From: a bacterium
GTDB taxonomy: Bacteria; UBP14; UBA6098; 4484-93
NCBI GenBank assembly: GCA_021158465.1
Contig: JAGGUN010000045.1
Coordinates: forward strand, 1 to 64,000
Reading direction: 5' to 3'
Length of the DNA: 64,000 nucleotides
Shown: positions 1-64,000 of the stretch, one piece after another
How the letters are laid out: the number at the start of each line of letters is the position of its first letter
Position numbering within the stretch: the first letter of the stretch is position 1
Position numbers and translations under genes: made by a program
The notes under the pieces: model-generated
Databases searched by the model: none
What the model saw: only the letters and a program-made list of their open reading frames with translations
What the model was told of the DNA's origin: nothing

Positions 1-494
1 TATGCCCACCAAAGGCAGTAGCTCATCCAGTTCTCATTCGCGATGGAAACATGGCTTGTCACGCTGGACTCACTTAGATTAGGAACAAAATATATCATAC
101 CATCGGTGTTCACTGTAGCGAAATCCTCGTATATAACCGACGGTATCGAGAACGGCGGGGTATCATCCTCACTATGTGGACACGGCCAGCCAGCACGGGG
201 GACAAGGTTGGCACACTGAACCCCACCTTCCAAAATTGCTCCACGAGCCTCCGCCGTGTCGGCGATCCAACTTCTTTCCGGGAAAAGATTATACGGTATA
301 CTTTGATATTTAAACCAACCGCGCTTGATAAACTGTGGCTCGAAATACAGGGCTAAAGAGACAAGTGTATCCCTATCCAAATGGCCGCCAAAAACGCAAA
401 CCATCACATCGGAAAGCTCATCGACGGTCTGCGCCGCACAGATACTCACACACAAGAACAACAGCACCAATGAGAAAATAAAGATGTTATGCAT
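1..494 (-). CDS. Secreted protein, 5' part only (cut by left edge)
   Basis: An open frame of 164 codons runs from an ATG at 494 to the left edge without a stop. The N-terminus is a clear signal peptide (MHNIFIFSLVLLLFLCVSIC, then AAQ), so the product is exported. A Shine-Dalgarno AGAAGGA lies about 8 nt upstream of this ATG. An in-frame ATG at 503 overlaps that site and is less likely. The mature part starts at about residue 23, is rich in aromatic residues and contains Cys, but I recognise no domain. Secreted proteins elsewhere in the window end in type IX-like sorting domains; this one may too, but its C-terminus is outside the window. Function unknown. Confidence 0.75.
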   Translation of the reverse strand, partial: MHNIFIFSLVLLFLCVSICAAQTVDELSDVMVCVFGGHLDRDTLVSLALYFEPQFIKRGWFKYQSIPYNLFPERSWIADTAEARGAILEGGVQCANLVPRAGWPCPHSEDDTPPFSIPSVIYEDFATVNTDGMIYFVPNLSESSVTSHVSIANENWMSYCLWWA

Positions 495-580
495 AATACC
501 CATCCTTCTATTCAAAATCTTAATAGCATCGAAACAAAAGAGAATCTTTGCCAAGAACTTACACAATCAGCTGTCCCCTT

Positions 581-1063
581 TCATAACTTAACTAAATACT
601 TTTCAAAATCAGCCACAACATATTTCTTGCCTTTTGAGATAACCCTATGCCCTTCCTTTTCTAAAACCTCCTTTTGCGCCTCCACACCACCAGGATATTT
701 CTCGTTTATCACACCACCTGCTTTTAGTGTTCGCCAATAAGGAGTGATATTTCTCTTTCCTTCCTTTGCCATTTCCGCAGACGCCTCAGCAGCAATACGA
801 GCAAAAATCCCAGCGGTTATCGGGCAACAGATGGTGGCGTTATGTTTCTTAGCGAGAATCTCCCGGATTTGATTAATGGTAATAAGTCTTCCATAAGGAA
901 CTCTTTTCATAATTTCATCCACCTCAATTGGTGCCGGAATCACCACTGTATCGCCAGCTTTTGTTCCCCATCTGCCAGCCATCTTTGGACTGATTCTCTC
1001 CACTCTCGGCAGGTCTTTGCTGTCCATCAATTTTTCTTGCCAAGATTTGCGTTTCTTGGGCAT
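581..1063 (-). CDS. MGMT-family (alkyltransferase-like) DNA-binding protein without the PCHR cysteine
   Basis: A 160-residue protein. The segment VPYGRLITINQIREILA matches the helix-turn-helix entry of O6-alkylguanine DNA alkyltransferases. Further on, TPYWRTLKAGG occupies the place of the PCHRV active-site motif, so the alkyl-acceptor Cys is absent, as in alkyltransferase-like (ATL) proteins. ATL proteins bind alkylated bases and flag them for other repair pathways; that role here is inference. The family of about 160-residue 'MGMT family protein' homologues also carries the N-terminal KxSWxEKLxDSKDLP-like stretch seen here. Start: an ATG exists at 1078, but GGAGGTG lies 7 nt before the ATG at 1063, which I prefer. 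Monocistronic. Confidence 0.8.
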   Translation of the reverse strand: MPKKRKSWQEKLMDSKDLPRVERISPKMAGRWGTKAGDTVVIPAPIEVDEIMKRVPYGRLITINQIREILAKKHNATICCPITAGIFARIAAEASAEMAKEGKRNITPYWRTLKAGGVINEKYPGGVEAQKEVLEKEGHRVISKGKKYVVADFEKYLVKL

Positions 1064-1172
1064 TTTGTTCACCTCCATACTTTCTCCATTTCCAACGGTT
1101 CAATTTCAAAATACGGCTTGTCTGATGTTTTGTCAAGGGAGAATAACCCGATTGCCCCTCGGACAATACAAC

Positions 1173-1200
1173 TTGACAGAGTGGAATAAATTATTATATT
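1173..1200 (+). promoter_or_regulatory. Promoter for tRNA-Arg/tRNA-His
   Basis: TTGACA at 1173-1178, a 16-bp spacer, and TATATT at 1195-1200. The predicted transcription start near 1207 is 3 nt upstream of the tRNA-Arg 5' end, which fits a stable-RNA promoter. Confidence 0.75.
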
Positions 1201-1209
1201 TCTCCGCTG

Positions 1210-1283
1210 GCGCCTGTAGCTCAATTGGATAGAGCAACGGACTTCTAATCCGTTGGTTGGCTGTTCGAGTCAGCCCAGGCGCA
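1210..1283 (+). tRNA. tRNA-Arg (anticodon TCT)
   Basis: Cloverleaf of 74 nt. The acceptor arm GCGCCTG (1210-1216) pairs with CAGGCGC (1276-1282), followed by discriminator A. The anticodon stem-loop ACGGA-CTTCTAA-TCCGT gives anticodon TCT. The T arm contains GTTCGAG. CCA is not encoded. It reads AGA codons, which are used heavily throughout this window. Confidence 0.95.
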
Positions 1284-1295
1284 AAGAGATGATAT

Positions 1296-1369
1296 GGTGG
1301 GCGTAGCTCAATCGGTAGAGCATTGGATTGTGGTTCCAACGGTTGTGGGTTCAAGTCCCATCGCCCACC
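1296..1369 (+). tRNA. tRNA-His (anticodon GTG)
   Basis: Cloverleaf with acceptor GTGGGCG (1297-1303) pairing with CGCCCAC (1362-1368) and the diagnostic extra G-1 at 1296 opposite C at 1369. The anticodon stem-loop TTGGA-TTGTGGT-TCCAA gives GTG. It lies 12 nt after tRNA-Arg and shares its promoter. Confidence 0.95.
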
Positions 1370-1407
1370 CTCTTCTATTCCGAGCATCAGACCGACCCCT
1401 TTCTTCC

Positions 1408-1435
1408 TTGACTATTTGCTAAAACTGGTTAAAAT
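1408..1435 (+). promoter_or_regulatory. Promoter of the PBP1A gene (predicted leaderless)
   Basis: TTGACT at 1408-1413, 16-bp spacer, TAAAAT at 1430-1435. The expected start site is about 1442, only 2 nt before the ATG at 1444. No Shine-Dalgarno precedes that ATG, which fits a leaderless mRNA. Confidence 0.65.
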
Positions 1436-1443
1436 TAACCCTT

Positions 1444-3594
1444 ATGAGAGAGCTTAGAACATCTACACTATTTCTGACATTTGCGATCGCGTTCCTTGCT
1501 CCAATTGTGGGCGGGTTGTTCGTTATGTTCTCACTCTATGAACTTTACCGCGATGCACTGCCCGACGCCCAAACGCTCGAGGAGTACGAGCCGACCCTGT
1601 CAACGGTTGTCTATGATATACATGGGGAAGTATTAGCCGAGCTTGCAGGCGAGAAGAGAACCTGGGTTAGTTTGGATAGCATTCCGCCTGTGCTTATCGA
1701 CGCTCTTCTATCCGCCGAGGATAAACACTTCTACAGCCATTGGGGAGTTGACCTTCCAGCGATATTTCAGGCTATCTTACAGAACATAATATCTGGAAAG
1801 ATAGTCCGCGGAGCAAGCACCATAACACAACAGCTTGCAAGAACACTCTTCTTGACGAGAGAGAGAACCATCGCCAGAAAGGTAAAGGAGATGCTAACCG
1901 CTGTCAAACTCGAACGCGCATACTCCAAGGATGAGATACTCGAGATATTCCTCAACCAGAACTATATGGGTAGGGGAGCATACGGCGTTCAGGCAGCATC
2001 GAGGCTATACTTCGGCAAAAATGTCTGGGAGATAAATACAGAAGAAGCAGCACTGCTCGCTGGTGTGCTTAAGGCACCAGAATACTATACACCTGTCAAG
2101 TATCCTGAAAGGGCACGGAGAAGGCGAAACACCGTCCTCGATATGATGGTGGATAATCACAAGCTGGACCAGGAAACCGCCGATTCCTTGAAGCTGATCC
2201 CTGTCAAGAGCGAGAGCTTTGAGGGGTATGGCTGGAAGGCGCCATACTTTGTCGAGTTTGTTAGGCAATACCTCGAGAAGAAATACGGGGAGAAATTCAT
2301 CTATGAAAAGGGGCTCAAAGTCTACACGACGCTTGACTACAATATGCAAAAGATAGCAGAGAAGTACTTTAATGAAAACATCGACAGGCTCCAGCACTGG
2401 ATTGAGAAGATACATCATCCCGATGATCCGGACTACACGGAGGTCGTATTCGATTCGACAGTTGGCGATACCGTGCGCCGCTACAAGCAGCTCCAGGGTG
2501 CTATGCTTGCGATGGACCCGAGGACAGGCGAGATTCGGGTAATGATAGGCGGAAGGGACTTCACCAAGAGCAAGTTCAACAGAGCCGTTCAGGCTCTTCG
2601 CCAGCCAGGAAGCGCATTCAAACCGTTCACATTCACGACGGCAATCGATAACGGATACCGCCCTTGCGACAAGATTGACGACTCCCCTATTGTTCTCAAG
2701 GTGGGTGGGAAGATATGGCGACCAGAAAACTACGACAAGAAATACCTCGGACCAATCTCACTCAGAACCGCCCTGAAGAAATCGAAAAATATGGTAGCGA
2801 TAAGGCTTATCCAGAGGGTGACACCGAAACAGGTCATCAAGTACGCAAGGAGAATGGGGATATCAACTCCGCTGAAACCTGTTCCATCACTTGCTATCGG
2901 CTCCTGCGAGGTAACGATGCTCGATATGGTGACCGCATTCTGCGTCTTCCCAAACAACGGGATAAAACCGACACCTATCTGGGTCAGAAAGATAGAAGAC
3001 AGAGAGGGGAATGTTATAGAGGAGAACCGTCCGAGGATGGAGGAGGTTCTGCCTGCTCAGACTGCATATGTTATGACAAATATGCTCCAGACAGTTGTTG
3101 ACCACGGAACAGGCTGGGGGGTTCGTGCGTACGGCTTCGACCGCCCTTGCGGCGGGAAAACGGGAACAACAAACGATTACACGGATGCCTGGTTTATCGG
3201 ATTTATACCGCAGCTTGTCGTCGGAGTGCATACGCATTTCGATGATATGACCCCCATAGGCGAGAACCAGACAGGCTCACGAGCAGCACTGCCCGTTTTT
3301 GCAAAGTTTATCATAGAAGCAACAAAGGGTATGGAGAGACTCGATTTCACCGAGCCGCCAGGAATAGTTCATGCGAGGATATGCAACGAGTCACTACTTC
3401 TGGCAACGAGAAGATGCCCCGATGTCTCGGAGGAGATATTCATAAAGGGAACGGAGCCAACATCATATTGCCCGCTATCACACCGCAAGGAGGACTATGT
3501 CCCATCAAGGTTCGAGGAGATAGAAAAGCAGGAAGAGAAACCAAAACCCACTATCCCAGGTGAGGAGAAGAAAGAAGAGAGGATAAGGTTCTGA
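1444..3594 (+). CDS. Penicillin-binding protein 1A (bifunctional peptidoglycan synthase)
   Basis: A 716-residue class A PBP that polymerises lipid II and cross-links peptidoglycan at the outer face of the inner membrane. One N-terminal membrane segment (about 8-30) is followed by a GT51 transglycosylase domain with the catalytic Glu in AEDKHFYSHWG (E92) and GASTITQQLAR at 123-133. The transpeptidase domain has SAFK (S390-K393), SKN (447-449) and KTGTT (from K572). Length is typical of the PBP1A/MrcA/PonA family. The C-terminal 40 residues are charged and Lys/Glu/Pro-rich. The start rests on the promoter, which puts transcription start 2 nt upstream. CorA follows after an 18-nt gap and may be cotranscribed. 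Confidence 0.95.
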   Translation: MRELRTSTLFLTFAIAFLAPIVGGLFVMFSLYELYRDALPDAQTLEEYEPTLSTVVYDIHGEVLAELAGEKRTWVSLDSIPPVLIDALLSAEDKHFYSHWGVDLPAIFQAILQNIISGKIVRGASTITQQLARTLFLTRERTIARKVKEMLTAVKLERAYSKDEILEIFLNQNYMGRGAYGVQAASRLYFGKNVWEINTEEAALLAGVLKAPEYYTPVKYPERARRRRNTVLDMMVDNHKLDQETADSLKLIPVKSESFEGYGWKAPYFVEFVRQYLEKKYGEKFIYEKGLKVYTTLDYNMQKIAEKYFNENIDRLQHWIEKIHHPDDPDYTEVVFDSTVGDTVRRYKQLQGAMLAMDPRTGEIRVMIGGRDFTKSKFNRAVQALRQPGSAFKPFTFTTAIDNGYRPCDKIDDSPIVLKVGGKIWRPENYDKKYLGPISLRTALKKSKNMVAIRLIQRVTPKQVIKYARRMGISTPLKPVPSLAIGSCEVTMLDMVTAFCVFPNNGIKPTPIWVRKIEDREGNVIEENRPRMEEVLPAQTAYVMTNMLQTVVDHGTGWGVRAYGFDRPCGGKTGTTNDYTDAWFIGFIPQLVVGVHTHFDDMTPIGENQTGSRAALPVFAKFIIEATKGMERLDFTEPPGIVHARICNESLLLATRRCPDVSEEIFIKGTEPTSYCPLSHRKEDYVPSRFEEIEKQEEKPKPTIPGEEKKEERIRF

Positions 3595-3612
3595 TAACGA
3601 AAAGGGGTTATA

Positions 3613-4542
3613 ATGATAACCGTCTACAAGACCATAAACGGCAGGCTCGAGCAGGTCAAATCTATCGAGGACGACTGCTGGGTGAATATAGTCGACCCAA
3701 CACAGGAGGAGATTGCAGAACTCGAGAAGAATTTTGCCATCCCTTCCGATTTCCTCACCGACCCGTTGGATGTCGATGAGCGAGCGAGGATAGCCGTCGA
3801 GGATGAATATTCGCTTATCATCATCAGGATACCGATATTCGAGGAGGATGAGGAAGTCCCATTTACCACAATGCCTATCGGCATTATCATATCCGACGAC
3901 ATCATCTTCACCATCTCAAAGAAAGACAATTTGATACTACACCGCTTCACAAGCGGGAAGGTTAAACGGTTCTCAACGGATAAACACAGCCGATTCATCC
4001 TCCAGATATTCTATTATGTATCGCTTCTCTACCTGAACTACCTGAAGGTGGTGGACAAGAGGGCAACCGAGGTGGAAAAGGAGCTGCACAAATCGTTGAA
4101 GAACGAGGAACTGATAAAGCTTCTGAACCTGGAGAAGAGCCTCGTCTACTTCACAACATCGCTACGGTCAAACGAGCTTATGATGGAGAAGCTCCAGAGG
4201 ATGGAGATCATCAAGATGTATGTCGAGGATAAGGAGCTACTCGACGATGTGATTATCGAGAACAAGCAGGCAATCGAGACGGCAAATATACACAGCAATA
4301 TATTAAGCGGTATGATGGACGCTTTCGCATCGGTCATATCGAATAACCTCAATGTCGTGATGAAGTTTCTAACATCGATTACCATAATCCTTATGATACC
4401 TACATTGATCGCAAGCTTCTATGGAATGAATGTCAGTCTCCCGTTCCAGCATTCACCGAACGCGTTCCTCTACACTATAATACTTTCTGTTCTACTCGTT
4501 ATTATTGGGGTATTTATATTTATCAAGCGCAGGTGGTTTTGA
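3613..4542 (+). CDS. corA: CorA-family magnesium/divalent cation channel
   Basis: A 309-residue inner-membrane Mg2+ (possibly Co2+/Ni2+) channel. The first 245 residues form the soluble alpha/beta funnel with long helices. Two C-terminal membrane helices follow, and the first ends in the family signature YGMN (GMN motif) that forms the pore entrance; the protein ends in the basic tail KRRWF. Start chosen from AAAGGGG 6 nt upstream. The stop codon abuts, with no spacing, the stop codon of leuS on the opposite strand. Which cation is carried cannot be told from sequence. Confidence 0.93.
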   Translation: MITVYKTINGRLEQVKSIEDDCWVNIVDPTQEEIAELEKNFAIPSDFLTDPLDVDERARIAVEDEYSLIIIRIPIFEEDEEVPFTTMPIGIIISDDIIFTISKKDNLILHRFTSGKVKRFSTDKHSRFILQIFYYVSLLYLNYLKVVDKRATEVEKELHKSLKNEELIKLLNLEKSLVYFTTSLRSNELMMEKLQRMEIIKMYVEDKELLDDVIIENKQAIETANIHSNILSGMMDAFASVISNNLNVVMKFLTSITIILMIPTLIASFYGMNVSLPFQHSPNAFLYTIILSVLLVIIGVFIFIKRRWF

Positions 4543-6993
4543 TTACTTAACAACAATATTTATAAGCTTATCCTTCACATAAAATCGTTTCACAATCTGT
4601 TTTCCCTCTACATATTTTCTTACCTTATCGAGCTCGAGTGCAGACGCAACAACTGCTTCTTCATCGGAATCTGGTGGCAGGTTGATGGTTGCTCGGAGTT
4701 TGCCGTTTATCTGGATGGCGATTGTCACCGTCTCTGCAACAAGTGCCGCAGGATCGAAATCCGGGAATGGTGAGAGGAATATACTATCCTTCTCCCCCAT
4801 TCTGTGCCATATCTCCTCTGCAAGGTGAGGTGCAAACGGGGCAAGCAGTTTGATGAACCTTCTCGCAATATAATTTGGTATGGATGAATCATCTGGAAAG
4901 CGTGGTCCGAGTGTGTTAAGAAACTCCATCATAGCAGCAACTGCGGTATTGAATTGGATATTTTCGATGTCATCTTTCACGCGCTTTATAGCCCAGTGGA
5001 GCTTACGGTAGCGGAGTTTGTCCACATCCGGGAGCTGGTCAAAATCGAAGATTTCCTCATTGCCGGATAGATTGCAGAAGAAGTTGTAGACTCGTTCGAG
5101 GAAGCGGGAAGCGCCTTTCAACCCCTCGGACGACCAGAGAAGCTCCCTCTCCGGTGGTGCCATAAAAAGCATTCCAACCCTTACCGTATCCACGCCATAG
5201 TTCTCAATCAGTTCCATCGGTGAAACAACATTACCTTTAGATTTGCTCATAACCGCCCCATTTGCATCGAGCACCATCCCGTGATTGAACAGGGCAATTG
5301 CTGGCTCATCAACATCGAGATACCCGAGGTCGTGCAGCAACTTGGTGATAAATCGGAAATAGAGTAGATGCCCTGTGGCGTGTTCTGCTCCCCCTATGTA
5401 GAGGTCGACCGGCATCCAGCGGTTCGCATCTTGCCTGGAAAAAGGCTCTTCTTCGTTCTTCGGGTCGGTGTAGCGCAGATGATACCAGGATGAGCAGACG
5501 AATGTATCCATTGTATCCGGGTCACGGTGTGCAGTCCCACCACAGACAGGACAGATTGTATTCATAAATTCTGGCAGGTCCTCAAGCGGCGAGCGCCCTT
5601 GTGGAATAAAGTTTACCTTATCGGCAGGCGGTAGAAGAACAGGAAGGGCATCCTCTGGAACAGGGACGGTTCCACACTTCTCGCAGTGGACCACAGGTAT
5701 CGGTGCTCCCCAGTACCTCTGACGCGAGATGAGCCAATCGCGAAGCTTGTAGATTACCTTACTCCTTGCAAATCCACACCTTTCACCATACTCGGTCACC
5801 TTTTTTATTCCATCAGTGGAGGGAAGTCCATCAAAGGCTCCCGAATTTGTCATAATACCGCTCTCTGTGTATGCAGCATCCATTGTTGATGGGTCAAGCG
5901 AGCAACCGGGAGGATTGATGACAACCTTAATCGGCAGACCGTATCTTTTCGCAAACTCAAAATCCCGCTGGTCGTGCGCGGGAACAGCCATAACAACCCC
6001 GGTGCCATAAGAAGCAAGGACATAATCGGCAACCCATACAGCTACCCTTTCGCCGTTGTAAGGGTTGATGGCATAAAGCCCAGTGAAAACGCCATCCTTC
6101 TCCCTGCCATCGAACGAGCGCTCTATTTCTGGCTTCAGCAGAGCCTGCTGAACATACCTTTCCACCTCCTCCTTATTCGGCATAATCCCAAGGAGCTCAT
6201 CAACAAGCGGCTGCTCAGGGGCAAATGTAACAAATGTTACACCAAATATCGTGTCGGGGCGAGTTGTGAAGACGGAAAAAACCTTATCCGTCCCCTCAAT
6301 CTTGAAATCTATTTCCGTTCCTTCACTCTTGCCGATCCAGTTTCTCTGCATCGTTTTGATGTTCTCAGGCCAACCCTTGAGCCTATCAAGCCCTTCGAGC
6401 AACCTCTCAGCGTATGCCGTTATCCTGACAAACCACTGCTCCAGTCGTCTCTTCTCTACAACAGACTCACACCTCCAACACCTGCCAGCTATAACCTGCT
6501 CGTTTGCAAGCACAGTCTTGCAGGACGGACACCAGTTGACGAAGCTCATATCCCGATAAACAAGCCCCGATTCATAGAGCTTTAAGAAAACCCACTGTGT
6601 CCACCTGTAGTAGTCAGGTGAGGCTGTGATAATTTCCTTATCCCAGTCGTATGAGATCGATAGCCGTTTGAGCGTGTTCCTTGAGCGTGCGATATTGGAG
6701 AATGTCCATTTATCCGGTGGTATCTTGTGTTTTATTGCAGCCTGCTCCGCAGGCAGACCAAATGCATCCCAGCCAAAAGGATGCAAAATGTCGTATCCCT
6801 GCATCCTCTTGTACCGCCAGATGACATCACCGATTGTGTAGTTTCGGAAATGCCCCAGATGAATATCACCAGAGGGGTAAGCAAACATCTCAAGAAGGTA
6901 GAACTTTTTCTTAGGGTTATCGGGAGTCTTGTACAGACCTGTCTTTTCCCAATATTCCCGCCATCTCGCCTCAATCTCCTTGAACGGATACAC
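4543..6993 (-). CDS. leuS: Leucyl-tRNA synthetase
   Basis: An 816-residue class I aminoacyl-tRNA synthetase that charges tRNA-Leu. It shows the HIGH-type motif HLGHFRNY near the N-terminus, a Cys-rich zinc-binding insertion (CPSC...CWRC, near residues 155-180), the CP1 editing domain with TTRPDTIFG, a second CxxC pair near residues 430-490, and the KMSKS-type loop VMSKSKGN. Length is normal for bacteria. AAGGAGGG precedes the ATG, and a good promoter lies 28 nt further up. It is convergent with corA; the two stop codons touch. Confidence 0.97.
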   Translation of the reverse strand: MYPFKEIEARWREYWEKTGLYKTPDNPKKKFYLLEMFAYPSGDIHLGHFRNYTIGDVIWRYKRMQGYDILHPFGWDAFGLPAEQAAIKHKIPPDKWTFSNIARSRNTLKRLSISYDWDKEIITASPDYYRWTQWVFLKLYESGLVYRDMSFVNWCPSCKTVLANEQVIAGRCWRCESVVEKRRLEQWFVRITAYAERLLEGLDRLKGWPENIKTMQRNWIGKSEGTEIDFKIEGTDKVFSVFTTRPDTIFGVTFVTFAPEQPLVDELLGIMPNKEEVERYVQQALLKPEIERSFDGREKDGVFTGLYAINPYNGERVAVWVADYVLASYGTGVVMAVPAHDQRDFEFAKRYGLPIKVVINPPGCSLDPSTMDAAYTESGIMTNSGAFDGLPSTDGIKKVTEYGERCGFARSKVIYKLRDWLISRQRYWGAPIPVVHCEKCGTVPVPEDALPVLLPPADKVNFIPQGRSPLEDLPEFMNTICPVCGGTAHRDPDTMDTFVCSSWYHLRYTDPKNEEEPFSRQDANRWMPVDLYIGGAEHATGHLLYFRFITKLLHDLGYLDVDEPAIALFNHGMVLDANGAVMSKSKGNVVSPMELIENYGVDTVRVGMLFMAPPERELLWSSEGLKGASRFLERVYNFFCNLSGNEEIFDFDQLPDVDKLRYRKLHWAIKRVKDDIENIQFNTAVAAMMEFLNTLGPRFPDDSSIPNYIARRFIKLLAPFAPHLAEEIWHRMGEKDSIFLSPFPDFDPAALVAETVTIAIQINGKLRATINLPPDSDEEAVVASALELDKVRKYVEGKQIVKRFYVKDKLINIVVK

Positions 6994-7020
6994 CTTCCCT
7001 CCTTAAAATAATATCCACAC

Positions 7021-7048
7021 ATTTTATCAAAAATAAAGAGGTTGTCAA
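7021..7048 (-). promoter_or_regulatory. leuS promoter
   Basis: On the minus strand: TTGACA (7048-7043), 16-bp spacer, TAAAAT (7026-7021). This is followed by a roughly 20-nt leader with AAGGAGGG before leuS. I see no T-box specifier or antiterminator. Confidence 0.75.
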
Positions 7049-7064
7049 TCGGAAAGTTTTTGTG

Positions 7065-7092
7065 TTGCAAAACAAGTTTTCAGATGTATATT
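7065..7092 (+). promoter_or_regulatory. Promoter of the PfkB-type kinase (predicted leaderless)
   Basis: TTGCAA at 7065-7070, 16-bp spacer, TATATT at 7087-7092. The expected start site is about 7099, 2 nt before the ATG at 7101. This promoter argues against the upstream ATG at 7062, which lies before the -35 box. Confidence 0.6.
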
Positions 7093-7100
7093 TTAGAAAG

Positions 7101-8030
7101 ATGATATACACCCTTACGCTGAACCCATCACTCGATAGAACAATCTATATCGAGAGGCTCGCCAGAGACGACAAGAACATTATACTGCACGAAGAGTACT
7201 ATGCTGGTGGCAAAGGTATAGATGTTTCAAGAGTAATAAAGGCACTCGGCGGTCAAACGGTGATAATGGGGCTTTCCGGCGGATATGACGGCGCATACCT
7301 CGAGGGGATACTCATAAATGAGGGACTTACAATAGATTTTGTCAGAACAGCTGGCAACACAAGAACAAACATCATTATACATTGCGTCTCTACAAAGGAG
7401 CAGTTTTCTATCAACGCACCAGGTCCTGTTATTTCACCTTCTGAGCTTGGAATCCTGTACGATAAATTGATGCGTCTATCTCCAAAGCCCAGCTTCTTCG
7501 TTGCAAGCGGAAGCGTTCCGAGAGGGGTATCAAGTGAAGTTTACAAACAGCTTGGTTCACCACTTTCATCCGCCGGGGTAAAGGTAGTTGTTGATACAGA
7601 CGGTGATGCCCTGAGATCGGCTATCTCCATTCCACCGTTTATGGTCAAACCGAATATCCACGAGCTGGAAAGGTTGGCAGGACATCGTCTCTCCGGAATC
7701 GATGATGTAGTCAGAGAGGCGAAAAGGCTTGTTGAGATGGGGATAAAGTATGTTGTTGTCTCTATGGGCAAGAAAGGACTCGTTGTCGCAGGAGAGAATG
7801 AACTCTTTCGCGTAATACCACCTGAGGTTCAAGTTGTAACAACCACAGGAGCAGGAGATGCAACCGTCGCTGGAATCATCTTTTCGCTTGATAAAGGGGA
7901 GAGTATAAAAGAAGCCGCAAGGTTCGGTGCTGCCTGTGGAACAGCAACAACCATCTCACCAGGCACAGCAACGATGAGGAGAGAAGATGTGAAGAGAATC
8001 ATCGGGGAGGTGGTTGTCCAGGAGTTATGA
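7101..8030 (+). CDS. 1-phosphofructokinase-like PfkB-family sugar kinase
   Basis: A 309-residue cytosolic kinase of the ribokinase/PfkB family. The N-terminus MIYTLTLNPSLDRTIYI is the classic FruK/LacC (1-phosphofructokinase / tagatose-6-phosphate kinase) opening. GGKGIDVSRV is the sugar-binding motif, PNIHELE is present in the middle, and GAGDATVAG carries the catalytic Asp and anion hole. The substrate (fructose 1-phosphate, tagatose 6-phosphate or fructose 6-phosphate) cannot be fixed; no PTS genes are nearby. The start at 7101 is set by the family N-terminus and the promoter. Its stop overlaps the next ATG (ATGA). Confidence 0.88.
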   Translation: MIYTLTLNPSLDRTIYIERLARDDKNIILHEEYYAGGKGIDVSRVIKALGGQTVIMGLSGGYDGAYLEGILINEGLTIDFVRTAGNTRTNIIIHCVSTKEQFSINAPGPVISPSELGILYDKLMRLSPKPSFFVASGSVPRGVSSEVYKQLGSPLSSAGVKVVVDTDGDALRSAISIPPFMVKPNIHELERLAGHRLSGIDDVVREAKRLVEMGIKYVVVSMGKKGLVVAGENELFRVIPPEVQVVTTTGAGDATVAGIIFSLDKGESIKEAARFGAACGTATTISPGTATMRREDVKRIIGEVVVQEL

Positions 8031-9229
8031 TCCTCTCGCTTTCTATAATATTGGTCCTGCTCTTCTTCTCTGCCCTCTTTTCCGGATCAGAGGTCGCCTT
8101 CTTTTCTATCCCAAAGCACAGCCTCTTCCGGCTCGCTAACTCACCTGACATCCGGGACAGGCTTATACCATCACTCCTTGAAACACCGCATAGATTCTTA
8201 GTCAATATCTTATTTGCAAACCTCCTCGTCAATATCGCTGCAAATACTGTAGCTACAGGCATCCTGGTAAGCCGATTTAACGAGGAAGGTGTCGGAATTG
8301 CAGTTGTTGTTATGTCAGTTATCATCCTGCTCTTCGGAGAAATAACTCCAAAGAACATCTCAATATACCATAGTAGGGCAATTGCAAGGGCAGCAGCACC
8401 CTTGCTTAAGATTCTGTTTAGTATCCTCTACCCCGTAACAGGCTTCATATCCCTGACTTCAAGATGGATGACAAGGACGGTTGCAAAGGTGGATAACGAA
8501 CACCCGCTTAAACTCGGCGAGATAGAGATGAAAATCGCCCTCCTTCACAGCCGGACAGGTGGAACCCTCGATGAGACCGAGCATGAGTTCATATTGCGCA
8601 TTCTTGAGATGAGCGACATTCCAGTGTCGAAGATCCTGCTGAACCGCAGAATGATACCCGAGCTGCTTGAGGATACACCGAGGGAGGATATAAGCAGGTT
8701 ATTCTCCGAAAGCGGACTCCCCTTTCTGCCCGTTCTATCACAAGATAGGGAAACGGTCATCGGAGTGATAAAGAGAAAGGATGTCATCTTTTCCGATTCT
8801 CCCAAGGTGAAACAGCCTTTATTCCTACCAGAGAACATACACCTTTTCAAGTTTTTGGAGGTTCTGGAGGATAAAGGAGAAACTGGTGCGGTTATGGTTG
8901 ACGAGTCTGGGAGTTACACAGGGATTATGTGGATAGACAGGGCGTTCGGAGAGGCGGTGTTATCGCTCCTGCCGCATCTACTCAAGCTGGAGTATCCATC
9001 TGTTGGTGAATACACGATAATTGAGGGGAACACTTCCGTTGAGAAGCTTTCACAGTTGTTTGGCAAAAGGTTTGAGGGTATAAAATCTGCCACTGTCGGG
9101 GGACTTGTCACAGAGGTTGCCGGGAGGTTACCTTCTCGGGGAGAGAGATTTGAGTGCGAAGGGCTCGAGCTTGAGGTTATAGAAACAGAAGGCAACCTTG
9201 TAACCATCGTGGCAGTAAGGGAACTTTAA
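8027..9229 (+). CDS. CNNM/CorB-type membrane protein (DUF21-CBS-CBS-CorC domain)
   Basis: A 400-residue inner-membrane protein. Order of parts: a DUF21 domain (about 1-175) with 3-4 membrane helices and FSGSEVAFFS and FGEITPKNIS, both family hallmarks; a pair of CBS domains (about 190-310); and a C-terminal HlyC/CorC domain (about 320-400). Relatives are implicated in Mg2+ efflux or transport (CorB/CNNM/MpfA). It overlaps the kinase by 4 nt and the paralogous gene downstream by 1 nt (TAATG). Function here is inferred from family only; 'hemolysin' labels on relatives are historical. Confidence 0.88.
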   Translation: MILSLSIILVLLFFSALFSGSEVAFFSIPKHSLFRLANSPDIRDRLIPSLLETPHRFLVNILFANLLVNIAANTVATGILVSRFNEEGVGIAVVVMSVIILLFGEITPKNISIYHSRAIARAAAPLLKILFSILYPVTGFISLTSRWMTRTVAKVDNEHPLKLGEIEMKIALLHSRTGGTLDETEHEFILRILEMSDIPVSKILLNRRMIPELLEDTPREDISRLFSESGLPFLPVLSQDRETVIGVIKRKDVIFSDSPKVKQPLFLPENIHLFKFLEVLEDKGETGAVMVDESGSYTGIMWIDRAFGEAVLSLLPHLLKLEYPSVGEYTIIEGNTSVEKLSQLFGKRFEGIKSATVGGLVTEVAGRLPSRGERFECEGLELEVIETEGNLVTIVAVREL

Positions 9230-10137
9230 TGCTTGTAAGGATAGCAATAGCGGTTATCTGCCTGATTGTAGCTGGGATATTCTCCGGCGCAGAGACAGCA
9301 CTTGTCCTACTTTCCAGGAAGGGATCCAAACAGCCATCAAGACTGCTTTCGTTCTGGCTTGCTCGTCCGGAAAGGTTTCTAACAACCGCACTCATCGGGA
9401 CAAATATCTTCGTCCTTGCAGCCTCATCGGTCTCTGCTTACATCTTTATAAGATACTGTCCCAGCTGTAACAAGCTTCTTCCTATCGTTATTACATCAAT
9501 TTCTGCACTCTATCTATCGGATACCATACCAAAGTCAATAGCCCTGTTCCACCCAGAGAGGTTCGCAAGGTTTACAGAAGGTATCCTCTACTGGTTCCAC
9601 CTGCTACTATACCCCGTGGTTATAGGGGCATCGGGGATAACAAAACTGCTCAGGAAACTATTCAATCCGAAGGTAACCGCTTCCCCCCTCTCTATTGATG
9701 AGCTTCATACCCTTGTCAGAAAGCATCTACAAGGGGTTTCTGAGAAGAAGATATCAACCCTCGACAGGATATTCTCCCTCGCACGGCTTAAAGCAGCCGA
9801 CATTATGGAGACAGAATACCCTTCGACATCGGTACTTACGCCTCCACAGAAGGTACAAGAACTCGCTATTAAGTCCAACAGTGAGCATATATTGGTTACT
9901 GAAGAGACAGGAGAACCGCTCGGTTATATCAGTGTAGTCGACCTCGTGGCTCACAGCAGGAAAGGTATCAGAGAACTCACAAGGACAGCTGTCACAACGG
10001 ACAGGGAAACGCGCCTTCTCACACTTCTGGTTACGCTGCACCGTGAGAAGAAAGAAATTGCTTTCATAAGAGGGAAGGACAACAAGCTACAAGGTATCGT
10101 CACCAAAAAGAAGGTGCTTTCTCTGTGCTTACCGTAA
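9229..10137 (+). CDS. DUF21/CBS-domain membrane protein, shorter paralogue
   Basis: 302 residues. The DUF21 membrane domain (FSGAETALVLLSRK, then YLSDTIPKSIALFHPERF) is followed by one CBS pair (about 195-302). It lacks the C-terminal CorC/HlyC domain found in the preceding gene. The two genes are adjacent paralogues translated as a coupled pair (TAATG), which suggests they act together, perhaps as a hetero-oligomeric Mg2+ transporter (inference). SDTIPKS replaces the GEITPKN seen in the longer copy. Confidence 0.85.
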   Translation: MLVRIAIAVICLIVAGIFSGAETALVLLSRKGSKQPSRLLSFWLARPERFLTTALIGTNIFVLAASSVSAYIFIRYCPSCNKLLPIVITSISALYLSDTIPKSIALFHPERFARFTEGILYWFHLLLYPVVIGASGITKLLRKLFNPKVTASPLSIDELHTLVRKHLQGVSEKKISTLDRIFSLARLKAADIMETEYPSTSVLTPPQKVQELAIKSNSEHILVTEETGEPLGYISVVDLVAHSRKGIRELTRTAVTTDRETRLLTLLVTLHREKKEIAFIRGKDNKLQGIVTKKKVLSLCLP

Positions 10138-10146
10138 AGAAACCTT

Positions 10147-11535
10147 TTATTTCTTCTCTCTTCTGACTTCACCCATTCTGTTTACATAGATGCCTTCTTT
10201 CTCGTATCTGGCAAGCTTATTTCGGAGGGTTCTGACGCTTATCCCGAGAAGGCGGGCTGCCTCTGCTCTTCTACCACGGGTCTTCTCAAGGGCTTTTAGT
10301 ATCAACCTTTTTTCCATCTCCCTGAGGGGCAAAATTTCACCGATGTCAACAGCCCCCTTGGTTTCTGCCATTCGTGGGATTACTATATCCTTCCGCGTTA
10401 TCTTATCTCCAACCGACACAATAACCGCTCTCTCCACAGCGTTTTCCAGTTCCCTGACATTGCCAGGCCAATCATACTTCATCATCCAGGACAGTGCATC
10501 CGAACTGATCTCTTTCACCGGCTTGGAGTTCTTGGAAGAATATAGCGCTACGAAGTAATCTGCCAAAAGAGGGATATCTTCCTTCCTCGCCCTAAGGGGA
10601 GGGATATGAATAGGGAAAACATTCAACCTAAAATACAGGTCTTCACGAAACCTACCCTCAACAACAAGCTTCCTGAGGTTCTGGTTCGTAGTGGCTATTA
10701 TCCTAACATCGCTTTTAATGGTTTTGTTGCTACCGAGCCTCTCGAATTTCTTCTCTTCGATCGCCCTGAGAAGCTTCGCCTGGAATGCAATGCTTGTCTC
10801 GCTTATCTCGTCCAAAAACAGTGTCCCACCATCGGCAAGCTCAAACCTACCTATCTTCCTTGAAACAGCCCCTGTGAAGGCTCCCTTCTCATAGCCGAAG
10901 AACTCAGCCTCAATGAGCGTATCCGGTATAGCAGCACAGTTTACCTCGACAAAACGGGCACCGCTTCTGAGGCTTTTGTTATGTATCTCCTGAGCAACAA
11001 GCTCTTTACCTGTTCCGCTCTCACCATAAATCATCACATTCACATCCGTTGGGGCAACAATATTTATCGTCTCGATAAGATTTCGCATGACCTTCGACCT
11101 GCCAAGAAGCCTCTTCGGCAACAGGGAAGGTGTGTCTTTCTTCAAGATCTCGTTTTCCTGTATCAACCTCGCTCGCTCAATGGCGGATTCAATACGGATT
11201 CTCGCTTCATCAGGAACAATAGGTTTGGCAATGAACTCGTAGGCTTTTTCCCGAACTGCCTGAACCACCATATTCAGTTCCGTGCGCGTTATAAGAACGA
11301 CCACCGTCGTCAAGGGGGAAAGGCGGTTAAGTTCATTCAGGACGTCTAAGCAGGTGCCATCAGGTAACTTACTCCCGACGAAAACGAGTTCATAGTGCCT
11401 ACGACGAATCATCCTCTTTACATCTGCAAGACAAAATCGCTTGTCCGCCTTGCAACCTTTTTCGAGGAGTATCTCCTCAACTGCAGAACAAACCTCGGGA
11501 TCATCATCCACCACAAGTGCCCTCAAATTTATCAT
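10147..11535 (-). CDS. NtrC-family sigma54-dependent activator with a receiver lacking the phospho-Asp
   Basis: 462 residues: receiver (1-120), AAA+ (about 145-380) and Fis-type HTH (about 410-460). The AAA+ domain is intact, with Walker A GESGTGKE (171-178), the sigma54-contacting GAFTGA (218-223) and Walker B TLFLDE. In the receiver the acidic pocket D10-D12 and K104 remain, but the phospho-acceptor position reads VFVGSKLP with Gly54 in place of Asp. It should activate sigma54 promoters, but not through ordinary phosphorylation. It has its own promoter. The start is either ATG 11535 or an in-frame TTG three codons later, better spaced from AAAGGAG. Last gene of the signalling cluster. Confidence 0.93.
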   Translation of the reverse strand: MINLRALVVDDDPEVCSAVEEILLEKGCKADKRFCLADVKRMIRRRHYELVFVGSKLPDGTCLDVLNELNRLSPLTTVVVLITRTELNMVVQAVREKAYEFIAKPIVPDEARIRIESAIERARLIQENEILKKDTPSLLPKRLLGRSKVMRNLIETINIVAPTDVNVMIYGESGTGKELVAQEIHNKSLRSGARFVEVNCAAIPDTLIEAEFFGYEKGAFTGAVSRKIGRFELADGGTLFLDEISETSIAFQAKLLRAIEEKKFERLGSNKTIKSDVRIIATTNQNLRKLVVEGRFREDLYFRLNVFPIHIPPLRARKEDIPLLADYFVALYSSKNSKPVKEISSDALSWMMKYDWPGNVRELENAVERAVIVSVGDKITRKDIVIPRMAETKGAVDIGEILPLREMEKRLILKALEKTRGRRAEAARLLGISVRTLRNKLARYEKEGIYVNRMGEVRREKK

Positions 11536-11597
11536 CTCCTTTCCCTAAACGGCATAGAATGTTAGAAAAGACAGATTAAAAATTACCTCTGTTTAAT

Positions 11598-11625
11598 ATT
11601 TTACTCAATCTGCGACAGAAATCAA
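11598..11625 (-). promoter_or_regulatory. Promoter in front of the NtrC-type regulator
   Basis: On the minus strand: TTGATT (11625-11620), 16-bp spacer, TAAAAT (11603-11598). It lies in the 139-nt gap between the lone receiver and the activator, so the activator can be expressed separately from the rest of the cluster. Confidence 0.65.
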
Positions 11626-11674
11626 GTATTTTTCGGTTAAAAAATTTTTTATGGATAAAACAGGAAAGAATTTC

Positions 11675-12034
11675 CTATTTTGTCAGGCTTTCTATCGCCG
11701 TGAGCAGTTCTGAGACGGTTGTTGGCTTGAAGATATACGGGATACCCAGCCTCTCAACGGTCCTATAAAGCTTCTTCGTCCTATACCCGGTCAGTATAAG
11801 GACGGGCAGCTCCGGGCGAAGCTTGGCGAGTTTCTCACACAGCACCAGCCCGCTCTCCTCCGGCATCCTGACATCGGTTATCACAAGGGCATACTTTCTT
11901 CTCTTTTTGAACAGCTTCTCCTCCGCCTCCTTGGCATTGCGGCAGTGGTCTATTCTGTATCCCAAAAACCGTGCTATCTCTTCCACAACCACTTGCCAGT
12001 GCGGGTCATCCTCGGCAAACAGGATTTCTCTCAT
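11675..12034 (-). CDS. Single-domain response regulator (receiver)
   Basis: 119 residues consisting of one CheY-like receiver: acidic pocket EDD (8-10), phospho-acceptor D54 in VITDVRMP, Thr in ILTGY and Lys in IFKP. All catalytic residues are present, so it should be phosphorylated. It has no output domain, so it probably acts by binding a partner or as a phosphate shuttle. It overlaps the CheB-like gene by 29 nt and is the sixth-to-last step of a chain of overlapping minus-strand genes. Confidence 0.92.
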   Translation of the reverse strand: MREILFAEDDPHWQVVVEEIARFLGYRIDHCRNAKEAEEKLFKKRRKYALVITDVRMPEESGLVLCEKLAKLRPELPVLILTGYRTKKLYRTVERLGIPYIFKPTTVSELLTAIESLTK

Positions 12035-13031
12035 CTTTTCTTTTCTCCATGAGCTTTTTTATAGCCAGAGCAATTCTTCCTTCAGGTGCAACAATACTGC
12101 AAACCCCTTTACTCAAGAGTTTCTTCGGTGCCTCGGGGAAAACAGCATACTCCGGATCCTCACAAACCAGAGCGCTTCCTCCCTTCCGAATCCTCGATAT
12201 GACATCATCACCATCGAGGAGTTCCCCGGAAAGAACAAGCAAGAGAATCTTCCCCGAAAAAGCTCTCTCCACCGAAATCAGGCTCTCGCTGATTGATCTA
12301 CCTTCCAAGGGGGTGAGTTTGACCTTTCTTTTGTCACTGGTGAATATAATGGTTTTGCCTTTTGGGACGATGAGTATTTCCCCTGGAACAAGAGCCTTCT
12401 CAGTCTGAACAACGCAGGCAGGATAACCTCTCGATATCCTCCTCACAAGCGGAGAGAAGATATACTTCTCCAGCTGTGAGAGTACCACAACGGGTAAAGG
12501 GAATCCACCAGGGACAGATGAGAGCAGGCTTACAAGCGAGCGAACACCGCCAACAGAAAGGATGATAACGATTATCTGGAACCCTCCTCCCTCCTCTGGA
12601 AGTTTAACGGAGCCTGTCCGAGTAGGAAATGGAAACACTCTCCCACAATGAGCAGCAACAGACTCTATCCTTCTTGCAAGTTCTTCTACCGCTCTTACGG
12701 TCCGATCTTCGCCATTTTCCATCCTGTATGGTATAGCGTCGACGGCACCCGACTCCAGGAGAGACACCATAGGGTCAATTGCCTCCTTTTCCATAGGGAA
12801 CAGAACTACCACTGGTATCCCGAGGAGGTTGATTACCTCCCGGGTCAGTTCTGTTTTTTTTCCAAACGGATACGAAAGTATACTCACAACCATATCGGGT
12901 TTGGTACGCCAGAGTGCAAGCAGCTCGTCAAAGCCAAAAACGGTTATCTCCATCTGTGGTAGAAACCGCTTCACAAGAATAGAAACCGCTCTGGAAGTCG
13001 CCGTGTCTCTGTTAAGAAGCCCTATTCTCAT
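12006..13031 (-). CDS. Degenerate CheB-like protein (pseudo-methylesterase)
   Basis: 341 residues with the layout of CheB: a receiver-like half (1-130) and a methylesterase-like half (about 150-325). In the second half ILSVGG aligns with GASTGG, keeping the nucleophile Ser, and LSGELLDGDD aligns with LTGMGNDGAA, keeping the catalytic Asp. The stretch VVVLSQLEKYIF aligns with the QHMPPGF region, where the catalytic His is lost. The receiver half has no Asp at the phosphorylation site (VVSILSYP). I infer a non-catalytic binding protein; the alignment is by eye. No CheR or chemoreceptor gene is in the window. It overlaps both neighbours. Confidence 0.7.
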   Translation of the reverse strand: MRIGLLNRDTATSRAVSILVKRFLPQMEITVFGFDELLALWRTKPDMVVSILSYPFGKKTELTREVINLLGIPVVVLFPMEKEAIDPMVSLLESGAVDAIPYRMENGEDRTVRAVEELARRIESVAAHCGRVFPFPTRTGSVKLPEEGGGFQIIVIILSVGGVRSLVSLLSSVPGGFPLPVVVLSQLEKYIFSPLVRRISRGYPACVVQTEKALVPGEILIVPKGKTIIFTSDKRKVKLTPLEGRSISESLISVERAFSGKILLLVLSGELLDGDDVISRIRKGGSALVCEDPEYAVFPEAPKKLLSKGVCSIVAPEGRIALAIKKLMEKRKDERNPVCRG

Positions 13032-14652
13032 CCCTACTCCAGAGGTGGTTTATTGTTCCCAAAAGCTGGTTTATCTTGAACGGCTTGGATACTATAGAGT
13101 CCACATACCTGAACTTACCTGGCTCCAGTCTGGTATTCCAACCAGTTACAAGCACGACCTTGGTCTCCGGGGATATCTCCTTTGCGCAGCGAGAAAGCTC
13201 GCTCCCGTTCATCTTCGGCATCCCGAGGTCAGTGAACACAACATCGAACCTTTCCTTCTTCAGAATATCGAGAGCACGCAGTCCGTTCTCCGCACAGCTC
13301 ACATAAAAATGCTCGTGCTCGAATATCTCCTTGAGTAAGTTTCTTATCTCCTCATCGTCTTCAACTACCAGAACCCGCAGTCCACTCTGCCGAGGAAGCT
13401 TGAACGACTCAAGATGTTTCGCCTTGCTAGCCGATCTGCTCGCAGGAAACCGAAGCGTGAATGTTGTCCCCTTCCCAACCTCGCTCTTGAGAGATATTGT
13501 CCCTCTATGTTTCTTCACAAGCTCTCGACAGATGGAAAGCCCAAGTCCCGAGCCTCTTTTACCCTTGGTTGTGAAAAACGGTGCAAATATCTTATCGTGG
13601 TACCTCTTCGGGATCCCGCTCCCTGTATCTTCCACCTGGATTATCACATCGTTATCCCTGGTGAATGTTCTGAGCAAGATACTACCTGATTCCTCTATAG
13701 AGTCCACTGCATTCACAAGGAGGTTAATTATTATCTCCCGGAGGGCAGCCCCATTTCCGAAGATGGTTGAACGGCTTCGAAGGTCAGCGGTCACCTCGAT
13801 ATTTTTCCCTGACCTATCCCGTGCCTCTCTCAGTTTACCCTCAAACAGCTTCAGGGTGTCCAGCACCGCCTGGTCAACGCTGATATCCTCGAAATTCTCC
13901 TCATACTCTTTGGAGAACATAAGAACCCTGCGAATGATTTCTGCACCATCCGTTGCCGTTCGCTCGATTATCTTCAAGCCGTCCAGAAGGGTCGGGTCAA
14001 AAGCCCCCTCCTTACTTCCGATATATCTTTCAAGAAGCTGAACGCGCCCCAGTATAGCACCGAGTATATTGTTCATATCGTGAGCCACTCCACTCGCCAC
14101 CTCTCCAACATTCTTCATCGCCTCGAGCCGCTCGAGCTCGTGCTGCATCTTGCTCACAGTCTGGTTTAGAGCTGCCACCTGCTTGAAAAGCTTGAAATTC
14201 ACCACCATTATCGAAATCATAGGCAGGGAGAACCGAAACACATTCCTCACCAAGCTATCTATTCTTTCTCCTCCCTTCGCAACACCAACAGCATAACCGA
14301 TGCGCATTCTGTGGAAGCGAAGCTCCTCAATTATGTATTCCCCCTGGACCTTCTCCTTGATAACCTGCTCAAGCTCTTTTTTACTCGGGAGTTTTCCCTT
14401 GGACTTAAGAGAGGAGACAAGCTTCTCTGCCATAGATTGGTTCGTGGAGGAAATAAGCATCTCTTCAGTGTAACTATCTGCAGTTACTATAAATAAGTCA
14501 ATTGGCTTAATACATTCTGATATACTATCGAGTATATCATTCCAATTTTCAGGCAGTTGCGTGTTAAAAACAATAGCGGCCCTGTAAAATATTTTGGAGA
14601 CAATCTCCCGTTCCTCGGGGGTCAGGTTATTTATTATTAACCTCCGGTTCAT
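13012..14652 (-). CDS. Hybrid sensor histidine kinase (HisKA-HATPase-receiver)
   Basis: 546 residues. Residues 1-165 form an unrecognised sensor-like region with one hydrophobic stretch (about 140-152), then a coiled segment and the H-box SGVAHDMNNILGAI with H191. The ATPase has an N-box (INLLVNAVDS), G1 (VEDTGSGIP) and G2 (GLGLSICREL). A complete C-terminal receiver follows, with D in VFTDLGMP and K in VSKPF. Catalytically intact, so it is the likely phosphate source for the cluster. The ATG at 14652 is preceded by AAGGAGG; a GTG one codon earlier is too close. It overlaps the small basic gene upstream by 24 nt. Confidence 0.92.
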   Translation of the reverse strand: MNRRLIINNLTPEEREIVSKIFYRAAIVFNTQLPENWNDILDSISECIKPIDLFIVTADSYTEEMLISSTNQSMAEKLVSSLKSKGKLPSKKELEQVIKEKVQGEYIIEELRFHRMRIGYAVGVAKGGERIDSLVRNVFRFSLPMISIMVVNFKLFKQVAALNQTVSKMQHELERLEAMKNVGEVASGVAHDMNNILGAILGRVQLLERYIGSKEGAFDPTLLDGLKIIERTATDGAEIIRRVLMFSKEYEENFEDISVDQAVLDTLKLFEGKLREARDRSGKNIEVTADLRSRSTIFGNGAALREIIINLLVNAVDSIEESGSILLRTFTRDNDVIIQVEDTGSGIPKRYHDKIFAPFFTTKGKRGSGLGLSICRELVKKHRGTISLKSEVGKGTTFTLRFPASRSASKAKHLESFKLPRQSGLRVLVVEDDEEIRNLLKEIFEHEHFYVSCAENGLRALDILKKERFDVVFTDLGMPKMNGSELSRCAKEISPETKVVLVTGWNTRLEPGKFRYVDSIVSKPFKINQLLGTINHLWSRDENRAS

Positions 14653-14832
14653 CACACCTCCTTATCAGGCTCTTCTCTCCCTGTGTCGCGAGCTTTTCGG
14701 AATGAATTCATCCTTATGCAAAACCCTCTTTCCGCCAACAATGAGGTCGAATCTCACCCGCTTTCCTTCTATTTTCCTTATAGGAACACCCTTTTTGTGC
14801 TTCACTATCCTGAATCTTTTCCCTTTTTTCAT
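14629..14832 (-). CDS. Small, highly basic protein of unknown function
   Basis: 67 residues, start ATG overlapping the stop of the receiver gene (ATGA) and end overlapping the hybrid kinase start by 24 nt. It is very rich in Lys and Arg (begins MKKGKRFRIVKHKKGVPIRK). No membrane segment, no signal peptide and no motif that I recognise. Its place inside a tight operon, with overlaps at both ends, supports it being translated, but no homology supports it. It could be a small nucleic-acid-binding or adaptor protein; that is a guess. Confidence 0.5.
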
Positions 14833-15191
14833 TTTAGCACCCCGAGCTTGGAGATGGTGTTCGTAAATTCCGAGATATTGAAGGGCTTTGTGAGAAACGC
14901 GTCTGCTCCCATATTGAGTATCATCTTTCTATTGGAGAGAGGAATAAATCCGGTTACAACAACCACAGGGGTTTTATCCCCTTTTTCCCTTATCTTCTTT
15001 AACAACTCTATCCCGTCCATCTTTGGCATCTTGATATCTGTGACGATAAGGTCAAACCTTTTCTGCTGGAGAGCTTCGAGCGCTTCCTCACCGTTGGAGA
15101 CGACCTCGGGCAAAAGTTGAAGATGATCAAACAGTTTGTACAAAAAGTCCTGGAAGAAAGGTTCGTCTTCTACTATGAGTACCTTCCTCAT
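14829..15191 (-). CDS. Single-domain response regulator (receiver)
   Basis: 120 residues, a full CheY-like receiver: EDE at 8-10, phospho-acceptor D52 in IVTDIKMP, Thr in VVVTGF and Lys in LTKPF. No output domain. It follows the ChpT-like gene with one base between them and overlaps the next gene by 4 nt. It is a second potential phosphate-relay partner for the hybrid kinase and the pseudokinase. Confidence 0.92.
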   Translation of the reverse strand: MRKVLIVEDEPFFQDFLYKLFDHLQLLPEVVSNGEEALEALQQKRFDLIVTDIKMPKMDGIELLKKIREKGDKTPVVVVTGFIPLSNRKMILNMGADAFLTKPFNISEFTNTISKLGVLK

Positions 15192-15192
15192 A

Positions 15193-15789
15193 TCAAGCCG
15201 CCTTTTCTTCTCCGTTTGCTTTATTCGGCAAATCTATCCTTATGAGTTCTCCTGATGTTGTTTTCTCTGTTATAAGCCTTCCTCCAACTCGTTCGAGTAG
15301 ACTGAAGCGAGGAACAACACCACGGACAGCTCCTTCTATCCTCATCTCAACCGTTATCCAACCCTTACGAACCGTATTCCTTATGCGAATCTCTTTCCCC
15401 TCCTCGATAATGGAGGTCGCCCAGTAGAACATCCCAAGCAAGACATCCCTTGCTACCCGTGCCACAGAACAGGATGTAATCTCCACGGGGGTGAGGTTCT
15501 TCTTGACAGTTATCCCTTTATGTGCCAGAACAGGATCAAGAAGGAAAACGAGATCTTCTACAAGCCTTGATAGATCAACTGGAGAAGTGAAACTGGCAAA
15601 CGATGAGAATACTGAAAGTGTCCTCTCTATCCGAGAGGTTACCTTGATTATGGAATCCATTGAGCGCTTATAATACTCCTGCCTATCATTTAGCAGGGCA
15701 AGCTCAGCATACCCCTTTATAGCCCCAAGACCGTTGTTGAGCCTGTGGATAGTTTCACCGATTAGCCACCTGCTTATCGATTTATTCAT
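15193..15789 (-). CDS. ChpT/Spo0B-like pseudo-histidine kinase (candidate phosphotransferase)
   Basis: 198 residues. The N-terminal helix pair carries an H-box (GETIHRLNNGLGAIKGYAEL, H15), similar to HisKA domains with an HxxNN pattern. The remaining 130 residues have the size of an ATPase domain, but the Asn box, DxGxG and GxGxG motifs are not recognisable. This combination (dimerisation/His domain plus a dead ATPase fold) is that of Spo0B and ChpT histidine phosphotransferases; the assignment is inference. The ATG at 15789 has GGAG 11 nt upstream. A GTG at 15801 overlaps the CheW-like gene. Confidence 0.7.
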   Translation of the reverse strand: MNKSISRWLIGETIHRLNNGLGAIKGYAELALLNDRQEYYKRSMDSIIKVTSRIERTLSVFSSFASFTSPVDLSRLVEDLVFLLDPVLAHKGITVKKNLTPVEITSCSVARVARDVLLGMFYWATSIIEEGKEIRIRNTVRKGWITVEMRIEGAVRGVVPRFSLLERVGGRLITEKTTSGELIRIDLPNKANGEEKAA

Positions 15790-15793
15790 TTTT

Positions 15794-16249
15794 CTACGCA
15801 CTCCTTTTCTGTTTTATTGGTATTAAGCTATTCAGTCGCGTAAGTATCTCCGGCACATCGAGGATCGGGTAACGAAACCTTCCCCGAATGATATACCCAA
15901 CAACCCACATCGGGTTGATTCCCCTTGTCTCCCATCTCTTATATCTAATCTGTTCCTCATCCAGCTCCACCGGGATAGGCTCCGTATCCGAAGCAAGTCC
16001 AACCCTATCCCTCAAAAGGAGGACAGAAGTTGTATCGAGAAGTTGCTGGCGCGAAAGCTCCAACAGAAGCCCAACATCCAGAACAGGAATCCAGTTATTC
16101 CCTTCCTTTAACCGTCCGAAGAGCGGAACAATCCCGGAAGTGGAGGGTTTGAGCCATTCACATCCAGCAACCCGGAGAACAAAGCCATCGGGTACTGCAC
16201 AGGTGATATCGTTCACTTTCAAAAGCCAAAAACGCCTTTTGGTATCCAT
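15794..16249 (-). CDS. CheW-like coupling/scaffold protein, divergent
   Basis: 151 residues with the pattern of a CheW domain: beta-strand opening FWLLKVNDITCAVP, the loop ending NWIPVLDVGLLLEL, SVLLLRDRVGLASD and the terminal RYPILDVPEIL. CheW normally bridges receptors and the kinase CheA; neither is in the window, so its partner here is unknown. The ATG at 16249 has a strong GGAGGGAGA 5 nt upstream, which decides against in-frame starts further up. It is the first gene of the overlapping minus-strand series to 11675 and sits divergent to the feo operon. Confidence 0.7.
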   Translation of the reverse strand: MDTKRRFWLLKVNDITCAVPDGFVLRVAGCEWLKPSTSGIVPLFGRLKEGNNWIPVLDVGLLLELSRQQLLDTTSVLLLRDRVGLASDTEPIPVELDEEQIRYKRWETRGINPMWVVGYIIRGRFRYPILDVPEILTRLNSLIPIKQKRSA

Positions 16250-16358
16250 CGTCTCTCCCTCCGTTTCACCTATCTTATCGAATGTTATCACCAAAAATTT
16301 AGGACAAGTTATCGAAACAGACCACGGCAAGAAAATCTGCTTTCCCCTCAAAAAGATC

Positions 16359-16387
16359 TTGACAAGCCTGTTTTTAATTTTTATTTT
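16359..16387 (+). promoter_or_regulatory. Promoter of the dtxR-feoAB operon
   Basis: TTGACA at 16359-16364, 17-bp spacer, TATTTT at 16382-16387. The -10 box is overlapped by the DtxR-type palindrome starting at 16384, so binding there would block RNA polymerase. Confidence 0.7.
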
Positions 16388-16419
16388 TAGGTGAACCTAA
16401 AAAAGTTAGGGGAGGCTAA
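16384..16419 (+). promoter_or_regulatory. DtxR/IdeR-type operator, two sites
   Basis: TTTTTAGGT-GA-ACCTAAAAA at 16384-16403 is a perfect palindrome with 9-nt arms. Its core TTAGGTGAACCTAA resembles the TTAGG...CCTAA operators bound by DtxR/IdeR/MntR regulators. A second weaker copy, TTAGGGGAGGCTAA (16406-16419), is centred 19 bp downstream and contains the Shine-Dalgarno GGGGAGG of the regulator gene. One site covers the -10 box and the other the ribosome-binding site, which indicates autoregulation by the adjacent regulator. Confidence 0.75.
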
Positions 16420-16422
16420 AAT

Positions 16423-16899
16423 ATGGCTTTATCGCAGAGCCTCGAAGATTATCTCGAGCAGATACTCATTACCAAGATGGAAAAAGGAGTAGTTCGTGTG
16501 AAGGATATAGTCGAGCGTCTGGGGGTCTCCTCCGCCTCTGTCGTGGGTGCTCTCCAACATCTTGAGAAAGATGGGCTCGTTCGGCATGAGCGGTACGGGT
16601 ATATCGAGCTAACAGAAAAGGGGAAGAAACGGGCGAGATGTGTCTATTCCAAGCACAGTGCGATAATGAGGTTCTTCACCGATGTTCTTGGCATTCCACC
16701 GGAGGTCGCGGAGTCCGACGCCTGCAGTTTTGAGCACTTTATAAGTCCATTATGCTTTCAACGGATGCTACTTTTTATGCGTTTTGCTCTCGAGGGGAAG
16801 AAGCCTGCATGGCTGGAGGAGTTTCACAGGTTTATAGAAAAAAGCGGTAAGGGTAACGGAAAGAAAACCGAAAGGAAGCTAAAAGGTGGAAGATGTTAA
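16423..16899 (+). CDS. DtxR/MntR-family metal-dependent repressor
   Basis: 158 residues. N-terminal winged helix (about 1-70) followed by a metal-binding dimerisation domain; no SH3-like third domain. Candidate metal ligands: D9 and E12 in LEDYLEQ, H78 in SKHSAIM, and C101, E104 and H105 in DACSFEH. The Asp/Glu pair is MntR-like, whereas Cys in DACSFEH is DtxR/IdeR-like. With feoA and feoB directly downstream, Fe2+ is the likely signal (inference). It represses its own promoter if the operator at 16384-16419 works as read. The C-terminal 20 residues are strongly basic. Confidence 0.9.
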   Translation: MALSQSLEDYLEQILITKMEKGVVRVKDIVERLGVSSASVVGALQHLEKDGLVRHERYGYIELTEKGKKRARCVYSKHSAIMRFFTDVLGIPPEVAESDACSFEHFISPLCFQRMLLFMRFALEGKKPAWLEEFHRFIEKSGKGNGKKTERKLKGGRC

Positions 16900-17125
16900 T
16901 TTAGTACAGATGAGATCAGGCGAAGAGGGGATCGTTGTTGCGATTCATGGAGGGTTCGGTTCCAGGCGCAGAGCAGAATCTCTTGGAATTAGAGTGGGTG
17001 TTAGTATCAAAAAGATCTCCGCACAGTTTATGCGTGGACCAATAATCGTGCAGGTTGGAAATACAACAATTGCTCTCGGCTTCGGCATAGCACAAAAGAT
17101 TGTTGTAAGAAAGAGACTGGGGTGA
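16886..17125 (+). CDS. feoA: FeoA-domain protein
   Basis: 79 residues with the SH3-like FeoA fold: MRSGEEGIVVAIHGG, RRRAESLGIRVG, GPIIVQVGNTTIALG and a terminal basic strand. FeoA is a cytosolic accessory protein of the ferrous iron transporter FeoB. It starts at a GTG overlapping the end of the regulator gene by 14 nt; family alignment puts the usual start within two codons of this. Its stop overlaps the GTG start of feoB (GTGA), so the three genes form one operon. Confidence 0.92.
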   Translation: MEDVNLVQMRSGEEGIVVAIHGGFGSRRRAESLGIRVGVSIKKISAQFMRGPIIVQVGNTTIALGFGIAQKIVVRKRLG

Positions 17126-18843
17126 AAAAGATACTTTTAATAGGCAATCCCAATGTCGGGAAGAGTGTCATCTTCTCCAGATTGACTGGCGTCCATGTAA
17201 TAGCCTCTAACTATCCCGGAACAACCGTTGAATTCACAAAGGGGTATATGAGGATCAAGGGTGAGAAGGCAGAAGTGATTGATGTGCCTGGCGCCTACAC
17301 GCTCGAACCGAGCTCGAAAGCTGAACAGGTTGCCGTTGATATGCTCGATAGTGCTGCCGAAGAAGATGGTAATATCTTTGTAAACATCGTGGACGCAACC
17401 AACCTGGAGAGGAACTTAGGACTTACACTTCAACTGATTAAAAGAAGGGTACCGCTTATCGTCTGCCTGAATTTCTGGGATGAAACGAAACATACAGGAG
17501 TCCACATCGATGCAGAGAAGCTAGAAAAGATCCTTGCTGTCCCCGTTGTTCCAACCTGTGGAATAACCGGCGAAGGGATTAAAAGTCTTGTGTCAAGAAT
17601 GAGCGAAGCAAAGGTCAGCACATTCCAATATGAGGACGAGGAAAGATGGTCTGAAATCGGCAAGATTGTGGATACAGTGCAGAAGCTAACACACCGCCAT
17701 CATACTCTTCTGGAAAGATTGGGAGATGCTTCAATCCACCCAATAACAGGAATTCCTATCGCTATTATTGTTCTATTCCTTGCTTTCAAGGTTGTGCGGC
17801 TCATCGGCGAATCGCTAATCGGTTATATCCTCGAGCCGCTGTTTGAAAATCTGTGGGCTCCTCTAATGTTAAAGTTATCCGCTCTTCTTGGCTCATCTGG
17901 ATTTATCCACGATGTCCTGATAGGCAAACTAATCGATGGTAAGATAGCCTTTGTGGAATCTATGGGAGTCCTAACGACGGGCTTATTTGTTCCGTTTGCA
18001 ATGGTTCTGCCCTATATCGTAGCCTTCTATCTTGTGCTGAGTTTTCTTGAAGATTCTGGGTATCTTCCCCGTCTCGGTGTCCTGCTCGATACACTTATGC
18101 ACAAATTCGGAATCCATGGTCTGGCAATAATCCCTATGCTGCTCGGGATTGGATGCAATGTTCCTGGTGCGCTGGCAACGAGGGTATTAGAAACGAAGAG
18201 GGAGCGGTTCATTGCCGCCACCCTTATGGCAATAGCGGTCCCCTGTATGGCACAGATAGCAATGGTGTTCGGTCTGGTCGGGCAATATGGTGCGAACGGG
18301 CTCGGCATTGTTTTCGGCACACTATTTATCGTATGGATTATACTCGGACTTCTGCTCAATCTGGTTTTGAAGGGTGAAAGTCCCGAAATATTCGCTGAGA
18401 TTCCTCCATATCGCCTCCCATATTTTCCCGCGCTGGTAAAGAAGCTCTGGATGAGAACATTCGGGTTCCTGAAAGATGCTGTCCCCTATGTCCTTCTGGG
18501 AGTTCTGATTGTGAATATTCTCTATGCCCTTCGCATAATTGAGTTCATTGGCAGGCTTGCTGCACCGGTGGTAACAGGGATTCTCGGACTACCGGAGGAG
18601 GCGGTTGGCGCATTGATCATCGGGTTTCTCAGGAAGGATGTAGCCGTCGGAATGCTCGTCCCACTGGGATTGACTATGCACCAGATGATAGTAGCATCCG
18701 TCGTTTTGACTATGTATTTCCCCTGCATAGCAACCTTCGTTATCCTCGTCAAGGAGCTCGGTGTGAGGGATATGATAAAATCAGCAACGATTATGATCAT
18801 CTCAGCCTTAACCGTTGGTGGAATATTAAACCTTATCTTGTAG
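17122..18843 (+). CDS. feoB: Ferrous iron transporter FeoB
   Basis: 573 residues. The N-terminal G domain has G1 GNPNVGKS (from residue 8), G2 YPGTTVE, G3 DVPG and G4 NFWDE. A helical GDI region (about 165-200) leads into the membrane part with two Gate domains: the first around GYLPRLGVLLDTLMHKFGIHG and IPMLLGIGCNVPGA, the second around IIGFLRKDVAVGMLVP. It imports Fe2+ across the inner membrane. It is somewhat shorter than E. coli FeoB (773) and lacks a C-terminal FeoC-like tail. Starts with GTG, coupled to feoA. Confidence 0.96.
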   Translation: MKKILLIGNPNVGKSVIFSRLTGVHVIASNYPGTTVEFTKGYMRIKGEKAEVIDVPGAYTLEPSSKAEQVAVDMLDSAAEEDGNIFVNIVDATNLERNLGLTLQLIKRRVPLIVCLNFWDETKHTGVHIDAEKLEKILAVPVVPTCGITGEGIKSLVSRMSEAKVSTFQYEDEERWSEIGKIVDTVQKLTHRHHTLLERLGDASIHPITGIPIAIIVLFLAFKVVRLIGESLIGYILEPLFENLWAPLMLKLSALLGSSGFIHDVLIGKLIDGKIAFVESMGVLTTGLFVPFAMVLPYIVAFYLVLSFLEDSGYLPRLGVLLDTLMHKFGIHGLAIIPMLLGIGCNVPGALATRVLETKRERFIAATLMAIAVPCMAQIAMVFGLVGQYGANGLGIVFGTLFIVWIILGLLLNLVLKGESPEIFAEIPPYRLPYFPALVKKLWMRTFGFLKDAVPYVLLGVLIVNILYALRIIEFIGRLAAPVVTGILGLPEEAVGALIIGFLRKDVAVGMLVPLGLTMHQMIVASVVLTMYFPCIATFVILVKELGVRDMIKSATIMIISALTVGGILNLIL

Positions 18844-18959
18844 ATTCAAAACCGACCGAAGAAAATGGGTCCAAGAACATAGCGAGAAAGGAGGCTAAAT
18901 GAAATAGTTCTAAGTCTTTGTCTTGCAAGGTTCAAAAAATTGTAAAAAAGGAGGGAAAG

Positions 18960-19931
18960 ATGAAAATGTATACGATGGCTATAGCCTTGATAGGCATTCT
19001 CGTCTTTTCGGCTAATTCTTTTGCGGACTCCGTTATCGGCTGCCCGCTCGGAGTAGAAAAGGGGAAACTTTGGTTTACAAGCAGGGGGTTTTATATGCAT
19101 GCAACCAAGGCTTACTGGAACGAGGACCCAGAGGATACCCCGGAGATGGTCGATATGCCGGATGGTTGGCATGCAGATATCACAAAAGTCGGCTTAAGGC
19201 TCGGCTACGGCGTTACCAAAAGGTTTAGTGTCGGTTTTGTGACAAGCTATTGGGATAAGGACATCTCAAAGGAGAGCTGGAAGAAAAACCCTGAAATGCA
19301 ATGGGTGAAAAAGAGCAGCGATTTCCACTCCCACGGGTTTGGAGATGTCTGGTTCACGGGGCTATACAAGATAGTCGCAGACCACCCTACCTGGGAAGCT
19401 ATATCAATCGGAGCAGGCATTAAGCTGGATGCCGCAGACGATGCACTCGTAACAAAAGGCATAGGAACAGGGACAAAGGATTTCCGCATCGCTTTCCTCA
19501 CACACGAGGGCATCACATCCCGACTCCATTCCTGCAACGATGTCTGGTATGAATATCGGGGCAAGGTGAGGGATATCGAGGTGAAAAGCGACTCCGGCGA
19601 GATGGTCAAATGGCAGAAATCAGGATGGGACAAAGGAGACGCTGTTGGATATCGGGTCAACTTTGAGTACCTCTTAAACGAAGAAGGCAATTTCCAGATC
19701 CATCTTGCAGGGATTGGACAGATGAGCTTTGCCGATAAGGACACATCCAACAGCAAGGTCGACAATAGCGAATACTACGAACACTCCGTTATGCTGAAGT
19801 TCGCCTATCTGCCGCTCGGGGATGAGCATGAGCATAACAAGATGTTTGTCGGCGTGAGGATACCGGTCGCATCCCAGAAGCAGTTTAGCTCCGAGATAAC
19901 CCCGATATGGTCATTTATGTGGACATTCTGA
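18960..19931 (+). CDS. Secreted outer-membrane beta-barrel protein downstream of feoB
   Basis: 323 residues with a signal peptide (MKMYTMAIALIGILVFSANS, cleavage near FAD). The mature chain has alternating hydrophobic/aromatic strands and ends with ...SFMWTF, a C-terminal Phe typical of outer-membrane beta-barrels. Acidic and His-containing loops (HSHGFGD, DEHEHNK) could bind metal. No exact family recognised; MetA-pathway/transporter-type barrels are a possibility. GGAGGG precedes the ATG at 18960; the in-frame ATG at 18918 has no such site. It lies 116 nt after feoB and may belong to the iron regulon (inference). Confidence 0.7.
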   Translation: MKMYTMAIALIGILVFSANSFADSVIGCPLGVEKGKLWFTSRGFYMHATKAYWNEDPEDTPEMVDMPDGWHADITKVGLRLGYGVTKRFSVGFVTSYWDKDISKESWKKNPEMQWVKKSSDFHSHGFGDVWFTGLYKIVADHPTWEAISIGAGIKLDAADDALVTKGIGTGTKDFRIAFLTHEGITSRLHSCNDVWYEYRGKVRDIEVKSDSGEMVKWQKSGWDKGDAVGYRVNFEYLLNEEGNFQIHLAGIGQMSFADKDTSNSKVDNSEYYEHSVMLKFAYLPLGDEHEHNKMFVGVRIPVASQKQFSSEITPIWSFMWTF

Positions 19932-19939
19932 GCGAGCCG

Positions 19940-20293
19940 ATGAGAACAAAGATTGCTATCCTCTGGCTATCTCTTACACTTGCATTCCTTGCCCACGGGC
20001 AACTGCACTTCTTCGAGAAAGGAGGAGTCCCAAAGGAAACTCTGGGGCTCCTTCTATTTTTCGACTTCTGTTACATAGTGCCCTTACTCCTCGCGTACCT
20101 CACACTCGTCCTGAGAGAGAAAGCCTGTAGAACATTGAATATAGTTTCATCCGCTACCTTCCTCGTGATGAATACCTACCATCTCTGGGCGCATCTGGGC
20201 GAGCCAGCACAGATACCGATCGTCGGTGCAACTGTTGCAATCGCGGGCTTGATACTATGGCATTCGTTGGAGATACCCAAAACGAAAAGATAA
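19940..20293 (+). CDS. Small integral membrane protein, unknown function
   Basis: 117 residues with about four predicted membrane helices (approximately 5-22, 35-57, 68-86 and 90-107) and a short basic tail KTKR. It begins 8 nt after the stop of the beta-barrel gene, so it is probably cotranscribed. The ribosome-binding site is weak; an in-frame ATG at 19907 overlaps the previous gene. No family recognised. Confidence 0.6.
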   Translation: MRTKIAILWLSLTLAFLAHGQLHFFEKGGVPKETLGLLLFFDFCYIVPLLLAYLTLVLREKACRTLNIVSSATFLVMNTYHLWAHLGEPAQIPIVGATVAIAGLILWHSLEIPKTKR

Positions 20294-20295
20294 CT

Positions 20296-20544
20296 ATGCT
20301 CAGCCGTTCCGATTTCACCATATATTCCCTGTGGCTGATCCTTGTGCCGGTGATCATAATCTCGCGGAGCATAACGGCTATCGGCAGCAAGCTGCGCGGA
20401 ACCGACATCGCAAATGCAGACCGTCGCAACAAAAAATCCATAGCTGTTGTCTTGACGCCACTCTTCGTACGCATGCCGATATTGATATTATCAGGAAGAA
20501 TAGAGACCAAAAACACGGAGAAAAAAATAAAATTTAGAACTTGA
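20296..20544 (+). CDS. Doubtful small ORF with one hydrophobic stretch
   Basis: 82 codons in the roughly 300-nt space between the membrane protein and Smg. Residues 8-25 are hydrophobic and could be a membrane helix; the rest is basic. No good ribosome-binding site, no recognisable family, and its end runs into the smg promoter (TTGACT at 20541). It could be a remnant or non-coding DNA. I see nothing else in this stretch. Confidence 0.25.
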   Translation: MLSRSDFTIYSLWLILVPVIIISRSITAIGSKLRGTDIANADRRNKKSIAVVLTPLFVRMPILILSGRIETKNTEKKIKFRT

Positions 20545-20568
20545 CTGTCGAGGAAAAAGATGTATTAT
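20541..20568 (+). promoter_or_regulatory. Promoter of smg-sigA
   Basis: TTGACT at 20541-20546, 16-bp spacer, TATTAT at 20563-20568. The predicted start site (about 20575) lies downstream of the ATG at 20560, so that ATG cannot start the Smg protein. Confidence 0.65.
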
Positions 20569-20592
20569 TATGAAAAAATTGCAGGAGAGAAC

Positions 20593-21039
20593 TTGAACGG
20601 GAAACTGTTTGACCTTATAGTGTATCTTGCCGAGAACTCAACTGAACCTGTGAAACCCACAGACCAGCAACTTCTTAAGCAGTTCGAGGACAAAGGGTTC
20701 ACAGACAGCGAGATTAACTACGCTATAACCTGGTTCAACAAACACATAAAAGGAGGCGCGAAGCAGAGAAAACGCTTCAGTGTTCGTGTCCTCTCGAGAG
20801 AGGAAAAGCAACTCTTCACCCCAGAGGCACAAGGATATATATTGCGTCTTCTGGAACTTGGTGTTATAACCAGGGAACAGTTCGAGTTGATAGTTGCACG
20901 AGCAGAGATGGGTGAGAACGAAAGAATAGACCTCGAAACCCTCAAAACTATCGTTTCATATATGGTGCTGGAGGGGTCATACCCAGATGAATTCGATGGA
21001 TTTCCCCCTTTCCATAGGAAAAACGATACGGTAAACTAA
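20593..21039 (+). CDS. smg: Smg family (DUF494) protein
   Basis: 148 residues. [19 protein letters not shown] matches the central Smg motif (YTPEE..GFLLFLE.. in E. coli), and [13 protein letters not shown] matches its C-terminal helix. Molecular role is unknown. I start it at TTG 20593 ([15 protein letters not shown], the usual family N-terminus), preceded by AGGAG at 5-nt spacing; the longer frame from ATG 20560 overlaps the promoter. It is followed by the primary sigma factor, 80 nt on. Confidence 0.85.
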
Positions 21040-21119
21040 AAGATCTCACTTCAAATTTGACAAAAGAAGACCTTTTTGTATGTTTTCAAAAGAGAGGAGA
21101 ACCATTAAAAGGAGGATTG

Positions 21120-22001
21120 ATGGGAAGCTCTCATCCGAGGAGAACCAGGAGAAAGAAAACAAGATATTCAAGGGATAGAGAAAGGTCTCTTGATCTTTAT
21201 ATGAAAGAGATAGGTGAAACGGAGCTTCTAAAGCCGGAGGAAGAGGTTGAACTTGCCAAGCGAATAAAGGAGGGCGATAAGGAGGCATTAGAAAAACTTA
21301 CAAAAGCAAACCTGAGGTTTGTGGTCAGCATTGCCAAGCAGTATCAGAACCAGGGGCTTTCACTCCAGGACCTTATAAATGAGGGCAATATCGGGCTTAT
21401 TAAGGCAGCGAAGCGCTTCGACGAAAAGCGCGGCTTCAAATTCATATCCTATGCCGTCTGGTGGATAAAACAGAGTATCCTGCAGGCGCTTGCAGAACAG
21501 TCGAGGATTATCCGACTCCCTGTCAACAGAATAGGAACGCTCCACAAGATAGGTCAAAGACAGAGCGAATTGGAACAGGAGCTGGGTAGGAAACCGTCGA
21601 GCGAGGAGTTAGCCGAGGAGCTAAATATGAACAAGGGGGATATAGATAACACCCTCAAAATATCCGCCTCACATCTGTCGCTCGATGCTCCGTTCTCCCC
21701 GAACGATTCAAACTCCCTTAAAGATGTTCTCCAAGATGACAAACTACCATCCCCAGAGAGTAATCTTGTAAGAACCTCTCTCCGCGAGGAGATAGATCGT
21801 GTTCTCTCCACACTCTCTGAGCGGGAGGCAGAGGTAATAAGCCTCTACTTCGGGATAAACAGGGGAAGACAGCTAACCCTCGAAGAAATAGGCGAACGGT
21901 TCAATCTCACGAGGGAGAGGGTACGCCAGATAAAAGAAAAGGCGATAAGAAGACTAAAACATGCAACAAGAAGTAAGAACCTAAGATTGTACCTTTCCTA
22001 A
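21120..22001 (+). CDS. Primary-type sigma70 factor (RpoD/SigA group)
   Basis: 293 residues. After a basic N-terminus ([12 protein letters not shown]) come region 1.2 ([10 protein letters not shown]), region 2 with [30 protein letters not shown] and [15 protein letters not shown], region 3, and region 4 with LREREVI-like [13 protein letters not shown] and the [31 protein letters not shown]. Region 1.1 is absent, as in many short SigA/RpoD proteins. It directs RNA polymerase to TTGACA/TATAAT promoters such as those found in this window. AGGAGG precedes the ATG at 21120; an in-frame ATG at 21057 lacks a site. Confidence 0.93.
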
Positions 22002-22043
22002 CCCCCAGAAAACGACGCACCTTAATTTTTATCTCAATACTAT

Positions 22044-22071
22044 TTGATTTCCCGGATAAACAAATTATATT
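22044..22071 (+). promoter_or_regulatory. Promoter of the nucleotidase operon
   Basis: TTGATT at 22044-22049, 16-bp spacer, TATATT at 22066-22071. The leader of about 20 nt carries AAAGGA before the ATG at 22100. Confidence 0.65.
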
Positions 22072-22099
22072 TGATAAGCCTATACCATAAAGGAATAAT

Positions 22100-23908
22100 A
22101 TGCGCTGGATTATTGCTCTTTTCCTATTGTTCAGTGGTTGCCTCCAAGCCTCCGATACTCTTGTTATCCTTCATACAAACGATAGCCACTCGCATCTCGT
22201 TGCATTCGGGCCCGAGGATGAGACAGGCAAGGGTATATACGGCGGCGTGGACAGACTGTCCACACTGATACAGGAGGAAAGGAGAAGCTCTACAAACAGC
22301 CTTATCCTCCACGCCGGCGACTTCTTTTTTGGGGGTATAATGTTTAACCGTTTCTCTGGGGTTGAGGAGCTACGACTCATTCACAGGCTCGGATTCGAGG
22401 CTTTGACCATTGGCAACCACGAGTTCGACAGGGGACCGGAGAGGCTATATAACACTCTCATAGAGGCAGAATCCACAGAGGAATTTCACTATCTATCAGC
22501 GAATATGGATGCATCCTGTTTCCCTGAACTTGCCGAGCTTGTCGAGCCGTTCTATATAAAGGATTTCCCACATTTCCGCGTCGGGATATTCGGGCTAACA
22601 ACCCAGGAGACAAACTACATCTCCTCTCCATCACCTGTTTGTTTCACAGACCCTGTAACATCAGCAAGAGATATGGTCGATACACTCAGATCACTTAGCT
22701 GCAACTTAATAATCCTTCTCTCCCACCTCGGTGTTAACGAGGATAGAATGGTCGCTAAGGAAGTCGCTGGGATACATATAATCGTCGGTGGACACGACCA
22801 CTACCTGTTTACCACACCAATTCCTGTGGAGAACCCGGAAGGCGACACAACTTACATCCTCCAGGTTGGTTGTTATAACCGGTATCTTGGCAAGATGATA
22901 ATGGAGATCGGTGAGGAAAACCGTATATTAGATTATGAGGTAATACCCGTCGACTCATCTGTCTACCCTGACCCTGCTATCTCATCCTATCTCGATTCTA
23001 TAGTCGAGATACTCGAGTCCACCCCGACACTTGCCGGTATGTACACCACTCCACTCATATATGTGCCTGAAGCCATTCCCGAGACCCCTCAAACTGATGG
23101 GTACCTTGACACGCCGCTCGGAAACCTTGTAACCGACGCCCTAAGAGAGACATCAGACGCTGATCTCGCACTGGAAACAAGCGAATCGGTCAGGCAGGAT
23201 ATATACCCTGGAATACTTTTTGGATACGAACTTTTTAGCGCAATCCCCATCGGGCTGGATCCAAGCACATACCTTACATCAAGGATTATCAGGATGTATA
23301 TCTCAGGAAACTCCCTTTATAGACTCCTGAACCTCCCGCTATCTCTTGGAAATCTTTTGATATACATCTCTGGTGGAAGATACACCGTCTACAACTCTGG
23401 CTCATCCTTCTCGGTCAGAAGGGAATCTGTTCTCGTGAACGGGGAGCCGCTCTTAGATGCTGCCACTTACTCTGTGGTGATAAGCCAGTTTTTCTACGAG
23501 ATGCTACCATCGCTATACATCTTCCCTGACAGCGCTGATACCCTGCCAATAACAGAGTTCGAAGCAGTCAGAGACTACATAATCGAGCACCCTGAAAGAG
23601 CACTTTCAGCAACCACCGAGGGCAGAATTATCCTCGAGGAAACGGGTATCGAGGAAAAGCCAGAAGAAAAAAGAAGCTCTTTGTCTATCTATCCAAATCC
23701 GTTCAACTCAACCCTGAGCATAAAAAGTGAAACAAACAGAGATATTCTCATATTCAATATAAAGGGTGAACTCATCCGGAGGTTACCCGCAGAAGACCAC
23801 ACCTGGGACGGGAAAGACAATTGGGGGAATCGGATGCCGTCAGGAGTATACCTTCTCAAGGAAGATATGCCGAACAGCAAACCGCAGAAAGCAGTTCTTA
23901 TAAGGTAA
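22100..23908 (+). CDS. Secreted UshA/5'-nucleotidase-family phosphoesterase with C-terminal sorting domain
   Basis: 602 residues. The signal peptide (RWIIALFLLFSGC) could be lipoprotein-type with Cys at 14, although -3 is Phe. The calcineurin-like metallophosphatase domain has the family metal ligands: HTNDSHSH, HAGDFF, GNHEFDRG, LSHLGVNED and GGHDHY. The 5'-nucleotidase C-terminal domain spans about 335-500. The last 75 residues (SIYPNPFNSTLSI ... SGVYLL) form a FlgD-like/type IX secretion sorting domain, so it should be exported to the surface. Substrate could be nucleotides or UDP-sugars. First of four closely linked genes. Confidence 0.9.
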   Translation: MRWIIALFLLFSGCLQASDTLVILHTNDSHSHLVAFGPEDETGKGIYGGVDRLSTLIQEERRSSTNSLILHAGDFFFGGIMFNRFSGVEELRLIHRLGFEALTIGNHEFDRGPERLYNTLIEAESTEEFHYLSANMDASCFPELAELVEPFYIKDFPHFRVGIFGLTTQETNYISSPSPVCFTDPVTSARDMVDTLRSLSCNLIILLSHLGVNEDRMVAKEVAGIHIIVGGHDHYLFTTPIPVENPEGDTTYILQVGCYNRYLGKMIMEIGEENRILDYEVIPVDSSVYPDPAISSYLDSIVEILESTPTLAGMYTTPLIYVPEAIPETPQTDGYLDTPLGNLVTDALRETSDADLALETSESVRQDIYPGILFGYELFSAIPIGLDPSTYLTSRIIRMYISGNSLYRLLNLPLSLGNLLIYISGGRYTVYNSGSSFSVRRESVLVNGEPLLDAATYSVVISQFFYEMLPSLYIFPDSADTLPITEFEAVRDYIIEHPERALSATTEGRIILEETGIEEKPEEKRSSLSIYPNPFNSTLSIKSETNRDILIFNIKGELIRRLPAEDHTWDGKDNWGNRMPSGVYLLKEDMPNSKPQKAVLIR

Positions 23909-23909
23909 G

Positions 23910-24560
23910 ATGGAAATGCAGTATAGAAGAGAGCGCGAAGAGATACTCTGGGCGTCGAGAAGGCTTACCAACGGAGGGATAGATTTTCTCCCCGCAACAG
24001 ATGGGAACATCTCAGTTCGAGTGGATAAATCTAAAATTTTAATCACTCCGACAACCCGCTTCAAGGAAAACCTAACAGCAGAGGAAATACTGCTAACAGA
24101 CATAGATGGCAACCTACTCGAGGGGAACGGTTCCCCCTCATCTGAGATGATGATGCACCTTTCTATCTACCAGGAGAGAGCAGATATCTTCTCCGTAGTT
24201 CATGCCCACCCGGTATTTACACTCGCACTATCCGCTTCCGGAAGGCGTATTCCGACAAAGCTTTTATCCGAATCCCTTGTGAGGCTCGGAAAAGATGTCC
24301 CCGTTGCCCCATTTGCCGTCCCTGGAACAGAGGAGGTCTCAGAATCGGTCAGACCATACATAAAAGGGTCCAATGCCATCATCCTCTCCAACCACGGAGC
24401 AGTAACATTCGGCAAAGAGATCTACGATGCAGTCGCACGAATGGAAACACTCGAACATCTCTCGAAGATTGCATATCTGAGCTACCTGCTCGGTGAGCCA
24501 GAATATATTCCAGAGGATGGAGTAAAAAGAATTCTTTCATTCTTCAAGAGCAAGAGATGA
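23910..24560 (+). CDS. Class II aldolase (fuculose-phosphate aldolase-like)
   Basis: 216 residues of the AraD/FucA class II aldolase/adducin family. DGNISVR is the phosphate-binding loop, PSSEMMMHLSIY contains the catalytic Glu, and HAHP and NHGAVTFG supply the Zn2+ ligands. These enzymes cleave ketose-1-phosphates such as L-fuculose 1-phosphate, or act in methylthioribulose-type pathways. The exact substrate cannot be decided. It sits 1 nt after the nucleotidase and overlaps the amidohydrolase by 4 nt. The nucleotidase/aldolase/amidohydrolase set could serve nucleoside or methionine salvage (speculative). Confidence 0.87.
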   Translation: MEMQYRREREEILWASRRLTNGGIDFLPATDGNISVRVDKSKILITPTTRFKENLTAEEILLTDIDGNLLEGNGSPSSEMMMHLSIYQERADIFSVVHAHPVFTLALSASGRRIPTKLLSESLVRLGKDVPVAPFAVPGTEEVSESVRPYIKGSNAIILSNHGAVTFGKEIYDAVARMETLEHLSKIAYLSYLLGEPEYIPEDGVKRILSFFKSKR

Positions 24561-25342
24561 AGATAGGTTATCTTCAATTCAACCCTGAGCGTCTCGCAGT
24601 TGATAAGAATATTAAGCGAGTGATACAGTTCCTCGAACCTGTTGAAGCGGAACTCGTTGTTTTACCTGAACTGTTCGCCACAGGGTATCTCTTCGGCTCG
24701 AAGAGAGAACTGCTGTCGGTAGCTGAGAAGTTTCCAGACGGTGAAACGATAAAAGCAGTCTCTGAGGTAGCCAAGAAAAAGGATATGGCTATTGTCGGAG
24801 GGTTCCCGGAAATATCGAATAACAAAATCTTCAACTCACAGTTTCTTGTTTCACCAATGGGAGAGTTCCTCTACAGAAAAACGCATCTTTTCGACGGGGA
24901 GAAATATCTGTTTGCTCCTGGGGACACAGGTTTTGTCTCCGTCGAATTCAAGGGGGTAAAGATAGGTCTTATGGTCTGCTTTGACTGGCTATTCCCTGAG
25001 GCGGCAAGGACACTTGCTCTCAAGGGTGCACAGGTCATCGCTCACAGCGCAAACCTCGTTATGCCATACTGCCAGAAGGCAATGTACGCCAGGGCAGTGG
25101 AGAACAGGGTCTTCACAATAACATCGAACAGGGTAGGGATAGAATCGGTTGGGGGGAGAAAACTTACCTTCACGGGTGGAAGCATCATCTACTCCCCCAC
25201 AGGCAAGATTCTCGCCGAGGGAAGCACTGATTCCGAGGAGATAACGATCGTAGAGATTGACCCGACCGAAGCCCTTGACAAAAACATTACCAAGGACAAC
25301 AATATATTCGACGACAGAAGAACCAAACTATATTTTAGATGA
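24557..25342 (+). CDS. Carbon-nitrogen hydrolase (nitrilase superfamily)
   Basis: 261 residues with the complete Glu-Lys-Cys triad of the nitrilase superfamily: Glu in VLPELFATGY, Lys in YRKTHLFDGE and Cys in GLMVCFDWLFPEAAR. The fold matches omega-amidase/N-carbamoyl-putrescine amidase-like enzymes; the amide substrate is not identifiable. Start and stop both overlap neighbours by ATGA, so it is translationally coupled to the aldolase and to the C25 protein. Cytosolic, with no signal peptide. Confidence 0.9.
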   Translation: MKIGYLQFNPERLAVDKNIKRVIQFLEPVEAELVVLPELFATGYLFGSKRELLSVAEKFPDGETIKAVSEVAKKKDMAIVGGFPEISNNKIFNSQFLVSPMGEFLYRKTHLFDGEKYLFAPGDTGFVSVEFKGVKIGLMVCFDWLFPEAARTLALKGAQVIAHSANLVMPYCQKAMYARAVENRVFTITSNRVGIESVGGRKLTFTGGSIIYSPTGKILAEGSTDSEEITIVEIDPTEALDKNITKDNNIFDDRRTKLYFR

Positions 25343-28300
25343 AAGGGGGAAATGTGAGAGCTTTGTCTGCCTTTTTCCTTCTGTTCTTTCTTGCGGTTCC
25401 AGTTTTTGCCGGAGTGGAGATAGAAAATCAGAACAACTCATTCATCGAAGGCACGGTGAGTTTCCCTGAATTCAAGCAGGTATCCGTTGGGGGATACACA
25501 AAGCTGAGCTTCGATATGGCAGGCTCATATAATGAGGAAGCGAAACCAGACATACCTATCCTATCCACATTTGTCGCCATACCTACTTCTACCGGCGGTG
25601 AGGTTGAGATTCTCGATGCGGATTACGAGGATATCCCAATCAACATAGATACCTGGGCACCTGTTCCTGATGATGCAGGAAATCTGCATCGGGATGAAAA
25701 ATTTTACTCCGAATTTAGCACATATCCCACATCCATTGCAAAGACGGGCAATGTCGGGATACTGAGGGAGTTCAGGGTTCTGCCAGTATCGTTTGTAGGC
25801 GTGCAGCTTGTGAGAGAAAAGCGTATTGCGAGGATGTATAAAAGCATTCATTTCCGCATCAGATTAACAGGTTCTGCATCACCTGTATCGGATTATGTAT
25901 CTGAGTCATACATCCCTCTTTACAGGGCGCTCATTGCAAACTACGATATCGTCTCCTCCACCCGGCTTGTCAGACGAGGTGGTTATCTTATCATATCGAA
26001 GGGGGTATTTATTCCGTATCTCGATGAGCTTATCTTCTGGAAGGAGAGGGAGGGGTTCCCCTGCACACTCTTCGACCTCGACGAAGATGTGGGCGCTGGA
26101 ACAACACCATCGAAAGAAGAAATAAGAGAGTTCATCCGCTCATATTACAATGAAGCTGACATTCCTCCTGAATTTTTGCTTCTGGTGGGGGATGTCCAGA
26201 TGGGTTCATACGGCTCTTTCCCTGACTATACATATCACAGTAGCTACGAGGAGGGTGACTACGCATCCGACCATGGGTATTCTACCATCGTTGGGGATGA
26301 CTATCTACCGGACATTTCTGTTGGCAGACTGACCGTCGACACACCCAGTGAGCTTCGGACGGTGGTGGCAAAGATTGTAGGGTATGAATCGAATCCATAT
26401 ATGGATGATAGATACTGGTTCAGACGGGCGCTCTCTATCGGCGCAAACTGTTGTGGCTCACCCAACCCGACCTCCCCAAGGCTCGTTGCACTCTGGACAA
26501 GAGATCTTCTGCTCGAGAGCGGATTTACCAGGGTAGACACAGTAACCTGCATCGGCACCATCTGCTCGCACGACTACACATACATATCCTCTCTCATCAA
26601 CGAAGGGCTTGGAGTAGTCTCCTACCGTGGCTGGGCAGGCTCGCAGGGATGGTTCTACCCATCCTATCAGATAAGCGACATCCTATCGCTCGCCAATGGC
26701 TGGAAGCTACCTATTATGGCATGCATCGTCTGCGGTAGCGGAGACTTCAACTCATCGACCGACCCCTGCTTCGGAGAAGCCTGGATAAGAGCCGGAACAC
26801 CGAGCAACCCGAAGGGGGGAGTGGCATTCTACGGCAGCTCTGACCACGACACACATACAAAATGGAACAATCCGAACAGCGAGGGGTTCTTCTGGGGGTA
26901 TCTAAAGGAACATTTACAGTATATCGGGCTCTGCGTCGACCGGGCAAAGATGAATATATACCTAAGCTTTCCCAACGCAACGGAACCGGGTGGAGCAGTC
27001 GAGCATTATATGAATGTCTACTCACTTCTGGGCGACCCTGGGCTTTCGGTCTGGTCGAGGACACCCGTCGAGATGACGGCGAACTTCCCGGATACAATCC
27101 CCGCTGGCACAAATAACATATCCGTTCACCTCTCCGCTTACTCCTCTCCTCTTGCAGGCGCTTATGTTACCATTTACAAGCCTGGTATCCTTCTGGAAAC
27201 GAAGAAGTCAGACGGCTCTGGAAATGTTTCCTTCTCAATAACAACCGATGAGCTTTCCCCCGGAGATACAATCTATCTCACAGCCACACGCCGCGATTTC
27301 AAGCCCTTTCTCGGAGAGATAATCCTGGGCGCACCTGTTTCTGTCTCTTTCTCCTCCTGGGAAATAACGCCTCCAGTATTCACACCTGGAGAAACACATA
27401 ATGTTACCCTGCATTTTCACACGGAAGAAACAATCCCTGGAACCTACATCCTTCTACATACAACCGATGACATTATTTCTCTTCCGATTGATTCTGTTTT
27501 CATTGGCGAGGTTTCCGGCAACTTCGATGTAGGGTTCTCGCTCGATATAGCAGGGCGTGCCACACTGTTCGACGAGGCTCTCGTGCAGATCTCCCTCTTC
27601 TCTTCTGCCGAAAGGATCGGAGAATACGCAATAGAAGGTAATATAATCTCTCCATATTTTGTTGTGGACAGCGTGATAGACGAGACCGGGGATGGTGTAT
27701 TTTCCCCTGGTGAGGAGGTGAGCTTTACAGTGAGCCTTAGGAATATCGGATCGGTTGAGGCAACCGCGCCAGTCGCCTATATAAGGACACCCCGGGTCTG
27801 GACAGAGAGGCTCGATTCTGCGGCGCATTATCCGAACATCCCACCAGAGGGATCTGCTACCTCATCTGACCCGTTTACCGTGCAGGTCCATGACTGGACA
27901 ATAAGCGGGATTCAGGAGAGGTTTATACTTGAAGTCCACTCCGGAGGGTTCTTCCAGACCATACCGCTGGAGTTTTACATAGGAGAGGTGTCTCCGTCAA
28001 CATTTGCAGGACCAACAGAATACGGATATTTCATCTACGATGATACAGACACAGGATCTGGTCGAGCACCAGAGTACTTGTGGCTGGAACTTGACCCAGA
28101 GTACGGTGGCTGGGGCGCGACAGAACTCACTCTCGAGGACGACGAAACGGAAGTTGTACCTCTCCCCTTCAGCTTCAAATACTTCGGTCAAACATATGAT
28201 ACAGTCTCCATCTGCAGCAACGGCTGGTTCTCCTTCGGGCGGACAACGAGAGCGGACTTTTACAACCGCAACATCCCGAACCCATCATCTGCAAATGCAC

Positions 28301-28962
28301 AGGTCAGCGTCTTCTGGGATGACCTGAGACCAACAGGCGGAATATTCTACCGCTACGATGCACCTGAGGGACGGTTTATCATCGAATGGAGATGCGAGAA
28401 TGTCCGAGGCAACCTTCCAGAGATATTTGAGGCTGTCCTGTTTGACCCAGACTATGTAACAACACCAACAGGCGATGGCGAGATACTTCTCCTATACCAC
28501 ACCGTCAACGACACAGACTACCAAAACGAATACTCCACCGTCGGGATAGAGTCCCCTGACCAGGAGTCGGGGTTTGAATACCTTTACTGCCGAGGGTATA
28601 ATCCGACATCAGCTCCACTCACCCCCGGAAGGGCAATACTCTTCACGACAAACCCGCCCGAGGCTTACACCTCATCGATTGAAGAAAATTATTCACCCCC
28701 TGAGAACCTCATCCTGTCTGTCTACCCGAACCCGTTCAATAACACGGCAAGGATTAGTTTCTCCACCCCAGAGAAGACAAGCCTGACAATAGCAGCCTAC
28801 AGCATATCAGGGCAGCTGGTGTCGGTTTTGTTCGAGGGCAATGCAAAACCTGGATGGCACTCTATTACCTGGGAGACTGACAGGATACCCAGCGGTGTGT
28901 ATCTTATCCACTTGAAAGCTGGGACAACAACTATCTCAAGAAGAGTTATCCTTGTCAAATAG
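25339..28962 (+). CDS. Secreted peptidase C25 (gingipain)-family protein with sorting domain
   Basis: 1207 residues. Signal peptide RALSAFFLLFFLAVPVFA. A pro-region is followed by the C25 caspase-like domain (about 210-570), with the Cys block LPIMACIVCGSGDFN (C462 or C465), CFGEAW and SLLGDPGLSV as in gingipains. The GHG motif that carries the catalytic His in gingipains reads YRGWAGS here (W432), so classical activity is doubtful. Ig-like domains fill about 575-850, then a NHL/nidogen-like beta domain (NGWFSFGRTTR). The end LSVYPNPFNNTARISF ... is a type IX sorting domain. Start is ATG 25339 (ATGA overlap) or GTG 25354, which has GGGGGA at good spacing. Confidence 0.85.
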   Translation: MKGGNVRALSAFFLLFFLAVPVFAGVEIENQNNSFIEGTVSFPEFKQVSVGGYTKLSFDMAGSYNEEAKPDIPILSTFVAIPTSTGGEVEILDADYEDIPINIDTWAPVPDDAGNLHRDEKFYSEFSTYPTSIAKTGNVGILREFRVLPVSFVGVQLVREKRIARMYKSIHFRIRLTGSASPVSDYVSESYIPLYRALIANYDIVSSTRLVRRGGYLIISKGVFIPYLDELIFWKEREGFPCTLFDLDEDVGAGTTPSKEEIREFIRSYYNEADIPPEFLLLVGDVQMGSYGSFPDYTYHSSYEEGDYASDHGYSTIVGDDYLPDISVGRLTVDTPSELRTVVAKIVGYESNPYMDDRYWFRRALSIGANCCGSPNPTSPRLVALWTRDLLLESGFTRVDTVTCIGTICSHDYTYISSLINEGLGVVSYRGWAGSQGWFYPSYQISDILSLANGWKLPIMACIVCGSGDFNSSTDPCFGEAWIRAGTPSNPKGGVAFYGSSDHDTHTKWNNPNSEGFFWGYLKEHLQYIGLCVDRAKMNIYLSFPNATEPGGAVEHYMNVYSLLGDPGLSVWSRTPVEMTANFPDTIPAGTNNISVHLSAYSSPLAGAYVTIYKPGILLETKKSDGSGNVSFSITTDELSPGDTIYLTATRRDFKPFLGEIILGAPVSVSFSSWEITPPVFTPGETHNVTLHFHTEETIPGTYILLHTTDDIISLPIDSVFIGEVSGNFDVGFSLDIAGRATLFDEALVQISLFSSAERIGEYAIEGNIISPYFVVDSVIDETGDGVFSPGEEVSFTVSLRNIGSVEATAPVAYIRTPRVWTERLDSAAHYPNIPPEGSATSSDPFTVQVHDWTISGIQERFILEVHSGGFFQTIPLEFYIGEVSPSTFAGPTEYGYFIYDDTDTGSGRAPEYLWLELDPEYGGWGATELTLEDDETEVVPLPFSFKYFGQTYDTVSICSNGWFSFGRTTRADFYNRNIPNPSSANAQVSVFWDDLRPTGGIFYRYDAPEGRFIIEWRCENVRGNLPEIFEAVLFDPDYVTTPTGDGEILLLYHTVNDTDYQNEYSTVGIESPDQESGFEYLYCRGYNPTSAPLTPGRAILFTTNPPEAYTSSIEENYSPPENLILSVYPNPFNNTARISFSTPEKTSLTIAAYSISGQLVSVLFEGNAKPGWHSITWETDRIPSGVYLIHLKAGTTTISRRVILVK

Positions 28963-28969
28963 CAAGACC

Positions 28970-29328
28970 GTGACAGTCTACGAATACAGCGGAGCAATCC
29001 ACATCCACACAACTGACTCTGATGGCATAGGCAGATTATATCAGTCGCCAGACAGCTCGGTGTGGATTTCTTGATGTTCTCCGACCATATGACCCTCAAA
29101 GCCTGCATAAAGATGGGTGGTTTGGTGATAATCGCCCATATACTTCTGTAACCTCTCGCATCCGTGCCAAAGATTGCAGAACTTCGCCTGATCAAAGGCG
29201 GCGAGAAGATTCTATCGAGTATATCAACCTCATTCGAATATAGGGTAACCTCCTCCGGGATCTTCCGACTGGAAGCCCTGATAGATGGCAAGGGACGGAT
29301 TTATACGAACCACATCAGGGTGGTATAA
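28970..29328 (+). pseudogene. Decayed PHP-domain phosphoesterase gene
   Basis: Three frames must be joined to read a PHP protein. From GTG 28970: TVYEYSGAIHIHTTDSDGIG, the HxHTxxSDG metal motif. After a frameshift near 29033: IISVARQLGVDFLMFSDHM, the GLDFLVLTDH-like motif, then GGLVIIAH. The last part (about 29160-29328) reads VPKIAELRLIKGGE ... GKGRIYTNHIRVV and a stop, which resembles the C-terminal beta domain of PHP proteins ('WIYSNPIYV'). The middle of the gene is deleted. It lies directly after the C25 gene and before the tRNAs. Confidence 0.75.
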
Positions 29329-29347
29329 ATTTTTTGATAATTTTTAC

Positions 29348-29375
29348 TTGATTTTCGGTGAAAAAGATATAAAAT
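29348..29375 (+). promoter_or_regulatory. Promoter for tRNA-Met/tRNA-Val
   Basis: TTGATT at 29348-29353, 16-bp spacer, TAAAAT at 29370-29375. A leader of about 40 nt precedes tRNA-Met. The surroundings are very AT-rich. Confidence 0.7.
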
Positions 29376-29420
29376 AAAAAAATCTGGAAATCTTTGAAAA
29401 GTTCTTTTTGGAAGCCATAA

Positions 29421-29493
29421 GGACCCGTAGCTCAGTTGGTAGAGCGGTTGACTCATAATCAACTGGTCCCAGGTTCGAGTCCTGGCGGGTCCA
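29421..29493 (+). tRNA. tRNA with CAT anticodon (elongator Met, or Ile2)
   Basis: 73 nt. The acceptor GGACCCG pairs with CGGGTCC, discriminator A. The anticodon stem-loop GTTGA-CTCATAA-TCAAC gives CAT. The first acceptor pair is matched, so it is not initiator tRNA. Elongator Met is the usual annotation; a lysidine-modified tRNA-Ile2 cannot be excluded by eye. No CCA encoded. Confidence 0.92.
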
Positions 29494-29501
29494 GTAGCCT
29501 T

Positions 29502-29575
29502 GGGCGATTAGCTCAGTTGGTTAGAGCACTTGTTTCACATACAAGAGGTCACTGGTTCGAGTCCAGTATCGCCCA
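29502..29575 (+). tRNA. tRNA-Val (anticodon CAC)
   Basis: 74 nt. The acceptor GGGCGAT pairs with ATCGCCC, discriminator A. The anticodon stem-loop CTTGT-TTCACAT-ACAAG gives CAC. It follows tRNA-Met by 8 nt, in the same transcript. Confidence 0.94.
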
Positions 29576-29595
29576 TATCCCTGAAAAGAGGAGCG

Positions 29596-29673
29596 ATGCT
29601 TGAAATAGGCAGAATGGGTAACGGAAAAAGTGTTCAACCTTTCAAATGCACCTTCTGGTGCATTTTTTTATAA
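29596..29673 (+). CDS. Possible 25-codon leader ORF abutting nif3
   Basis: AGAGGAGCG precedes ATG 29596, which opens a 25-codon frame (MLEIGRMGNGKSVQPFK...) whose TAA stop (29671-29673) is directly followed by the ATG of the Nif3 gene. Its last codons form the terminator-like hairpin at 29644-29669. It may couple translation of nif3 to this leader, or it may be chance. No homology recognised. Confidence 0.35.
   Translation: MLEIGRMGNGKSVQPFKCTFWCIFL
29644..29669 (+). terminator. Intrinsic terminator after the tRNA pair
   Basis: AAATGCACC-TTCT-GGTGCATTT is a perfect 9-bp hairpin with a 4-nt loop, continuing into a run of seven T. It ends the tRNA transcript, but lies only 4 nt before the nif3 start codon. 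Confidence 0.85.
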
Positions 29674-30781
29674 ATGAGAATAAAAGAACTTATAGGTCAG
29701 ATCGAGAAACTCATCCCACGAAGATGGGCAACTGATTCTGACAATGTTGGACACATCATCTCGATCGATGATAAGGAGGTAACCGCTGTTGTCCTTTCAC
29801 TCGACCTAACATCGAAGGCGGTTGATATTGCCACAAATGTTGGAGCAAACCTTATCATAACACACCATCCAGCAATTCCGCAGGCAGTCTCCTGGCTCGA
29901 TTCCTCATCACCACCAACAAAGGAGGTTACCCGCTGCATCCGTTACGGGATAAATGTCTATTCCGCTCATACCAACCTCGATGCAGCACCAGATGGGGTC
30001 TCATTCCGACTGGCAAAAAAACTCGGATTTAACCCGACCTCCGTTCTTCTCCCAAGACCAGGAGAGAAACTGCTCAAACTCACCGTATATCTCCCAGAGG
30101 ATCATTTGAAGAGCTTCTCGGAAGGTATGTTCTCGCTCGGAGTGGGGCAACTCGGAAGATATTCAGAGGCATCATTCTTCAGCAAAGGAACAGGAACATT
30201 TAAACCAGAAAAAGGTGCTCATCCGTTCATAGGAGAAATCGGAAAGAGGACAGAAACTTCTGAGTATCGCTGGGAGTCGATACTGAGGGAAAGAGACATC
30301 CAGAAAGCAATCGAAGGGATAAGAAGGTTTCACCCTTACGAGGAGCCAGCCTACGACATTACCCCGCTTCTGCGGGAGGAAGAAAAGGCGGGCTTCGGCT
30401 GTATATGCCAGTTGGAAAGGTCAACTCCCTTCTCAGAATTGGCTGCTCATATCCACAACGCTATCCCGACGGCATACTTTATCCTCTCTGGCGACACGAG
30501 GAAAGAAATCAAGCTGGTAGCTATTCTCGGCGGTAGCGCAAATAGCTTGACAAATGAGATTATTAGCTCCGGCGTGGATTGTCTTGTAACAGGAGAGCTC
30601 GGTTATCACAACACCCTTTTGCTCCTATCAGCCGGCATCAACTGCGTCCAGATAGGACACTTCGCATCAGAAATATGGGGGCTGGGAAAACTCGATGAAG
30701 TGATAAGAGAAATTGCCCCTGGAGTACAGGTAATAACCAACCTTGATGATTCACCCTATGCAAAAGTTACGGAGGAAACCT

Positions 30782-30792
<11 letters not shown>
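29674..30792 (+). CDS. Nif3-like dinuclear metal-centre protein
   Basis: 372 residues of the Nif3/YbgI/YqfO family. The two Nif3 halves supply metal ligands: ITHHPAI and YSAHTNLDAAPDGV in the first, and CLVTGELGYHNTL and QIGHFASEIW in the second. They flank an inserted PII-like domain (about 130-235), the YqfO-type long form. Proposed roles of relatives include GTP cyclohydrolase 1 type 2-like hydrolysis, which is unproven. The ATG has no Shine-Dalgarno and follows the TAA of a short leader frame. It overlaps the zinc-ribbon gene by 11 nt, a frequent gene pair. Confidence 0.9.
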
Positions 30793-33425
<2,633 letters not shown>

Positions 33426-33461
33426 AATATTTTATTTTTCATAATAGAAGAATCAAACAAA

Positions 33462-33809
33462 GGAAGGAGAGGACCGGGTAGTCGCCCCAAACTATGGGGA
33501 GGAAAGTCCGGACATATGGAGCCCCGGTGCTGGGTAACACCCAGGGGAAGCAATTCCACGGAAAGTGCCACAGAAAAGATACCGCCTGAATTCTCAGGTA
33601 AGGGTGAAAAGGTGGTGTAAGAGACCACCACTCGAATGGAGACATTCGAGGTAGGGCAAACCCCACCGGATGCAAGGTCAAGCAGGAGGTGCCAGGCTCC
33701 AGGTAGACCTCCGGGTAGACCGCTTGAGGCTGGAAGCAATTCCAGCCCCAGATAGATGACTACCATCCATAGATGGATACAGAATCCGGCTTATAGGTTC
33801 TCTCCTTCC
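33462..33809 (+). ncRNA. rnpB: RNase P RNA, bacterial type A
   Basis: About 348 nt. The 5' GGAAGGAGAG (33462-33471) pairs with CTCTCCTTCC (33800-33809) to form P1. The universally conserved P4 strands are present: GAGGAAAGTCCGG at 33499-33511 and ACAGAATCCGGCTTA at 33779-33793. The A-GGTAGGG-like and GATAGATGACTA-type core segments are also recognisable. It is the catalytic RNA that matures tRNA 5' ends. It lies between the IMPDH fusion and recJ, with no terminator before recJ, so the recJ mRNA may be made by read-through. Confidence 0.95.
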
Positions 33810-33830
33810 CAAGCCACAAAAGGAGAAGTA

Positions 33831-35543
33831 ATGCTGTGGGTCCTTCAGAGAAACAAGAACAGAGCTAAATCCCTGGAGATAGCAAGGGAACTCAATATTC
33901 CAGAGGTTATCTCGCAGATACTGGTGAACCGCGGGCTTGAAACAAGGGAAGAGATAAAAGAGTTCTTCTATCCATCTCTGGATAAACTCACCGACCCGTT
34001 CCTTCTGCCCGATATGTCCAGGGCAGTGGATAGAATCCTTCTTGCCCTCCGTAACCGCGAGAGAATTGTTATCTTCGGCGACTACGATGTCGATGGTATC
34101 ACATCCACCGTGCTTCTGTACTCTGTCCTCCTTAACCTTGGAGCAGAGGTCGAATGGTACCTCCCCGATAGACAAATTGAAGGGTACGGACTCTCCAAGT
34201 TAGCGATAGACGAGGCAAAAAGTAAAGGAATATCGGTTATTATCACAGTCGACTGCGGAATAACGGGGATCGAAGAGATAGAATATGCCAAAAGCCTCGG
34301 GATAGAGACAATAGTCACCGACCATCATGAGATAGGCGAGAAACTTCCTAATGCAGTTGCCGTCGTCGACCCGAGGCTCGGAGGACCAGACGCTACAAGA
34401 GAATTAGCAGGAGTGGGTGTTGCCTTCAAGCTCGCTTCTGCCCTGATTGAAGCAATCGGCGAGGATAAACAAAAGGTCTATCAGTACCTCGACCTTGTGG
34501 GTCTTGGCACCATTGCCGATATCGTCCCCCTGACGAGGGAAAACCGTATCCTTGCTAAATTTGGGCTCAGCGCGATAGAAAAGACCCAAAGAGTGGGCTT
34601 GAGAGCCCTTATGACCTCAGCAGGTCTGTGGGGAAAAGAACTATCCTCCTGGCACATCGTCTTTGGACTCGCACCGAGAATAAACGCCGTCGGCAGAATA
34701 GGAGACTCAGCCCTCGCCCTAAACCTCCTCCTGACCGATGATTTTCGAGAGGCGAAGAGACTCGCCAATATAATCGAGGAACAGAATACAGCGCGTAAGA
34801 GGATAGATGAGGCGATACTCGAGGAAGCGGACCGTATGGTAAAGGAGCAGGTTAACCTCTCCAGGGAAAAGGCTATCGTGCTTGCATCGGACAGATGGCA
34901 TATAGGGGTTATCGGTATTGTGGCATCACGCCTCGCCGAACGCTATAACCGCCCAACCGTCCTCATCTCAACCCAAGACGGAGAAGGCAAAGGCTCAGCC
35001 AGAAGCATCCCAAACTTCCACTTGCTGAACGCCATAAAGAGCAGTTCACAACATCTTCTCAAATACGGCGGACACAAATACGCAGCCGGTCTGAGCATCG
35101 AGATAGATAAGATTGAGAGCTTTAAGAAGGAGTTTGTCCAGTATGCCACGGAGAACCTGCAGGATGAGGATATGGTTCCTGTCCTCTCCATAGACGGAGT
35201 ACTTACTCCAGAGGAGATAACAGAGGAGTTAGTAGACTGGTTGGAGCTGTTCGCCCCTCACGGTCCAGAGAATATGAGACCTGTGTTCCTGCTGGAAAAC
35301 GCAAAGCTATATGGAACACCCCGAATCGTCGGGAAAGGACACCTCAGAATGTGTATCCACAACTACCACCAACCATTAAATGTCATCGGATTCAACCTCG
35401 GAAGCTACTACCCAGAGATAGTGGCGGGAACAAAACCGCTTCACCTGGCTTTCATCCTTGAACACGAAACCTATCAAGGCAGACGCTTAATTCAGCTCCG
35501 AATCAGGGATCTGAAACTCGGTGACTGGAGGCGGCAAACTTGA
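33831..35543 (+). CDS. recJ: Single-strand-specific exonuclease RecJ
   Basis: 570 residues. DHH-family 5'-3' ssDNA exonuclease used in recombination and mismatch repair. Motifs: IFGDYDVDGITST, VDCGI, TDHHEIG, GLGTIADIVPL and the C-terminal DHHA1 motif KYGGHKYAAGLS. A C-terminal OB-like domain follows (about 450-570). AGGAG lies before ATG 33831; an earlier in-frame ATG (33756) lies inside RNase P RNA and is rejected. Its stop overlaps the TTG start of the next gene. Confidence 0.95.
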   Translation: MLWVLQRNKNRAKSLEIARELNIPEVISQILVNRGLETREEIKEFFYPSLDKLTDPFLLPDMSRAVDRILLALRNRERIVIFGDYDVDGITSTVLLYSVLLNLGAEVEWYLPDRQIEGYGLSKLAIDEAKSKGISVIITVDCGITGIEEIEYAKSLGIETIVTDHHEIGEKLPNAVAVVDPRLGGPDATRELAGVGVAFKLASALIEAIGEDKQKVYQYLDLVGLGTIADIVPLTRENRILAKFGLSAIEKTQRVGLRALMTSAGLWGKELSSWHIVFGLAPRINAVGRIGDSALALNLLLTDDFREAKRLANIIEEQNTARKRIDEAILEEADRMVKEQVNLSREKAIVLASDRWHIGVIGIVASRLAERYNRPTVLISTQDGEGKGSARSIPNFHLLNAIKSSSQHLLKYGGHKYAAGLSIEIDKIESFKKEFVQYATENLQDEDMVPVLSIDGVLTPEEITEELVDWLELFAPHGPENMRPVFLLENAKLYGTPRIVGKGHLRMCIHNYHQPLNVIGFNLGSYYPEIVAGTKPLHLAFILEHETYQGRRLIQLRIRDLKLGDWRRQT

Positions 35544-36046
35544 TCCTCGTCTTCACAGGGGAAGGCAAAGGGAAAACAACCGCCGCACTTGGATGTGCTA
35601 TCAGGGCAAAAGGACGAGATAAGAAGGTTATCCTCATCCAATTCTTAAAAGGCTCAAACACGGGCGAGGTCTTGCTTATACACAAACTTAACCTTTTTCC
35701 GATATACCGCTTCGGCACAGAAAACTTTTTCTACCCCAAATCCCCAGACCAAAAAATTGTTGACCTTGTCAAAAAAGGAATTAAATTTGCTCTGGAACTC
35801 ATCTCTTCCAGGGAGTTCGACATCCTCATTCTCGATGAATTGAATATTGTCTTCCATTTGGGAATAGCAGAACCGGAGGAGTTTCTAAAAGCAGTGGAAA
35901 CCCTCCCTAAGGAGAAGCATATAATCATAACCGGGCGAGACGCCCCAGAAAGTATCATCGAACGAGCAGATCTGGTGACCGAGATGAGAGAAATCAAACA
36001 TTATTTTACAGCAACAGGAAAAACGATAAACGGTTTGGACATCTGA
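35540..36046 (+). CDS. Corrinoid adenosyltransferase, CobO/BtuR type
   Basis: 168 residues. ATP:cob(I)alamin adenosyltransferase family: P-loop GEGKGKTTAALG at the N-terminus, LIQFLKGSNTGE, FDILILDELNIVFHLG and GRDAPESIIERADLVTEM. It attaches the adenosyl group to cobalamin or precorrins, making the cofactor of B12-dependent mutases. The start codon is TTG, overlapping the recJ stop (TTGA). No cobalamin riboswitch is visible upstream. The length is slightly short, as the N-terminal extension of E. coli BtuR is missing. Confidence 0.92.
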   Translation: MILVFTGEGKGKTTAALGCAIRAKGRDKKVILIQFLKGSNTGEVLLIHKLNLFPIYRFGTENFFYPKSPDQKIVDLVKKGIKFALELISSREFDILILDELNIVFHLGIAEPEEFLKAVETLPKEKHIIITGRDAPESIIERADLVTEMREIKHYFTATGKTINGLDI

Positions 36047-36070
36047 GAGCTTGAAGACGGCGAGGGAAAA

Positions 36071-36355
36071 ATGAAAATCACCAAGACAGGAGAAACAGGC
36101 AGAAAGGAAAAAGGCGATATCTATGTGAAGATCGAACCCGCCCCTGAAGGAACCGGGCTAAAGATCGACCTAACAAGCTCAGTGGAGAGGCTCTACGGGG
36201 ACAAAATAAGGCAGACTATACTGGATATTCTCGAGGAGTTCGGCGTTGAGGACGCCCGTTTGACAGCTGTTGACCACGGGGCGTTAGACTTTGTCATCCG
36301 AGCACGGGTCGAGGCGGCTCTTACCTACTATTCCAGGGAGGAGATCTCAATATGA
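36071..36355 (+). CDS. citD: Citrate lyase gamma subunit (acyl carrier protein)
   Basis: 94 residues. The acyl carrier subunit of citrate lyase, normally carrying a phosphoribosyl-dephospho-CoA arm on a Ser near the N-terminus; GETGRKEKGD resembles the family start, though a clear SxxxSD site is not obvious (ETGRKEKGDIYV). The central DLTSSVERLYGDKI and VDHGALDFVIRARVEAAL are family-typical. ATGA overlap with citE and a strong GGAGGAG for citE make a coupled citDEF cluster. Confidence 0.85.
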   Translation: MKITKTGETGRKEKGDIYVKIEPAPEGTGLKIDLTSSVERLYGDKIRQTILDILEEFGVEDARLTAVDHGALDFVIRARVEAALTYYSREEISI

Positions 36356-37251
36356 GAAGTGGTAAAAACAGGCTCCGGCGCTCGAGACTCTATATTCCAG
36401 GAAACAATCCTTCTTTTATGTACAACGCTAGGCTGTATGGGGCAGATTGCCTTATACTCGACCTTGAAGACGCTGTCGCCCCACTGGAAAAGGACGCCGC
36501 AAGAATCCTGGTAAAGCACGCAATAAAGAGGATCGACTGGGGCAACTCAGAGCTTATTGTCAGAATTAACCCGCTTAACTCCGGCTTCGGCAGAGAAGAT
36601 ATAAGGGTGATAGCTCCGATGGCTCCAAATGCAATCCTGATCCCTAAATGTGAGTCTGCTCACGATGTCAATGCAGTAGAGGAACTTGTGACCGACTACG
36701 CCAGAAGTCAAGGAGTGTACGAGGAGATATACCTTATACCTTTGATCGAAACAGCAAAGGGTGTGCTAAATGCGTACGAGATAGCATCCGCTTCGCCAAA
36801 CATCTGCGCTATCACATTCGGAGCAGAGGATTTCACAAAGGATATGGGTATCTCTCGCACCAGAGAAGGGAAAGAAACATTCATCGCTCGCTCCATTATC
36901 GCTATGGCAGCAAAAGCCGCCAGAGTGCAGGCACTCGACACCGTCTTCTCCGACATAAACGACATAGATGGACTCATCGAATCCGCAAAGGAAGCAAAAA
37001 TGCTTGGCTTCGACGGCAAAGGGCTTATCCACCCGTCCCAGATAGAACCCGTGCACAAGGTCTTCACACCAACAAAAGAAGAGATAGAATACGCAAGCAA
37101 GGTCGTTGCTGCATATGAGGCGGCAAAATCCGAAGGGAAAGGAATCGTTGCACTCGGTAGCAAGATGATAGATAAGCCCGTCGTCGAGAGGGCAATCCAC
37201 ACAATCGAGTACGCAAAGCAACTTGGGCTTATAAAAGAAGAGGAAAGATAA
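36352..37251 (+). CDS. citE: Citrate lyase beta subunit (citryl-ACP lyase)
   Basis: 299 residues of the HpcH/HpaI TIM-barrel family. LYIPGNNPSFMYNA, DCLILDLEDAVAPLEKDAAR and VRINPLNSGFGREDI form the active site, and ITFGAEDFTKDMG and FDGKGLIHPSQIEPV are conserved CitE motifs. It cleaves citryl-S-ACP to oxaloacetate and acetyl-ACP. Placement directly between citD and citF separates it from stand-alone CitE-like proteins. Cytosolic. Confidence 0.93.
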   Translation: MRSGKNRLRRSRLYIPGNNPSFMYNARLYGADCLILDLEDAVAPLEKDAARILVKHAIKRIDWGNSELIVRINPLNSGFGREDIRVIAPMAPNAILIPKCESAHDVNAVEELVTDYARSQGVYEEIYLIPLIETAKGVLNAYEIASASPNICAITFGAEDFTKDMGISRTREGKETFIARSIIAMAAKAARVQALDTVFSDINDIDGLIESAKEAKMLGFDGKGLIHPSQIEPVHKVFTPTKEEIEYASKVVAAYEAAKSEGKGIVALGSKMIDKPVVERAIHTIEYAKQLGLIKEEER

Positions 37252-38796
37252 ATGGAATATAGGAAGAACGCCGTTGGAAGGCTTATCCCCAAAGAAGTCG
37301 AGGGAAGAAAACTTGTCCCGTTCAAAGGAGCGTTCGCCTATAGGAAAAAAGGACGCAAAGCCTCTCCGCCAATATCCTACTCCGAGCCAGGAGAAAAGAA
37401 ACTCTGCAAAAGCCTTAAGGACGCCATACGAGCAGCAGGCTTGAAGGACGGAATGACTATCTCCTTCCATCACCACCTACGAAACGGAGACGGTGTGGTA
37501 AATATGGTATTAGATACCATCGCAGAGATGGGGATAAAAGGGCTAACACTTGCTCCATCGGCTCTGTTCCCTGTCCACGCTCCAGTAATCGAGCACATCA
37601 AGAACGGCGTCATAAGAAACATCCAAGGAAGTATGAACGGACCGGTCGGGGAGTTCGTTTCCTATGGCGGACTACCAACTACTGCGATCCTAAGAAGCCA
37701 CGGTGGACGGGTCCGAGCCATCGAAGACGGAACCCTCCATATAGATGTCGCATTCATCGCTGCATCATCGGCAGACGACCACGGTAACCTAAACGGGGTA
37801 TACGGTAAGTCACAGTTCGGACCACTGGCTTACGCTATGGCTGATGCCATGTACGCTGACAAATCCATCGCCATAACAGATACACTCCTCCCCTATCCTA
37901 ATCTGCCAATATCGATTCCCGCTGTATATGTGGACTACATCGTCGTCGTTGACTCGATCGGGGACCCATCTGGGATAGTTTCCGGAACCACACGAATAAC
38001 ACGCAGTCCAACAAGACTCCTGATTGCAAAATATGCTGCCCAGTTCATCAAGGAATCCGGACTGCTTAAGGACGGCTTCTCCTTCCAGACCGGAGCAGGT
38101 GGAATATCGCTTGCCATCACCAAATTCCTGGGCGAGATGATGGAAAGGGAAGGTATCAAAGGAAGTTTCATAAATGGCGGTATCACGAGGTTTGCCGTCG
38201 AACTCTTTCATAAAGGGATAGTTCATTCTCTATTCGACGGACAGGTATTCGACACCGAAAGCGTAGACTCGTTCCGGGATGACACAAGGCACGCGGAAAC
38301 AAGTATGTCACAGTACGCCAATATCCATAGCAAAGGCTGCCTCGTTAACAAGCAGGATGTAGGATTTCTCGGTGCAACGGAGGTTGACATCAATTTCAAT
38401 GTCAATGTGAATACCCACTCAGACGGATTGCTTCTCCACGGGATAGGTGGGCATCAAGATGTAGCTGCAGGAGCAAAGCTGTCGATGATAGTTGTGCCGT
38501 CATTCAGGAACAGGATACCTGTAATAAAGGAATCTGTCACTACAGTGACCACTCCAGGAGAGACCATAGATGTGGTGGTAACCGAGCGCGGAATCGCAAT
38601 AAACCCGAGACGAGAGGACCTCATCGAGCGAATGAAGGGGTCATCCCTACCGATAAAACCGATTGAAGAGCTAAAGGATGAGGTGGAAAAGACCTGCGGT
38701 AAACCAGCCCCACCAAAGCTCAAAGACAGGATAATTGCACTCATTGAGTACAGGGACGGCACATATATCGATGTCGTCAGGGAGGTAGAGAGATAA
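37252..38796 (+). CDS. citF: Citrate lyase alpha subunit (citrate:acetyl-ACP transferase)
   Basis: 514 residues, the normal CitF length. It shows ISFHHHLRNGDGVVNMV, GSMNGPVGEFVSYGG, the CoA-transferase-type GAGGISLAI and GGHQDVAAGAKLSMIVVP. It swaps the acetyl group of acetyl-ACP for citrate. The ATG follows the citE stop immediately. citC (ligase), citX and citG (prosthetic-group genes) are not in the window, nor is a citrate transporter. The stop overlaps the pdxJ start (TAATG). Confidence 0.94.
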   Translation: MEYRKNAVGRLIPKEVEGRKLVPFKGAFAYRKKGRKASPPISYSEPGEKKLCKSLKDAIRAAGLKDGMTISFHHHLRNGDGVVNMVLDTIAEMGIKGLTLAPSALFPVHAPVIEHIKNGVIRNIQGSMNGPVGEFVSYGGLPTTAILRSHGGRVRAIEDGTLHIDVAFIAASSADDHGNLNGVYGKSQFGPLAYAMADAMYADKSIAITDTLLPYPNLPISIPAVYVDYIVVVDSIGDPSGIVSGTTRITRSPTRLLIAKYAAQFIKESGLLKDGFSFQTGAGGISLAITKFLGEMMEREGIKGSFINGGITRFAVELFHKGIVHSLFDGQVFDTESVDSFRDDTRHAETSMSQYANIHSKGCLVNKQDVGFLGATEVDINFNVNVNTHSDGLLLHGIGGHQDVAAGAKLSMIVVPSFRNRIPVIKESVTTVTTPGETIDVVVTERGIAINPRREDLIERMKGSSLPIKPIEELKDEVEKTCGKPAPPKLKDRIIALIEYRDGTYIDVVREVER

Positions 38797-39524
38797 TGGC
38801 AAGGCTGAGCGTCAACATCGACCATATAGCAACCCTCCGCGAAGCAAGAGGAGGTGTTCCCTACCCGGAGCCTGTGTTTGCGGCGGGTATAATCGAATCA
38901 GCAGGAGCAGACGGAATAACTGTCCACCTCCGCGGAGACAGACGCCACATTCAGGAAAGGGATCTAAGGCTCTTACGGCAGGTAGTAGCCACCCATCTGA
39001 CCCTCGAGATCGCTCCAAACGACGATGTGCTCGACATAGCAAAGGAAGTGAAACCAGATATGGTGACACTCGTCCCGGAGTCGCCGTCAGAGAAGACAAC
39101 AACAGGCGGCTTAAACCTACTTGACAGACCAAAGTACATAGAGAATGCAGTAGCCAGACTCCAGCACTCGGACATTGTAGTATCTGCTTTCGTCGAACCA
39201 GACCCAGAGATGATAAAAGCAGCAGCAGAGCTCGGCTTCGACTTCGTCGAAATAAATACGAAATCGTATGTGGAGGCTAAAGACCTCTTAGATGAGCTCA
39301 ACCAGTTTCGTCAAATCGAGAAGATGGCAGCCTATGCCAACAAGCTACACCTCGGTGTGAACGTCGGGCACGGACTAACCTACCAGAATGTCCGCAACCT
39401 CGCCAGGTTGAAAACCGTAGAGGAATTCTCCATCGGGCATTCTATCATCGCAAGAGCAGTATTCGTCGGTCTTTATCAAGCAGTCAAGGATATGCTGAAA
39501 ATCATTCGCAACCCCGAACCCTGA
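38796..39524 (+). CDS. pdxJ: Pyridoxine 5'-phosphate synthase
   Basis: 242 residues. The hallmark start RLSVNIDHIATLREARGG is followed by GADGITVHLRGDRRHI, PDMVTLVPE, VSAFVEPDPE and LGVNVGHGLTYQNV. PdxJ joins 1-deoxyxylulose 5-phosphate and amino-acetone phosphate to give pyridoxine 5'-phosphate (DXP-dependent vitamin B6 pathway). It overlaps citF by 1 nt and xseA by 1 nt, so it is embedded in a translation-coupled operon with unrelated functions. Confidence 0.96.
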   Translation: MARLSVNIDHIATLREARGGVPYPEPVFAAGIIESAGADGITVHLRGDRRHIQERDLRLLRQVVATHLTLEIAPNDDVLDIAKEVKPDMVTLVPESPSEKTTTGGLNLLDRPKYIENAVARLQHSDIVVSAFVEPDPEMIKAAAELGFDFVEINTKSYVEAKDLLDELNQFRQIEKMAAYANKLHLGVNVGHGLTYQNVRNLARLKTVEEFSIGHSIIARAVFVGLYQAVKDMLKIIRNPEP

Positions 39525-40717
39525 TGGAACAGCCTCTCACCGTATCAGAACTTGCAGAACTTATCAAGTTCAACATTGAAGGATTATTCCCGACCGGGCT
39601 ATGGGTCACAGGAGAGATACGAGAATGGAAACCTCATTCATCCGGGCATATATACTTCACACTCATCGATAGAAAAAGCCAAATAGCTTGCATCATCTGG
39701 CGCTCAACAGCTGCAACCTTAGACCTCTCCGAGATCGAAGAGGGAATGCAGGTCGAACTTTTCGCAAGGCTGACAACATACCAACGCCAGAGCCAGTACC
39801 AGCTCATCGTCTCAAGGCTACTACCAAAAGGTGTCGGCGAAAGAGCGATACTCTTCAAGAGACTCAAGGAAAAACTGGAGAAGGAGGGGCTGTTTAATCC
39901 AGAATTCAAGAAGCCTATTCCTACCTTCCCTGAGGTGATCGGGGTCATCACCTCACCGACCGGAGCCGCAATAAGAGATATCATCAATGTTGCAACGAGA
40001 CGAGCACCTCACATAACAATAATCCTTCGCCCGACAATCGTCCAAGGGAAAGAAGCCGCCAGAGACATCGCCGAAGGGATAAAAGAAATGGATGAACACG
40101 GGGGGATAGACCTACTAATAGTTGGCAGAGGCGGCGGTAGTGAGGAAGACCTATGGTGTTTTAACGAGGAGATAGTCGCCAGAGCAATATTCTCCTGCAG
40201 GACACCCGTTATATCCGCCGTCGGACACGAAACGGACTTCTCAATATCCGACTTCGTGGCAGATGTGCGAGCACCTACACCATCCGCAGCAGCAGAAATC
40301 GCCGTCCCAGATGTCCCTGAGCTTATGAAAAAACAGACACAACGGCTAAACTCTGTAGGAACCAGCCTACTCGCAGAAGTATCAGCTAATAGAGAAAAAC
40401 TACAAGCCGCTATCTCAAGCTATGGATTCCGCAGCGTTAAGGATAGGGTTATGATAGAATACCAAACACTCGACAACCTTATGGAAACCGCCACAAGAGA
40501 AATAAATAACACAATTAAGAGCCGCTCATCGGCGCTCAAAAACCTCGAAAGCAAACTCTCATCCCTCTCACCAATCAATATAATGAAAAGGGGATACTCA
40601 GTGGTCTACAAACAGAAAAAGGTTATCTCCGATTCCCTCCTACTCACCAAAGGAGACACGATAAGCATCAGATTCTATAGGGGCAAAGCGGAAGGAGAAA
40701 TAAAAGAAGTAGAATAG
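39524..40717 (+). CDS. xseA: Exodeoxyribonuclease VII large subunit
   Basis: 397 residues. An N-terminal OB fold (about 5-105: GLWVTGEIREWKPHSSGHIYFTL) is followed by the catalytic domain with GVITSPTGAAIRDI, GRGGGSEEDLWCFNEE, SAVGHETDFSISDFVAD and APTPSAAAE, then a coiled coil and a C-terminal segment RGYSVVY. It degrades ssDNA together with the small XseB, which is not found in the window. The stop codon touches the stop of a small gene on the other strand. Confidence 0.95.
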   Translation: MEQPLTVSELAELIKFNIEGLFPTGLWVTGEIREWKPHSSGHIYFTLIDRKSQIACIIWRSTAATLDLSEIEEGMQVELFARLTTYQRQSQYQLIVSRLLPKGVGERAILFKRLKEKLEKEGLFNPEFKKPIPTFPEVIGVITSPTGAAIRDIINVATRRAPHITIILRPTIVQGKEAARDIAEGIKEMDEHGGIDLLIVGRGGGSEEDLWCFNEEIVARAIFSCRTPVISAVGHETDFSISDFVADVRAPTPSAAAEIAVPDVPELMKKQTQRLNSVGTSLLAEVSANREKLQAAISSYGFRSVKDRVMIEYQTLDNLMETATREINNTIKSRSSALKNLESKLSSLSPINIMKRGYSVVYKQKKVISDSLLLTKGDTISIRFYRGKAEGEIKEVE

Positions 40718-40894
40718 CTACCTCTTCTCTTTGCTCTTTTTCCTCCTCTCCGCATACATCCTATACAACATACCAAGGGCAATCAACATTACAACGGCAG
40801 CAGCAACACCCCCTGTCAAAACAGGAAGTCCCAACACAGAAGAAACCAATATAAATACTCCCAGAAGAAACAGAATAATGACCCAAAAAGTCAT
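40718..40894 (-). CDS. Tiny membrane protein (58 aa), paralogue of its neighbour
   Basis: 58 residues (MTFWVIILFLLGVFILVSSV ... RRKKSKEKR) with two membrane helices (about 3-20 and 28-46) and a basic tail. The start overlaps the stop of the upstream gene (ATGA), and AGGAGGAGG lies before the ATG. It shares the pattern MxxWxIIxFxLGxFxLxxSxL with the next upstream protein, so the two arose by tandem duplication. Function unknown. Confidence 0.7.
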   Translation of the reverse strand: MTFWVIILFLLGVFILVSSVLGLPVLTGGVAAAVVMLIALGMLYRMYAERRKKSKEKR

Positions 40895-41127
40895 TCTTTT
40901 TCCTCCTCCTGTTGTTGCATTTTCTCTTCGAGCTCTTTAAGCCGCCGCTGGTATGCCTCTTTTTCACCCTTTCTTACCTTTACCTCAATTCGGTAAAGCA
41001 CTCCAAGCGAGACCAGCATAATCCCTATTCCGCACGCCTGAAAGATAACTGGCTCAGGCTCGGGTAAAAGAGAGTTTATAAGGGTAAAGAGCCCGAGAAC
41101 GAAAATGATGATACTCCAAACAACCAT
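40891..41127 (-). CDS. Small membrane protein with acidic/coiled tail, tandem paralogue
   Basis: 78 residues. Two membrane helices (about 3-20 and 30-46), then a charged helical tail rich in Glu, Gln and Lys that may form a coiled coil. The N-terminal half resembles the 58-residue protein encoded next; its tail is longer. AGGAGG precedes the ATG. It starts 30 nt downstream of nothing but the oxidoreductase stop, so it is probably the third or fourth gene of that minus-strand unit. Unknown function. Confidence 0.7.
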   Translation of the reverse strand: MVVWSIIIFVLGLFTLINSLLPEPEPVIFQACGIGIMLVSLGVLYRIEVKVRKGEKEAYQRRLKELEEKMQQQEEEKE

Positions 41128-41157
41128 CCTCTCCTCCTCGCTATTTAGAATGAAAAC

Positions 41158-42285
41158 TTATCCTACCACAGATGGTTCCACTATTAGCTCCCCCTTCTCA
41201 AACCTATCGAGAGAAAGAGGAGAGATATCTATATCCGGCTTTATACCCAGAATCAGCTTAGCCATAATCTCCGCTGTCTTCGGCGCTATCATAAACCCAT
41301 GCCCAGAAAACCCAACAGCAACAAAAAATCCCGGCAATACCTCACCAAGTATCGGCTGACTATCCGGGGTCTTATTATACAATCCTGCCCACTGCCTCAC
41401 AACGGAAAGCTCACCAAATACAGGCAGTATCGATGTGACCTCGCGCGCAACATGCTCCAGGAACTGCCAGCTGGAATTCGTATTGTAACCTGGCTCCTCA
41501 TCTTCAGCTATCCCGAGGACAAAGCTCCCATGCGGAACCTGCTGTACATAAATCCCCGATGTGAACGAGATAACCATACAGTCAAACATACGAGGGACAG
41601 GAGCGGTAACAAGAATTTGATGACGCTCCGAGTATGTAGGAAGATCGACGCCAACCATAGCAGCGACCGGCTTGGAATAGCCACCTGCCGCATTCACAAG
41701 ACAACCTACCTCAAAATCTCCCCTGTTCGTCCTCAATCTGAATACGCCGTTCAACCTCTCGACACCAGTAACCTCTGTGAACTTCATAATCTTCACACCG
41801 AGACGCTCTGCCGCCTTGGCATAAGCATAGTTGGTCAAAAGTGGATTGGCATGCCCATCCGTGGGACAGAATGTAGCAGCGATGAAAACCTCTGGGTTGA
41901 GATAAGGAACTATCTCAAGAGCCTCTTCAACGGTTATAACCCTCGAAGGTATGCCGAGCGAGTTCTGAAGGGAGACATTCCTTTCAAACTGCTCAAGCTG
42001 CTTCTCCGTGTGAGCAAGGACAAGATACCCCCCTTGCCTGAACTCGATGTCTACCCCAAGCTCGGACGATAACTGCTCAAATATCTTAACACTCCCTCTG
42101 GCGAGGCGACAGTTCATTTCAAGACCCCACTGCTGGCGGACGCCTGCCCCACACCGACCGGTTGAACCTGCCCCAGGATACTGCTTCTCAAATACAACAA
42201 CATCCTTCTCTCCAAGCCTTGCCAGATTATAAGCTATTGCACAACCAACTACTCCACCGCCTATTATACCAACATCAAAGTTCAC
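41158..42285 (-). CDS. FAD-dependent oxidoreductase (DAO/SoxB-like subunit)
   Basis: 375 residues. Rossmann FAD motif DVGIIGGGVVGCAIAYNLAR at the N-terminus, GSTGRCGAGVRQQWG, and C-terminal GLYNKTPDSQPILGEVLPGFFVAVGFSGHGF, typical of the beta subunit of sarcosine oxidase, hydroxyproline/proline dehydrogenase and related DAO enzymes. No signal peptide. It overlaps the BFD-type Fe-S protein by 4 nt, so they probably form a complex that oxidises an amino acid or secondary amine and passes electrons on; the substrate is unknown. Confidence 0.88.
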   Translation of the reverse strand: MNFDVGIIGGGVVGCAIAYNLARLGEKDVVVFEKQYPGAGSTGRCGAGVRQQWGLEMNCRLARGSVKIFEQLSSELGVDIEFRQGGYLVLAHTEKQLEQFERNVSLQNSLGIPSRVITVEEALEIVPYLNPEVFIAATFCPTDGHANPLLTNYAYAKAAERLGVKIMKFTEVTGVERLNGVFRLRTNRGDFEVGCLVNAAGGYSKPVAAMVGVDLPTYSERHQILVTAPVPRMFDCMVISFTSGIYVQQVPHGSFVLGIAEDEEPGYNTNSSWQFLEHVAREVTSILPVFGELSVVRQWAGLYNKTPDSQPILGEVLPGFFVAVGFSGHGFMIAPKTAEIMAKLILGIKPDIDISPLSLDRFEKGELIVEPSVVG

Positions 42286-42563
42286 TTCTCGCTCCCCTCA
42301 AGAATACTCTTGAACTTCACCATAACAACAGGCGGTCTATCCTTTGGCGGGAGAACATCCTCTATCGGAATGGACAACATCCGTGACAGCTCACGCCGTA
42401 CGATAGGGATACAGGTCTTCCCACGGCAAGGACCCATCCCGACACGAAGCACCCGCTTCAGCTCCTCTGTTGTGGTAAGCCCTTCACGAATCTTCTCTCT
42501 TATCTCGCCGAGGGTTACATCTTCACAACGACAAACGATGATATCGTCGTCAGATTTCTCCAT
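42282..42563 (-). CDS. BFD-type [2Fe-2S] protein, partner of the oxidoreductase
   Basis: 93 residues. IIVCRCEDVTLGEI and MGPCRGKTC give the CxC...CxxxxC cysteine pattern of BFD-like [2Fe-2S] domains, as in the alpha subunits of hydroxyproline/proline dehydrogenases. Here the domain is a free-standing protein. GGGGAGGT precedes the ATG. A third (NAD/FAD) alpha subunit normally found in these complexes is not in the window. Confidence 0.87.
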   Translation of the reverse strand: MEKSDDDIIVCRCEDVTLGEIREKIREGLTTTEELKRVLRVGMGPCRGKTCIPIVRRELSRMLSIPIEDVLPPKDRPPVVMVKFKSILEGSEK

Positions 42564-42713
42564 TACCTCCCCTCTTTATCACCGTTTACATTATTACTGC
42601 TCATTATAATTAAATAATCTTTACCTCATAAGTCAAGGAAAAGATGAACCCCTATCACAATTTTACTCTGGAAAATTGATACGGAACGGTTATATTTCTT
42701 AAATGTGAAAGGA

Positions 42714-44963
42714 ATGGAGAAATATAATCTTTACATTGTAATCTTCATAGCGGTAGTGGCTCGCCTCATCCAGATAGCTCAACTTTCTACTTTCCCGCTG
42801 ACATACTATCCCACTGTCGATGCCCTCTTTCATAAGCTCTGGGCAGAACAGATACTCCATGGGAACTTTCTTGGGAACGGAGCGTTCTTTCGAGCACCGC
42901 TCTATCCATATTTCCTGGCGGCTATTTTCAAGATATTGGGCACAAACCTGCTCATTCCAAGGATAATCCAGCATATAATCGGAATTGGGACTGTGCTTCT
43001 CACATACAGGCTCGCTGACCGTGCCTTCGGAAAACAAATGGCATTCTGGGCAGGAATTACTGCCGCTATCTATCCGACGCTCATCTACTTCGAGTCTCGA
43101 CTCCTCTTAGACTCCCTTGCCGTACTCCTCGACCTGCTCCTGCTCAATATATTAGTCGATGCATTCGAAAAGGATTCCTTACCAGGGTATCTTCTAAGCG
43201 GAATAATCCTTGGAACATCAGCTCTCACGCGTCCGAACATACTACTTTTCTCACCATTTATACTGCTCTGGTTTCTACTTGCAAGAAAGAGGGAGCTTAA
43301 GAAGAATATCCTACGGATAATCCCTGTGGCTCTTGGTGCGATACTCATTGTCTCCCCTGTGACACTGCGCAACTACATAAAGAGTGGGGATTTCGTTCTT
43401 ATTGCAACCCAAGGTGGAGTAAATTTTTACATCGGCAACAACCAGTTCTCCGATGGTGCAACAGCCTCCGTTCCTGAATTCGGAGAGCGCTGGGAATACA
43501 GAGATTGCATAGCGCTCGCAGAGGAAACTACGGGTGAGAAACTTTCCCCAAGCGATGTATCAGAATTCTTCTACAAGAAGGGAATCTGTTTCATCACAAA
43601 CCACCCAAAAGAAGCCACCCTGCTTTTCCTGAGAAAAATCTATCTCTGGCTCAACCGATACGAGGTTTCAAATAACCAGAATATCTACTTCCACAGAAGA
43701 TATTTCTGTATCCTATATCTCCTCCCGTTTGCATTCACAATAGTCGGAACCTTCGGACTCTTTGGGATGTCTCGTGGAGCAAGAAAAAACAGCACAACCT
43801 CCCTACTAACAATATACTTTATTACCTATTCCATTTCCATCATACTCTTCTTTGTTACAGCACGCTTCAGGTTGCCTGTTCTTCCTGTTCTCATTATATT
43901 TACCCCCTTCGGGCTAACCAGAATTTTAAGCGATATAAAAAACAGACGGATACCCTACATAATCCTGTTTATCGTCATCGCCTTTATTGTCAATTCAAAC
44001 CTGACCGGAACGAGAGAAAATGATTTTTCCAGCTCACATTTCTCACTGGGGAATGTATACCTCAGGAAGGGGGAACTGGACAGTGCAAAGGTAGAGTTTA
44101 AAACGGCACTCAAACTGAACCCAAATACCCCCGGAGCGAATCTAAACTTGGGTGTTATCTGCTTCCACGAGGGAAGAAGAGAGGACGCCAAACGGTATTT
44201 CCTCAGGGAAACAGAGGTTGCCCCGAAGGACCCGAAGGCATACTCGAACCTGTGCCTCCTGTATCGCCTTGAGGGAAATCTGGAGGAAGCGGAAAGGTTT
44301 TGCAACGAATCTGTCCGGCTTCGTCCCGCCTTCTGGGAGGGATACTACAACCTCGCAAAATGCTACATACAGGCAGGGGATTACCAGAAAGCGGATTCCA
44401 TCGTATCGAAGGCTATCTCTCGTTTTGGAAATAACAGGCGCTTCTTTTATCTCGCCGGCGTCATCGCGGAAGGGAAAGGAAAACTGAAGGAAGCACACAA
44501 GCATTATCTCACCTGTGCAACACTGCCAAGACAGGGGGTCGAAGCAGAGTATAACCTCGGCACGATATTCGAGGAGGAGGTAGGCAGTGCCCTATCGGAG
44601 AACGATATAATAGGTATCTGCTACTTCAACCTCGGCACGCTCCTCGGAAAACAGGGACAACTCGACTCAGCAGCGATCGCACTGGCAAGCGCCCTCTCAT
44701 GGAAACCTGATCTATACTCCTGCTTCTTTCAGTTAGGAGTGGTCTATGACGCCATGGGAGACTACCCCACCGCACTTAAAATGTATGACCTATTCGAGAA
44801 ATACGAAGGAACAAATGTAAAACTCTTCCTCAACCGGGGGCTCGTCTATGCTAAGATGGGCAAACTCACACAGGCAGAAAAAGAACTTCTGGAAGCAAAA
44901 AGGAGAAATCTACCCGAGGCAGACAGGTATCTTGAGATTATATCTCGTTTGAAACAAAATTAG
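42714..44963 (+). CDS. Membrane glycosyltransferase (PMT/GT39-like) with C-terminal TPR repeats
   Basis: About 749 residues. The first 430 contain roughly 10-11 membrane helices; RAPLYPYFLAAIFKILG and YFESRLLLDSLA are typical of ArnT/PMT-type polyprenyl-phosphate-sugar transferases (GT-C fold), which glycosylate lipids or proteins on the outer side of the inner membrane. The last 310 residues are TPR repeats (pattern A.YNLG..Y...G....A). A roughly similar layout is common in uncultured FCB-group bacteria. Start: ATG 42714, or GTG 42705; a weak promoter (TGGAAA-16-TATATT at 42669-42696) puts transcription start close to them. Confidence 0.8.
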   Translation: MEKYNLYIVIFIAVVARLIQIAQLSTFPLTYYPTVDALFHKLWAEQILHGNFLGNGAFFRAPLYPYFLAAIFKILGTNLLIPRIIQHIIGIGTVLLTYRLADRAFGKQMAFWAGITAAIYPTLIYFESRLLLDSLAVLLDLLLLNILVDAFEKDSLPGYLLSGIILGTSALTRPNILLFSPFILLWFLLARKRELKKNILRIIPVALGAILIVSPVTLRNYIKSGDFVLIATQGGVNFYIGNNQFSDGATASVPEFGERWEYRDCIALAEETTGEKLSPSDVSEFFYKKGICFITNHPKEATLLFLRKIYLWLNRYEVSNNQNIYFHRRYFCILYLLPFAFTIVGTFGLFGMSRGARKNSTTSLLTIYFITYSISIILFFVTARFRLPVLPVLIIFTPFGLTRILSDIKNRRIPYIILFIVIAFIVNSNLTGTRENDFSSSHFSLGNVYLRKGELDSAKVEFKTALKLNPNTPGANLNLGVICFHEGRREDAKRYFLRETEVAPKDPKAYSNLCLLYRLEGNLEEAERFCNESVRLRPAFWEGYYNLAKCYIQAGDYQKADSIVSKAISRFGNNRRFFYLAGVIAEGKGKLKEAHKHYLTCATLPRQGVEAEYNLGTIFEEEVGSALSENDIIGICYFNLGTLLGKQGQLDSAAIALASALSWKPDLYSCFFQLGVVYDAMGDYPTALKMYDLFEKYEGTNVKLFLNRGLVYAKMGKLTQAEKELLEAKRRNLPEADRYLEIISRLKQN

Positions 44964-45020
44964 ACAATGAGAACTAACCCTACACAATAGAGGAATTACG
45001 GCTTTAAGCCAACACATACA

Positions 45021-46466
45021 CTATTTCAGATACACAACCCGTTCGGTAAGCGACTTACTACCGACCTTTGAACAGATGAGATAAACACCGGAACCGATCG
45101 GTTTATCGGGTGTCCACTGGTGCAATCCGCTTTTATCCGCCGGGATGACGGCTATCTTTTCACCTTTGATATTGTATATCTCGATTGTCGAGCCAGCCGG
45201 TGCATCTATCCTTACTGAAGAATTGAACGGGTTGGGATAGACAGAAATAGATGTTTTATCAGGAAGAGAGACTATCCCCTCATCTATTCCTGTTGTTATC
45301 TCGAACTCGAATATCCGGAAGGAGTCAGGGGTGACAACAATATACTCATCATCACCATCGAGGTCGATGTCGTAGGATGCATAAACACCCTCGGTTAGAG
45401 CTAAAGGTAAAGTATCAACCGTTATCAAGCGGAGTGGGTTATAGAATAGTGCCTTGAGAACACCTGAATCGGAAACAACTGAGAAGATACGACCATCGGA
45501 AAAAGAGATATTCTTAATTAGTCCGCAAAGCATACAAACACTATCAAGAATAGTCTCAGTAAAAGCATCTTTGAGATACCAACAGGAGGAAGAATAGCGC
45601 AATACCTCTACTCTCCCATCCAAGTCAGAATCAACAAGACTATAAACAGATGTTCCCCGAGACCACTCCAGCCATCCTTCATCAGGAATATGCCAACACC
45701 CGAAGTGATAGCTTGCAACCTGCGAGATTTTTTCCAACATACCCGACGAATCGTTCATACAAAAGAAATACCAATCTGAGAGCATATTCGACCCGTCCAC
45801 ATCACACCTCTCTTCCCATGAGAGAAATACCCCCCAGAGTTCATCGTTTATATCACCATCCACATCAGAATAATGCAGTTCCACCGGGAAATAACCCCGC
45901 CCCGGACCGGTTGGCTCTGGGTCCTGGTATAAAGTGTCCAGAACACCAGTACCCAATTCATACTCTGCTAATATCCCAAATTTGTCAAACACGAGATAAT
46001 CAGACTCTATCTCTCTGTTACCGCCCAGGAAAATTCTATTCCTACCTTCGACTCTTAGGAAGGTAGCAAAACAGGGAGAGAAGGAGGATAAACTCACAGA
46101 ATCGATGATGCTCCACTCTGGGTAAATCTGGCAGAAATAGAACAGTGAATCCTTGCCAATAACTATCTCAATTCCACCGTCATCAAAGTAGTCTGCAGCA
46201 CAGAGAACATATGCATATGCTGCATACGGTTCTGGTATGACAATTCTGCCAATCTCAACCCCCGTTGGAGACAGGATGATAACATTTGCCGCCGACTGAT
46301 AGACTATCCTTGGCGAAATATCATCATCAACAAAAAACATACTCCGACGCCTACTTATTGGGAGGTCAACTCCCCTTCCAACCGACTCCCACCACTGAAC
46401 CCTGTCAACGGCAAGAACCGGAACCGCCAGAAGAAAAACCAAAAGAATAAATAGCATATTTTTCAT
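45021..46466 (-). CDS. Secreted beta-propeller-like protein with C-terminal sorting domain
   Basis: 481 residues. The signal peptide MKNMLFILLVFLLAVPVLA is followed by repeats with Asp-rich loops (SDVDGDINDELWG, VDSDLDGRVEVLR, YDIDLDGDDEYIVV), as in FG-GAP/VCBS propellers that bind Ca2+. The last 75 residues (SISVYPNPFNSSVRI ... GSGVYLICSKVG) are a type IX/FlgD-like sorting domain. Surface or secreted; substrate or ligand unknown. A long inverted repeat lies between its start and the terminator upstream. Confidence 0.8.
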   Translation of the reverse strand: MKNMLFILLVFLLAVPVLAVDRVQWWESVGRGVDLPISRRRSMFFVDDDISPRIVYQSAANVIILSPTGVEIGRIVIPEPYAAYAYVLCAADYFDDGGIEIVIGKDSLFYFCQIYPEWSIIDSVSLSSFSPCFATFLRVEGRNRIFLGGNREIESDYLVFDKFGILAEYELGTGVLDTLYQDPEPTGPGRGYFPVELHYSDVDGDINDELWGVFLSWEERCDVDGSNMLSDWYFFCMNDSSGMLEKISQVASYHFGCWHIPDEGWLEWSRGTSVYSLVDSDLDGRVEVLRYSSSCWYLKDAFTETILDSVCMLCGLIKNISFSDGRIFSVVSDSGVLKALFYNPLRLITVDTLPLALTEGVYASYDIDLDGDDEYIVVTPDSFRIFEFEITTGIDEGIVSLPDKTSISVYPNPFNSSVRIDAPAGSTIEIYNIKGEKIAVIPADKSGLHQWTPDKPIGSGVYLICSKVGSKSLTERVVYLK

Positions 46467-46483
46467 TTTTCCATCCTAATGGA

Positions 46484-46516
46484 GTAATGTAACCTGTTGC
46501 TATATTACTACATTAC
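46484..46516. repeat. Inverted repeat upstream of the secreted propeller gene
   Basis: GTAATGTA (46484-46491) and TACATTAC (46509-46516) are perfect 8-nt arms separated by 17 nt, just upstream of the minus-strand start at 46466. It could be a regulator-binding site. Confidence 0.4.
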
Positions 46517-46535
46517 AAGTTATCGCCAGTTTGTC

Positions 46536-46572
46536 AAATAAAAAAGGGGCGACATGAAGCCACCCCTTTTGC
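46536..46572 (-). terminator. Terminator after the ECF/Spy operon
   Basis: Read on the minus strand: GGGGTGGC-TTCAT-GTCGCCCC (eight pairs, two of them G-U) followed by TTTTTTATTTG, preceded by AAAA that extends the stem. It separates the stress operon from the propeller gene. Confidence 0.75.
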
Positions 46573-46592
46573 CATCAGAGAAAAGAAGAGAC

Positions 46593-47090
46593 CTACTTCC
46601 TGGGCATCGTCCGTGGACCGCCCGGACTCATTTCCTGTATCCTTTCTCGGCGCTTTTCTCTGAACTCTTCCCGCAGATTTTTCAGCTTCTCAAGCTGCTC
46701 ATCGGTGAGGATGGATTTGATATTCTGCATAATCTCGATCTCCATATACCTCAGCTCTCCATCTTTTTCAGCGATGTCAAGAATGAGCGATTTTACCTTC
46801 TTCATATTCGGCGAATCGGATGCGAGCTCTGTCTCGAGATCAACCTGCTTTTCTTCCTTTGCACTCCTCAGCTCGATAGCCCTTTTCCTGTGAGATGCCC
46901 AAGTATCCTTTATCTGCTCGCGCTGCTCATCCGTCAAGCCAATCTTGTCGGCAACCTTCAAGAGTATCTCAGGTCTTAGCCCCTGTTTCCCGGGTCTCGG
47001 GCGGTCAAACTTCCCAGGATGAGCAAATACAGCCGCTACAGGGACAAAAACTGCCACAGCGACTACGAGAGACGCTATTCTCCCTTTCAT
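46593..47090 (-). CDS. Spy/CpxP-like periplasmic protein (LTxxQ)
   Basis: 165 residues. Signal peptide (MKGRIASLVVAVAVFVPVAAVFA). The helical mature part has two LTDEQ motifs (LTDEQREQIKDTW and LTDEQLEKLKNLRE), the LTxxQ signature of CpxP, Spy and metal-sensing ZraP/CnrX-like proteins. Very Lys/Arg/Glu-rich. It probably binds misfolded proteins or metals in the periplasm. ATGA overlap with the preceding paralogue; last gene of the ECF operon. Confidence 0.82.
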   Translation of the reverse strand: MKGRIASLVVAVAVFVPVAAVFAHPGKFDRPRPGKQGLRPEILLKVADKIGLTDEQREQIKDTWASHRKRAIELRSAKEEKQVDLETELASDSPNMKKVKSLILDIAEKDGELRYMEIEIMQNIKSILTDEQLEKLKNLREEFREKRRERIQEMSPGGPRTMPRK

Positions 47091-47575
47091 CTTCTACCCC
47101 CTTTGTTAAACGGTTCCCCTCTTCTCTTCCTTATATTCCTTATCATATCGGTCACCTCCCTGCGGAACTGCTCCTCAAATATCATAAGCTTTGCTTGCTG
47201 CTCGGTTGTCAAGATTTTTGAGCATTCATTAAAGAAGTTTATTTCCAGCTCAGAGGCAGCTCGACGGTTATCCTGCAACCTACTGCACAGAGATTTAAGT
47301 CTATCCTCATTCCCTTTTTTACCCAGCAGCATCCGGATCGAATCCTCTGCCGCCAGATGCTCCTCCCTCAGATGCTCCCGTTCCTTGCGAAACGCATTGT
47401 ACTTTGGAAAGAAGCTCGCCGCCTGCTCATCCGTCAGCTCAAGGAACTCTGTTAGCTTCCATATACGGAATGTTTCGACCCTTTTTTTGACTCTCTCTGG
47501 CAACTCTGGTGGCTGCGAGAAAATGACCCCAGCAAACAGAAACACAAACCCCATCAACAGAACCATCCTACGCAT
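47087..47575 (-). CDS. Spy/CpxP-like periplasmic protein, second copy
   Basis: 162 residues. Signal peptide (RRMVLLMGFVFLFAGVIFS). Helical, with LTDEQAASFFPKYNAFRKER and a second LTTEQQAKLMIFEEQFRRE, again the LTxxQ pattern, found also in 'periplasmic heavy-metal sensor' proteins linked to ECF sigma factors. Overlaps the anti-sigma gene by 1 nt (TAATG). It may act as the periplasmic sensor that controls release of the sigma factor (inference). Confidence 0.82.
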   Translation of the reverse strand: MRRMVLLMGFVFLFAGVIFSQPPELPERVKKRVETFRIWKLTEFLELTDEQAASFFPKYNAFRKEREHLREEHLAAEDSIRMLLGKKGNEDRLKSLCSRLQDNRRAASELEINFFNECSKILTTEQQAKLMIFEEQFRREVTDMIRNIRKRRGEPFNKGGRR

Positions 47576-48075
47576 TATTCACCTCCACACCTTTTCTCAA
47601 TGCTTTCTGCAAGGAGCGAGAGCTCATACTCATCGAGGAGGGCAAGCCTTTCCTCGAGCGGGAAGGAGGATTCAGCATACTTGATGAGTGCCTCTCCAAA
47701 CTCATCCTCCTCACAGGAGGCAACCTCCTTCGATGTAACCTCTACCGAGGGTGTTCTGTTCTTTGAGGAGATAAACACTCCAAAAGCGAGAACTAGAATT
47801 CCTGTTTCCACAGCGAGCAGAGCGTGCAGAACGGCTGATTTCCTTCTTGTCAGTGAGTCTATTCTTCTGTTCAGAGCATCCTGAAAGTAAGCCCACTCCA
47901 TCTCATCCACCGGCTCCGGTCGATAGGCAGATGCGAGCTCAAGAACCCTCTTCTTCTCCTCGAGCGCATCCCTGCAGGTCTCACATTCGGCAATATGTTT
48001 CTCAAGGAGCAGCATCTCATCATCGGTTATATCTGGGTACCGGTAAATTATCTCTGATATTCTCTCGCACAACAT
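47575..48075 (-). CDS. Anti-sigma factor with zinc finger and one membrane helix
   Basis: 166 residues. The N-terminal ZAS-type zinc-binding motif HIAECETC (HxxxCxxC) binds the sigma factor in the cytosol. One membrane helix (about 92-110, LLAVETGILVLAFGVFI) is followed by a periplasmic acidic tail. The ATG at 48075 has AGGAGG at 10-nt spacing; an in-frame ATG at 48084 directly touches the Shine-Dalgarno and overlaps the sigma gene. Partner of the sigma factor encoded just upstream. Confidence 0.88.
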   Translation of the reverse strand: MLCERISEIIYRYPDITDDEMLLLEKHIAECETCRDALEEKKRVLELASAYRPEPVDEMEWAYFQDALNRRIDSLTRRKSAVLHALLAVETGILVLAFGVFISSKNRTPSVEVTSKEVASCEEDEFGEALIKYAESSFPLEERLALLDEYELSLLAESIEKRCGGE

Positions 48076-48076
48076 A

Positions 48077-48604
48077 TTATACATACCTCCTGAGTCTCTT
48101 TCTTAAATGCTCGAGCGCGGTATAGAATCGAGTCTTAAGCGTGTTGATATTCTCCCCCGTCAACTCCGATATCTCGGCGAACTTCAGCCCTCCGTAAAAT
48201 CTCATAACAAGCACCTCCCTGTATTTTGCAGGAAGAGAGTCAACGGAAGCTCTCACCAGCAACCTCGTCCGGTTATCATCAACAGATTGAGTATTATCTG
48301 GTTGTGATAGCGGAATGTCTTCTATATTCTCCGGTTTCCTCCTTCTTAGAAAGTCTGCAGAGCGGTTTCTGGCGATGGACAACAGCCAGGTATAGAACGA
48401 TGAGTTTGCTTTGAACCTCTTGATAGAACGGTAAGCGTTAAAGAACACATCCTGGGTTATGTCGAGTGCATCAGACTTATCAGAAACAAGATAAAAGCAG
48501 AAGTTGTAAATCTTTTCACGATAGGTAGTTACAAGCTTTGAGAAAGCCACCTTATCACCCTTCCTTGCGAGTTCGACCAGCCTATCTTCTACACCTTTTT
48601 CCAT
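48077..48604 (-). CDS. ECF-family RNA polymerase sigma factor
   Basis: 175 residues. Region 2 (FSKLVTTYREKIYNFCFYLV, DALDITQDVFFNAYRSIKRF, FYTWLLSIARNRSADFLRR) and region 4 (SLPAKYREVLVMRFYGGLKFAEISELTGENINTLKTRFYTALEHLRK) are complete. Only regions 2 and 4, as in all ECF factors. The start is taken at ATG 48604; another ATG at 48613 would lie at or before the transcription start predicted from the ECF promoter. First of a four-gene envelope-stress operon that it probably activates itself. Confidence 0.92.
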   Translation of the reverse strand: MEKGVEDRLVELARKGDKVAFSKLVTTYREKIYNFCFYLVSDKSDALDITQDVFFNAYRSIKRFKANSSFYTWLLSIARNRSADFLRRRKPENIEDIPLSQPDNTQSVDDNRTRLLVRASVDSLPAKYREVLVMRFYGGLKFAEISELTGENINTLKTRFYTALEHLRKRLRRYV

Positions 48605-48618
48605 TGCTTCCATTTATA

Positions 48619-48646
48619 TAGACGAGTATTACGGTAAAAAAGTTGT
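48619..48646 (-). promoter_or_regulatory. Putative ECF-type autoregulatory promoter
   Basis: Minus strand: AACTTTTTT (-35, beginning near 48644) and CGTCTA (-10, 48624-48619), about 15-17 nt apart. AACTTTT/CGTCTA resembles -35/-10 boxes used by ECF sigma factors. The expected start site (about 48612) is only 8 nt or less before the sigma factor's ATG at 48604, so the leader is minimal. Confidence 0.65.
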
Positions 48647-48746
48647 AAAAAATTAGAATTTTCCAAGAAAAATTTTTTATTCTCCGTAACAGCTTTTCAA
48701 AAAAGGAGATACACAACTATCTTAAGATTGCACATTAGAAAAAACA

Positions 48747-48774
48747 TTGACAAATCTCCATATTTTCTTATCTT
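48747..48774 (+). promoter_or_regulatory. der promoter
   Basis: TTGACA at 48747-48752, 16-bp spacer, TATCTT at 48769-48774. The leader before der is about 78 nt; I see no strong structure in it. Confidence 0.65.
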
Positions 48775-48859
48775 AAATAGGAAAAAGAGAAAGCACTAAA
48801 CGATTTCTGCGGTCACTGCTGCTAACTTACTAAAACGCAAGAGGATGCGGTATTGAAAC

Positions 48860-50146
48860 ATGATTCCGGTTGTTGCGATAATCGGTAGAACAAATGTCGG
48901 AAAATCGACATTATTCAACCGCCTCGTTGGTGGCAGGAAGGCGATTGTAGACAGGTCTCCTAACACCACCCGTGACAGGAACTTAGGCGAGGTCGAATGG
49001 AACGGACGCAGGTTCCTTCTCGTTGATACAGGAGGGATAATCTTTCATCCAAGAGATGAACTCGAGCAGGCGGTCGCATACCAGACAGAAGAAGCGATAA
49101 AGGAGGCGGATGTTATTATCTTTCTTGTTGACAGGGAGCTTCTACCCTCCGACTACGAGGCGGCAAGCATAGTTCGTCGAACTGGCAAGCCCGTGCTTCT
49201 CGTCGTGAATAAGATAGACAATGAGCAACTTGAGCAGGGGCTTGAGGAGTTCTATTCACTCAGTTTGGGAGATTTCATCCCTGTTTCTGCTGCCTCAGGA
49301 AGGAGAACAGGCGATATGCTCGATATTCTGGTATCACTCCTGCCAGAGGCAACCGAGGAAGAGGCAGAACCGGTACCAAGAATCGCTGTGGTTGGGAGAC
49401 CAAATGTAGGCAAGTCTACACTGATAAACAAGCTCGTTGGAAACAAGGTACTCATAACTTCACGCTCACCTGGAACAACACGGGACTCTGTCGACACGAT
49501 AATCACTATCTCAGGCAAACGGTATATCTTCTCCGACACAGCGGGGCTTTCCAGGCGTCAGAAAGGGATCGGATACTACGCATCCCTTAGAAGCATACAG
49601 ACAATCTACTCATCCGATGTTGTAGTACTGGTTACAGAAGTGAGTGAACCGCTAACAAGATACGAGCGCAAGATAGCATCCATGTCACTCGAAAAGGGGA
49701 AGAGCTTCATCCTTGCGGTCAATAAGTGGGACACGGTGGAGAAAAGGTCTGAGCGAGCCGCCAAGCTAATAGAGTTTATAAGGGAAGATGCTCACTTCCT
49801 GAACTTCGTTCCAGTTATCTTTATCTCTGCGCTGACCGGATACAACCTCGGCAGGCTGACCGAGAAGATAGAAGATGTTCTGTCCGCCAGAAGGATACGT
49901 GTCCCAACAAGCCAGCTTAACGGGATGTTCGAAGAGATAATCTCACATCATCTTCCCGGCAGGGTCAACGGAAAAGCGGTCAAGATAAAGTATGTCACCC
50001 AGGTTAGGACTGCTCCGCCAACATTTCTTCTGTTCAGCAATATAGAAAGACTACCACAAAACTATATCAACTACATCGAAAATCAGCTGAGGGAACGGCT
50101 CGAGTTCACTGGAACACCGATAAAGATTCTTGTAAGAAGGAAATGA
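48860..50146 (+). CDS. der: Ribosome-assembly GTPase Der (EngA)
   Basis: 428 residues with two tandem GTPase domains and a C-terminal KH-like domain. Domain 1: GRTNVGKST, DTGGI, NKID. Domain 2: GRPNVGKST, DTAGL, NKWD. The last 80 residues (LNGMFEEIISHHLPGRVNG ... KILVRRK) form the KH-like domain. It is needed for 50S subunit assembly. Stop and plsY start overlap (ATGA). Confidence 0.97.
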   Translation: MIPVVAIIGRTNVGKSTLFNRLVGGRKAIVDRSPNTTRDRNLGEVEWNGRRFLLVDTGGIIFHPRDELEQAVAYQTEEAIKEADVIIFLVDRELLPSDYEAASIVRRTGKPVLLVVNKIDNEQLEQGLEEFYSLSLGDFIPVSAASGRRTGDMLDILVSLLPEATEEEAEPVPRIAVVGRPNVGKSTLINKLVGNKVLITSRSPGTTRDSVDTIITISGKRYIFSDTAGLSRRQKGIGYYASLRSIQTIYSSDVVVLVTEVSEPLTRYERKIASMSLEKGKSFILAVNKWDTVEKRSERAAKLIEFIREDAHFLNFVPVIFISALTGYNLGRLTEKIEDVLSARRIRVPTSQLNGMFEEIISHHLPGRVNGKAVKIKYVTQVRTAPPTFLLFSNIERLPQNYINYIENQLRERLEFTGTPIKILVRRK

Positions 50147-50751
50147 ATAACATTCTATACATACTGATAGGATATTTTCTTGGCTCCATACCGACGGGAT
50201 ACATAGTCAACCGTCTGATAAAGGGTGTGGATATAAGGAAGATAGGTAGTGGAAATGTCGGTGCAACAAACACATACCGCGTCTCTGGAAGGCTTCCAGC
50301 GCTCATTGTTTTCCTTGTCGACGCCGCAAAGGGGATCCTTGCTGTGCTTATCGTTCGCTACATGTTAAACGAAATCTCCTCCGTATGGCTTATGACAACA
50401 GGTGTCTGCTCCGTCCTCGGGCATATATTCCCTGCGTGGCTACACTTTAAAGGTGGGAAGGGCGTATCCACAGCAGCAGGAATTGCTTTCATCTTTATGC
50501 CGGACACTGCACTTGCTGGATTCCTTATATTTCTGGTGGTCTTTCTGCTGACAAAGACTGTCTCACTCAGCTCGATTACCGCATTCTTCTCTCTTCTCAT
50601 CTTCGAAATGGAAAGATTTATCATAGTCAAAACAGAAGAGAAGCTATTCTTCGCTGCTATATTATTTATAATTATCCTGTCCTCTCACAGGACAAATATC
50701 AAGAGAATACTTGCAGGAAAGGAACTCTCTTTTCGAAGGGGTAAGAAATGA
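50143..50751 (+). CDS. plsY: Acyl-phosphate:glycerol-3-phosphate acyltransferase PlsY
   Basis: 202 residues, 5-6 membrane helices. Motifs: GYFLGSIPTGYI (motif 1), IGSGNVGATNTYR (motif 2, phosphate loop) and HIFPAWLHFKGGKGVSTAAG (motif 3). It makes lysophosphatidate from acyl phosphate in the inner membrane, the first step of phospholipid synthesis. Coupled to der and to the MerR gene by ATGA overlaps. Confidence 0.95.
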   Translation: MNNILYILIGYFLGSIPTGYIVNRLIKGVDIRKIGSGNVGATNTYRVSGRLPALIVFLVDAAKGILAVLIVRYMLNEISSVWLMTTGVCSVLGHIFPAWLHFKGGKGVSTAAGIAFIFMPDTALAGFLIFLVVFLLTKTVSLSSITAFFSLLIFEMERFIIVKTEEKLFFAAILFIIILSSHRTNIKRILAGKELSFRRGKK

Positions 50752-51077
50752 TAAAAGGGAAGCTGTACTACTCGATAACAGAAGTGAGCGAACTCACCGG
50801 ACTCAGGCCCCATATATTGCGATACTGGGAGACAGAATTCCCAACACTTCGTCCGAAGAAGAACCGCGCAGGGAACAGAGCATACCGACAGAAAGACATA
50901 GATATGATACTTCTCATAAAGAAACTTCTTTACGAAGAAGGATATACAATTGACGGAGCCCGGCGGAAGATAAAAGCAATGCGGGGAAGGAGCAAAAAAC
51001 CAGAAAGGGGAGATCGCGAACTGCTGGAGGAGATATACAAAGGGATAAAAGAAATTCTTTCCATTATGAAGGAATGA
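50748..51077 (+). CDS. MerR-family transcriptional regulator (short)
   Basis: 109 residues. The N-terminal winged helix YYSITEVSELTGLRPHILRYWETEFP ... NRAGNRAYRQKDIDMILLIKKLLYEEGYTIDGARRKIK is typical of the MerR type found next to ihfA or plsY-type housekeeping genes. No C-terminal ligand or metal domain; about 30 residues of helix follow. Targets unknown. Last gene of the der-plsY operon. Confidence 0.9.
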   Translation: MIKGKLYYSITEVSELTGLRPHILRYWETEFPTLRPKKNRAGNRAYRQKDIDMILLIKKLLYEEGYTIDGARRKIKAMRGRSKKPERGDRELLEEIYKGIKEILSIMKE

Positions 51078-51095
51078 GAATTTTATATAATTTGC

Positions 51096-51123
51096 TTGCA
51101 AACTTCCCAAAACTGCATATCTT
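51096..51123 (+). promoter_or_regulatory. Promoter for tRNA-Pro
   Basis: TTGCAA at 51096-51101, 16-bp spacer, TATCTT at 51118-51123. Expected start about 17 nt before tRNA-Pro. Confidence 0.55.
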
Positions 51124-51146
51124 GTATTATGAATTAAGAGAGTAGT

Positions 51147-51220
51147 CGGGGCGTAGCGCAGCCTGGTAGCGCACCAGCATGGGGGGCTGGCGGTCGCTGG
51201 TTCAAATCCAGTCGCCCCGA
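51147..51220 (+). tRNA. tRNA-Pro (anticodon GGG)
   Basis: 74 nt. Acceptor CGGGGCG pairs with CGCCCCG, discriminator A. The anticodon stem-loop CCAGC-ATGGGGG-GCTGG gives GGG. The T arm contains GTTCAAAT. A TTTTTT run follows and may help end the transcript; the GT2 gene begins 17 nt later. Confidence 0.95.
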
Positions 51221-51237
51221 CTTTTTTAGGACCAAAT

Positions 51238-51900
51238 ATGCTCGTGCTTATACCCGCATACAATTCTGAAAAGCATATCCGGTCGTTACTGGAGAGGATA
51301 GCTTCTACAGTGCCTGATGCTTTTATTCTCGTAGTGGACGACGGCTCAACGGACAGTACCTGGGAAATAGCATCCTCTTTCGGTGCCACCGTCATAAGGC
51401 ATAGCTGCAATCGCGGTAAAGGACGCTCTCTTAGAGACGGCTTCCGCTTTATGCTCGAAGGGGATTTTCCTCTCTGTATCACCATGGACGCTGACCTCCA
51501 ACATCCTCCTGAGCTTATCCCGAACTTTATCGAGAAATCAAGACAAGGCTCCGATATTGTCATCGGAAACAGAACCCATGACCTTTCACAGATGCCATAC
51601 ATCCGTAGATTCTCCAACTGGGGAACCTCTCTCATCCTATCCTGGATGACAGGGCTTCGCCTCCCAGACAGCCAGTGTGGGTTCAGGCTCATCAAGAGAT
51701 GGGTATTAGAAAAAGTAAATCTGACGACATCGCACTACGATACGGAGAGCGAACTTATCATTCAGGCGGCAAAACAGGGTGCAAGGATAGGTTTTGTCCC
51801 GATCCCAACGATATACAACGGGAATCCCAGCCACATAAAGAAGATAGACGAGACCGCAAGGTTCTTCAGGCTTGTGGCAAGGTATCTTATCAGGCGATGA
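51238..51900 (+). CDS. Family 2 glycosyltransferase
   Basis: 220 residues. GT-A fold: LVLIPAYNSEKHIRSLLERI, VVDDGSTDST, NRGKGRSLRDGF, and a metal-binding TMDADLQHPPE; CGFRLI and SHYDTESELIIQAAKQG follow, as in polyprenol-phosphate sugar synthases (DPM/ArnC-like) but without C-terminal membrane helices. It transfers a sugar from a nucleotide or onto a lipid carrier; the donor is unknown. ATGA overlap with the VTT gene. Confidence 0.9.
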   Translation: MLVLIPAYNSEKHIRSLLERIASTVPDAFILVVDDGSTDSTWEIASSFGATVIRHSCNRGKGRSLRDGFRFMLEGDFPLCITMDADLQHPPELIPNFIEKSRQGSDIVIGNRTHDLSQMPYIRRFSNWGTSLILSWMTGLRLPDSQCGFRLIKRWVLEKVNLTTSHYDTESELIIQAAKQGARIGFVPIPTIYNGNPSHIKKIDETARFFRLVARYLIRR

Positions 51901-52484
51901 GGCTCATCCGAAAGCTATACGACTGGGTCCTGCACTGGGCTGATACCCCTTACGGCTCGCCTGCATTGCTTCTGCTCGCTTTCTCAGAAGCTATATTCTT
52001 CCCTATTCCCCCAGATGTGTTGCTTATTCCACTTGCACTCGACAGACCCAGGAAAGCATTCTACTACGCGGCGCTTGCAACCTTCGCCTCAGCATCAGGA
52101 GCCATCACCGGATACCTCATCGGAGCAGAGCTTATGCAGCCGGTCGGATATCCGATACTCAGATTCTACGGATTGATGGACAAATTTGAGTATGTGGCAA
52201 CACAGTACCGCGCCTACGACGCAATAGCTGTCGGTATCGCCGGGTTGACCCCGATACCGTTCAAGGTATTCACCATCGCAGCAGGCGCCTGCAAACTGAA
52301 CATTCCGCGCTTCTTAATTGCAGCTTTTGTATCCCGTGGATTGAGGTTCTTCACCATATCAACACTGCTCTTCTTGTTCGGCGAAAGGATAAAAAACTTC
52401 ATCGACAGATACTTCAACCTGCTCACTATTATATTCGCTGCGCTACTCGTCGGGGGATTTATAATCCTGAAGAGACTGCTTTAG
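51897..52484 (+). CDS. VTT/DedA-family (YqaA-like) membrane protein
   Basis: 195 residues with four to five membrane helices. LLAFSEAIFFPIPPDVLLIPLAL, GAITGYLIG, GLTPIPFKVFTIAAGACKL and FLIAAFVSRGLRFF match the VTT (SNARE-associated) fold. DedA-type proteins flip undecaprenyl phosphate or phospholipids, which would suit the linked GT2 gene. The stop codon is interleaved with that of the GT9 gene on the other strand (shared 4 nt). Confidence 0.88.
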   Translation: MRLIRKLYDWVLHWADTPYGSPALLLLAFSEAIFFPIPPDVLLIPLALDRPRKAFYYAALATFASASGAITGYLIGAELMQPVGYPILRFYGLMDKFEYVATQYRAYDAIAVGIAGLTPIPFKVFTIAAGACKLNIPRFLIAAFVSRGLRFFTISTLLFLFGERIKNFIDRYFNLLTIIFAALLVGGFIILKRLL

Positions 52485-53518
52485 ATTGTGTCTAATATTT
52501 TAGACATTTTCTCTATCAGCTCATTCAGATTCGGCTCTCCTGAGATAGCGACAAAATTCTGCTTTCTGGGCGAGAAGCGAGCAGCGTCCGATGAAACGAA
52601 TATCCCTATCTGGTGAAGCGGTTGTATGCAGCCCGCAAGATGCATAATGCCTGTATCGCAGGAGACAAAAACGGAAAGCTTCTCAAGAGCAGCCCCCACA
52701 GTAAGAACAGGCGATAGCGGGAAGAAGTATGTGTTAGGAATATCTCTTTTCTTCAGATACTCGACATCTTTCTCTTCTGTTTTCCCCCAGAAAACAACCT
52801 TGGGAAGATCAGGAAACCTTAAAAGAAAATCTTCCCAGAAACCCACAGGTAGCTTTTTTCTACCCCTTCCGCCGATATGGAGACCGATAATCTTAGCTTC
52901 TAATTTGTTTTCATCGAAGAACTTTTGCGCAGATATCCTCGACCTATCATCGATATAAACCCTCGGTGGAATTCGAACAACAGAGGAGAACGGCTCGAGT
53001 AGCCTCAAAAAACTGTAAGCCTCATACTCTGCTCCATCCGGTGTCGGGACGCTCAAATCAAGGAATTCTGACCCTTTTCCTCTGTCGAACCCGACAGAAA
53101 ATCGAGGCGCAGGAAGAAGTGTGTATAGAATATTATTCACAGAAACAGAATCAAAGTGTGAGAGGTCAAAAGCAATGTCGAACCTTTCCCGCCTCAACTG
53201 AAGGATTAGCTTAAAGAAGGATAGCGGATTAAGAGCAAACTCCCTCTTTCTCACCTCGAATACACGGCTCACCGCCGGGTGATACCGGACTATATCGGAG
53301 AATACCGCCGGTGCAACGACAGCCACGGTTGCATCGGGATAAATCTTCTTTAAGTTCTCGAGAAACGGTGTTATGAGTATCAGGTTGCCGAGCCTCTCGT
53401 CCTGCCTGACAACGAGAACTTTCTCGACCTTATCGGGTAGAGCTGCTTTCCTCCTTTTTAGCCCGCACAGAAGCCAAACAAGCTGCCTTCTCCCCCATCG
53501 CTCGAGTTGCTTGAGCAT
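52481..53518 (-). CDS. Family 9 glycosyltransferase (heptosyltransferase-like)
   Basis: 345 residues of the GT-B fold. KVLVVRQDERLGNLILITPFLENLKK, IGLHIGGRGRKKLP and VSCDTGIMHLAGCIQ are the typical nucleotide-sugar site and ends of ADP-heptose:LPS heptosyltransferases (RfaF/RfaQ). Probably adds heptose or another sugar to lipopolysaccharide or a surface glycan. It starts 1 nt after the giant surface protein, so it is expressed with it, possibly glycosylating it (speculation). Confidence 0.87.
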   Translation of the reverse strand: MLKQLERWGRRQLVWLLCGLKRRKAALPDKVEKVLVVRQDERLGNLILITPFLENLKKIYPDATVAVVAPAVFSDIVRYHPAVSRVFEVRKREFALNPLSFFKLILQLRRERFDIAFDLSHFDSVSVNNILYTLLPAPRFSVGFDRGKGSEFLDLSVPTPDGAEYEAYSFLRLLEPFSSVVRIPPRVYIDDRSRISAQKFFDENKLEAKIIGLHIGGRGRKKLPVGFWEDFLLRFPDLPKVVFWGKTEEKDVEYLKKRDIPNTYFFPLSPVLTVGAALEKLSVFVSCDTGIMHLAGCIQPLHQIGIFVSSDAARFSPRKQNFVAISGEPNLNELIEKMSKILDTI

Positions 53519-53519
53519 C

Positions 53520-56500
53520 TCATCTGACCAGATTCACGGAGCCAGAGCAAATGTTATGTTTGCCCCTCTTAATAATGTAGATGTATATCCCGTTTCTGGC
53601 TACTCTGCCACTTTCTGTCATTCCATCCCAGATAGCACGCTTTACCTCGCCCGCCGGAACCTGTATCCTTCTTATTATATGCCCGGAAAGGTCGTATATC
53701 TCGATCGTCGCATCCCTGCTGAAGAGCTTTGGATATGTGAATCTAACCTCGTCGTTGTAGCCGTCCCCGTTCGGCGTGAACGGATTGGTAGAAATCTCGC
53801 AGGAGAGTTCAGGTTCTATCCAGAAAAACAGATTACTGGATGAGCAGTTCGGCTCGCAGTAGTCAGGGGAATCACATATCCTAATCTCAATTGCCACAGA
53901 ATCGCCATCCCTCGCACGGAACCCACCAGCATAGGGGAATATATCAAACAGTATATCATCCGGGTTAAAGAAAACACCCGGCGATGAGGAGTAAAGCGTA
54001 TCCGTCGTTCCACCGTTAATTATTGTATATATGAGCGAAAAGCTCGCTGTATCGACCCCCGAGAGGTCAGAGAAGGAAGCCGTTATGTGCAGGTTATCTC
54101 TGTCAACGAGTGCCCCATCGGAGGGGTATCGGATCTCAATATCTGGCGGGGTCGTATCGACCACAAAACTCCAAAAGATAGTCTCCGACAGTGGAAAACC
54201 GAGGGTATCCCTCGCCGAGACAAGAGAAACCCTAACCTCTCCTTCATCAAAGAACCCTAAAGGCGGCTGGAATACAACAAGCGTACCCGAAACCGTAAGA
54301 TAAGGGCTGGTTATGTCAAACACCTCTCCATCGACATCAAGCACCACAGATTCCGGGTCAAGACCGTTTTCACTCACAACAGCAAGGGTAATTGGCTGGT
54401 CGGTGCAGGATGAACTGCTACCCGGATACGGCTCAAGTATATAAAAGGTTGGTCTTGGCAGGATGTCTATTGCAAATGTGTCGGACATAAGAAACGAGCG
54501 GTCTGTTTCACGCTCCCCGTCGAAATCGTTATCCCAGGCAAGCAGGCGGAAGATGATGAGAGTATGAGCAGGCTGACCTGCCAAAGGAAGTACGCTTGTG
54601 GCATATATCCTGTCCCCGGACACCGAATCGAGAGCGAGTATCCCCTCATTTGCCGTTATCTCCAGCTCGCCATCCGTGTCCCAGACAATGCGTGGATAAT
54701 GCATATCGGAGATAAAATCAGGGAAATACACCCCTGACTCGTCCTTCAGAATACAGGAGAAATAGAACGCAGAGTCGGAAGGGAAGAATCTGGGAGAATA
54801 ATCCAGCAGCAGGGGCGGAAGCGTGTCATCATCGGCGATTGTAAAGCTCCACGAGATAGGCTCGACTATCCCATTTGCTCCACAGTATTCCGCTCTATCA
54901 GATGCGGAGACAACAGAGACTACCACAGGCGTCAGCTCCGGATACACAACACCGACCGAATCCGGAACAAATACAAATGTATCCCCTGTCTGATACATCG
55001 CAGGGCTCGAGATGTAGTAGTCTGTTCCCATAACCCTGAGAGCAACACTCGTTGTGTCGAGTCCGCTTATTGAATCGAGGGCGGTGAAGACGACATTCGG
55101 TCTCGGCTCCAATAAAAACGCACCATCCAGCGGATAGACAGGAAGAACAACAGGGGGTGAGAGGTCAATCACAAAATAGAAGGAAAAGGTGCTATCCATC
55201 GGGTTCCCGAGTGTGTCCTCGGCATACCTCACCTCGACACAGACCGTCTCACCATCTGCAAACGAGCTATCAGGATTGAAGAATAATGTATCCCCGGATA
55301 ATAGAAAATCATCCTCAGGCACACCATTTACCAGAAATTCGATGGTCTCCTCTCTCACACCGCTTGGGTCGTCGAAGAATATCACAATCTCCTGGCGCTC
55401 GCAGGACGAAAAGGCAGAAAAGTCTGGTCTAATTGCCACAGGAAGAGGACCATACTTATCGACGAAGAGATACCAGCAACTATCGGTAACGTTTCCACCA
55501 CATAGCGTCGCAAGGTCGGTAAGATGAATGCACATTCCAAGAGAATCCTCCGGGAGAGCGAAACCAATAGAGTCGGCAAATACGCAGAGCGTCCCAGCAG
55601 AATAGAAAACAAACTCATCACCAAAACAGAGCGTCGTATCCCCACAGGAAAACCGGATACTGGTGCTATCGACACCTGCAAGGTCATCGGTCAAAACAAG
55701 GGTCATCTGCGGTAAAGACGCTATTACAGAACCGACCGACGGCGAAATATCCTCAATCACAGGTGGGAGTGTGTCCATATAGAACTCAAATCGTATAATA
55801 TCTCCCAGCGGATTGCCGATGCTGTCGTATGCCGATACGACAAATAGCCTGTTCGTGTCGGAAAAATCCTCAGGATAATCAACGGTCAAAACAGTGTCCG
55901 AAAAAGAGAGCTCAGGTGAAGGGAAACAGAATGTATCCTCATTGAATACGACACCAATCGATTCAGGGATAACACCGTTCTCATCGGTTATGAGAAGCTC
56001 GATGGGGATATTTTGGCAGGATATAATCGAACGGTCTGGCGGAGTAATAAGCTCCACCGATGGTCCCTCCTGATTAACCAGGAAGCTCCAGCAGGTATCG
56101 GCAACATTCGGCGGACAGATTCCACCCCTGTCAGGAACCGATACGCAAACAGAAACCGTATCGCCATCGTGGAAGGCAACACCGAACGAATCGGGATAGA
56201 AATAAAGCGTATCACCGATAACAAAGCATCCTGTGAACTCATCACCATCGACAACGAACAGAACGGAATCAACATCTATTCCCGACAGGATATCGGTCGC
56301 TACAACCCCTATCGGCTGATATGTTCTCGAGGAAACCGAGCCGGGAGTTGGAATAAGAGATATTATCTCAGGCGGCGAAAGGTCAAAACGGAGCCACCAG
56401 CCACGAGAAGCTCCCAGGTTACCCACAATATCAGAGAAACCCGAAACAGAGATATAGACAGAATCACCATCAGAGAAAGAGCTTGTGAGCGGGAAGATAA

Positions 56501-58532
56501 GCAGTGTGTCACCGAACGGTTCCATACCGTCCGGATATGCGAAACTCTCCTCTCCGAACTGAACTATCGTTCCCACAAAATCGGTGCCGGATATGTCGTA
56601 AAAGCGGAAGATAACCTCTGTGCTATCGCAGGAAATATACCCTTCATCCTCCGGCTGGACAAGTTCTACCAGAGGACCTTCCGTGTCAACGAAGAACCGC
56701 CAGCAGAACTCCGTTGAGTTCGGACTACAGTATAAGGCAGAATCGGCAACAGACAGGCAAATATCAACGGTGTCAGGTAGAACAAGTCCCATAAGAAGCG
56801 TTCTGAAGGAGAGAAAATGCCCATCCCAGAAGAGAGCAGGCGTGGCAACAGTGAACAGAGAATCACCGATGGAAAGCGTTATCGAATACGGGTCGATACC
56901 GGCGATCTCATCAACTATCTCTGATGTTATGTTCGGCTGCCTGTTGGAGATAATCGTATCCGACGATGGATAAACAGATATTACCTCAGGCGGAGAAAGG
57001 TCAACAATAAACGAGAACTCCACCGGCTCAACAAGTCCACAACCAGACAGATTATCAACAGAAACAAGGTTACCCGAGACCGTATCACCGTCATCGAAAC
57101 AGTCCATATCCCCAGGGATAAAACTTATCATATCTTCCTCGGGACCGAGCGAGAAATACTCCCCGCCAGTATAGAGCCTACCATTTATCTCGACAGTAGC
57201 ATCGTCCAGAACAATATCCGAGAGAGAATGCACCCTAAATCTAACAGGCTGACAGGGACAACTGGAGACCGCTCCTGTCTCCGGGATGACAAGCTCAGCA
57301 GACACCCCATCATTTGCAAGATAGAAATCTATCCAGTGAAACACAGGCAAATCCTCTGCCCCGCCGCGCGTCATCTGAACCATATACTGCCAGCATCTCG
57401 CCGTCCTGACAACCCCCGGAATAGGATGAGGGTGTGTAATGGGTACCCACTCTGTCCATCCAACACCATCCGGTGAGGCTTTGAGATATACCCGAAGCTC
57501 GCTCGTTCCAGGCACATCAGCCGACCATAAGATAGAATCGACTACCGTTTCGCAGGGGAAACCAAATGTGTCCGAAACAAATACCGCTGTCCCTCTGCCA
57601 CCGTGATATGAGAAATACATCACATTCATCATCGCCTTGGCTTCCCACTCCGCCGGTGGCTCCCAGGATGTGTGCCCATAGTTGAAATAGCCAGAATACG
57701 AATTATAGTCCGGGTTATGGTAGGTGTGCATATACAGACCCTCCATACCAGGGAAAAGAAGACCCGTCTTTTTATACCACATCGTCCCCGAAACAACCAC
57801 CTGACCGCGGGAGTGCGTCGTGTTCACCTCAAACTCGTGGGGAAGCTCAAAAGGATAATGCAGCACAGGATTGGTAACATCCTCGGAGACGAGCGTAACA
57901 TCGGTATAATGTGGATAGGTCCAGTTAGGCGTCGTGGTGAGACCAGAAACATCTGTCAGGCTGGCAAAGTTCTCATGATAGTAAGGCGATACCCCGGCTC
58001 CCTCGGCGATTGTTCCATGAGTGAAAACAACCCCCCTACCAAGCCTGGCAAAACTTCTTGTGACAGCAGCAGAAGAACGCGATAGGTCATTGTGACCATA
58101 AACATCGCCGGAGCCGAAAAACAGGATATCATAATCGGCGATACAGCGGCGATACTCGGTGCCATACAGCGTGCTGTGAACAGTCCCGCTATCATAGATG
58201 CTCGTTACTTCGTTGAAAATGCTTATGGGAACAAGGTCAATGGAGAAGTTCAAAGGCGGGTTCCCTGTTGACTGCAGTTCATAGACCACACTACAGATGC
58301 AATCGAGGCACATACCGTCAGGATAGACCTGTAGGACAAATATCGTATCGTCGGTAGTCATACGGAGAGCCGCGTCATCGAGACCATCGGGGTCAGGGGT
58401 GATAACCTCCATATTCCTGATACTACCTGCCAGGAAATCAGCAAGCTCTCCCTCCCGGTAAGTAAAGCTCGTCTGCCCCATAAGAGGAAGGGTAGACATA
58501 AAAAGCAATACCAAAGACAAAATCTTCTTCAT
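53520..58532 (-). CDS. Giant surface protein (1670 aa): Ig-like repeats plus C-terminal gliding-type sorting domain
   Basis: Signal peptide (MKKILSLVLLFMSTLPLMG). Residues about 25-330 hold a GATase/ThuA-like N-terminal domain (ADYDILFFGSGDVYGHND, RGVVFTHG). From about 430 to 1560 follow about ten Ig-like repeats of 90-115 residues; each opens with an (S/L/T)PP or GP motif after Asp (DLSPPEIISLIPTPGS, DTEGPLVELVQP), in two alternating types. The last 90 residues (NPFTPNGDGYNDEVRF ... YDLSGHIIRRIQVP ... IWDGMTESGRVARNGIYIYI) are a CHU_C/gliding-motility-type C-terminal domain. Likely cell-surface, with adhesion or structural role. ATGA with the outer-membrane gene upstream. Confidence 0.88.
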   Translation of the reverse strand: MKKILSLVLLFMSTLPLMGQTSFTYREGELADFLAGSIRNMEVITPDPDGLDDAALRMTTDDTIFVLQVYPDGMCLDCICSVVYELQSTGNPPLNFSIDLVPISIFNEVTSIYDSGTVHSTLYGTEYRRCIADYDILFFGSGDVYGHNDLSRSSAAVTRSFARLGRGVVFTHGTIAEGAGVSPYYHENFASLTDVSGLTTTPNWTYPHYTDVTLVSEDVTNPVLHYPFELPHEFEVNTTHSRGQVVVSGTMWYKKTGLLFPGMEGLYMHTYHNPDYNSYSGYFNYGHTSWEPPAEWEAKAMMNVMYFSYHGGRGTAVFVSDTFGFPCETVVDSILWSADVPGTSELRVYLKASPDGVGWTEWVPITHPHPIPGVVRTARCWQYMVQMTRGGAEDLPVFHWIDFYLANDGVSAELVIPETGAVSSCPCQPVRFRVHSLSDIVLDDATVEINGRLYTGGEYFSLGPEEDMISFIPGDMDCFDDGDTVSGNLVSVDNLSGCGLVEPVEFSFIVDLSPPEVISVYPSSDTIISNRQPNITSEIVDEIAGIDPYSITLSIGDSLFTVATPALFWDGHFLSFRTLLMGLVLPDTVDICLSVADSALYCSPNSTEFCWRFFVDTEGPLVELVQPEDEGYISCDSTEVIFRFYDISGTDFVGTIVQFGEESFAYPDGMEPFGDTLLIFPLTSSFSDGDSVYISVSGFSDIVGNLGASRGWWLRFDLSPPEIISLIPTPGSVSSRTYQPIGVVATDILSGIDVDSVLFVVDGDEFTGCFVIGDTLYFYPDSFGVAFHDGDTVSVCVSVPDRGGICPPNVADTCWSFLVNQEGPSVELITPPDRSIISCQNIPIELLITDENGVIPESIGVVFNEDTFCFPSPELSFSDTVLTVDYPEDFSDTNRLFVVSAYDSIGNPLGDIIRFEFYMDTLPPVIEDISPSVGSVIASLPQMTLVLTDDLAGVDSTSIRFSCGDTTLCFGDEFVFYSAGTLCVFADSIGFALPEDSLGMCIHLTDLATLCGGNVTDSCWYLFVDKYGPLPVAIRPDFSAFSSCERQEIVIFFDDPSGVREETIEFLVNGVPEDDFLLSGDTLFFNPDSSFADGETVCVEVRYAEDTLGNPMDSTFSFYFVIDLSPPVVLPVYPLDGAFLLEPRPNVVFTALDSISGLDTTSVALRVMGTDYYISSPAMYQTGDTFVFVPDSVGVVYPELTPVVVSVVSASDRAEYCGANGIVEPISWSFTIADDDTLPPLLLDYSPRFFPSDSAFYFSCILKDESGVYFPDFISDMHYPRIVWDTDGELEITANEGILALDSVSGDRIYATSVLPLAGQPAHTLIIFRLLAWDNDFDGERETDRSFLMSDTFAIDILPRPTFYILEPYPGSSSSCTDQPITLAVVSENGLDPESVVLDVDGEVFDITSPYLTVSGTLVVFQPPLGFFDEGEVRVSLVSARDTLGFPLSETIFWSFVVDTTPPDIEIRYPSDGALVDRDNLHITASFSDLSGVDTASFSLIYTIINGGTTDTLYSSSPGVFFNPDDILFDIFPYAGGFRARDGDSVAIEIRICDSPDYCEPNCSSSNLFFWIEPELSCEISTNPFTPNGDGYNDEVRFTYPKLFSRDATIEIYDLSGHIIRRIQVPAGEVKRAIWDGMTESGRVARNGIYIYIIKRGKHNICSGSVNLVR

Positions 58533-59119
58533 CTTACAATGTTATACCCGAGACCAAGCATCATATCGATATTGTCTATGTCGGAGAGGTTATATTTCCC
58601 AGAAAGGATAGCATAAAACTTCTCACCCAAAACAAGGTTTGTCCCGAAATCTATATGCAGTTCGAGAGGTGTTTCTGTCTCGTCTGCCTGTGGCCAGTCC
58701 TCGGGATAATCCGTCTTATAGTGATTGAAACCGAGACCAGCACCTACAAACGGCTTCAACCTTGGATGGAAATCGAACAGATACTTGAGGCTCGCTCCAC
58801 CGCCGATACAGGAAAATCTAACATCATCATCCGCGCTCGACCAGCCATACTCATCTCTCTTTACCTTCCAGTATTCGAAAAATAGCTCTGGCTTGAGGTT
58901 TGGTACGAGATACCCGAGGTCAACGAACCCTGCAATCTTTGTGTTTGGGTCATAGTTACCACCCGTTGGAATGACAACCCCCAGCTTTACACCAGCAGAC
59001 TTGAGCCCGATATCCACCTGCCCCCTCGAGCCTCCGTAATACACCACAGTATCCGCCTGAGCAACCAGCTCCACCGAAAGGAAAAGAAAGAACAGAAGAA
59101 TAGCCAATCTCTTGACCAT
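58529..59119 (-). CDS. Outer-membrane beta-barrel protein
   Basis: 196 residues. Signal peptide MVKRLAILLFFLFLSVELVAQ. The mature chain alternates beta strands: VDIGLKSAGVKLGVVIP, KIAGFVDLGYL, PELFFEYWKVKRDEYGWS, GGGASLKYLFDFHPRLKPFVGAGLGFNHY and FYAILSGKYNLSDIDNIDMMLGLGYNIVR, as in small OmpA/OmpX-like barrels. Translationally coupled to the giant surface protein, so it may be its outer-membrane anchor or partner (inference). AAGGAG precedes the ATG. Confidence 0.82.
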   Translation of the reverse strand: MVKRLAILLFFLFLSVELVAQADTVVYYGGSRGQVDIGLKSAGVKLGVVIPTGGNYDPNTKIAGFVDLGYLVPNLKPELFFEYWKVKRDEYGWSSADDDVRFSCIGGGASLKYLFDFHPRLKPFVGAGLGFNHYKTDYPEDWPQADETETPLELHIDFGTNLVLGEKFYAILSGKYNLSDIDNIDMMLGLGYNIVR

Positions 59120-59162
59120 TTCATTCTCCTTAAAATTAAAAAGTTCAAATTAGCCTGTCTAA

Positions 59163-59191
59163 ATAATACCTTATTTTCGCCTGATTGTCAA
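59163..59191 (-). promoter_or_regulatory. Promoter of the outer-membrane/giant-protein operon
   Basis: Minus strand: TTGACA (59191-59186), 17-bp spacer, TATTAT (59168-59163). The leader of about 37 nt carries AAGGAG. Confidence 0.7.
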
Positions 59192-59198
59192 CTACTTC

Positions 59199-59226
59199 TT
59201 GACATATTCGAGTTTGCAAATATCTT
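59199..59226 (+). promoter_or_regulatory. ruvX promoter (predicted leaderless)
   Basis: TTGACA at 59199-59204, 16-bp spacer, TATCTT at 59221-59226. The expected start site (about 59233) is only 3 nt before the ATG at 59236, which has no Shine-Dalgarno. Confidence 0.65.
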
Positions 59227-59235
59227 ACATAGGCT

Positions 59236-59652
59236 ATGAGGGTTCTTGCAATAGACTATGGTGAGAGGAGGATTGGACTTGCCCTCTCCGACCCGGAGGG
59301 CATCATCGCCACACCACTCCCACCGGTCCCAAACGACAAGAGGAGCATCGAGAAGATAAAAGAGCTCGTGGAGAACAAGAATGTTGAGTATGTAATCCTT
59401 GGCAACCCGTTGAGACTCAGCGGAAAGGAGGAAATTCAATCCAATAAGGTAAGGAGGTTCTCAAAGGTTCTAAAGGAAGCGATAAACTGTCCGCTCGAGC
59501 TGGTGGATGAACGCCTAACAACCGTCTCAGCCTCGAAGATACTGCACAATATGGGCTATTCACCATCAAAAAGCAGGGACAAGATAGATTCCCTCGCCGC
59601 CGCAATACTGCTGGAAGGATTCCTGGAACGAAGGTATGCTTCGGACAATTAA
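59236..59652 (+). CDS. ruvX: RuvX/YqgF family Holliday-junction resolvase-like protein
   Basis: 138 residues with the RNase H-like fold: MRVLAIDYGERRIGLALSD, VILGNPLRLSG, LVDERLTTVSA and DKIDSLAAAILLEGFL. It is proposed to process 16S rRNA 5' ends or to resolve Holliday junctions. The neighbouring mltG downstream is a common arrangement. Predicted leaderless. Confidence 0.94.
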   Translation: MRVLAIDYGERRIGLALSDPEGIIATPLPPVPNDKRSIEKIKELVENKNVEYVILGNPLRLSGKEEIQSNKVRRFSKVLKEAINCPLELVDERLTTVSASKILHNMGYSPSKSRDKIDSLAAAILLEGFLERRYASDN

Positions 59653-60739
59653 AGCTGGACTTGCCCTTTTATTCTCGGCTCTCTTACTAGCACCAGTTGC
59701 GATATTAAACCATATGATAAAAGGCGTGAAAAAGATATTTGGAAACCTTTTGATTGCGTTAGCTATTCTTATTGTGATTGGAATTGCCTTGCTTTCAATC
59801 CCATACTCCGTTTTCTATAAGGACACATCTAAGGTAATTGATGCAACTATAGTTATACCAAAGGGTTATACCCTACAAAATACCGCAAGGCTGCTGACAG
59901 AGGAGCGTATAATAAACAGACCCAACCTCTTCATCCTTTGGGCAAAGCTTTTAGGGTTCGATAGAAAGATCCGTGCTGGCAGGCACAGGCTTGTCGGTTC
60001 GTACTCGCTCTTCGGACTTCTCCGGGCACTTTCACAGGGAGGAAGCTTCTCTATAGACATCACCGTTTATGAAGGTGAAAATATATATGAGATTGCGGGA
60101 GTTGTTGAACATAAGCTTGGTATAGATTCTCTTTCCTTTCTCGAGAGGGCAACAAACGATTCCCTTATGAAGGCGATCGGCATCCCTTCAACAACCGCAG
60201 AGGGGTTCTTGTTTCCGGAGACTTACAACATCGACCCAGGTACATCGGCTGATGAGCTGATAGCGATAATGTACCATCAGTTCAAGCAGGAGTTCAACAG
60301 CAATCTCCGTGCTCGTGCGGAATCCCTCGGGATGTCGATTAGGGATGTTGTTACCCTCGCTTCTATCATCGAAAAGGAAGCATATTTCCCCGAGGAGATG
60401 CCGAGGATATCCGGCGTATATCACAACAGGCTTTCAAGTGGTATGCTGCTTCAGGCCTGCCCTACGGTGAACTATGCACTCAAGCAGTTCGACAAGCGGC
60501 TCTTATACGAGGACCTCGAGCTGGATTCCCCATACAATACATACAAATACAGTGGACTCCCTCCAACTCCAATTGCCAACCCCGGCAAGAAGGCAATCTT
60601 AGCAGCGCTTTATCCCGAAAAACACGATTTCTACTACTTTGTCTCGGAAGGAGAGGGGCATCATAGCTTCTCAAGGACGGAAAAGGAACATGCAGAGGCG
60701 ATAAGAACGATAAGAAAGAGAAAGGCTAACCTAAGGTGA
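59636..60739 (+). CDS. mltG: Endolytic murein transglycosylase MltG
   Basis: 367 residues (YceG family). An N-terminal membrane anchor (about residues 30-55), a LysM-like ATIVIPKGYTLQNTARLL and the catalytic domain with LASIIEKEAYFPEEMPRISGVYHNRL (catalytic Glu), QACPTVNYAL, SPYNTYKYSGLPPTPIANPG and KHDFYYFVSEGEGHHSFS. It cuts growing peptidoglycan strands. The start is uncertain: ATG 59636 (overlapping ruvX by 17 nt) or ATG 59714, which leaves a single membrane anchor, the usual topology. Confidence 0.93.
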   Translation: MLRTIKAGLALLFSALLLAPVAILNHMIKGVKKIFGNLLIALAILIVIGIALLSIPYSVFYKDTSKVIDATIVIPKGYTLQNTARLLTEERIINRPNLFILWAKLLGFDRKIRAGRHRLVGSYSLFGLLRALSQGGSFSIDITVYEGENIYEIAGVVEHKLGIDSLSFLERATNDSLMKAIGIPSTTAEGFLFPETYNIDPGTSADELIAIMYHQFKQEFNSNLRARAESLGMSIRDVVTLASIIEKEAYFPEEMPRISGVYHNRLSSGMLLQACPTVNYALKQFDKRLLYEDLELDSPYNTYKYSGLPPTPIANPGKKAILAALYPEKHDFYYFVSEGEGHHSFSRTEKEHAEAIRTIRKRKANLR

Positions 60740-62130
60740 AAGAAAATCTACATGTGACACTTCTCCTGATACTTTTTCTCGCTGGCGCTGCTGCCAGCTC
60801 ACCCGTGGGAAGCTTTGAGCTTTCCCCAAAACCGGCAGGAAACGAGATAGGCGACATTATATTCGATGGAGAGGGGATCTGGGTAACATCGGATAACGGG
60901 ATCTCTTACTCACTTGATCTCGGAGCAAGCTGGGAAAACTTCCTGCCAGGGATAGAATCATCAGGTCTATCAGGACATAGGGGATTTGTTGTGCTTGCAG
61001 CAAGCCATGAGGAAGCTTATGAAGGGGAGCTATACCCCGCAGGCGATGGCTTCTTCATAACAACTGATGCTGGGGTAAATTGGAGGAACTGTACGCCTGA
61101 GCAAGCAGTCGGCATAGGGAAGCTGGCTTACGATGTCGGAGTCGAGGAGGACTCAACAATATGGGCTGCCTGTTTCTACGGCGGGCTTATCAAAAGCGAG
61201 GACAAAGGAGAAAGCTGGGTTAATGTGTTTGTTGATACCGCCGACACAGAGATAAACTACAACGATCTAACGCATAGGTTCTTCGCCACGGCAATCGACA
61301 CATCAACAGAACCAAACACCATCTGGGCTGGAACAGCAGCAGGGATATTCAAAAGCACCGACGGAGGCTGGGAGTGGCTCGGATGGAACCATGAATCATC
61401 CGGTATATCCGGGAACTTTATCGTTGCCTTAGCAATCCAGTACCTCCCCGACAGGTCAAAGGTCGTTTGGGCATCGACAAGGCAGGCTGTCTCCGAGAGC
61501 GAGTGGGATTGTGTATCATACACAACAGACGGTGGAGAGAGCTGGCACACATTCGACTACAATATGACCGTCTGGAACTTCTCATTTCAAGACAGTATAG
61601 TGTATGCAGCAACAACTGGCGGATTATGCGTCTCTGGCGATTTTGGAGAAACCTGGGATACACTGGAAATCGTCGATTGTGGCACAGGAGAACCACCAAC
61701 AGACCCAGAGGTGGTGTCCGTCCTCTATCAAGACGGAAAAATCTTTGCTGGCACATCAAGCGGTCTTGCAATAAAGGATATCGATGCCCCATGTTGGGAT
61801 ATACTACTCGTATCACCGTCCACACTCCCCCCCAATGCCCCAAAAACATACTTTTTCCCCAGCCCGTTCTCACAGGAAAAACACTCAAGAGGGTATTTCG
61901 TCTTCAGCTCAACAGAACCCGATAACGCAACGATAACGGTGTTCAACTTTGCTATGGAGGAGGTAGCAAGACCCATCGTGAACTATCCTATTCCGGCAGG
62001 AGAGGATGTTCGCATCCCCTGGGACGGGACAGACACAGATGAAGAGACACTGGCAAACGGGATCTATTTCTATAGAATTGAGTTCTCATCCGGCAGAAGA
62101 TTATGGGGGAAATTAGCGATCCTAAAATAA
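60736..62130 (+). CDS. Secreted BNR/sialidase-like propeller with C-terminal sorting domain
   Basis: 464 residues. Starts at GTG (GTGA overlap with mltG). Signal peptide VTLLLILFLAGAAA. Repeats with Asp-box-like SDNGISYSLDLGASWENF, TTDAGVNWRN, KSEDKGESWVN, KSTDGGWEWLG, TTDGGESWHTF and SGDFGETWDTL are the BNR/Ycf48-type SxDxGxxW motifs. The end FFPSPFSQEKHSRG ... LANGIYFYRIEFSSGR is an FlgD-like/type IX sorting domain. Ligand or role unknown. Confidence 0.85.
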   Translation: MKENLHVTLLLILFLAGAAASSPVGSFELSPKPAGNEIGDIIFDGEGIWVTSDNGISYSLDLGASWENFLPGIESSGLSGHRGFVVLAASHEEAYEGELYPAGDGFFITTDAGVNWRNCTPEQAVGIGKLAYDVGVEEDSTIWAACFYGGLIKSEDKGESWVNVFVDTADTEINYNDLTHRFFATAIDTSTEPNTIWAGTAAGIFKSTDGGWEWLGWNHESSGISGNFIVALAIQYLPDRSKVVWASTRQAVSESEWDCVSYTTDGGESWHTFDYNMTVWNFSFQDSIVYAATTGGLCVSGDFGETWDTLEIVDCGTGEPPTDPEVVSVLYQDGKIFAGTSSGLAIKDIDAPCWDILLVSPSTLPPNAPKTYFFPSPFSQEKHSRGYFVFSSTEPDNATITVFNFAMEEVARPIVNYPIPAGEDVRIPWDGTDTDEETLANGIYFYRIEFSSGRRLWGKLAILK

Positions 62131-62146
62131 TCGAGGAGAAAGGATA

Positions 62147-62698
62147 ATGGCAGAGTATCGTGCGTTTGACCAGCGGACAGAGATAAACGGAAAGACGGTG
62201 ATGAGTGCCTTAGATGCTGTATGGAACAAGAAGGTTGTACTGGAAATCTTTGCACGCCATGGAATACAGAGCATAAGACCAAACAGCTGGTACCCTATGC
62301 AAAGCTTTCTCGATGTCTTGAGGGAAATATCAGGGGAGTTTGGCGATAGAGAGCTGTTCGCAGTTGGTGAAAAGATACCTTTCTGGGCAGATTTCCCTAA
62401 GAAGATAAAAGATTTTCACGATGCTCTATCGAAGATAGACATCGCCTACCACAGGAACCATCGTGGTGGCGAAATCGGGCACTATAGATACACAAAGCTT
62501 GCCGAAAACAAGGTGAGAATGATATGCGATAACCCATACCCTTGCCGATTCGACCAAGGGATATTCCACGGGCTCGCCAAGAACTTTGACATAAAAGATT
62601 TGAAGATAACCCACAGAGAGGTATCCCTCTGCCGAAGATACGGAAACATATTCTGCGACTATATCCTTAAATGGAGCCTAAGCCTCCGGGACAGGTAA
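62147..62698 (+). CDS. Uncharacterised protein with conserved NPYPC motif
   Basis: 183 residues, cytosolic. GGAG precedes the ATG. Notable segments: WYPMQSFLDVLREI, FGDRELFAVGEKIPFWADFP, AYHRNHRGGEIGHYRY, NPYPCRFDQGIFHGLAKNF and SLCRRYGNIFCDYILKW. The overall pattern resembles V4R/haem-NO-binding-type small-molecule-sensing folds, but I cannot confirm the family. Its 3' end overlaps the RecD2 gene on the other strand by 40 nt. Confidence 0.65.
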   Translation: MAEYRAFDQRTEINGKTVMSALDAVWNKKVVLEIFARHGIQSIRPNSWYPMQSFLDVLREISGEFGDRELFAVGEKIPFWADFPKKIKDFHDALSKIDIAYHRNHRGGEIGHYRYTKLAENKVRMICDNPYPCRFDQGIFHGLAKNFDIKDLKITHREVSLCRRYGNIFCDYILKWSLSLRDR

Positions 62699-64000
62699 CT
62701 GTTCCGATGCATAATCCTCGCATTGGCAACAGCAAGTCGCAGTGCTTCCTCTGTGCCAACGATTATCATCATTCGCATTGCCCGGGTCATCGCTGTGTAT
62801 AGAATATTGCGCTGAAGCAGTAGGAAATGCTCGGTAAAAAGCGGAAGTATCACAACAGGATACTCGCTCCCTTGGCTCTTGTGAACGGTGATAGCATAAG
62901 CAGGAACTATCTCATCCAGCTCCGATATGTCGTATCTGGTCGGCTTGTCAAACATAACCTTGATATACGATTCCTCTCTATTTATCTGTGTAATCCTGCC
63001 GATGTCTCCATTGAAAACGAGCTTCTCATAGTTGTTGCGAACCTGCATCACCTTGTCGCCTGTTTTGAAAAAGTAGTCCCTAAACCTTATCCCCTCTTCA
63101 GTTTGGTTCAGCACCTTCTGGATGAAGATATTCATATTCTTAGCGCCGCATACACCCTTGTGCATAAGAGTAAGCACCTGAATGTCATCAATAGGGGATA
63201 CGCCGAGACTCTTCGGCAGACGCTCGGAAATAAGCTCGAGGATATAGTCAAGGGCATCAGCAGGTGTCCTACGGCGGATGAAGAAGAAATCACTCTTCGG
63301 ACTGTTACGGACAATCGGCATCTTCCCTTTTATCACCCTGTGAGCATTGAGAACAATGAGATTCCTTTCCTCCTGCCGGAATATCTTGCGCAGTCTCACC
63401 ACACGGAAAGCCCCAGACCGAATAACCGATTTGAACGGCATACCAGGTCCAACAGGCGGCAGTTGGTCGCTATCCCCGACGAATATTAGTCGAGTACCCG
63501 GCGGTATCGCACTCAATAGATGATAAGCAACCTCAATATCCAGCATGGATGCCTCATCCACAAGAACCATATCGCATTCGAGGAGGTTATCCTTATTCCT
63601 CTCGAAACGGTTCTTACCCGGGTTATACTCGAGCAGCCTGTGAACAGTGAAAGCCTCCATACCGGTCGCCTCGGACAGCCTCTTTGCTGCCCGCCCCGTG
63701 GGAGAAGCAAGCAAGATGGATATACCCCGCCTCTTCGCTACCTCGACAATCCCCCGAACGAGTGTTGTCTTCCCTGTTCCAGGACCACCCGTTATAATGA
63801 GCAGACCCTCACCGAAGGCGAGCTGGATAGCCTTCTTCTGCTCATCCGTATACGATATCCCAAACGAGCGCTCAAGCGAGGCTATCTCCTCGTCCGACAC
63901 ATCCGAAAAAAGCCCCCTACGGCTGGTCAGACATCCAGCAAGGTAAGCAGCAAGCCCCGTCTCATAGCACCAGTATTGCGGAAGATAAACCCGGTTATCC
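62659..64000 (-). CDS. RecD2-family helicase, partial (N-terminus beyond right edge)
   Basis: 447 codons, with the frame still open at the right edge (the last readable segment DNRVYLPQYWCYETGLAAYLAG fits the RecD2 region before motif I). SF1B helicase motifs: GGPGTGKTTLVRGI (I), ASPTGRAAKRL (Ia), DEASMLD (II), GDSDQLPPVGPG (III) and the C-terminal UvrD-like YAITVHKSQGSEYPVVILPL, with TMAMTRA-like YTAMTRAMRM. A GTG at 63900 is an internal codon, not the start. 5'-3' DNA unwinding in repair; RecB/RecC are not seen. Confidence 0.93.
   Translation of the reverse strand, partial: DNRVYLPQYWCYETGLAAYLAGCLTSRRGLFSDVSDEEIASLERSFGISYTDEQKKAIQLAFGEGLLIITGGPGTGKTTLVRGIVEVAKRRGISILLASPTGRAAKRLSEATGMEAFTVHRLLEYNPGKNRFERNKDNLLECDMVLVDEASMLDIEVAYHLLSAIPPGTRLIFVGDSDQLPPVGPGMPFKSVIRSGAFRVVRLRKIFRQEERNLIVLNAHRVIKGKMPIVRNSPKSDFFFIRRRTPADALDYILELISERLPKSLGVSPIDDIQVLTLMHKGVCGAKNMNIFIQKVLNQTEEGIRFRDYFFKTGDKVMQVRNNYEKLVFNGDIGRITQINREESYIKVMFDKPTRYDISELDEIVPAYAITVHKSQGSEYPVVILPLFTEHFLLLQRNILYTAMTRAMRMMIIVGTEEALRLAVANARIMHRNSYLSRRLRLHLRI

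Follow-up and report, generated by a model that had tools for sequence, protein, structure and literature searches.

The window, a stretch of 64,000 nucleotides from the genome of an uncultured deep-branching bacterium (97.6% complete, 54 contigs), carries an operon of eight minus-strand genes, g1 to g8, running from position 16249 to 10147 (Table 1). All eight open reading frames of the initial annotation are present where it placed them, and its description of seven of them as overlapping or 1 nt apart holds in part: the first seven are tightly packed, with a gap of 1 nt between g2 and g3 and overlaps of 4 nt (g3/g4), 20 nt (g5/g6) and 29 nt (g6/g7), but g1 and g2 are spaced by 4 nt (or overlap by 8 nt if an alternative GTG start is used) and g4 and g5 by 9-12 nt. 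A gap of 139 nt separates g7 from g8, which has a promoter of its own, as annotated, with both hexamers identical in a second species of the genus and a diverged spacer. A search against Rfam gave no RNA elements. The gene divergent from the operon encodes a DtxR-family regulator; the palindrome lying between them is the sole such site in the genome at up to two mismatches, its copy in the second species carries one mismatch, and an effect on the operon is conjectural.

Table 1. Genes and regulatory features of the operon (positions in the window)
Feature	Position	Strand	Description
g1, CheW-like protein	15794..16249	-	151 aa
g2, ChpT-like pseudokinase	15193..15789	-	198 aa; predicted DHp hairpin with His15, shortened ATP-less CA domain
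g3, single-domain receiver	14829..15191	-	120 aa; complete acidic pocket/Asp/Thr/Lys
g4, very basic protein	14665..14832	-	55 aa, pI 11.9
g5, hybrid histidine kinase	13012..14652	-	546 aa; N-terminal domain (1-166), HisKA, HATPase, REC
g6, CheB homologue	12006..13031	-	341 aa; degenerate receiver, linker, methylesterase fold without catalytic His
g7, single-domain receiver	11675..12034	-	119 aa; complete
g8, NtrC-type sigma54 activator	10147..11535	-	462 aa; receiver with Gly instead of phospho-Asp
sigma70-type promoter of g8, TTGATT-16-TAAAAT	11598..11625	-	both hexamers conserved in second species
DtxR-type palindrome TTTAGGTGAACCTAAA	16386..16401	.	between operon and divergent dtxR-feoAB

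The operon is carried by two genomes, both of this genus. A survey of gene order in related genomes, proposed with the initial annotation, recovered all eight genes, collinear and at the same location, in the second species, candidate division Zixibacteria bacterium 4484_93, which also shares both flanks of the operon and the orientation of g8. Values of dN/dS between the two species range from 0.09 to 0.37 over the operon genes (g3 0.09, g7 0.10, g4 0.20 and g2 0.37, the highest), all eight genes are intact in both, and the residue losses described below, including those of the CheB His and the NtrC Asp, are identical and fixed. The recurrence of the whole arrangement with its flanks under purifying selection is more than chance.

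Two of the proteins point to a chemotactic origin. The homology of g6 to CheB is strong, with a receiver-linker-methylesterase fold by profile: g6 matches the CheB methylesterase family PF01339 at 4.4e-21 (75.8 bits against a cut-off of 24), the full-length CheB model NF009206 at 4e-16 over its full length, though far below the cut-off of that model, and the Thermotoga maritima CheB structure 3sft at 1.8e-8. Its designation as a degenerate CheB is borne out by the residues, as both the Ser-His-Asp triad and the phosphorylatable receiver are incomplete: Ser159 and Asp273 are kept and the catalytic domain has no His, a loss shared with the second species, while the receiver lacks both the Asp at the end of beta3 and the conserved Lys. 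A CheB from another genome of the same phylum is a full-length homologue with a methylesterase domain and a receiver that likewise lacks this Asp but, unlike g6, it retains the His of the catalytic site, and its operon also contains CheY, CheD, CheW, CheR and MCP genes. The homology of g1 to CheW, in turn, is judged weak but real from profile comparisons. PF01584 is its sole Pfam family match in each species (E=0.012 and 15.7 bits; E=0.004 and 17.2 bits in the second species), below the curated cut-off of 23.5 bits, yet a hidden Markov model built from 13 of the phylum's CheW domains aligns end to end with the two proteins at 16.7 and 21.2 bits, above the best of 5,000 shuffles (9.2 bits), and hhalign gives P=2e-4 and 5e-3. 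The NLRG motif of CheW is replaced by KEGN/KEEG, the two CheW-like proteins have no match by sequence in the PDB, and the AlphaFold2 model of g1 is meaningless (pLDDT 38).

The core of a chemotaxis system is absent, in agreement with the initial annotation. A genome-wide search for CheW domains, one of which CheA carries, found none over the cut-off and only g1 at E=0.015, and neither this genome nor that of the second species contains CheR or a chemoreceptor (MCPsignal, for which the positive controls matched). A full CheA/CheR/MCP set elsewhere in the genome, which would have explained the parts as ordinary chemotaxis, was thus looked for and is lacking. Chemotaxis operons occur in four other genera of the phylum, with a gene order unrelated to that found here, and derivation of the operon by rearrangement of these was rejected, there being no phmmer match at E<=1 beyond receivers, kinase regions and CheB. 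The bacterium has lost its former chemotaxis machinery and kept two ex-chemotaxis proteins without their old function. The initial view of a device built from chemotaxis parts stands for the CheW-like and CheB-like proteins, but the other six are ordinary two-component or phosphorelay parts.

Among these, the hybrid kinase g5 (HATPase 3e-28, REC 2e-21, HisKA 1e-7 in Pfam) has all catalytic residues, including H191-D192 and N195, and a complete receiver domain. The lone receivers g3 and g7 match PF00072 at 1.7e-29 and 6.6e-18, and residue alignments agree with the initial annotation that only these three members of the operon have complete kinase or receiver residues. Hydropathy reveals no apparent transmembrane helix in g5, an apparently soluble kinase; its N-terminal domain looks GAF-like by eye, an assignment supported by neither Pfam nor PDB. 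The basic protein g4 has no credible match in Pfam or NCBIfam and is 80% identical at the same place in the second species; weak matches in the rest of the phylum were rejected (best E=0.007, across two stops).

The pseudokinase g2 matches HisKA at E=0.0095 (0.003 in the second species), and its AlphaFold2 model (pLDDT 87) is predicted to adopt a histidine kinase-like DHp plus CA fold with His15 as the candidate phospho-acceptor. In a fold search of the PDB the top TM-scores, 0.58-0.59, are to ChpT (4fmt/4fpp), which favours the ChpT-like reading first made from the sequence; the ChpT family PF10090 is not among the matches of g2 at E<=1, the nearest families being HisKA and AtoS-type kinases. 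Alignment with five active-type histidine kinases shows that g2 lacks the N-box, DxGxG and ATP lid. ChpT itself performs no ATP-dependent autophosphorylation (PMC3433190). In both species g2 keeps His15 and Asn19 and has lost the +1 acidic kinase residue (Arg/Lys16). In HisKA proteins kinase activity alone depends on the acid after the His, and phosphatase activity alone on the Thr/Asn at +4 (PMC3510030); the +4 Asn of g2 would suit either a phosphatase or a phosphotransferase.

At the downstream end, g8 combines an intact AAA+ domain with GAFTGA motif and a Fis-type HTH (PF00158 8.9e-71, HTH_8 2e-15, REC 1e-13), and the genome has a sigma54 gene. Its description as a non-phosphorylatable NtrC is upheld by the Gly that occupies the phospho-Asp position in both species, while the 15 receivers elsewhere in the genome retain the Asp. 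No target regulon of g8 was found because genome-wide matches to -24/-12 promoters are not in excess of a reversed-pattern control. An output of the device at sigma54 transcription, as first suggested, is a conjecture from gene neighbourhood only, because g8 is served by a separate promoter and could not be the last acceptor of phosphate.

The reading preferred here, put forward tentatively, is that of a CckA-ChpT-type soluble phosphorelay with CheW- and CheB-derived adaptors, controlling a non-phosphorylatable sigma54 activator by contact or level. The kinase g5 would sense a cytoplasmic cue via its N-terminal domain and, given its intact residues, autophosphorylate on His191 and pass the phosphate to its own receiver. 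From there a g2 dimer, without ATP use, may take the phosphate on His15 and deliver it to g3 and g7. Lacking docking or catalytic residues yet under selection, g1 and g6 would be scaffold or binding partners, CheW and CheB having presumably been recruited from the lost chemotaxis system as non-enzymatic adaptors. Because g8 cannot be phosphorylated, this putative output would respond to the binding of a phosphorylated receiver or adaptor, or to changes in its own amount, and, to judge from adjacency only, may drive sigma54 promoters elsewhere. A more specific form, with a phosphorylated lone receiver switching g8 in trans on a scaffold of dead CheB and CheW and so coupling the ChpT-like relay to sigma54 transcription, is doubtful.

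An alternative that is somewhat unlikely makes g2 a dedicated phosphatase, with g5 phosphorylating g3 and g7 directly, g2 draining them and the CheW and CheB relics tuning which protein docks on the receivers. The lost acid and kept Asn19 of g2 fit the separate roles of these positions (PMC3510030), and Myxococcus xanthus Che3 dephosphorylates the NtrC-type CrdA (PMC3868531); His15, however, is retained although a pure phosphatase need not keep it, and the receiver of g5 itself usually implies a downstream His-phosphotransfer step. It is also not very likely that g8 stands outside the device, as an adjacent FleQ-like sigma54 activator that is constitutively active, with g1 to g7 acting through another target. 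The 139-nt gap and conserved promoter favour such independence, as does the receiver without Asp, which could accept no phosphate from g5 or g2, and some pseudo-receiver regulators, including FleQ, can dimerize without phosphate (PMC12632262); against it, g8 is the same neighbour in the same orientation in both species, and the operon encodes no other output domain. That the operon is a decaying chemotaxis remnant heading for loss is very improbable: the chemotaxis core is absent in this genus and kept in four others, CheB and CheW are degenerate and g2 has the highest dN/dS, but all eight genes recur intact and in order with dN/dS of 0.09-0.37 and identical fixed losses, which argues against decay, and the gene order differs from that of the phylum's chemotaxis operons. 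It is scarcely credible that this is an ordinary chemosensory system with an alternative cellular function whose CheA, CheR and MCP the assembly missed, since the second genome also lacks all three and no methylation cycle could be run by a CheB devoid of its His, even if the assembly is in 54 contigs at 97.6% completeness and there are Che3-type systems with links to NtrC-type regulators or hybrid kinases (PMC3868531).

The phosphorelay preferred above has several partial counterparts. Like CckA-ChpT-CtrA/CpdR of Caulobacter, it would comprise a hybrid kinase with a receiver, a dimeric histidine kinase-like phosphotransferase predicted not to use ATP, and downstream lone receivers; it differs in the missing PF10090 match of g2, the lack of a phosphorylatable DNA-binding regulator, the CheW and CheB relics, the sigma54 activator and the soluble kinase. 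In M. xanthus Che3/CrdS-CrdA, transcription is likewise controlled by an NtrC-type activator and a HisKA kinase with chemotaxis-derived proteins alongside, but that system has CheA and dephosphorylates CrdA, whereas here CheA, CheR and MCP are absent and the NtrC is non-phosphorylatable. The Che3 cluster of Rhodospirillum centenum (CheA3-CheS3-CheY3) resembles the operon in being Che-like but not for motility and in including a lone receiver and a HisKA hybrid kinase, yet contains the full CheA, CheW, CheB, CheR and MCP set. FleQ-type atypical sigma54 activators share with g8 the AAA+ activator and the receiver without a phosphorylation site; no counterpart of FleN and c-di-GMP, which control FleQ, is apparent in this case, however, and PF00072 recognizes the receiver of g8. 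A search of the open-access literature gave no match for orphan CheW/CheB or CheA-less Che systems and, in keeping with the initial annotation, no described system of the same composition.

The operon offers a compact case of chemotaxis adaptors that outlive CheA and the receptors and are kept without catalysis in a transcription-linked relay. Some pseudo-receiver regulators, FleQ among them, dimerize without phosphate, and how such regulators are switched is described as an open question (PMC12632262). For the pseudo-receiver NtrC g8 the candidate partners are the products of adjacent genes, and therefore its switching would be testable with eight small soluble proteins. The genus has apparently re-used ex-chemotaxis proteins for the control of transcription, in a manner not yet described.

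The operon's composition, eight minus-strand genes as proposed in the initial annotation, is borne out by the open reading frames found (see table), which encode a CheW-like protein (g1), a ChpT-like pseudokinase (g2), a receiver (g3), a 55-aa basic protein (g4), a hybrid kinase (g5), a CheB homologue (g6), a second receiver (g7) and an NtrC-type sigma54 activator (g8). Neighbours among the first seven overlap or lie 1-12 nt apart, and g8 follows 139 nt further on. The source genome (2.04 Mb, 54 contigs) is 97.6% complete. In the second species of the genus, candidate division Zixibacteria bacterium 4484_93, all eight genes lie in identical order on an 11.6-kb contig, flanked in both species by a CNNM pair on one side and dtxR-feoA-feoB on the other. 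Among 17 genomes of the phylum, searches with the CheB, pseudokinase and small protein turned up no copy of the operon beyond these two. Its proteins are 73-89% identical between the species, its genes carry no stop, and dN/dS is 0.09-0.37; third-position GC in most of the genes is like that of their neighbours, and the operon thus bears no mark of recent import.

Coordinates of features in the window
Feature	Position	Strand
Eight operon genes, g1-g8	16249 to 10147	minus
Hairpin past g7	11655-11680	
Palindrome TTTAGGTGAACCTAAA with the promoter it overlaps	16359-16401	
IMP dehydrogenase fusion	31527-33401	
Type IX tail-domain proteins	25339-28962, 22100-23908, 53520-58532	

Neither genome of the genus holds an MCP, a CheR or a CheW domain over the cut-off, and neither therefore has a recognisable CheA. 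Operons of four other genera of the phylum (G004, G005, G010 and G013) combine MCP, CheW and CheR with CheD and CheY, CheA being on the same contig in three of the four; the gene order of these operons differs from that of g1-g8. At three of the phylum's chemotaxis loci (L027, L028 and L029), TonB-receptor-like and periplasmic substrate-binding-like proteins, judged by eye, lie between the CheW and MCP genes, a layout that hints at receptor input via a binding protein.

The NLRG region of CheW makes contact with receptors or CheA, and this motif is lost from g1. CheW is the only Pfam family matched by either g1 orthologue, at sub-threshold values (0.012 here, 0.004 in the second species), and an HMM based on 13 of the phylum's CheW domains aligned end to end with both at 16.7 and 21.2 bits (best of 5,000 shuffles, 9.2). 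By sequence g1 is thus classed as CheW-like; AF2 gave no usable model. Profile searches identify g6 as a true CheB homologue (PF01339 at 4.4e-21; CheB over the full length at 4e-16), the best solved relative being T. maritima CheB. Ser159 and Asp273 of the catalytic triad are kept, the catalytic His is absent in both species, the sole His (His128) lies in the linker, and a phosphorylatable Asp is missing from the receiver half. Among the four genera with chemotaxis operons only G010 has a CheB (L029:9-1037), which keeps the catalytic His and has Glu for the receiver phospho-Asp; loss of receiver function may therefore predate the operon.

HisKA, HATPase and receiver domains are all complete in g5, whose N-terminal domain matched no known family and whose hydropathy has no peak typical of a membrane helix; the lone receivers g3 and g7 are also complete. 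The predicted structure of g2 (pLDDT 87), a DHp hairpin with a reduced CA domain, marks it as a kinase relic. A fold search with this model gave the highest TM-scores, 0.58-0.59, to ChpT structures, several kinases being slightly better by E-value. It lacks the ATP lid and its motifs; ChpT likewise does not autophosphorylate and bound no ATP in crystals (PMC3433190). In the H-box (HRLNN or HKLNN in the two species) the phospho-acceptor His remains, as does the Asn that goes with phosphatase function, and the acid that kinase activity requires is lost; these roles of the Asn and the acid follow PMC3510030. The preferred reading is a relay in which phosphate would pass from g5 to its own receiver, to His15 of g2 and on to g3 and g7, with g1 and g6 as putative adaptors; a phosphatase role of g2 is a serious rival.

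The sigma54-activator and HTH domains of g8 are intact and the genome has a sigma54 gene. In both species Gly replaces the phospho-Asp of its receiver, unlike the 15 receivers elsewhere in the genome, which keep it. Pseudo-receiver regulators such as FleQ are known, their switching mechanism being mostly open (PMC12632262). In the proposed scheme g8 would be controlled by contact. That g8 works independently of g1-g7 is a serious rival: it has its own promoter, TTGATT-16-TAAAAT, with both hexamers identical and the spacer altered in the second species. Against this, g8 keeps its place in the operon there. Directly past the g7 stop, a GGAAA-TTC-TTTCC hairpin followed by TGTTTT, nearly unchanged in 4484_93, may act between g7 and g8 as a weak terminator or a processing site.

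A TTGACA-17-TATTTT promoter faces dtxR-feoA-feoB, and its -10 shares bases with TTTAGGTGAACCTAAA, a perfect DtxR-type palindrome. This palindrome is the sole site within two mismatches in the 2-Mb genome. The start codon of g1 is about 137 nt downstream of it, and the operon may therefore be under iron control. Elsewhere in the window, an IMP dehydrogenase with CBS domains is fused in frame at its N-terminus to an RNase H-like domain (RVT_3/RNase_H). Tail domains of the type IX kind (Por_Secre_tail or CHU_C) occur on three proteins, a gingipain-type C25 peptidase, a 5'-nucleotidase and a 1670-aa surface protein, which suggests type IX secretion in this lineage.

Each part of the operon has a known relative, and the operon's logic is similar to that of CckA-ChpT relays and of Che3-type control of NtrC proteins; the literature searched does not contradict the earlier statement that no system of such composition has been described. 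The operon comes so far from two genomes only. Chemotaxis was probably lost in the genus, with CheW and CheB retained for another use.

Follow-up and report, generated by a model that had tools for sequence, protein, structure and literature searches.

A ThuA-headed giant protein of Ig-like repeats as a probable type IX secretion substrate in the candidate phylum UBP14

Here we asked what three tightly linked genes of a bacterium from the candidate phylum UBP14, which to our knowledge is known only from metagenomes, say about the function of the giant repeat protein that one of them encodes. The whole stretch of DNA analysed (hereafter the window) comprises 64,000 nucleotides, and the original prediction made from its letters was that a small beta-barrel, a giant Ig-repeat protein and a GT9 glycosyltransferase form a dedicated surface-fibre system, the barrel serving in anchoring and the enzyme in glycosylation.

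The gene cluster and the domains of the giant protein

The three open reading frames lie where they had been placed, all on the minus strand and with the 4-nt and 1-nt junctions described. The first gene (58529..59119) encodes a small outer-membrane beta-barrel of 196 amino acids (OMP_b-brl; PF13505, 34.4 bits against a cut-off of 28.7), with a ribosome-binding-like site and a signal-like N-terminus recognised by eye. Its end overlaps by four nucleotides (ATGA) the gene for the giant, T9SS-type protein of 1670 amino acids (53520..58532), which has homologues collinear with it across its full length. One intervening base separates the latter from the third gene (52481..53518), encoding a GT9 (heptosyltransferase-like) enzyme of 345 amino acids (PF01075, 29.2 bits against 22), which is a lineage-specific neighbour and had been left outside the span first delimited because that span ended at 53520. 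Ahead of the barrel gene, a promoter-like TTGACA-17-TATTAT sequence with 11 of 12 consensus bases (59163..59191, minus strand) has its end 43 bases from the start codon and adjoins an oppositely oriented site for the divergent gene; although this was the best site in the region, the seven sites found compare with 8.3 expected by chance at the scan threshold and the promoter is therefore suggestive only. The second genome of the genus (G001) carries the same three genes, with protein identities of 89-95% and with the reading frame of the giant broken near residue 318, and dN/dS between the two genomes was below 1 for the barrel, for GT9 and for the compared 1368-codon part of the giant. This recurrence and these ratios argue that the three-gene order is not a product of chance.

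The N-terminal region had been described as GATase/ThuA-like, and structural comparison backs that description. Residues 61-318 (57579..58352, minus strand) adopt, in an AlphaFold2 model built on 20 aligned sequences (pLDDT 83), the fold of ThuA-like and class I GATase-like proteins, the closest structures being 2gk3 (Z 16.9, rmsd 2.8, 200 residues aligned), 4jqs (Z 16.8) and 1t0b (Z 16.4); the assignment rests on this Z-score comparison, the best Foldseek matches being beta-galactosidases with low TM-score. In terms of sequence the nearest profile is DUF5057 rather than ThuA: 17 of the 20 head sequences match the former at E ≤ 1 (best 2e-8) and a single one matches the ThuA family (PF06283) at E 0.019. 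The head thus shares its fold with these proteins at Z 16-17 and differs from them in its nearest profile and in sitting on an Ig stalk. Our search for literature on DUF5057 found none, and searching the PDB by sequence with the entire giant gave nothing at E ≤ 1; the same search with the head profile returned two designed proteins (E 0.028 and 0.19), which we took as chance matches.

Behind the head, a beta-rich module recognised from the secondary structure of the head model (residues 319-410; 57303..57578, minus strand) leads into a stalk of eleven domains, the order of which, from shuffled-alignment scores, we read as B A B A B A B A, domain 9, B A. The first eight are Ig-like repeats forming the B-A pair four times (residues 411-1238; 54819..57302, minus strand), identified by pairwise repeat scores and cysteine coupling, with the fold modelled for the last of the eight only. 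Domain 9 (residues 1239-1358; 54459..54818, minus strand) is the odd one, with a sequence unlike A or B, scores of at most 2.2 against every other domain and 15 of its 120 columns invariant in 11 sequences; after it comes the last B-A pair (residues 1359-1573; 53814..54458, minus strand), supported by repeat scores and by the model. Scores are about 5-20 for the ten A-A comparisons and about 2-19 for the ten B-B comparisons. Because some A-B comparisons also score high (domains 4-10, 12.7; 4-7, 12.2; 2-10, 11.5), the two types are related and are not cleanly split by score alone, so that the typing leans also on the cysteine motifs. The expectation of about ten repeats in two alternating Ig-like types was accordingly borne out by ten repeats, to which one odd domain has to be added, and at the DNA level no tandem repeats were found.

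The model showing an Ig/FN3-like fold is limited to residues 1126-1670 (pLDDT 81, pTM 0.52). This C-terminal third matches, with Z values of 9-11, Ig/FN3 tandems, the PorU C-terminal region, SiiE (2yn3, Z 10.2) and GhpA of Aureispira (PDB 9flw, Z 9.2, rmsd 26.3), and because several of these matches have a large rmsd they establish a common fold and nothing beyond it. GhpA and giant adhesins such as SiiE are long multi-domain proteins of the surface, as the giant probably is too. The protein ends in a type-B-like T9SS C-terminal domain (residues 1574-1670; 53523..53813, minus strand), in which Cys1578 and Cys1662 are invariant in all 11 aligned sequences. For the gliding-type C-terminal domain originally proposed, the two profiles differ: CHU_C scores 32.7 bits, above the Pfam gathering score of 27, whereas TIGR04131, aligned over positions 5-85 of 85, gives 26.0 and 31.8 bits against an NCBIfam cut-off of 35.

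Coupled cysteines in the stalk

The cysteines of the A and B domains vary in two coupled pairs. Our junction set consisted of the 27 open frames no shorter than 700 residues that lie in the window and in 11 further stretches of the same genome, which together make up a part of it, and a profile of the A-to-B junction detected 175 junctions in 15 of these proteins. Four cysteine sites were followed, three of them in A (C0, C1 and C2, at residues 592, 602 and 610 of the window protein) and one in the next B (C3, residue 635); junctions gapped at any of the four were dropped (50 of the 175, and 60 of 127 in relatives).

Among the 125 ungapped junctions of the own genome, C0 and C2 were both present in 88 and both missing in 37, with not a single discordant case, and C1 and C3 were both present in 76, both missing in 36 and discordant in 13. 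Since the profile also catches B-to-A junctions, these unconditioned counts are inflated, an effect that is addressed by a conditional test: within the 88 junctions having C0-C2, the second pair was complete in 73, missing in 11 and discordant in 4 (p = 1.3e-10). The relatives (40 proteins, 67 ungapped junctions) gave 38 both, 28 neither and 1 discordant for C0-C2, and 45, 14 and 8 for C1-C3; within the 45 junctions having C1-C3, the C0-C2 pair was complete in 35, missing in 10 and never discordant (p = 3e-10). The reverse test in the relatives, C1-C3 within junctions having C0-C2, was not significant (35 both, 1 neither, 2 discordant; p = 0.08, n = 38). All these p-values overstate independence, because the repeats are paralogous and non-independent. 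At the three regular junctions of the window protein, C1 and C3 are spaced 33 residues apart.

Two coupled pairs, one within A and one from A to the following B, suggest a disulfide-stapled rod. The stalk is thus probably a rod of Ig domains in which disulfides, predicted from the coupling of the residues, would clamp each A domain internally and each A to the B that follows it. A thin literature search returned no report of stapled Ig rods with a gliding-type C-terminus.

Conservation in the class and the probable route of export

We searched for the head in 117 genomes, among them a class set of 17 that includes the own genome. It was found in 14 of the 17 and in 15 of the 117 overall, the sole match from beyond the class, with E 2.7e-5 across 70 residues, being marginal; the three class genomes in which no head was found are G003, which is 96% complete, G012 and G014. 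Eleven full-length giants, from the own and seven other genomes, align end to end, and the ten others are 32-37% identical to that of the window. Their lengths are nearly constant, the giants of families f1, f2 and f4 having 1670-1695 residues and those of f3, which lack two repeats, 1461-1471. Mean pairwise identity is 0.49 for the tail, 0.46 for the head and 0.32-0.41 for the stalk domains, excluding pairs that cover less than half a domain (R5 and R6 use 21 of 55 pairs). At five loci the head is joined to a different C-terminus in a second architecture (G002:C14, G005:C106, G006:C47, G008:C104 and G015:C9). Head and stalk are therefore conserved through most of the class.

Two components of the machinery that a type B substrate would use are encoded in most genomes of the class. 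PorU exceeds its cut-off in 15 of the 17 class genomes (608.6 bits in the own genome) and in none of 14 control genomes, and SprA exceeds its own in 15 of 17 (669.5 bits with its neighbours in the own genome, where its last stretch spans a stop codon), the exceptions being G005, with no match, and G014, with a weak one. Since the own genome encodes both PorU and SprA, export of the giant by the T9SS is likely. Type-B-like tails are also not confined to the window: TIGR04131 matches 15 of them in the own genome, two partial matches included, with four over the cut-off and the window's giant ranking fifth.

Six PorP/SprF-like proteins (PF11751; open frames of 932-975 residues) were found in the own genome. 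Three of their genes follow immediately on that of an A-B Ig giant (C40:12535, C41:95038 and C9:38259), a fourth (C9:20790) follows a giant with a 123-residue open reading frame between them, C40:15375 follows another PorP/SprF-like gene, and that on C36 follows no giant. Five of the six proteins carry both PorP_SprF and OmpA matches, one of these with 19.5 bits against 22.3, and the C36 protein has no OmpA match in the first 806 residues scanned. As judged from these profiles, the putative PorP/SprF-like shuttles of this genome are fused to OmpA-type anchors, an arrangement of which we saw no report among the literature matches listed in a thin search; searches for type IX secretion with Zixibacteria, and for T9SS with Fibrobacteres and Gemmatimonadetes, likewise found no literature. 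None of the six genes lies on the window contig, and directly downstream of the window's giant stands GT9 rather than a PorP/SprF-like gene. Such an arrangement has precedents, as PMC12618676 describes adjacency to a PorP/SprF-like gene for 9 of the 12 type B substrates of F. johnsoniae, a rule that is usual and not universal, and describes orphan type B substrates of Bacteroidota that share a shuttle. Because no PorP/SprF gene adjoins the giant, its export probably proceeds via a shuttle encoded elsewhere.

Placing these results together, we consider it likely that the giant is a T9SS substrate widespread in the class, a ThuA-headed and stapled Ig rod held at the outer surface. It would probably be made with a Sec signal peptide, for which the hydrophobic N-terminus seen by eye is suggestive, and be exported through SprA with the type-B-like C-terminal domain acting as secretion and targeting signal, after which it would probably be retained on the outside of the cell, presenting the ThuA-like head at the tip of a rod that varies little in length. 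Within that rod each A-B unit would be stapled twice, inside A and onto the next B. The giant would then probably be an orphan type B substrate, helped or anchored in families f1 and f4 by the small barrel as a lineage-specific partner, and GT9 would be a glycan or LPS-type transferase. The encoded sortase and translocon, together with the tail, thus support the proposed long surface rod with a head as a probable display structure.

A type-B-like tail, and PorU and SprA encoded in the genome, are shared with the type B CTD proteins of Flavobacterium johnsoniae, SprB/SprF among them, and with PG1035/PorP of Porphyromonas gingivalis, systems for which PMC12618676 and PMC9143113 also describe orphan type B substrates. 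The giant differs from SprB/SprF and PG1035/PorP in being found outside Bacteroidota, in having no PorP/SprF gene adjoining, in its ThuA-like head, in its alternating A-B Ig units with coupled cysteines and a length nearly constant across families, and in the small barrel that stands upstream in two families.

The barrel, the head and the GT9 enzyme

The support for the small barrel as a partner of the giant varies with the family considered. It stands directly upstream in 7 of the 14 loci with a visible upstream neighbour (G000, which is the own genome, G001, G004, G007, G009, G011 and G013) and not in G002 (two loci), G005 (two loci), G010, G015 and G016, which by family means all 7 visible loci in f1 and f4 and none of the 7 in f2 and f3. 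These synteny counts exclude the contig-end head fragments G002:C133, G002:C77 and G016:C1 and the head of the second architecture in G006; G008:C44 was left out of the upstream count since only 187 nt of its contig remain beyond the giant, and G009, G011 and G013 out of the downstream count since their contigs end inside it. The f2 copies G002:C11 and G005:C194 share a window neighbour taken by eye for the GTPase Der, with neither barrel nor GT9 adjoining, and upstream of the copy at G005:C197, about 600 bases away, lies a PorV-like gene (PF19572, 37.9 bits against 27; PorV_fam, 87.5 against 90).

The adjacency on one strand in all visible f1 and f4 loci, the 4-nt overlap in the own genome and the short gaps in f4 (65-94 nt by open reading frame starts) would fit a barrel acting in these two families as the cognate shuttle or anchor of the giant, as SprF does for SprB. 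The f4 barrels, moreover, group with those of f2 (support 0.88) and not with those of f1, so that the adjacency is either old or has arisen twice. Against such a role, however, stand the f2 and f3 loci, the presence of barrel homologues in 16 of the 17 class genomes, including the three in which the head was not found, and the position of cognate SprF-like genes, which PMC12618676 places downstream of the substrate and not upstream. The barrel also lacks a match to the PorP/SprF profile PF11751 at E ≤ 0.1, a result with which a functional analogue would still be compatible. We regard a cognate shuttle or anchor as rather unlikely, and the partnership originally proposed has weak support, from f1 and f4 but not from f2 and f3.

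A different question is whether the head does anything at all. Seven polar positions of the head (N107, D149, H172, T174, H240, K299 and N303) are identical in all 20 sequences, down to 31% identity, H287 is identical in 19 of 20, and E297 in 18 of 20 with D in the remaining two. ThuA/GATase-like folds can be non-catalytic, and no catalytic nucleophile has been assigned in this head, two points that would suit a periplasmic or released scaffold whose head is a degenerate spacer without function; yet the seven invariant positions and the conservation of the head above that of the stalk speak against it, and we consider such a scaffold distinctly unlikely. The surface-held substrate with a working head remains our preferred reading, and the head is probably a binding or enzymatic domain directed at small molecules or glycans.

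The third gene bears on the idea that GT9 glycosylates the giant within a dedicated three-gene surface-fibre system. The tight operon, with its overlapping and abutting genes in G000 and G001, speaks in favour of this idea, as do the composition of the giant (9.9% Ser, 7.1% Thr) and the presence of a GT9-like gene (L085) some 5 kb downstream of the second-architecture head protein of G002:C14. GT9 is nonetheless directly downstream of the giant in those two genomes only, which account for 2 of the 12 loci where a downstream gene is visible, and none of the other 10 type-B loci has a GT9 relative (blastp E ≤ 1e-5) as downstream neighbour; among the neighbours scanned at these loci are a metallophosphoesterase (G007), MscS-type channels (G010 and G015), unnamed proteins of 240-242 residues (G008 and G016), PemK and Fib_succ_major (G005). 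The best profiles of the enzyme are LPS heptosyltransferase models, with which it shares the GT9 family, and it scores below every equivalog cut-off shown for heptosyltransferases I, II and III (best TIGR02193, 76.1 bits against 185.3). There are four GT9-like places in the own genome. The two closest relatives of the enzyme in the class (G005 and G003) adjoin an MsbA-like gene, which is an exporter fragment (201.9 bits against 602) truncated by the end of the locus, and a GT4-type gene; LpxC is present in 15 of the 17 class genomes, the own genome included, and GmhA exceeds its cut-off in the own genome. Given the neighbours of these relatives and the presence of LpxC and GmhA, a role in LPS or surface-glycan synthesis is the simpler reading, under which GT9 would be a glycan or LPS-type transferase linked to the giant only in its own genus. 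We therefore reject on its synteny, as very unlikely, the dedicated system in which GT9 glycosylates the giant, although glycosylation of the giant as such would still be compatible with these results. The conserved three-gene order that had been proposed as a check was not recovered, GT9 and barrel adjoining in 2 of 12 and 7 of 14 loci, respectively; the three-gene unit is not conserved across the class, and the objection foreseen at the outset, that synteny might be lacking or the enzyme belong to LPS synthesis alone, applies in part to GT9.

As for the barrel being the T9SS component PorG, a search with DUF6089, which we take to be the label of PorG, matched nowhere, controls included, and so says nothing on the matter. 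In PorG, a barrel of eight strands, cysteines of the C-tail provide the tie to GldK and are described as a conserved feature (PMC12635249), and in spite of a similar size and barrel class and the homologues in 16 of 17 class genomes we reject this identity as highly improbable, because none of 14 aligned barrel sequences has a C-tail cysteine.

A broader view of these results would be that UBP14 has remodelled the type-B branch of its T9SS, with A-B Ig rods carrying two independent disulfides per unit, fused PorP/SprF-OmpA shuttles beside several of them and, for the ThuA-headed rod of the window, a small barrel of the 8-stranded type used instead; we think this view unlikely. The PorP-like proteins of Bacteroidota and their OmpA-type, PorE-like counterparts are distinct polypeptides, for which joint assembly with the substrate into a single wall-anchored complex has been proposed (PMC9143113, PMC12618676), and the PorP/SprF-OmpA fusions described here would provide a natural-fusion argument for that proposed substrate-PorP-PorE complex. 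The coupling of the cysteines offers a concrete and testable prediction on how very long Ig rods may be stiffened. At the level of the phylum, most of the UBP14 genomes examined encode the sortase and the translocon of the T9SS, and the genome of the window has a set of type-B-like giants, among them the ThuA-headed rod, which is widespread in the class and probably displayed at the cell surface.

T9SS genes in the class and candidate substrates in the window

Searches across the seventeen genomes considered here (the organism's own and 16 relatives of its class) placed both the T9SS sortase PorU and the T9SS translocon SprA above their curated cut-offs in 15 genomes each, all of them outside Bacteroidota. 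Within the window, a BNR-repeat protein (60736-62130, forward strand) possibly represents another T9SS substrate, its weak FlgD_ig/CHU_C-like tail scoring 20.3 and 18 bits, both below 27. The 602-residue protein encoded at 22100-23908 on the same strand, 5'-nucleotidase-like by eye, carries a short T9SS-like tail with a partial match to TIGR04131 (21.8 bits).

The Ig-repeat giant in the genus and class

Comparison of part of the giant (window 53520-58532) with its copy in the second genome of the genus (L068, 994-5100) yielded a synonymous divergence of 0.11, lower than the values of 0.24-0.61 obtained for five neighbouring genes; it is as if the giant had recently been exchanged. As assembled, the frame of the second copy is broken near residue 318 (L068, about 5016-5100). 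Upstream of the giant's f2 copy on G005:C197 lies a PorV-like gene (L069, 6400-7605), in the place that the small barrel occupies in f1 and f4. The ThuA/GATase-like head of the giant was also found on proteins with a different C-terminus (loci L076, L078, L079, L084 and L085), whose last 30 residues include GYW in four of the five and AYW in the fifth.

Other Ig giants and the PorP/SprF-OmpA chains

The own genome (G000) contains further Ig giants. An open frame of 4369 residues (L095, 1564-14673; contig C54) belongs to the same A-B Ig family as the giant of the window and holds 28 matches to the A-to-B junction profile. On contig C40 (L101, 1-16000), an Ig giant of 2370 residues, truncated by the beginning of the contig, and a second one of 1738 residues are followed by two PorP/SprF-OmpA fusions, apparently as a single operon.

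Six PorP/SprF-like proteins were identified in this genome (C9:20790-21539, C9:38259-38993, C36:113578-114372, C40:12535-13260, C40:15375-16130 and C41:95038-95691; covered by loci L097, L100, L101, L139, L142 and L143), in open frames of 932-975 residues. An OmpA domain lies on the same chain in five of the six, and a CARDB domain likewise in five. Three of the genes are directly preceded by an Ig giant, and a fourth is preceded by one with a single small ORF in between. The PorP/SprF-OmpA chains are natural fusions, combining a predicted shuttle with a predicted wall anchor.
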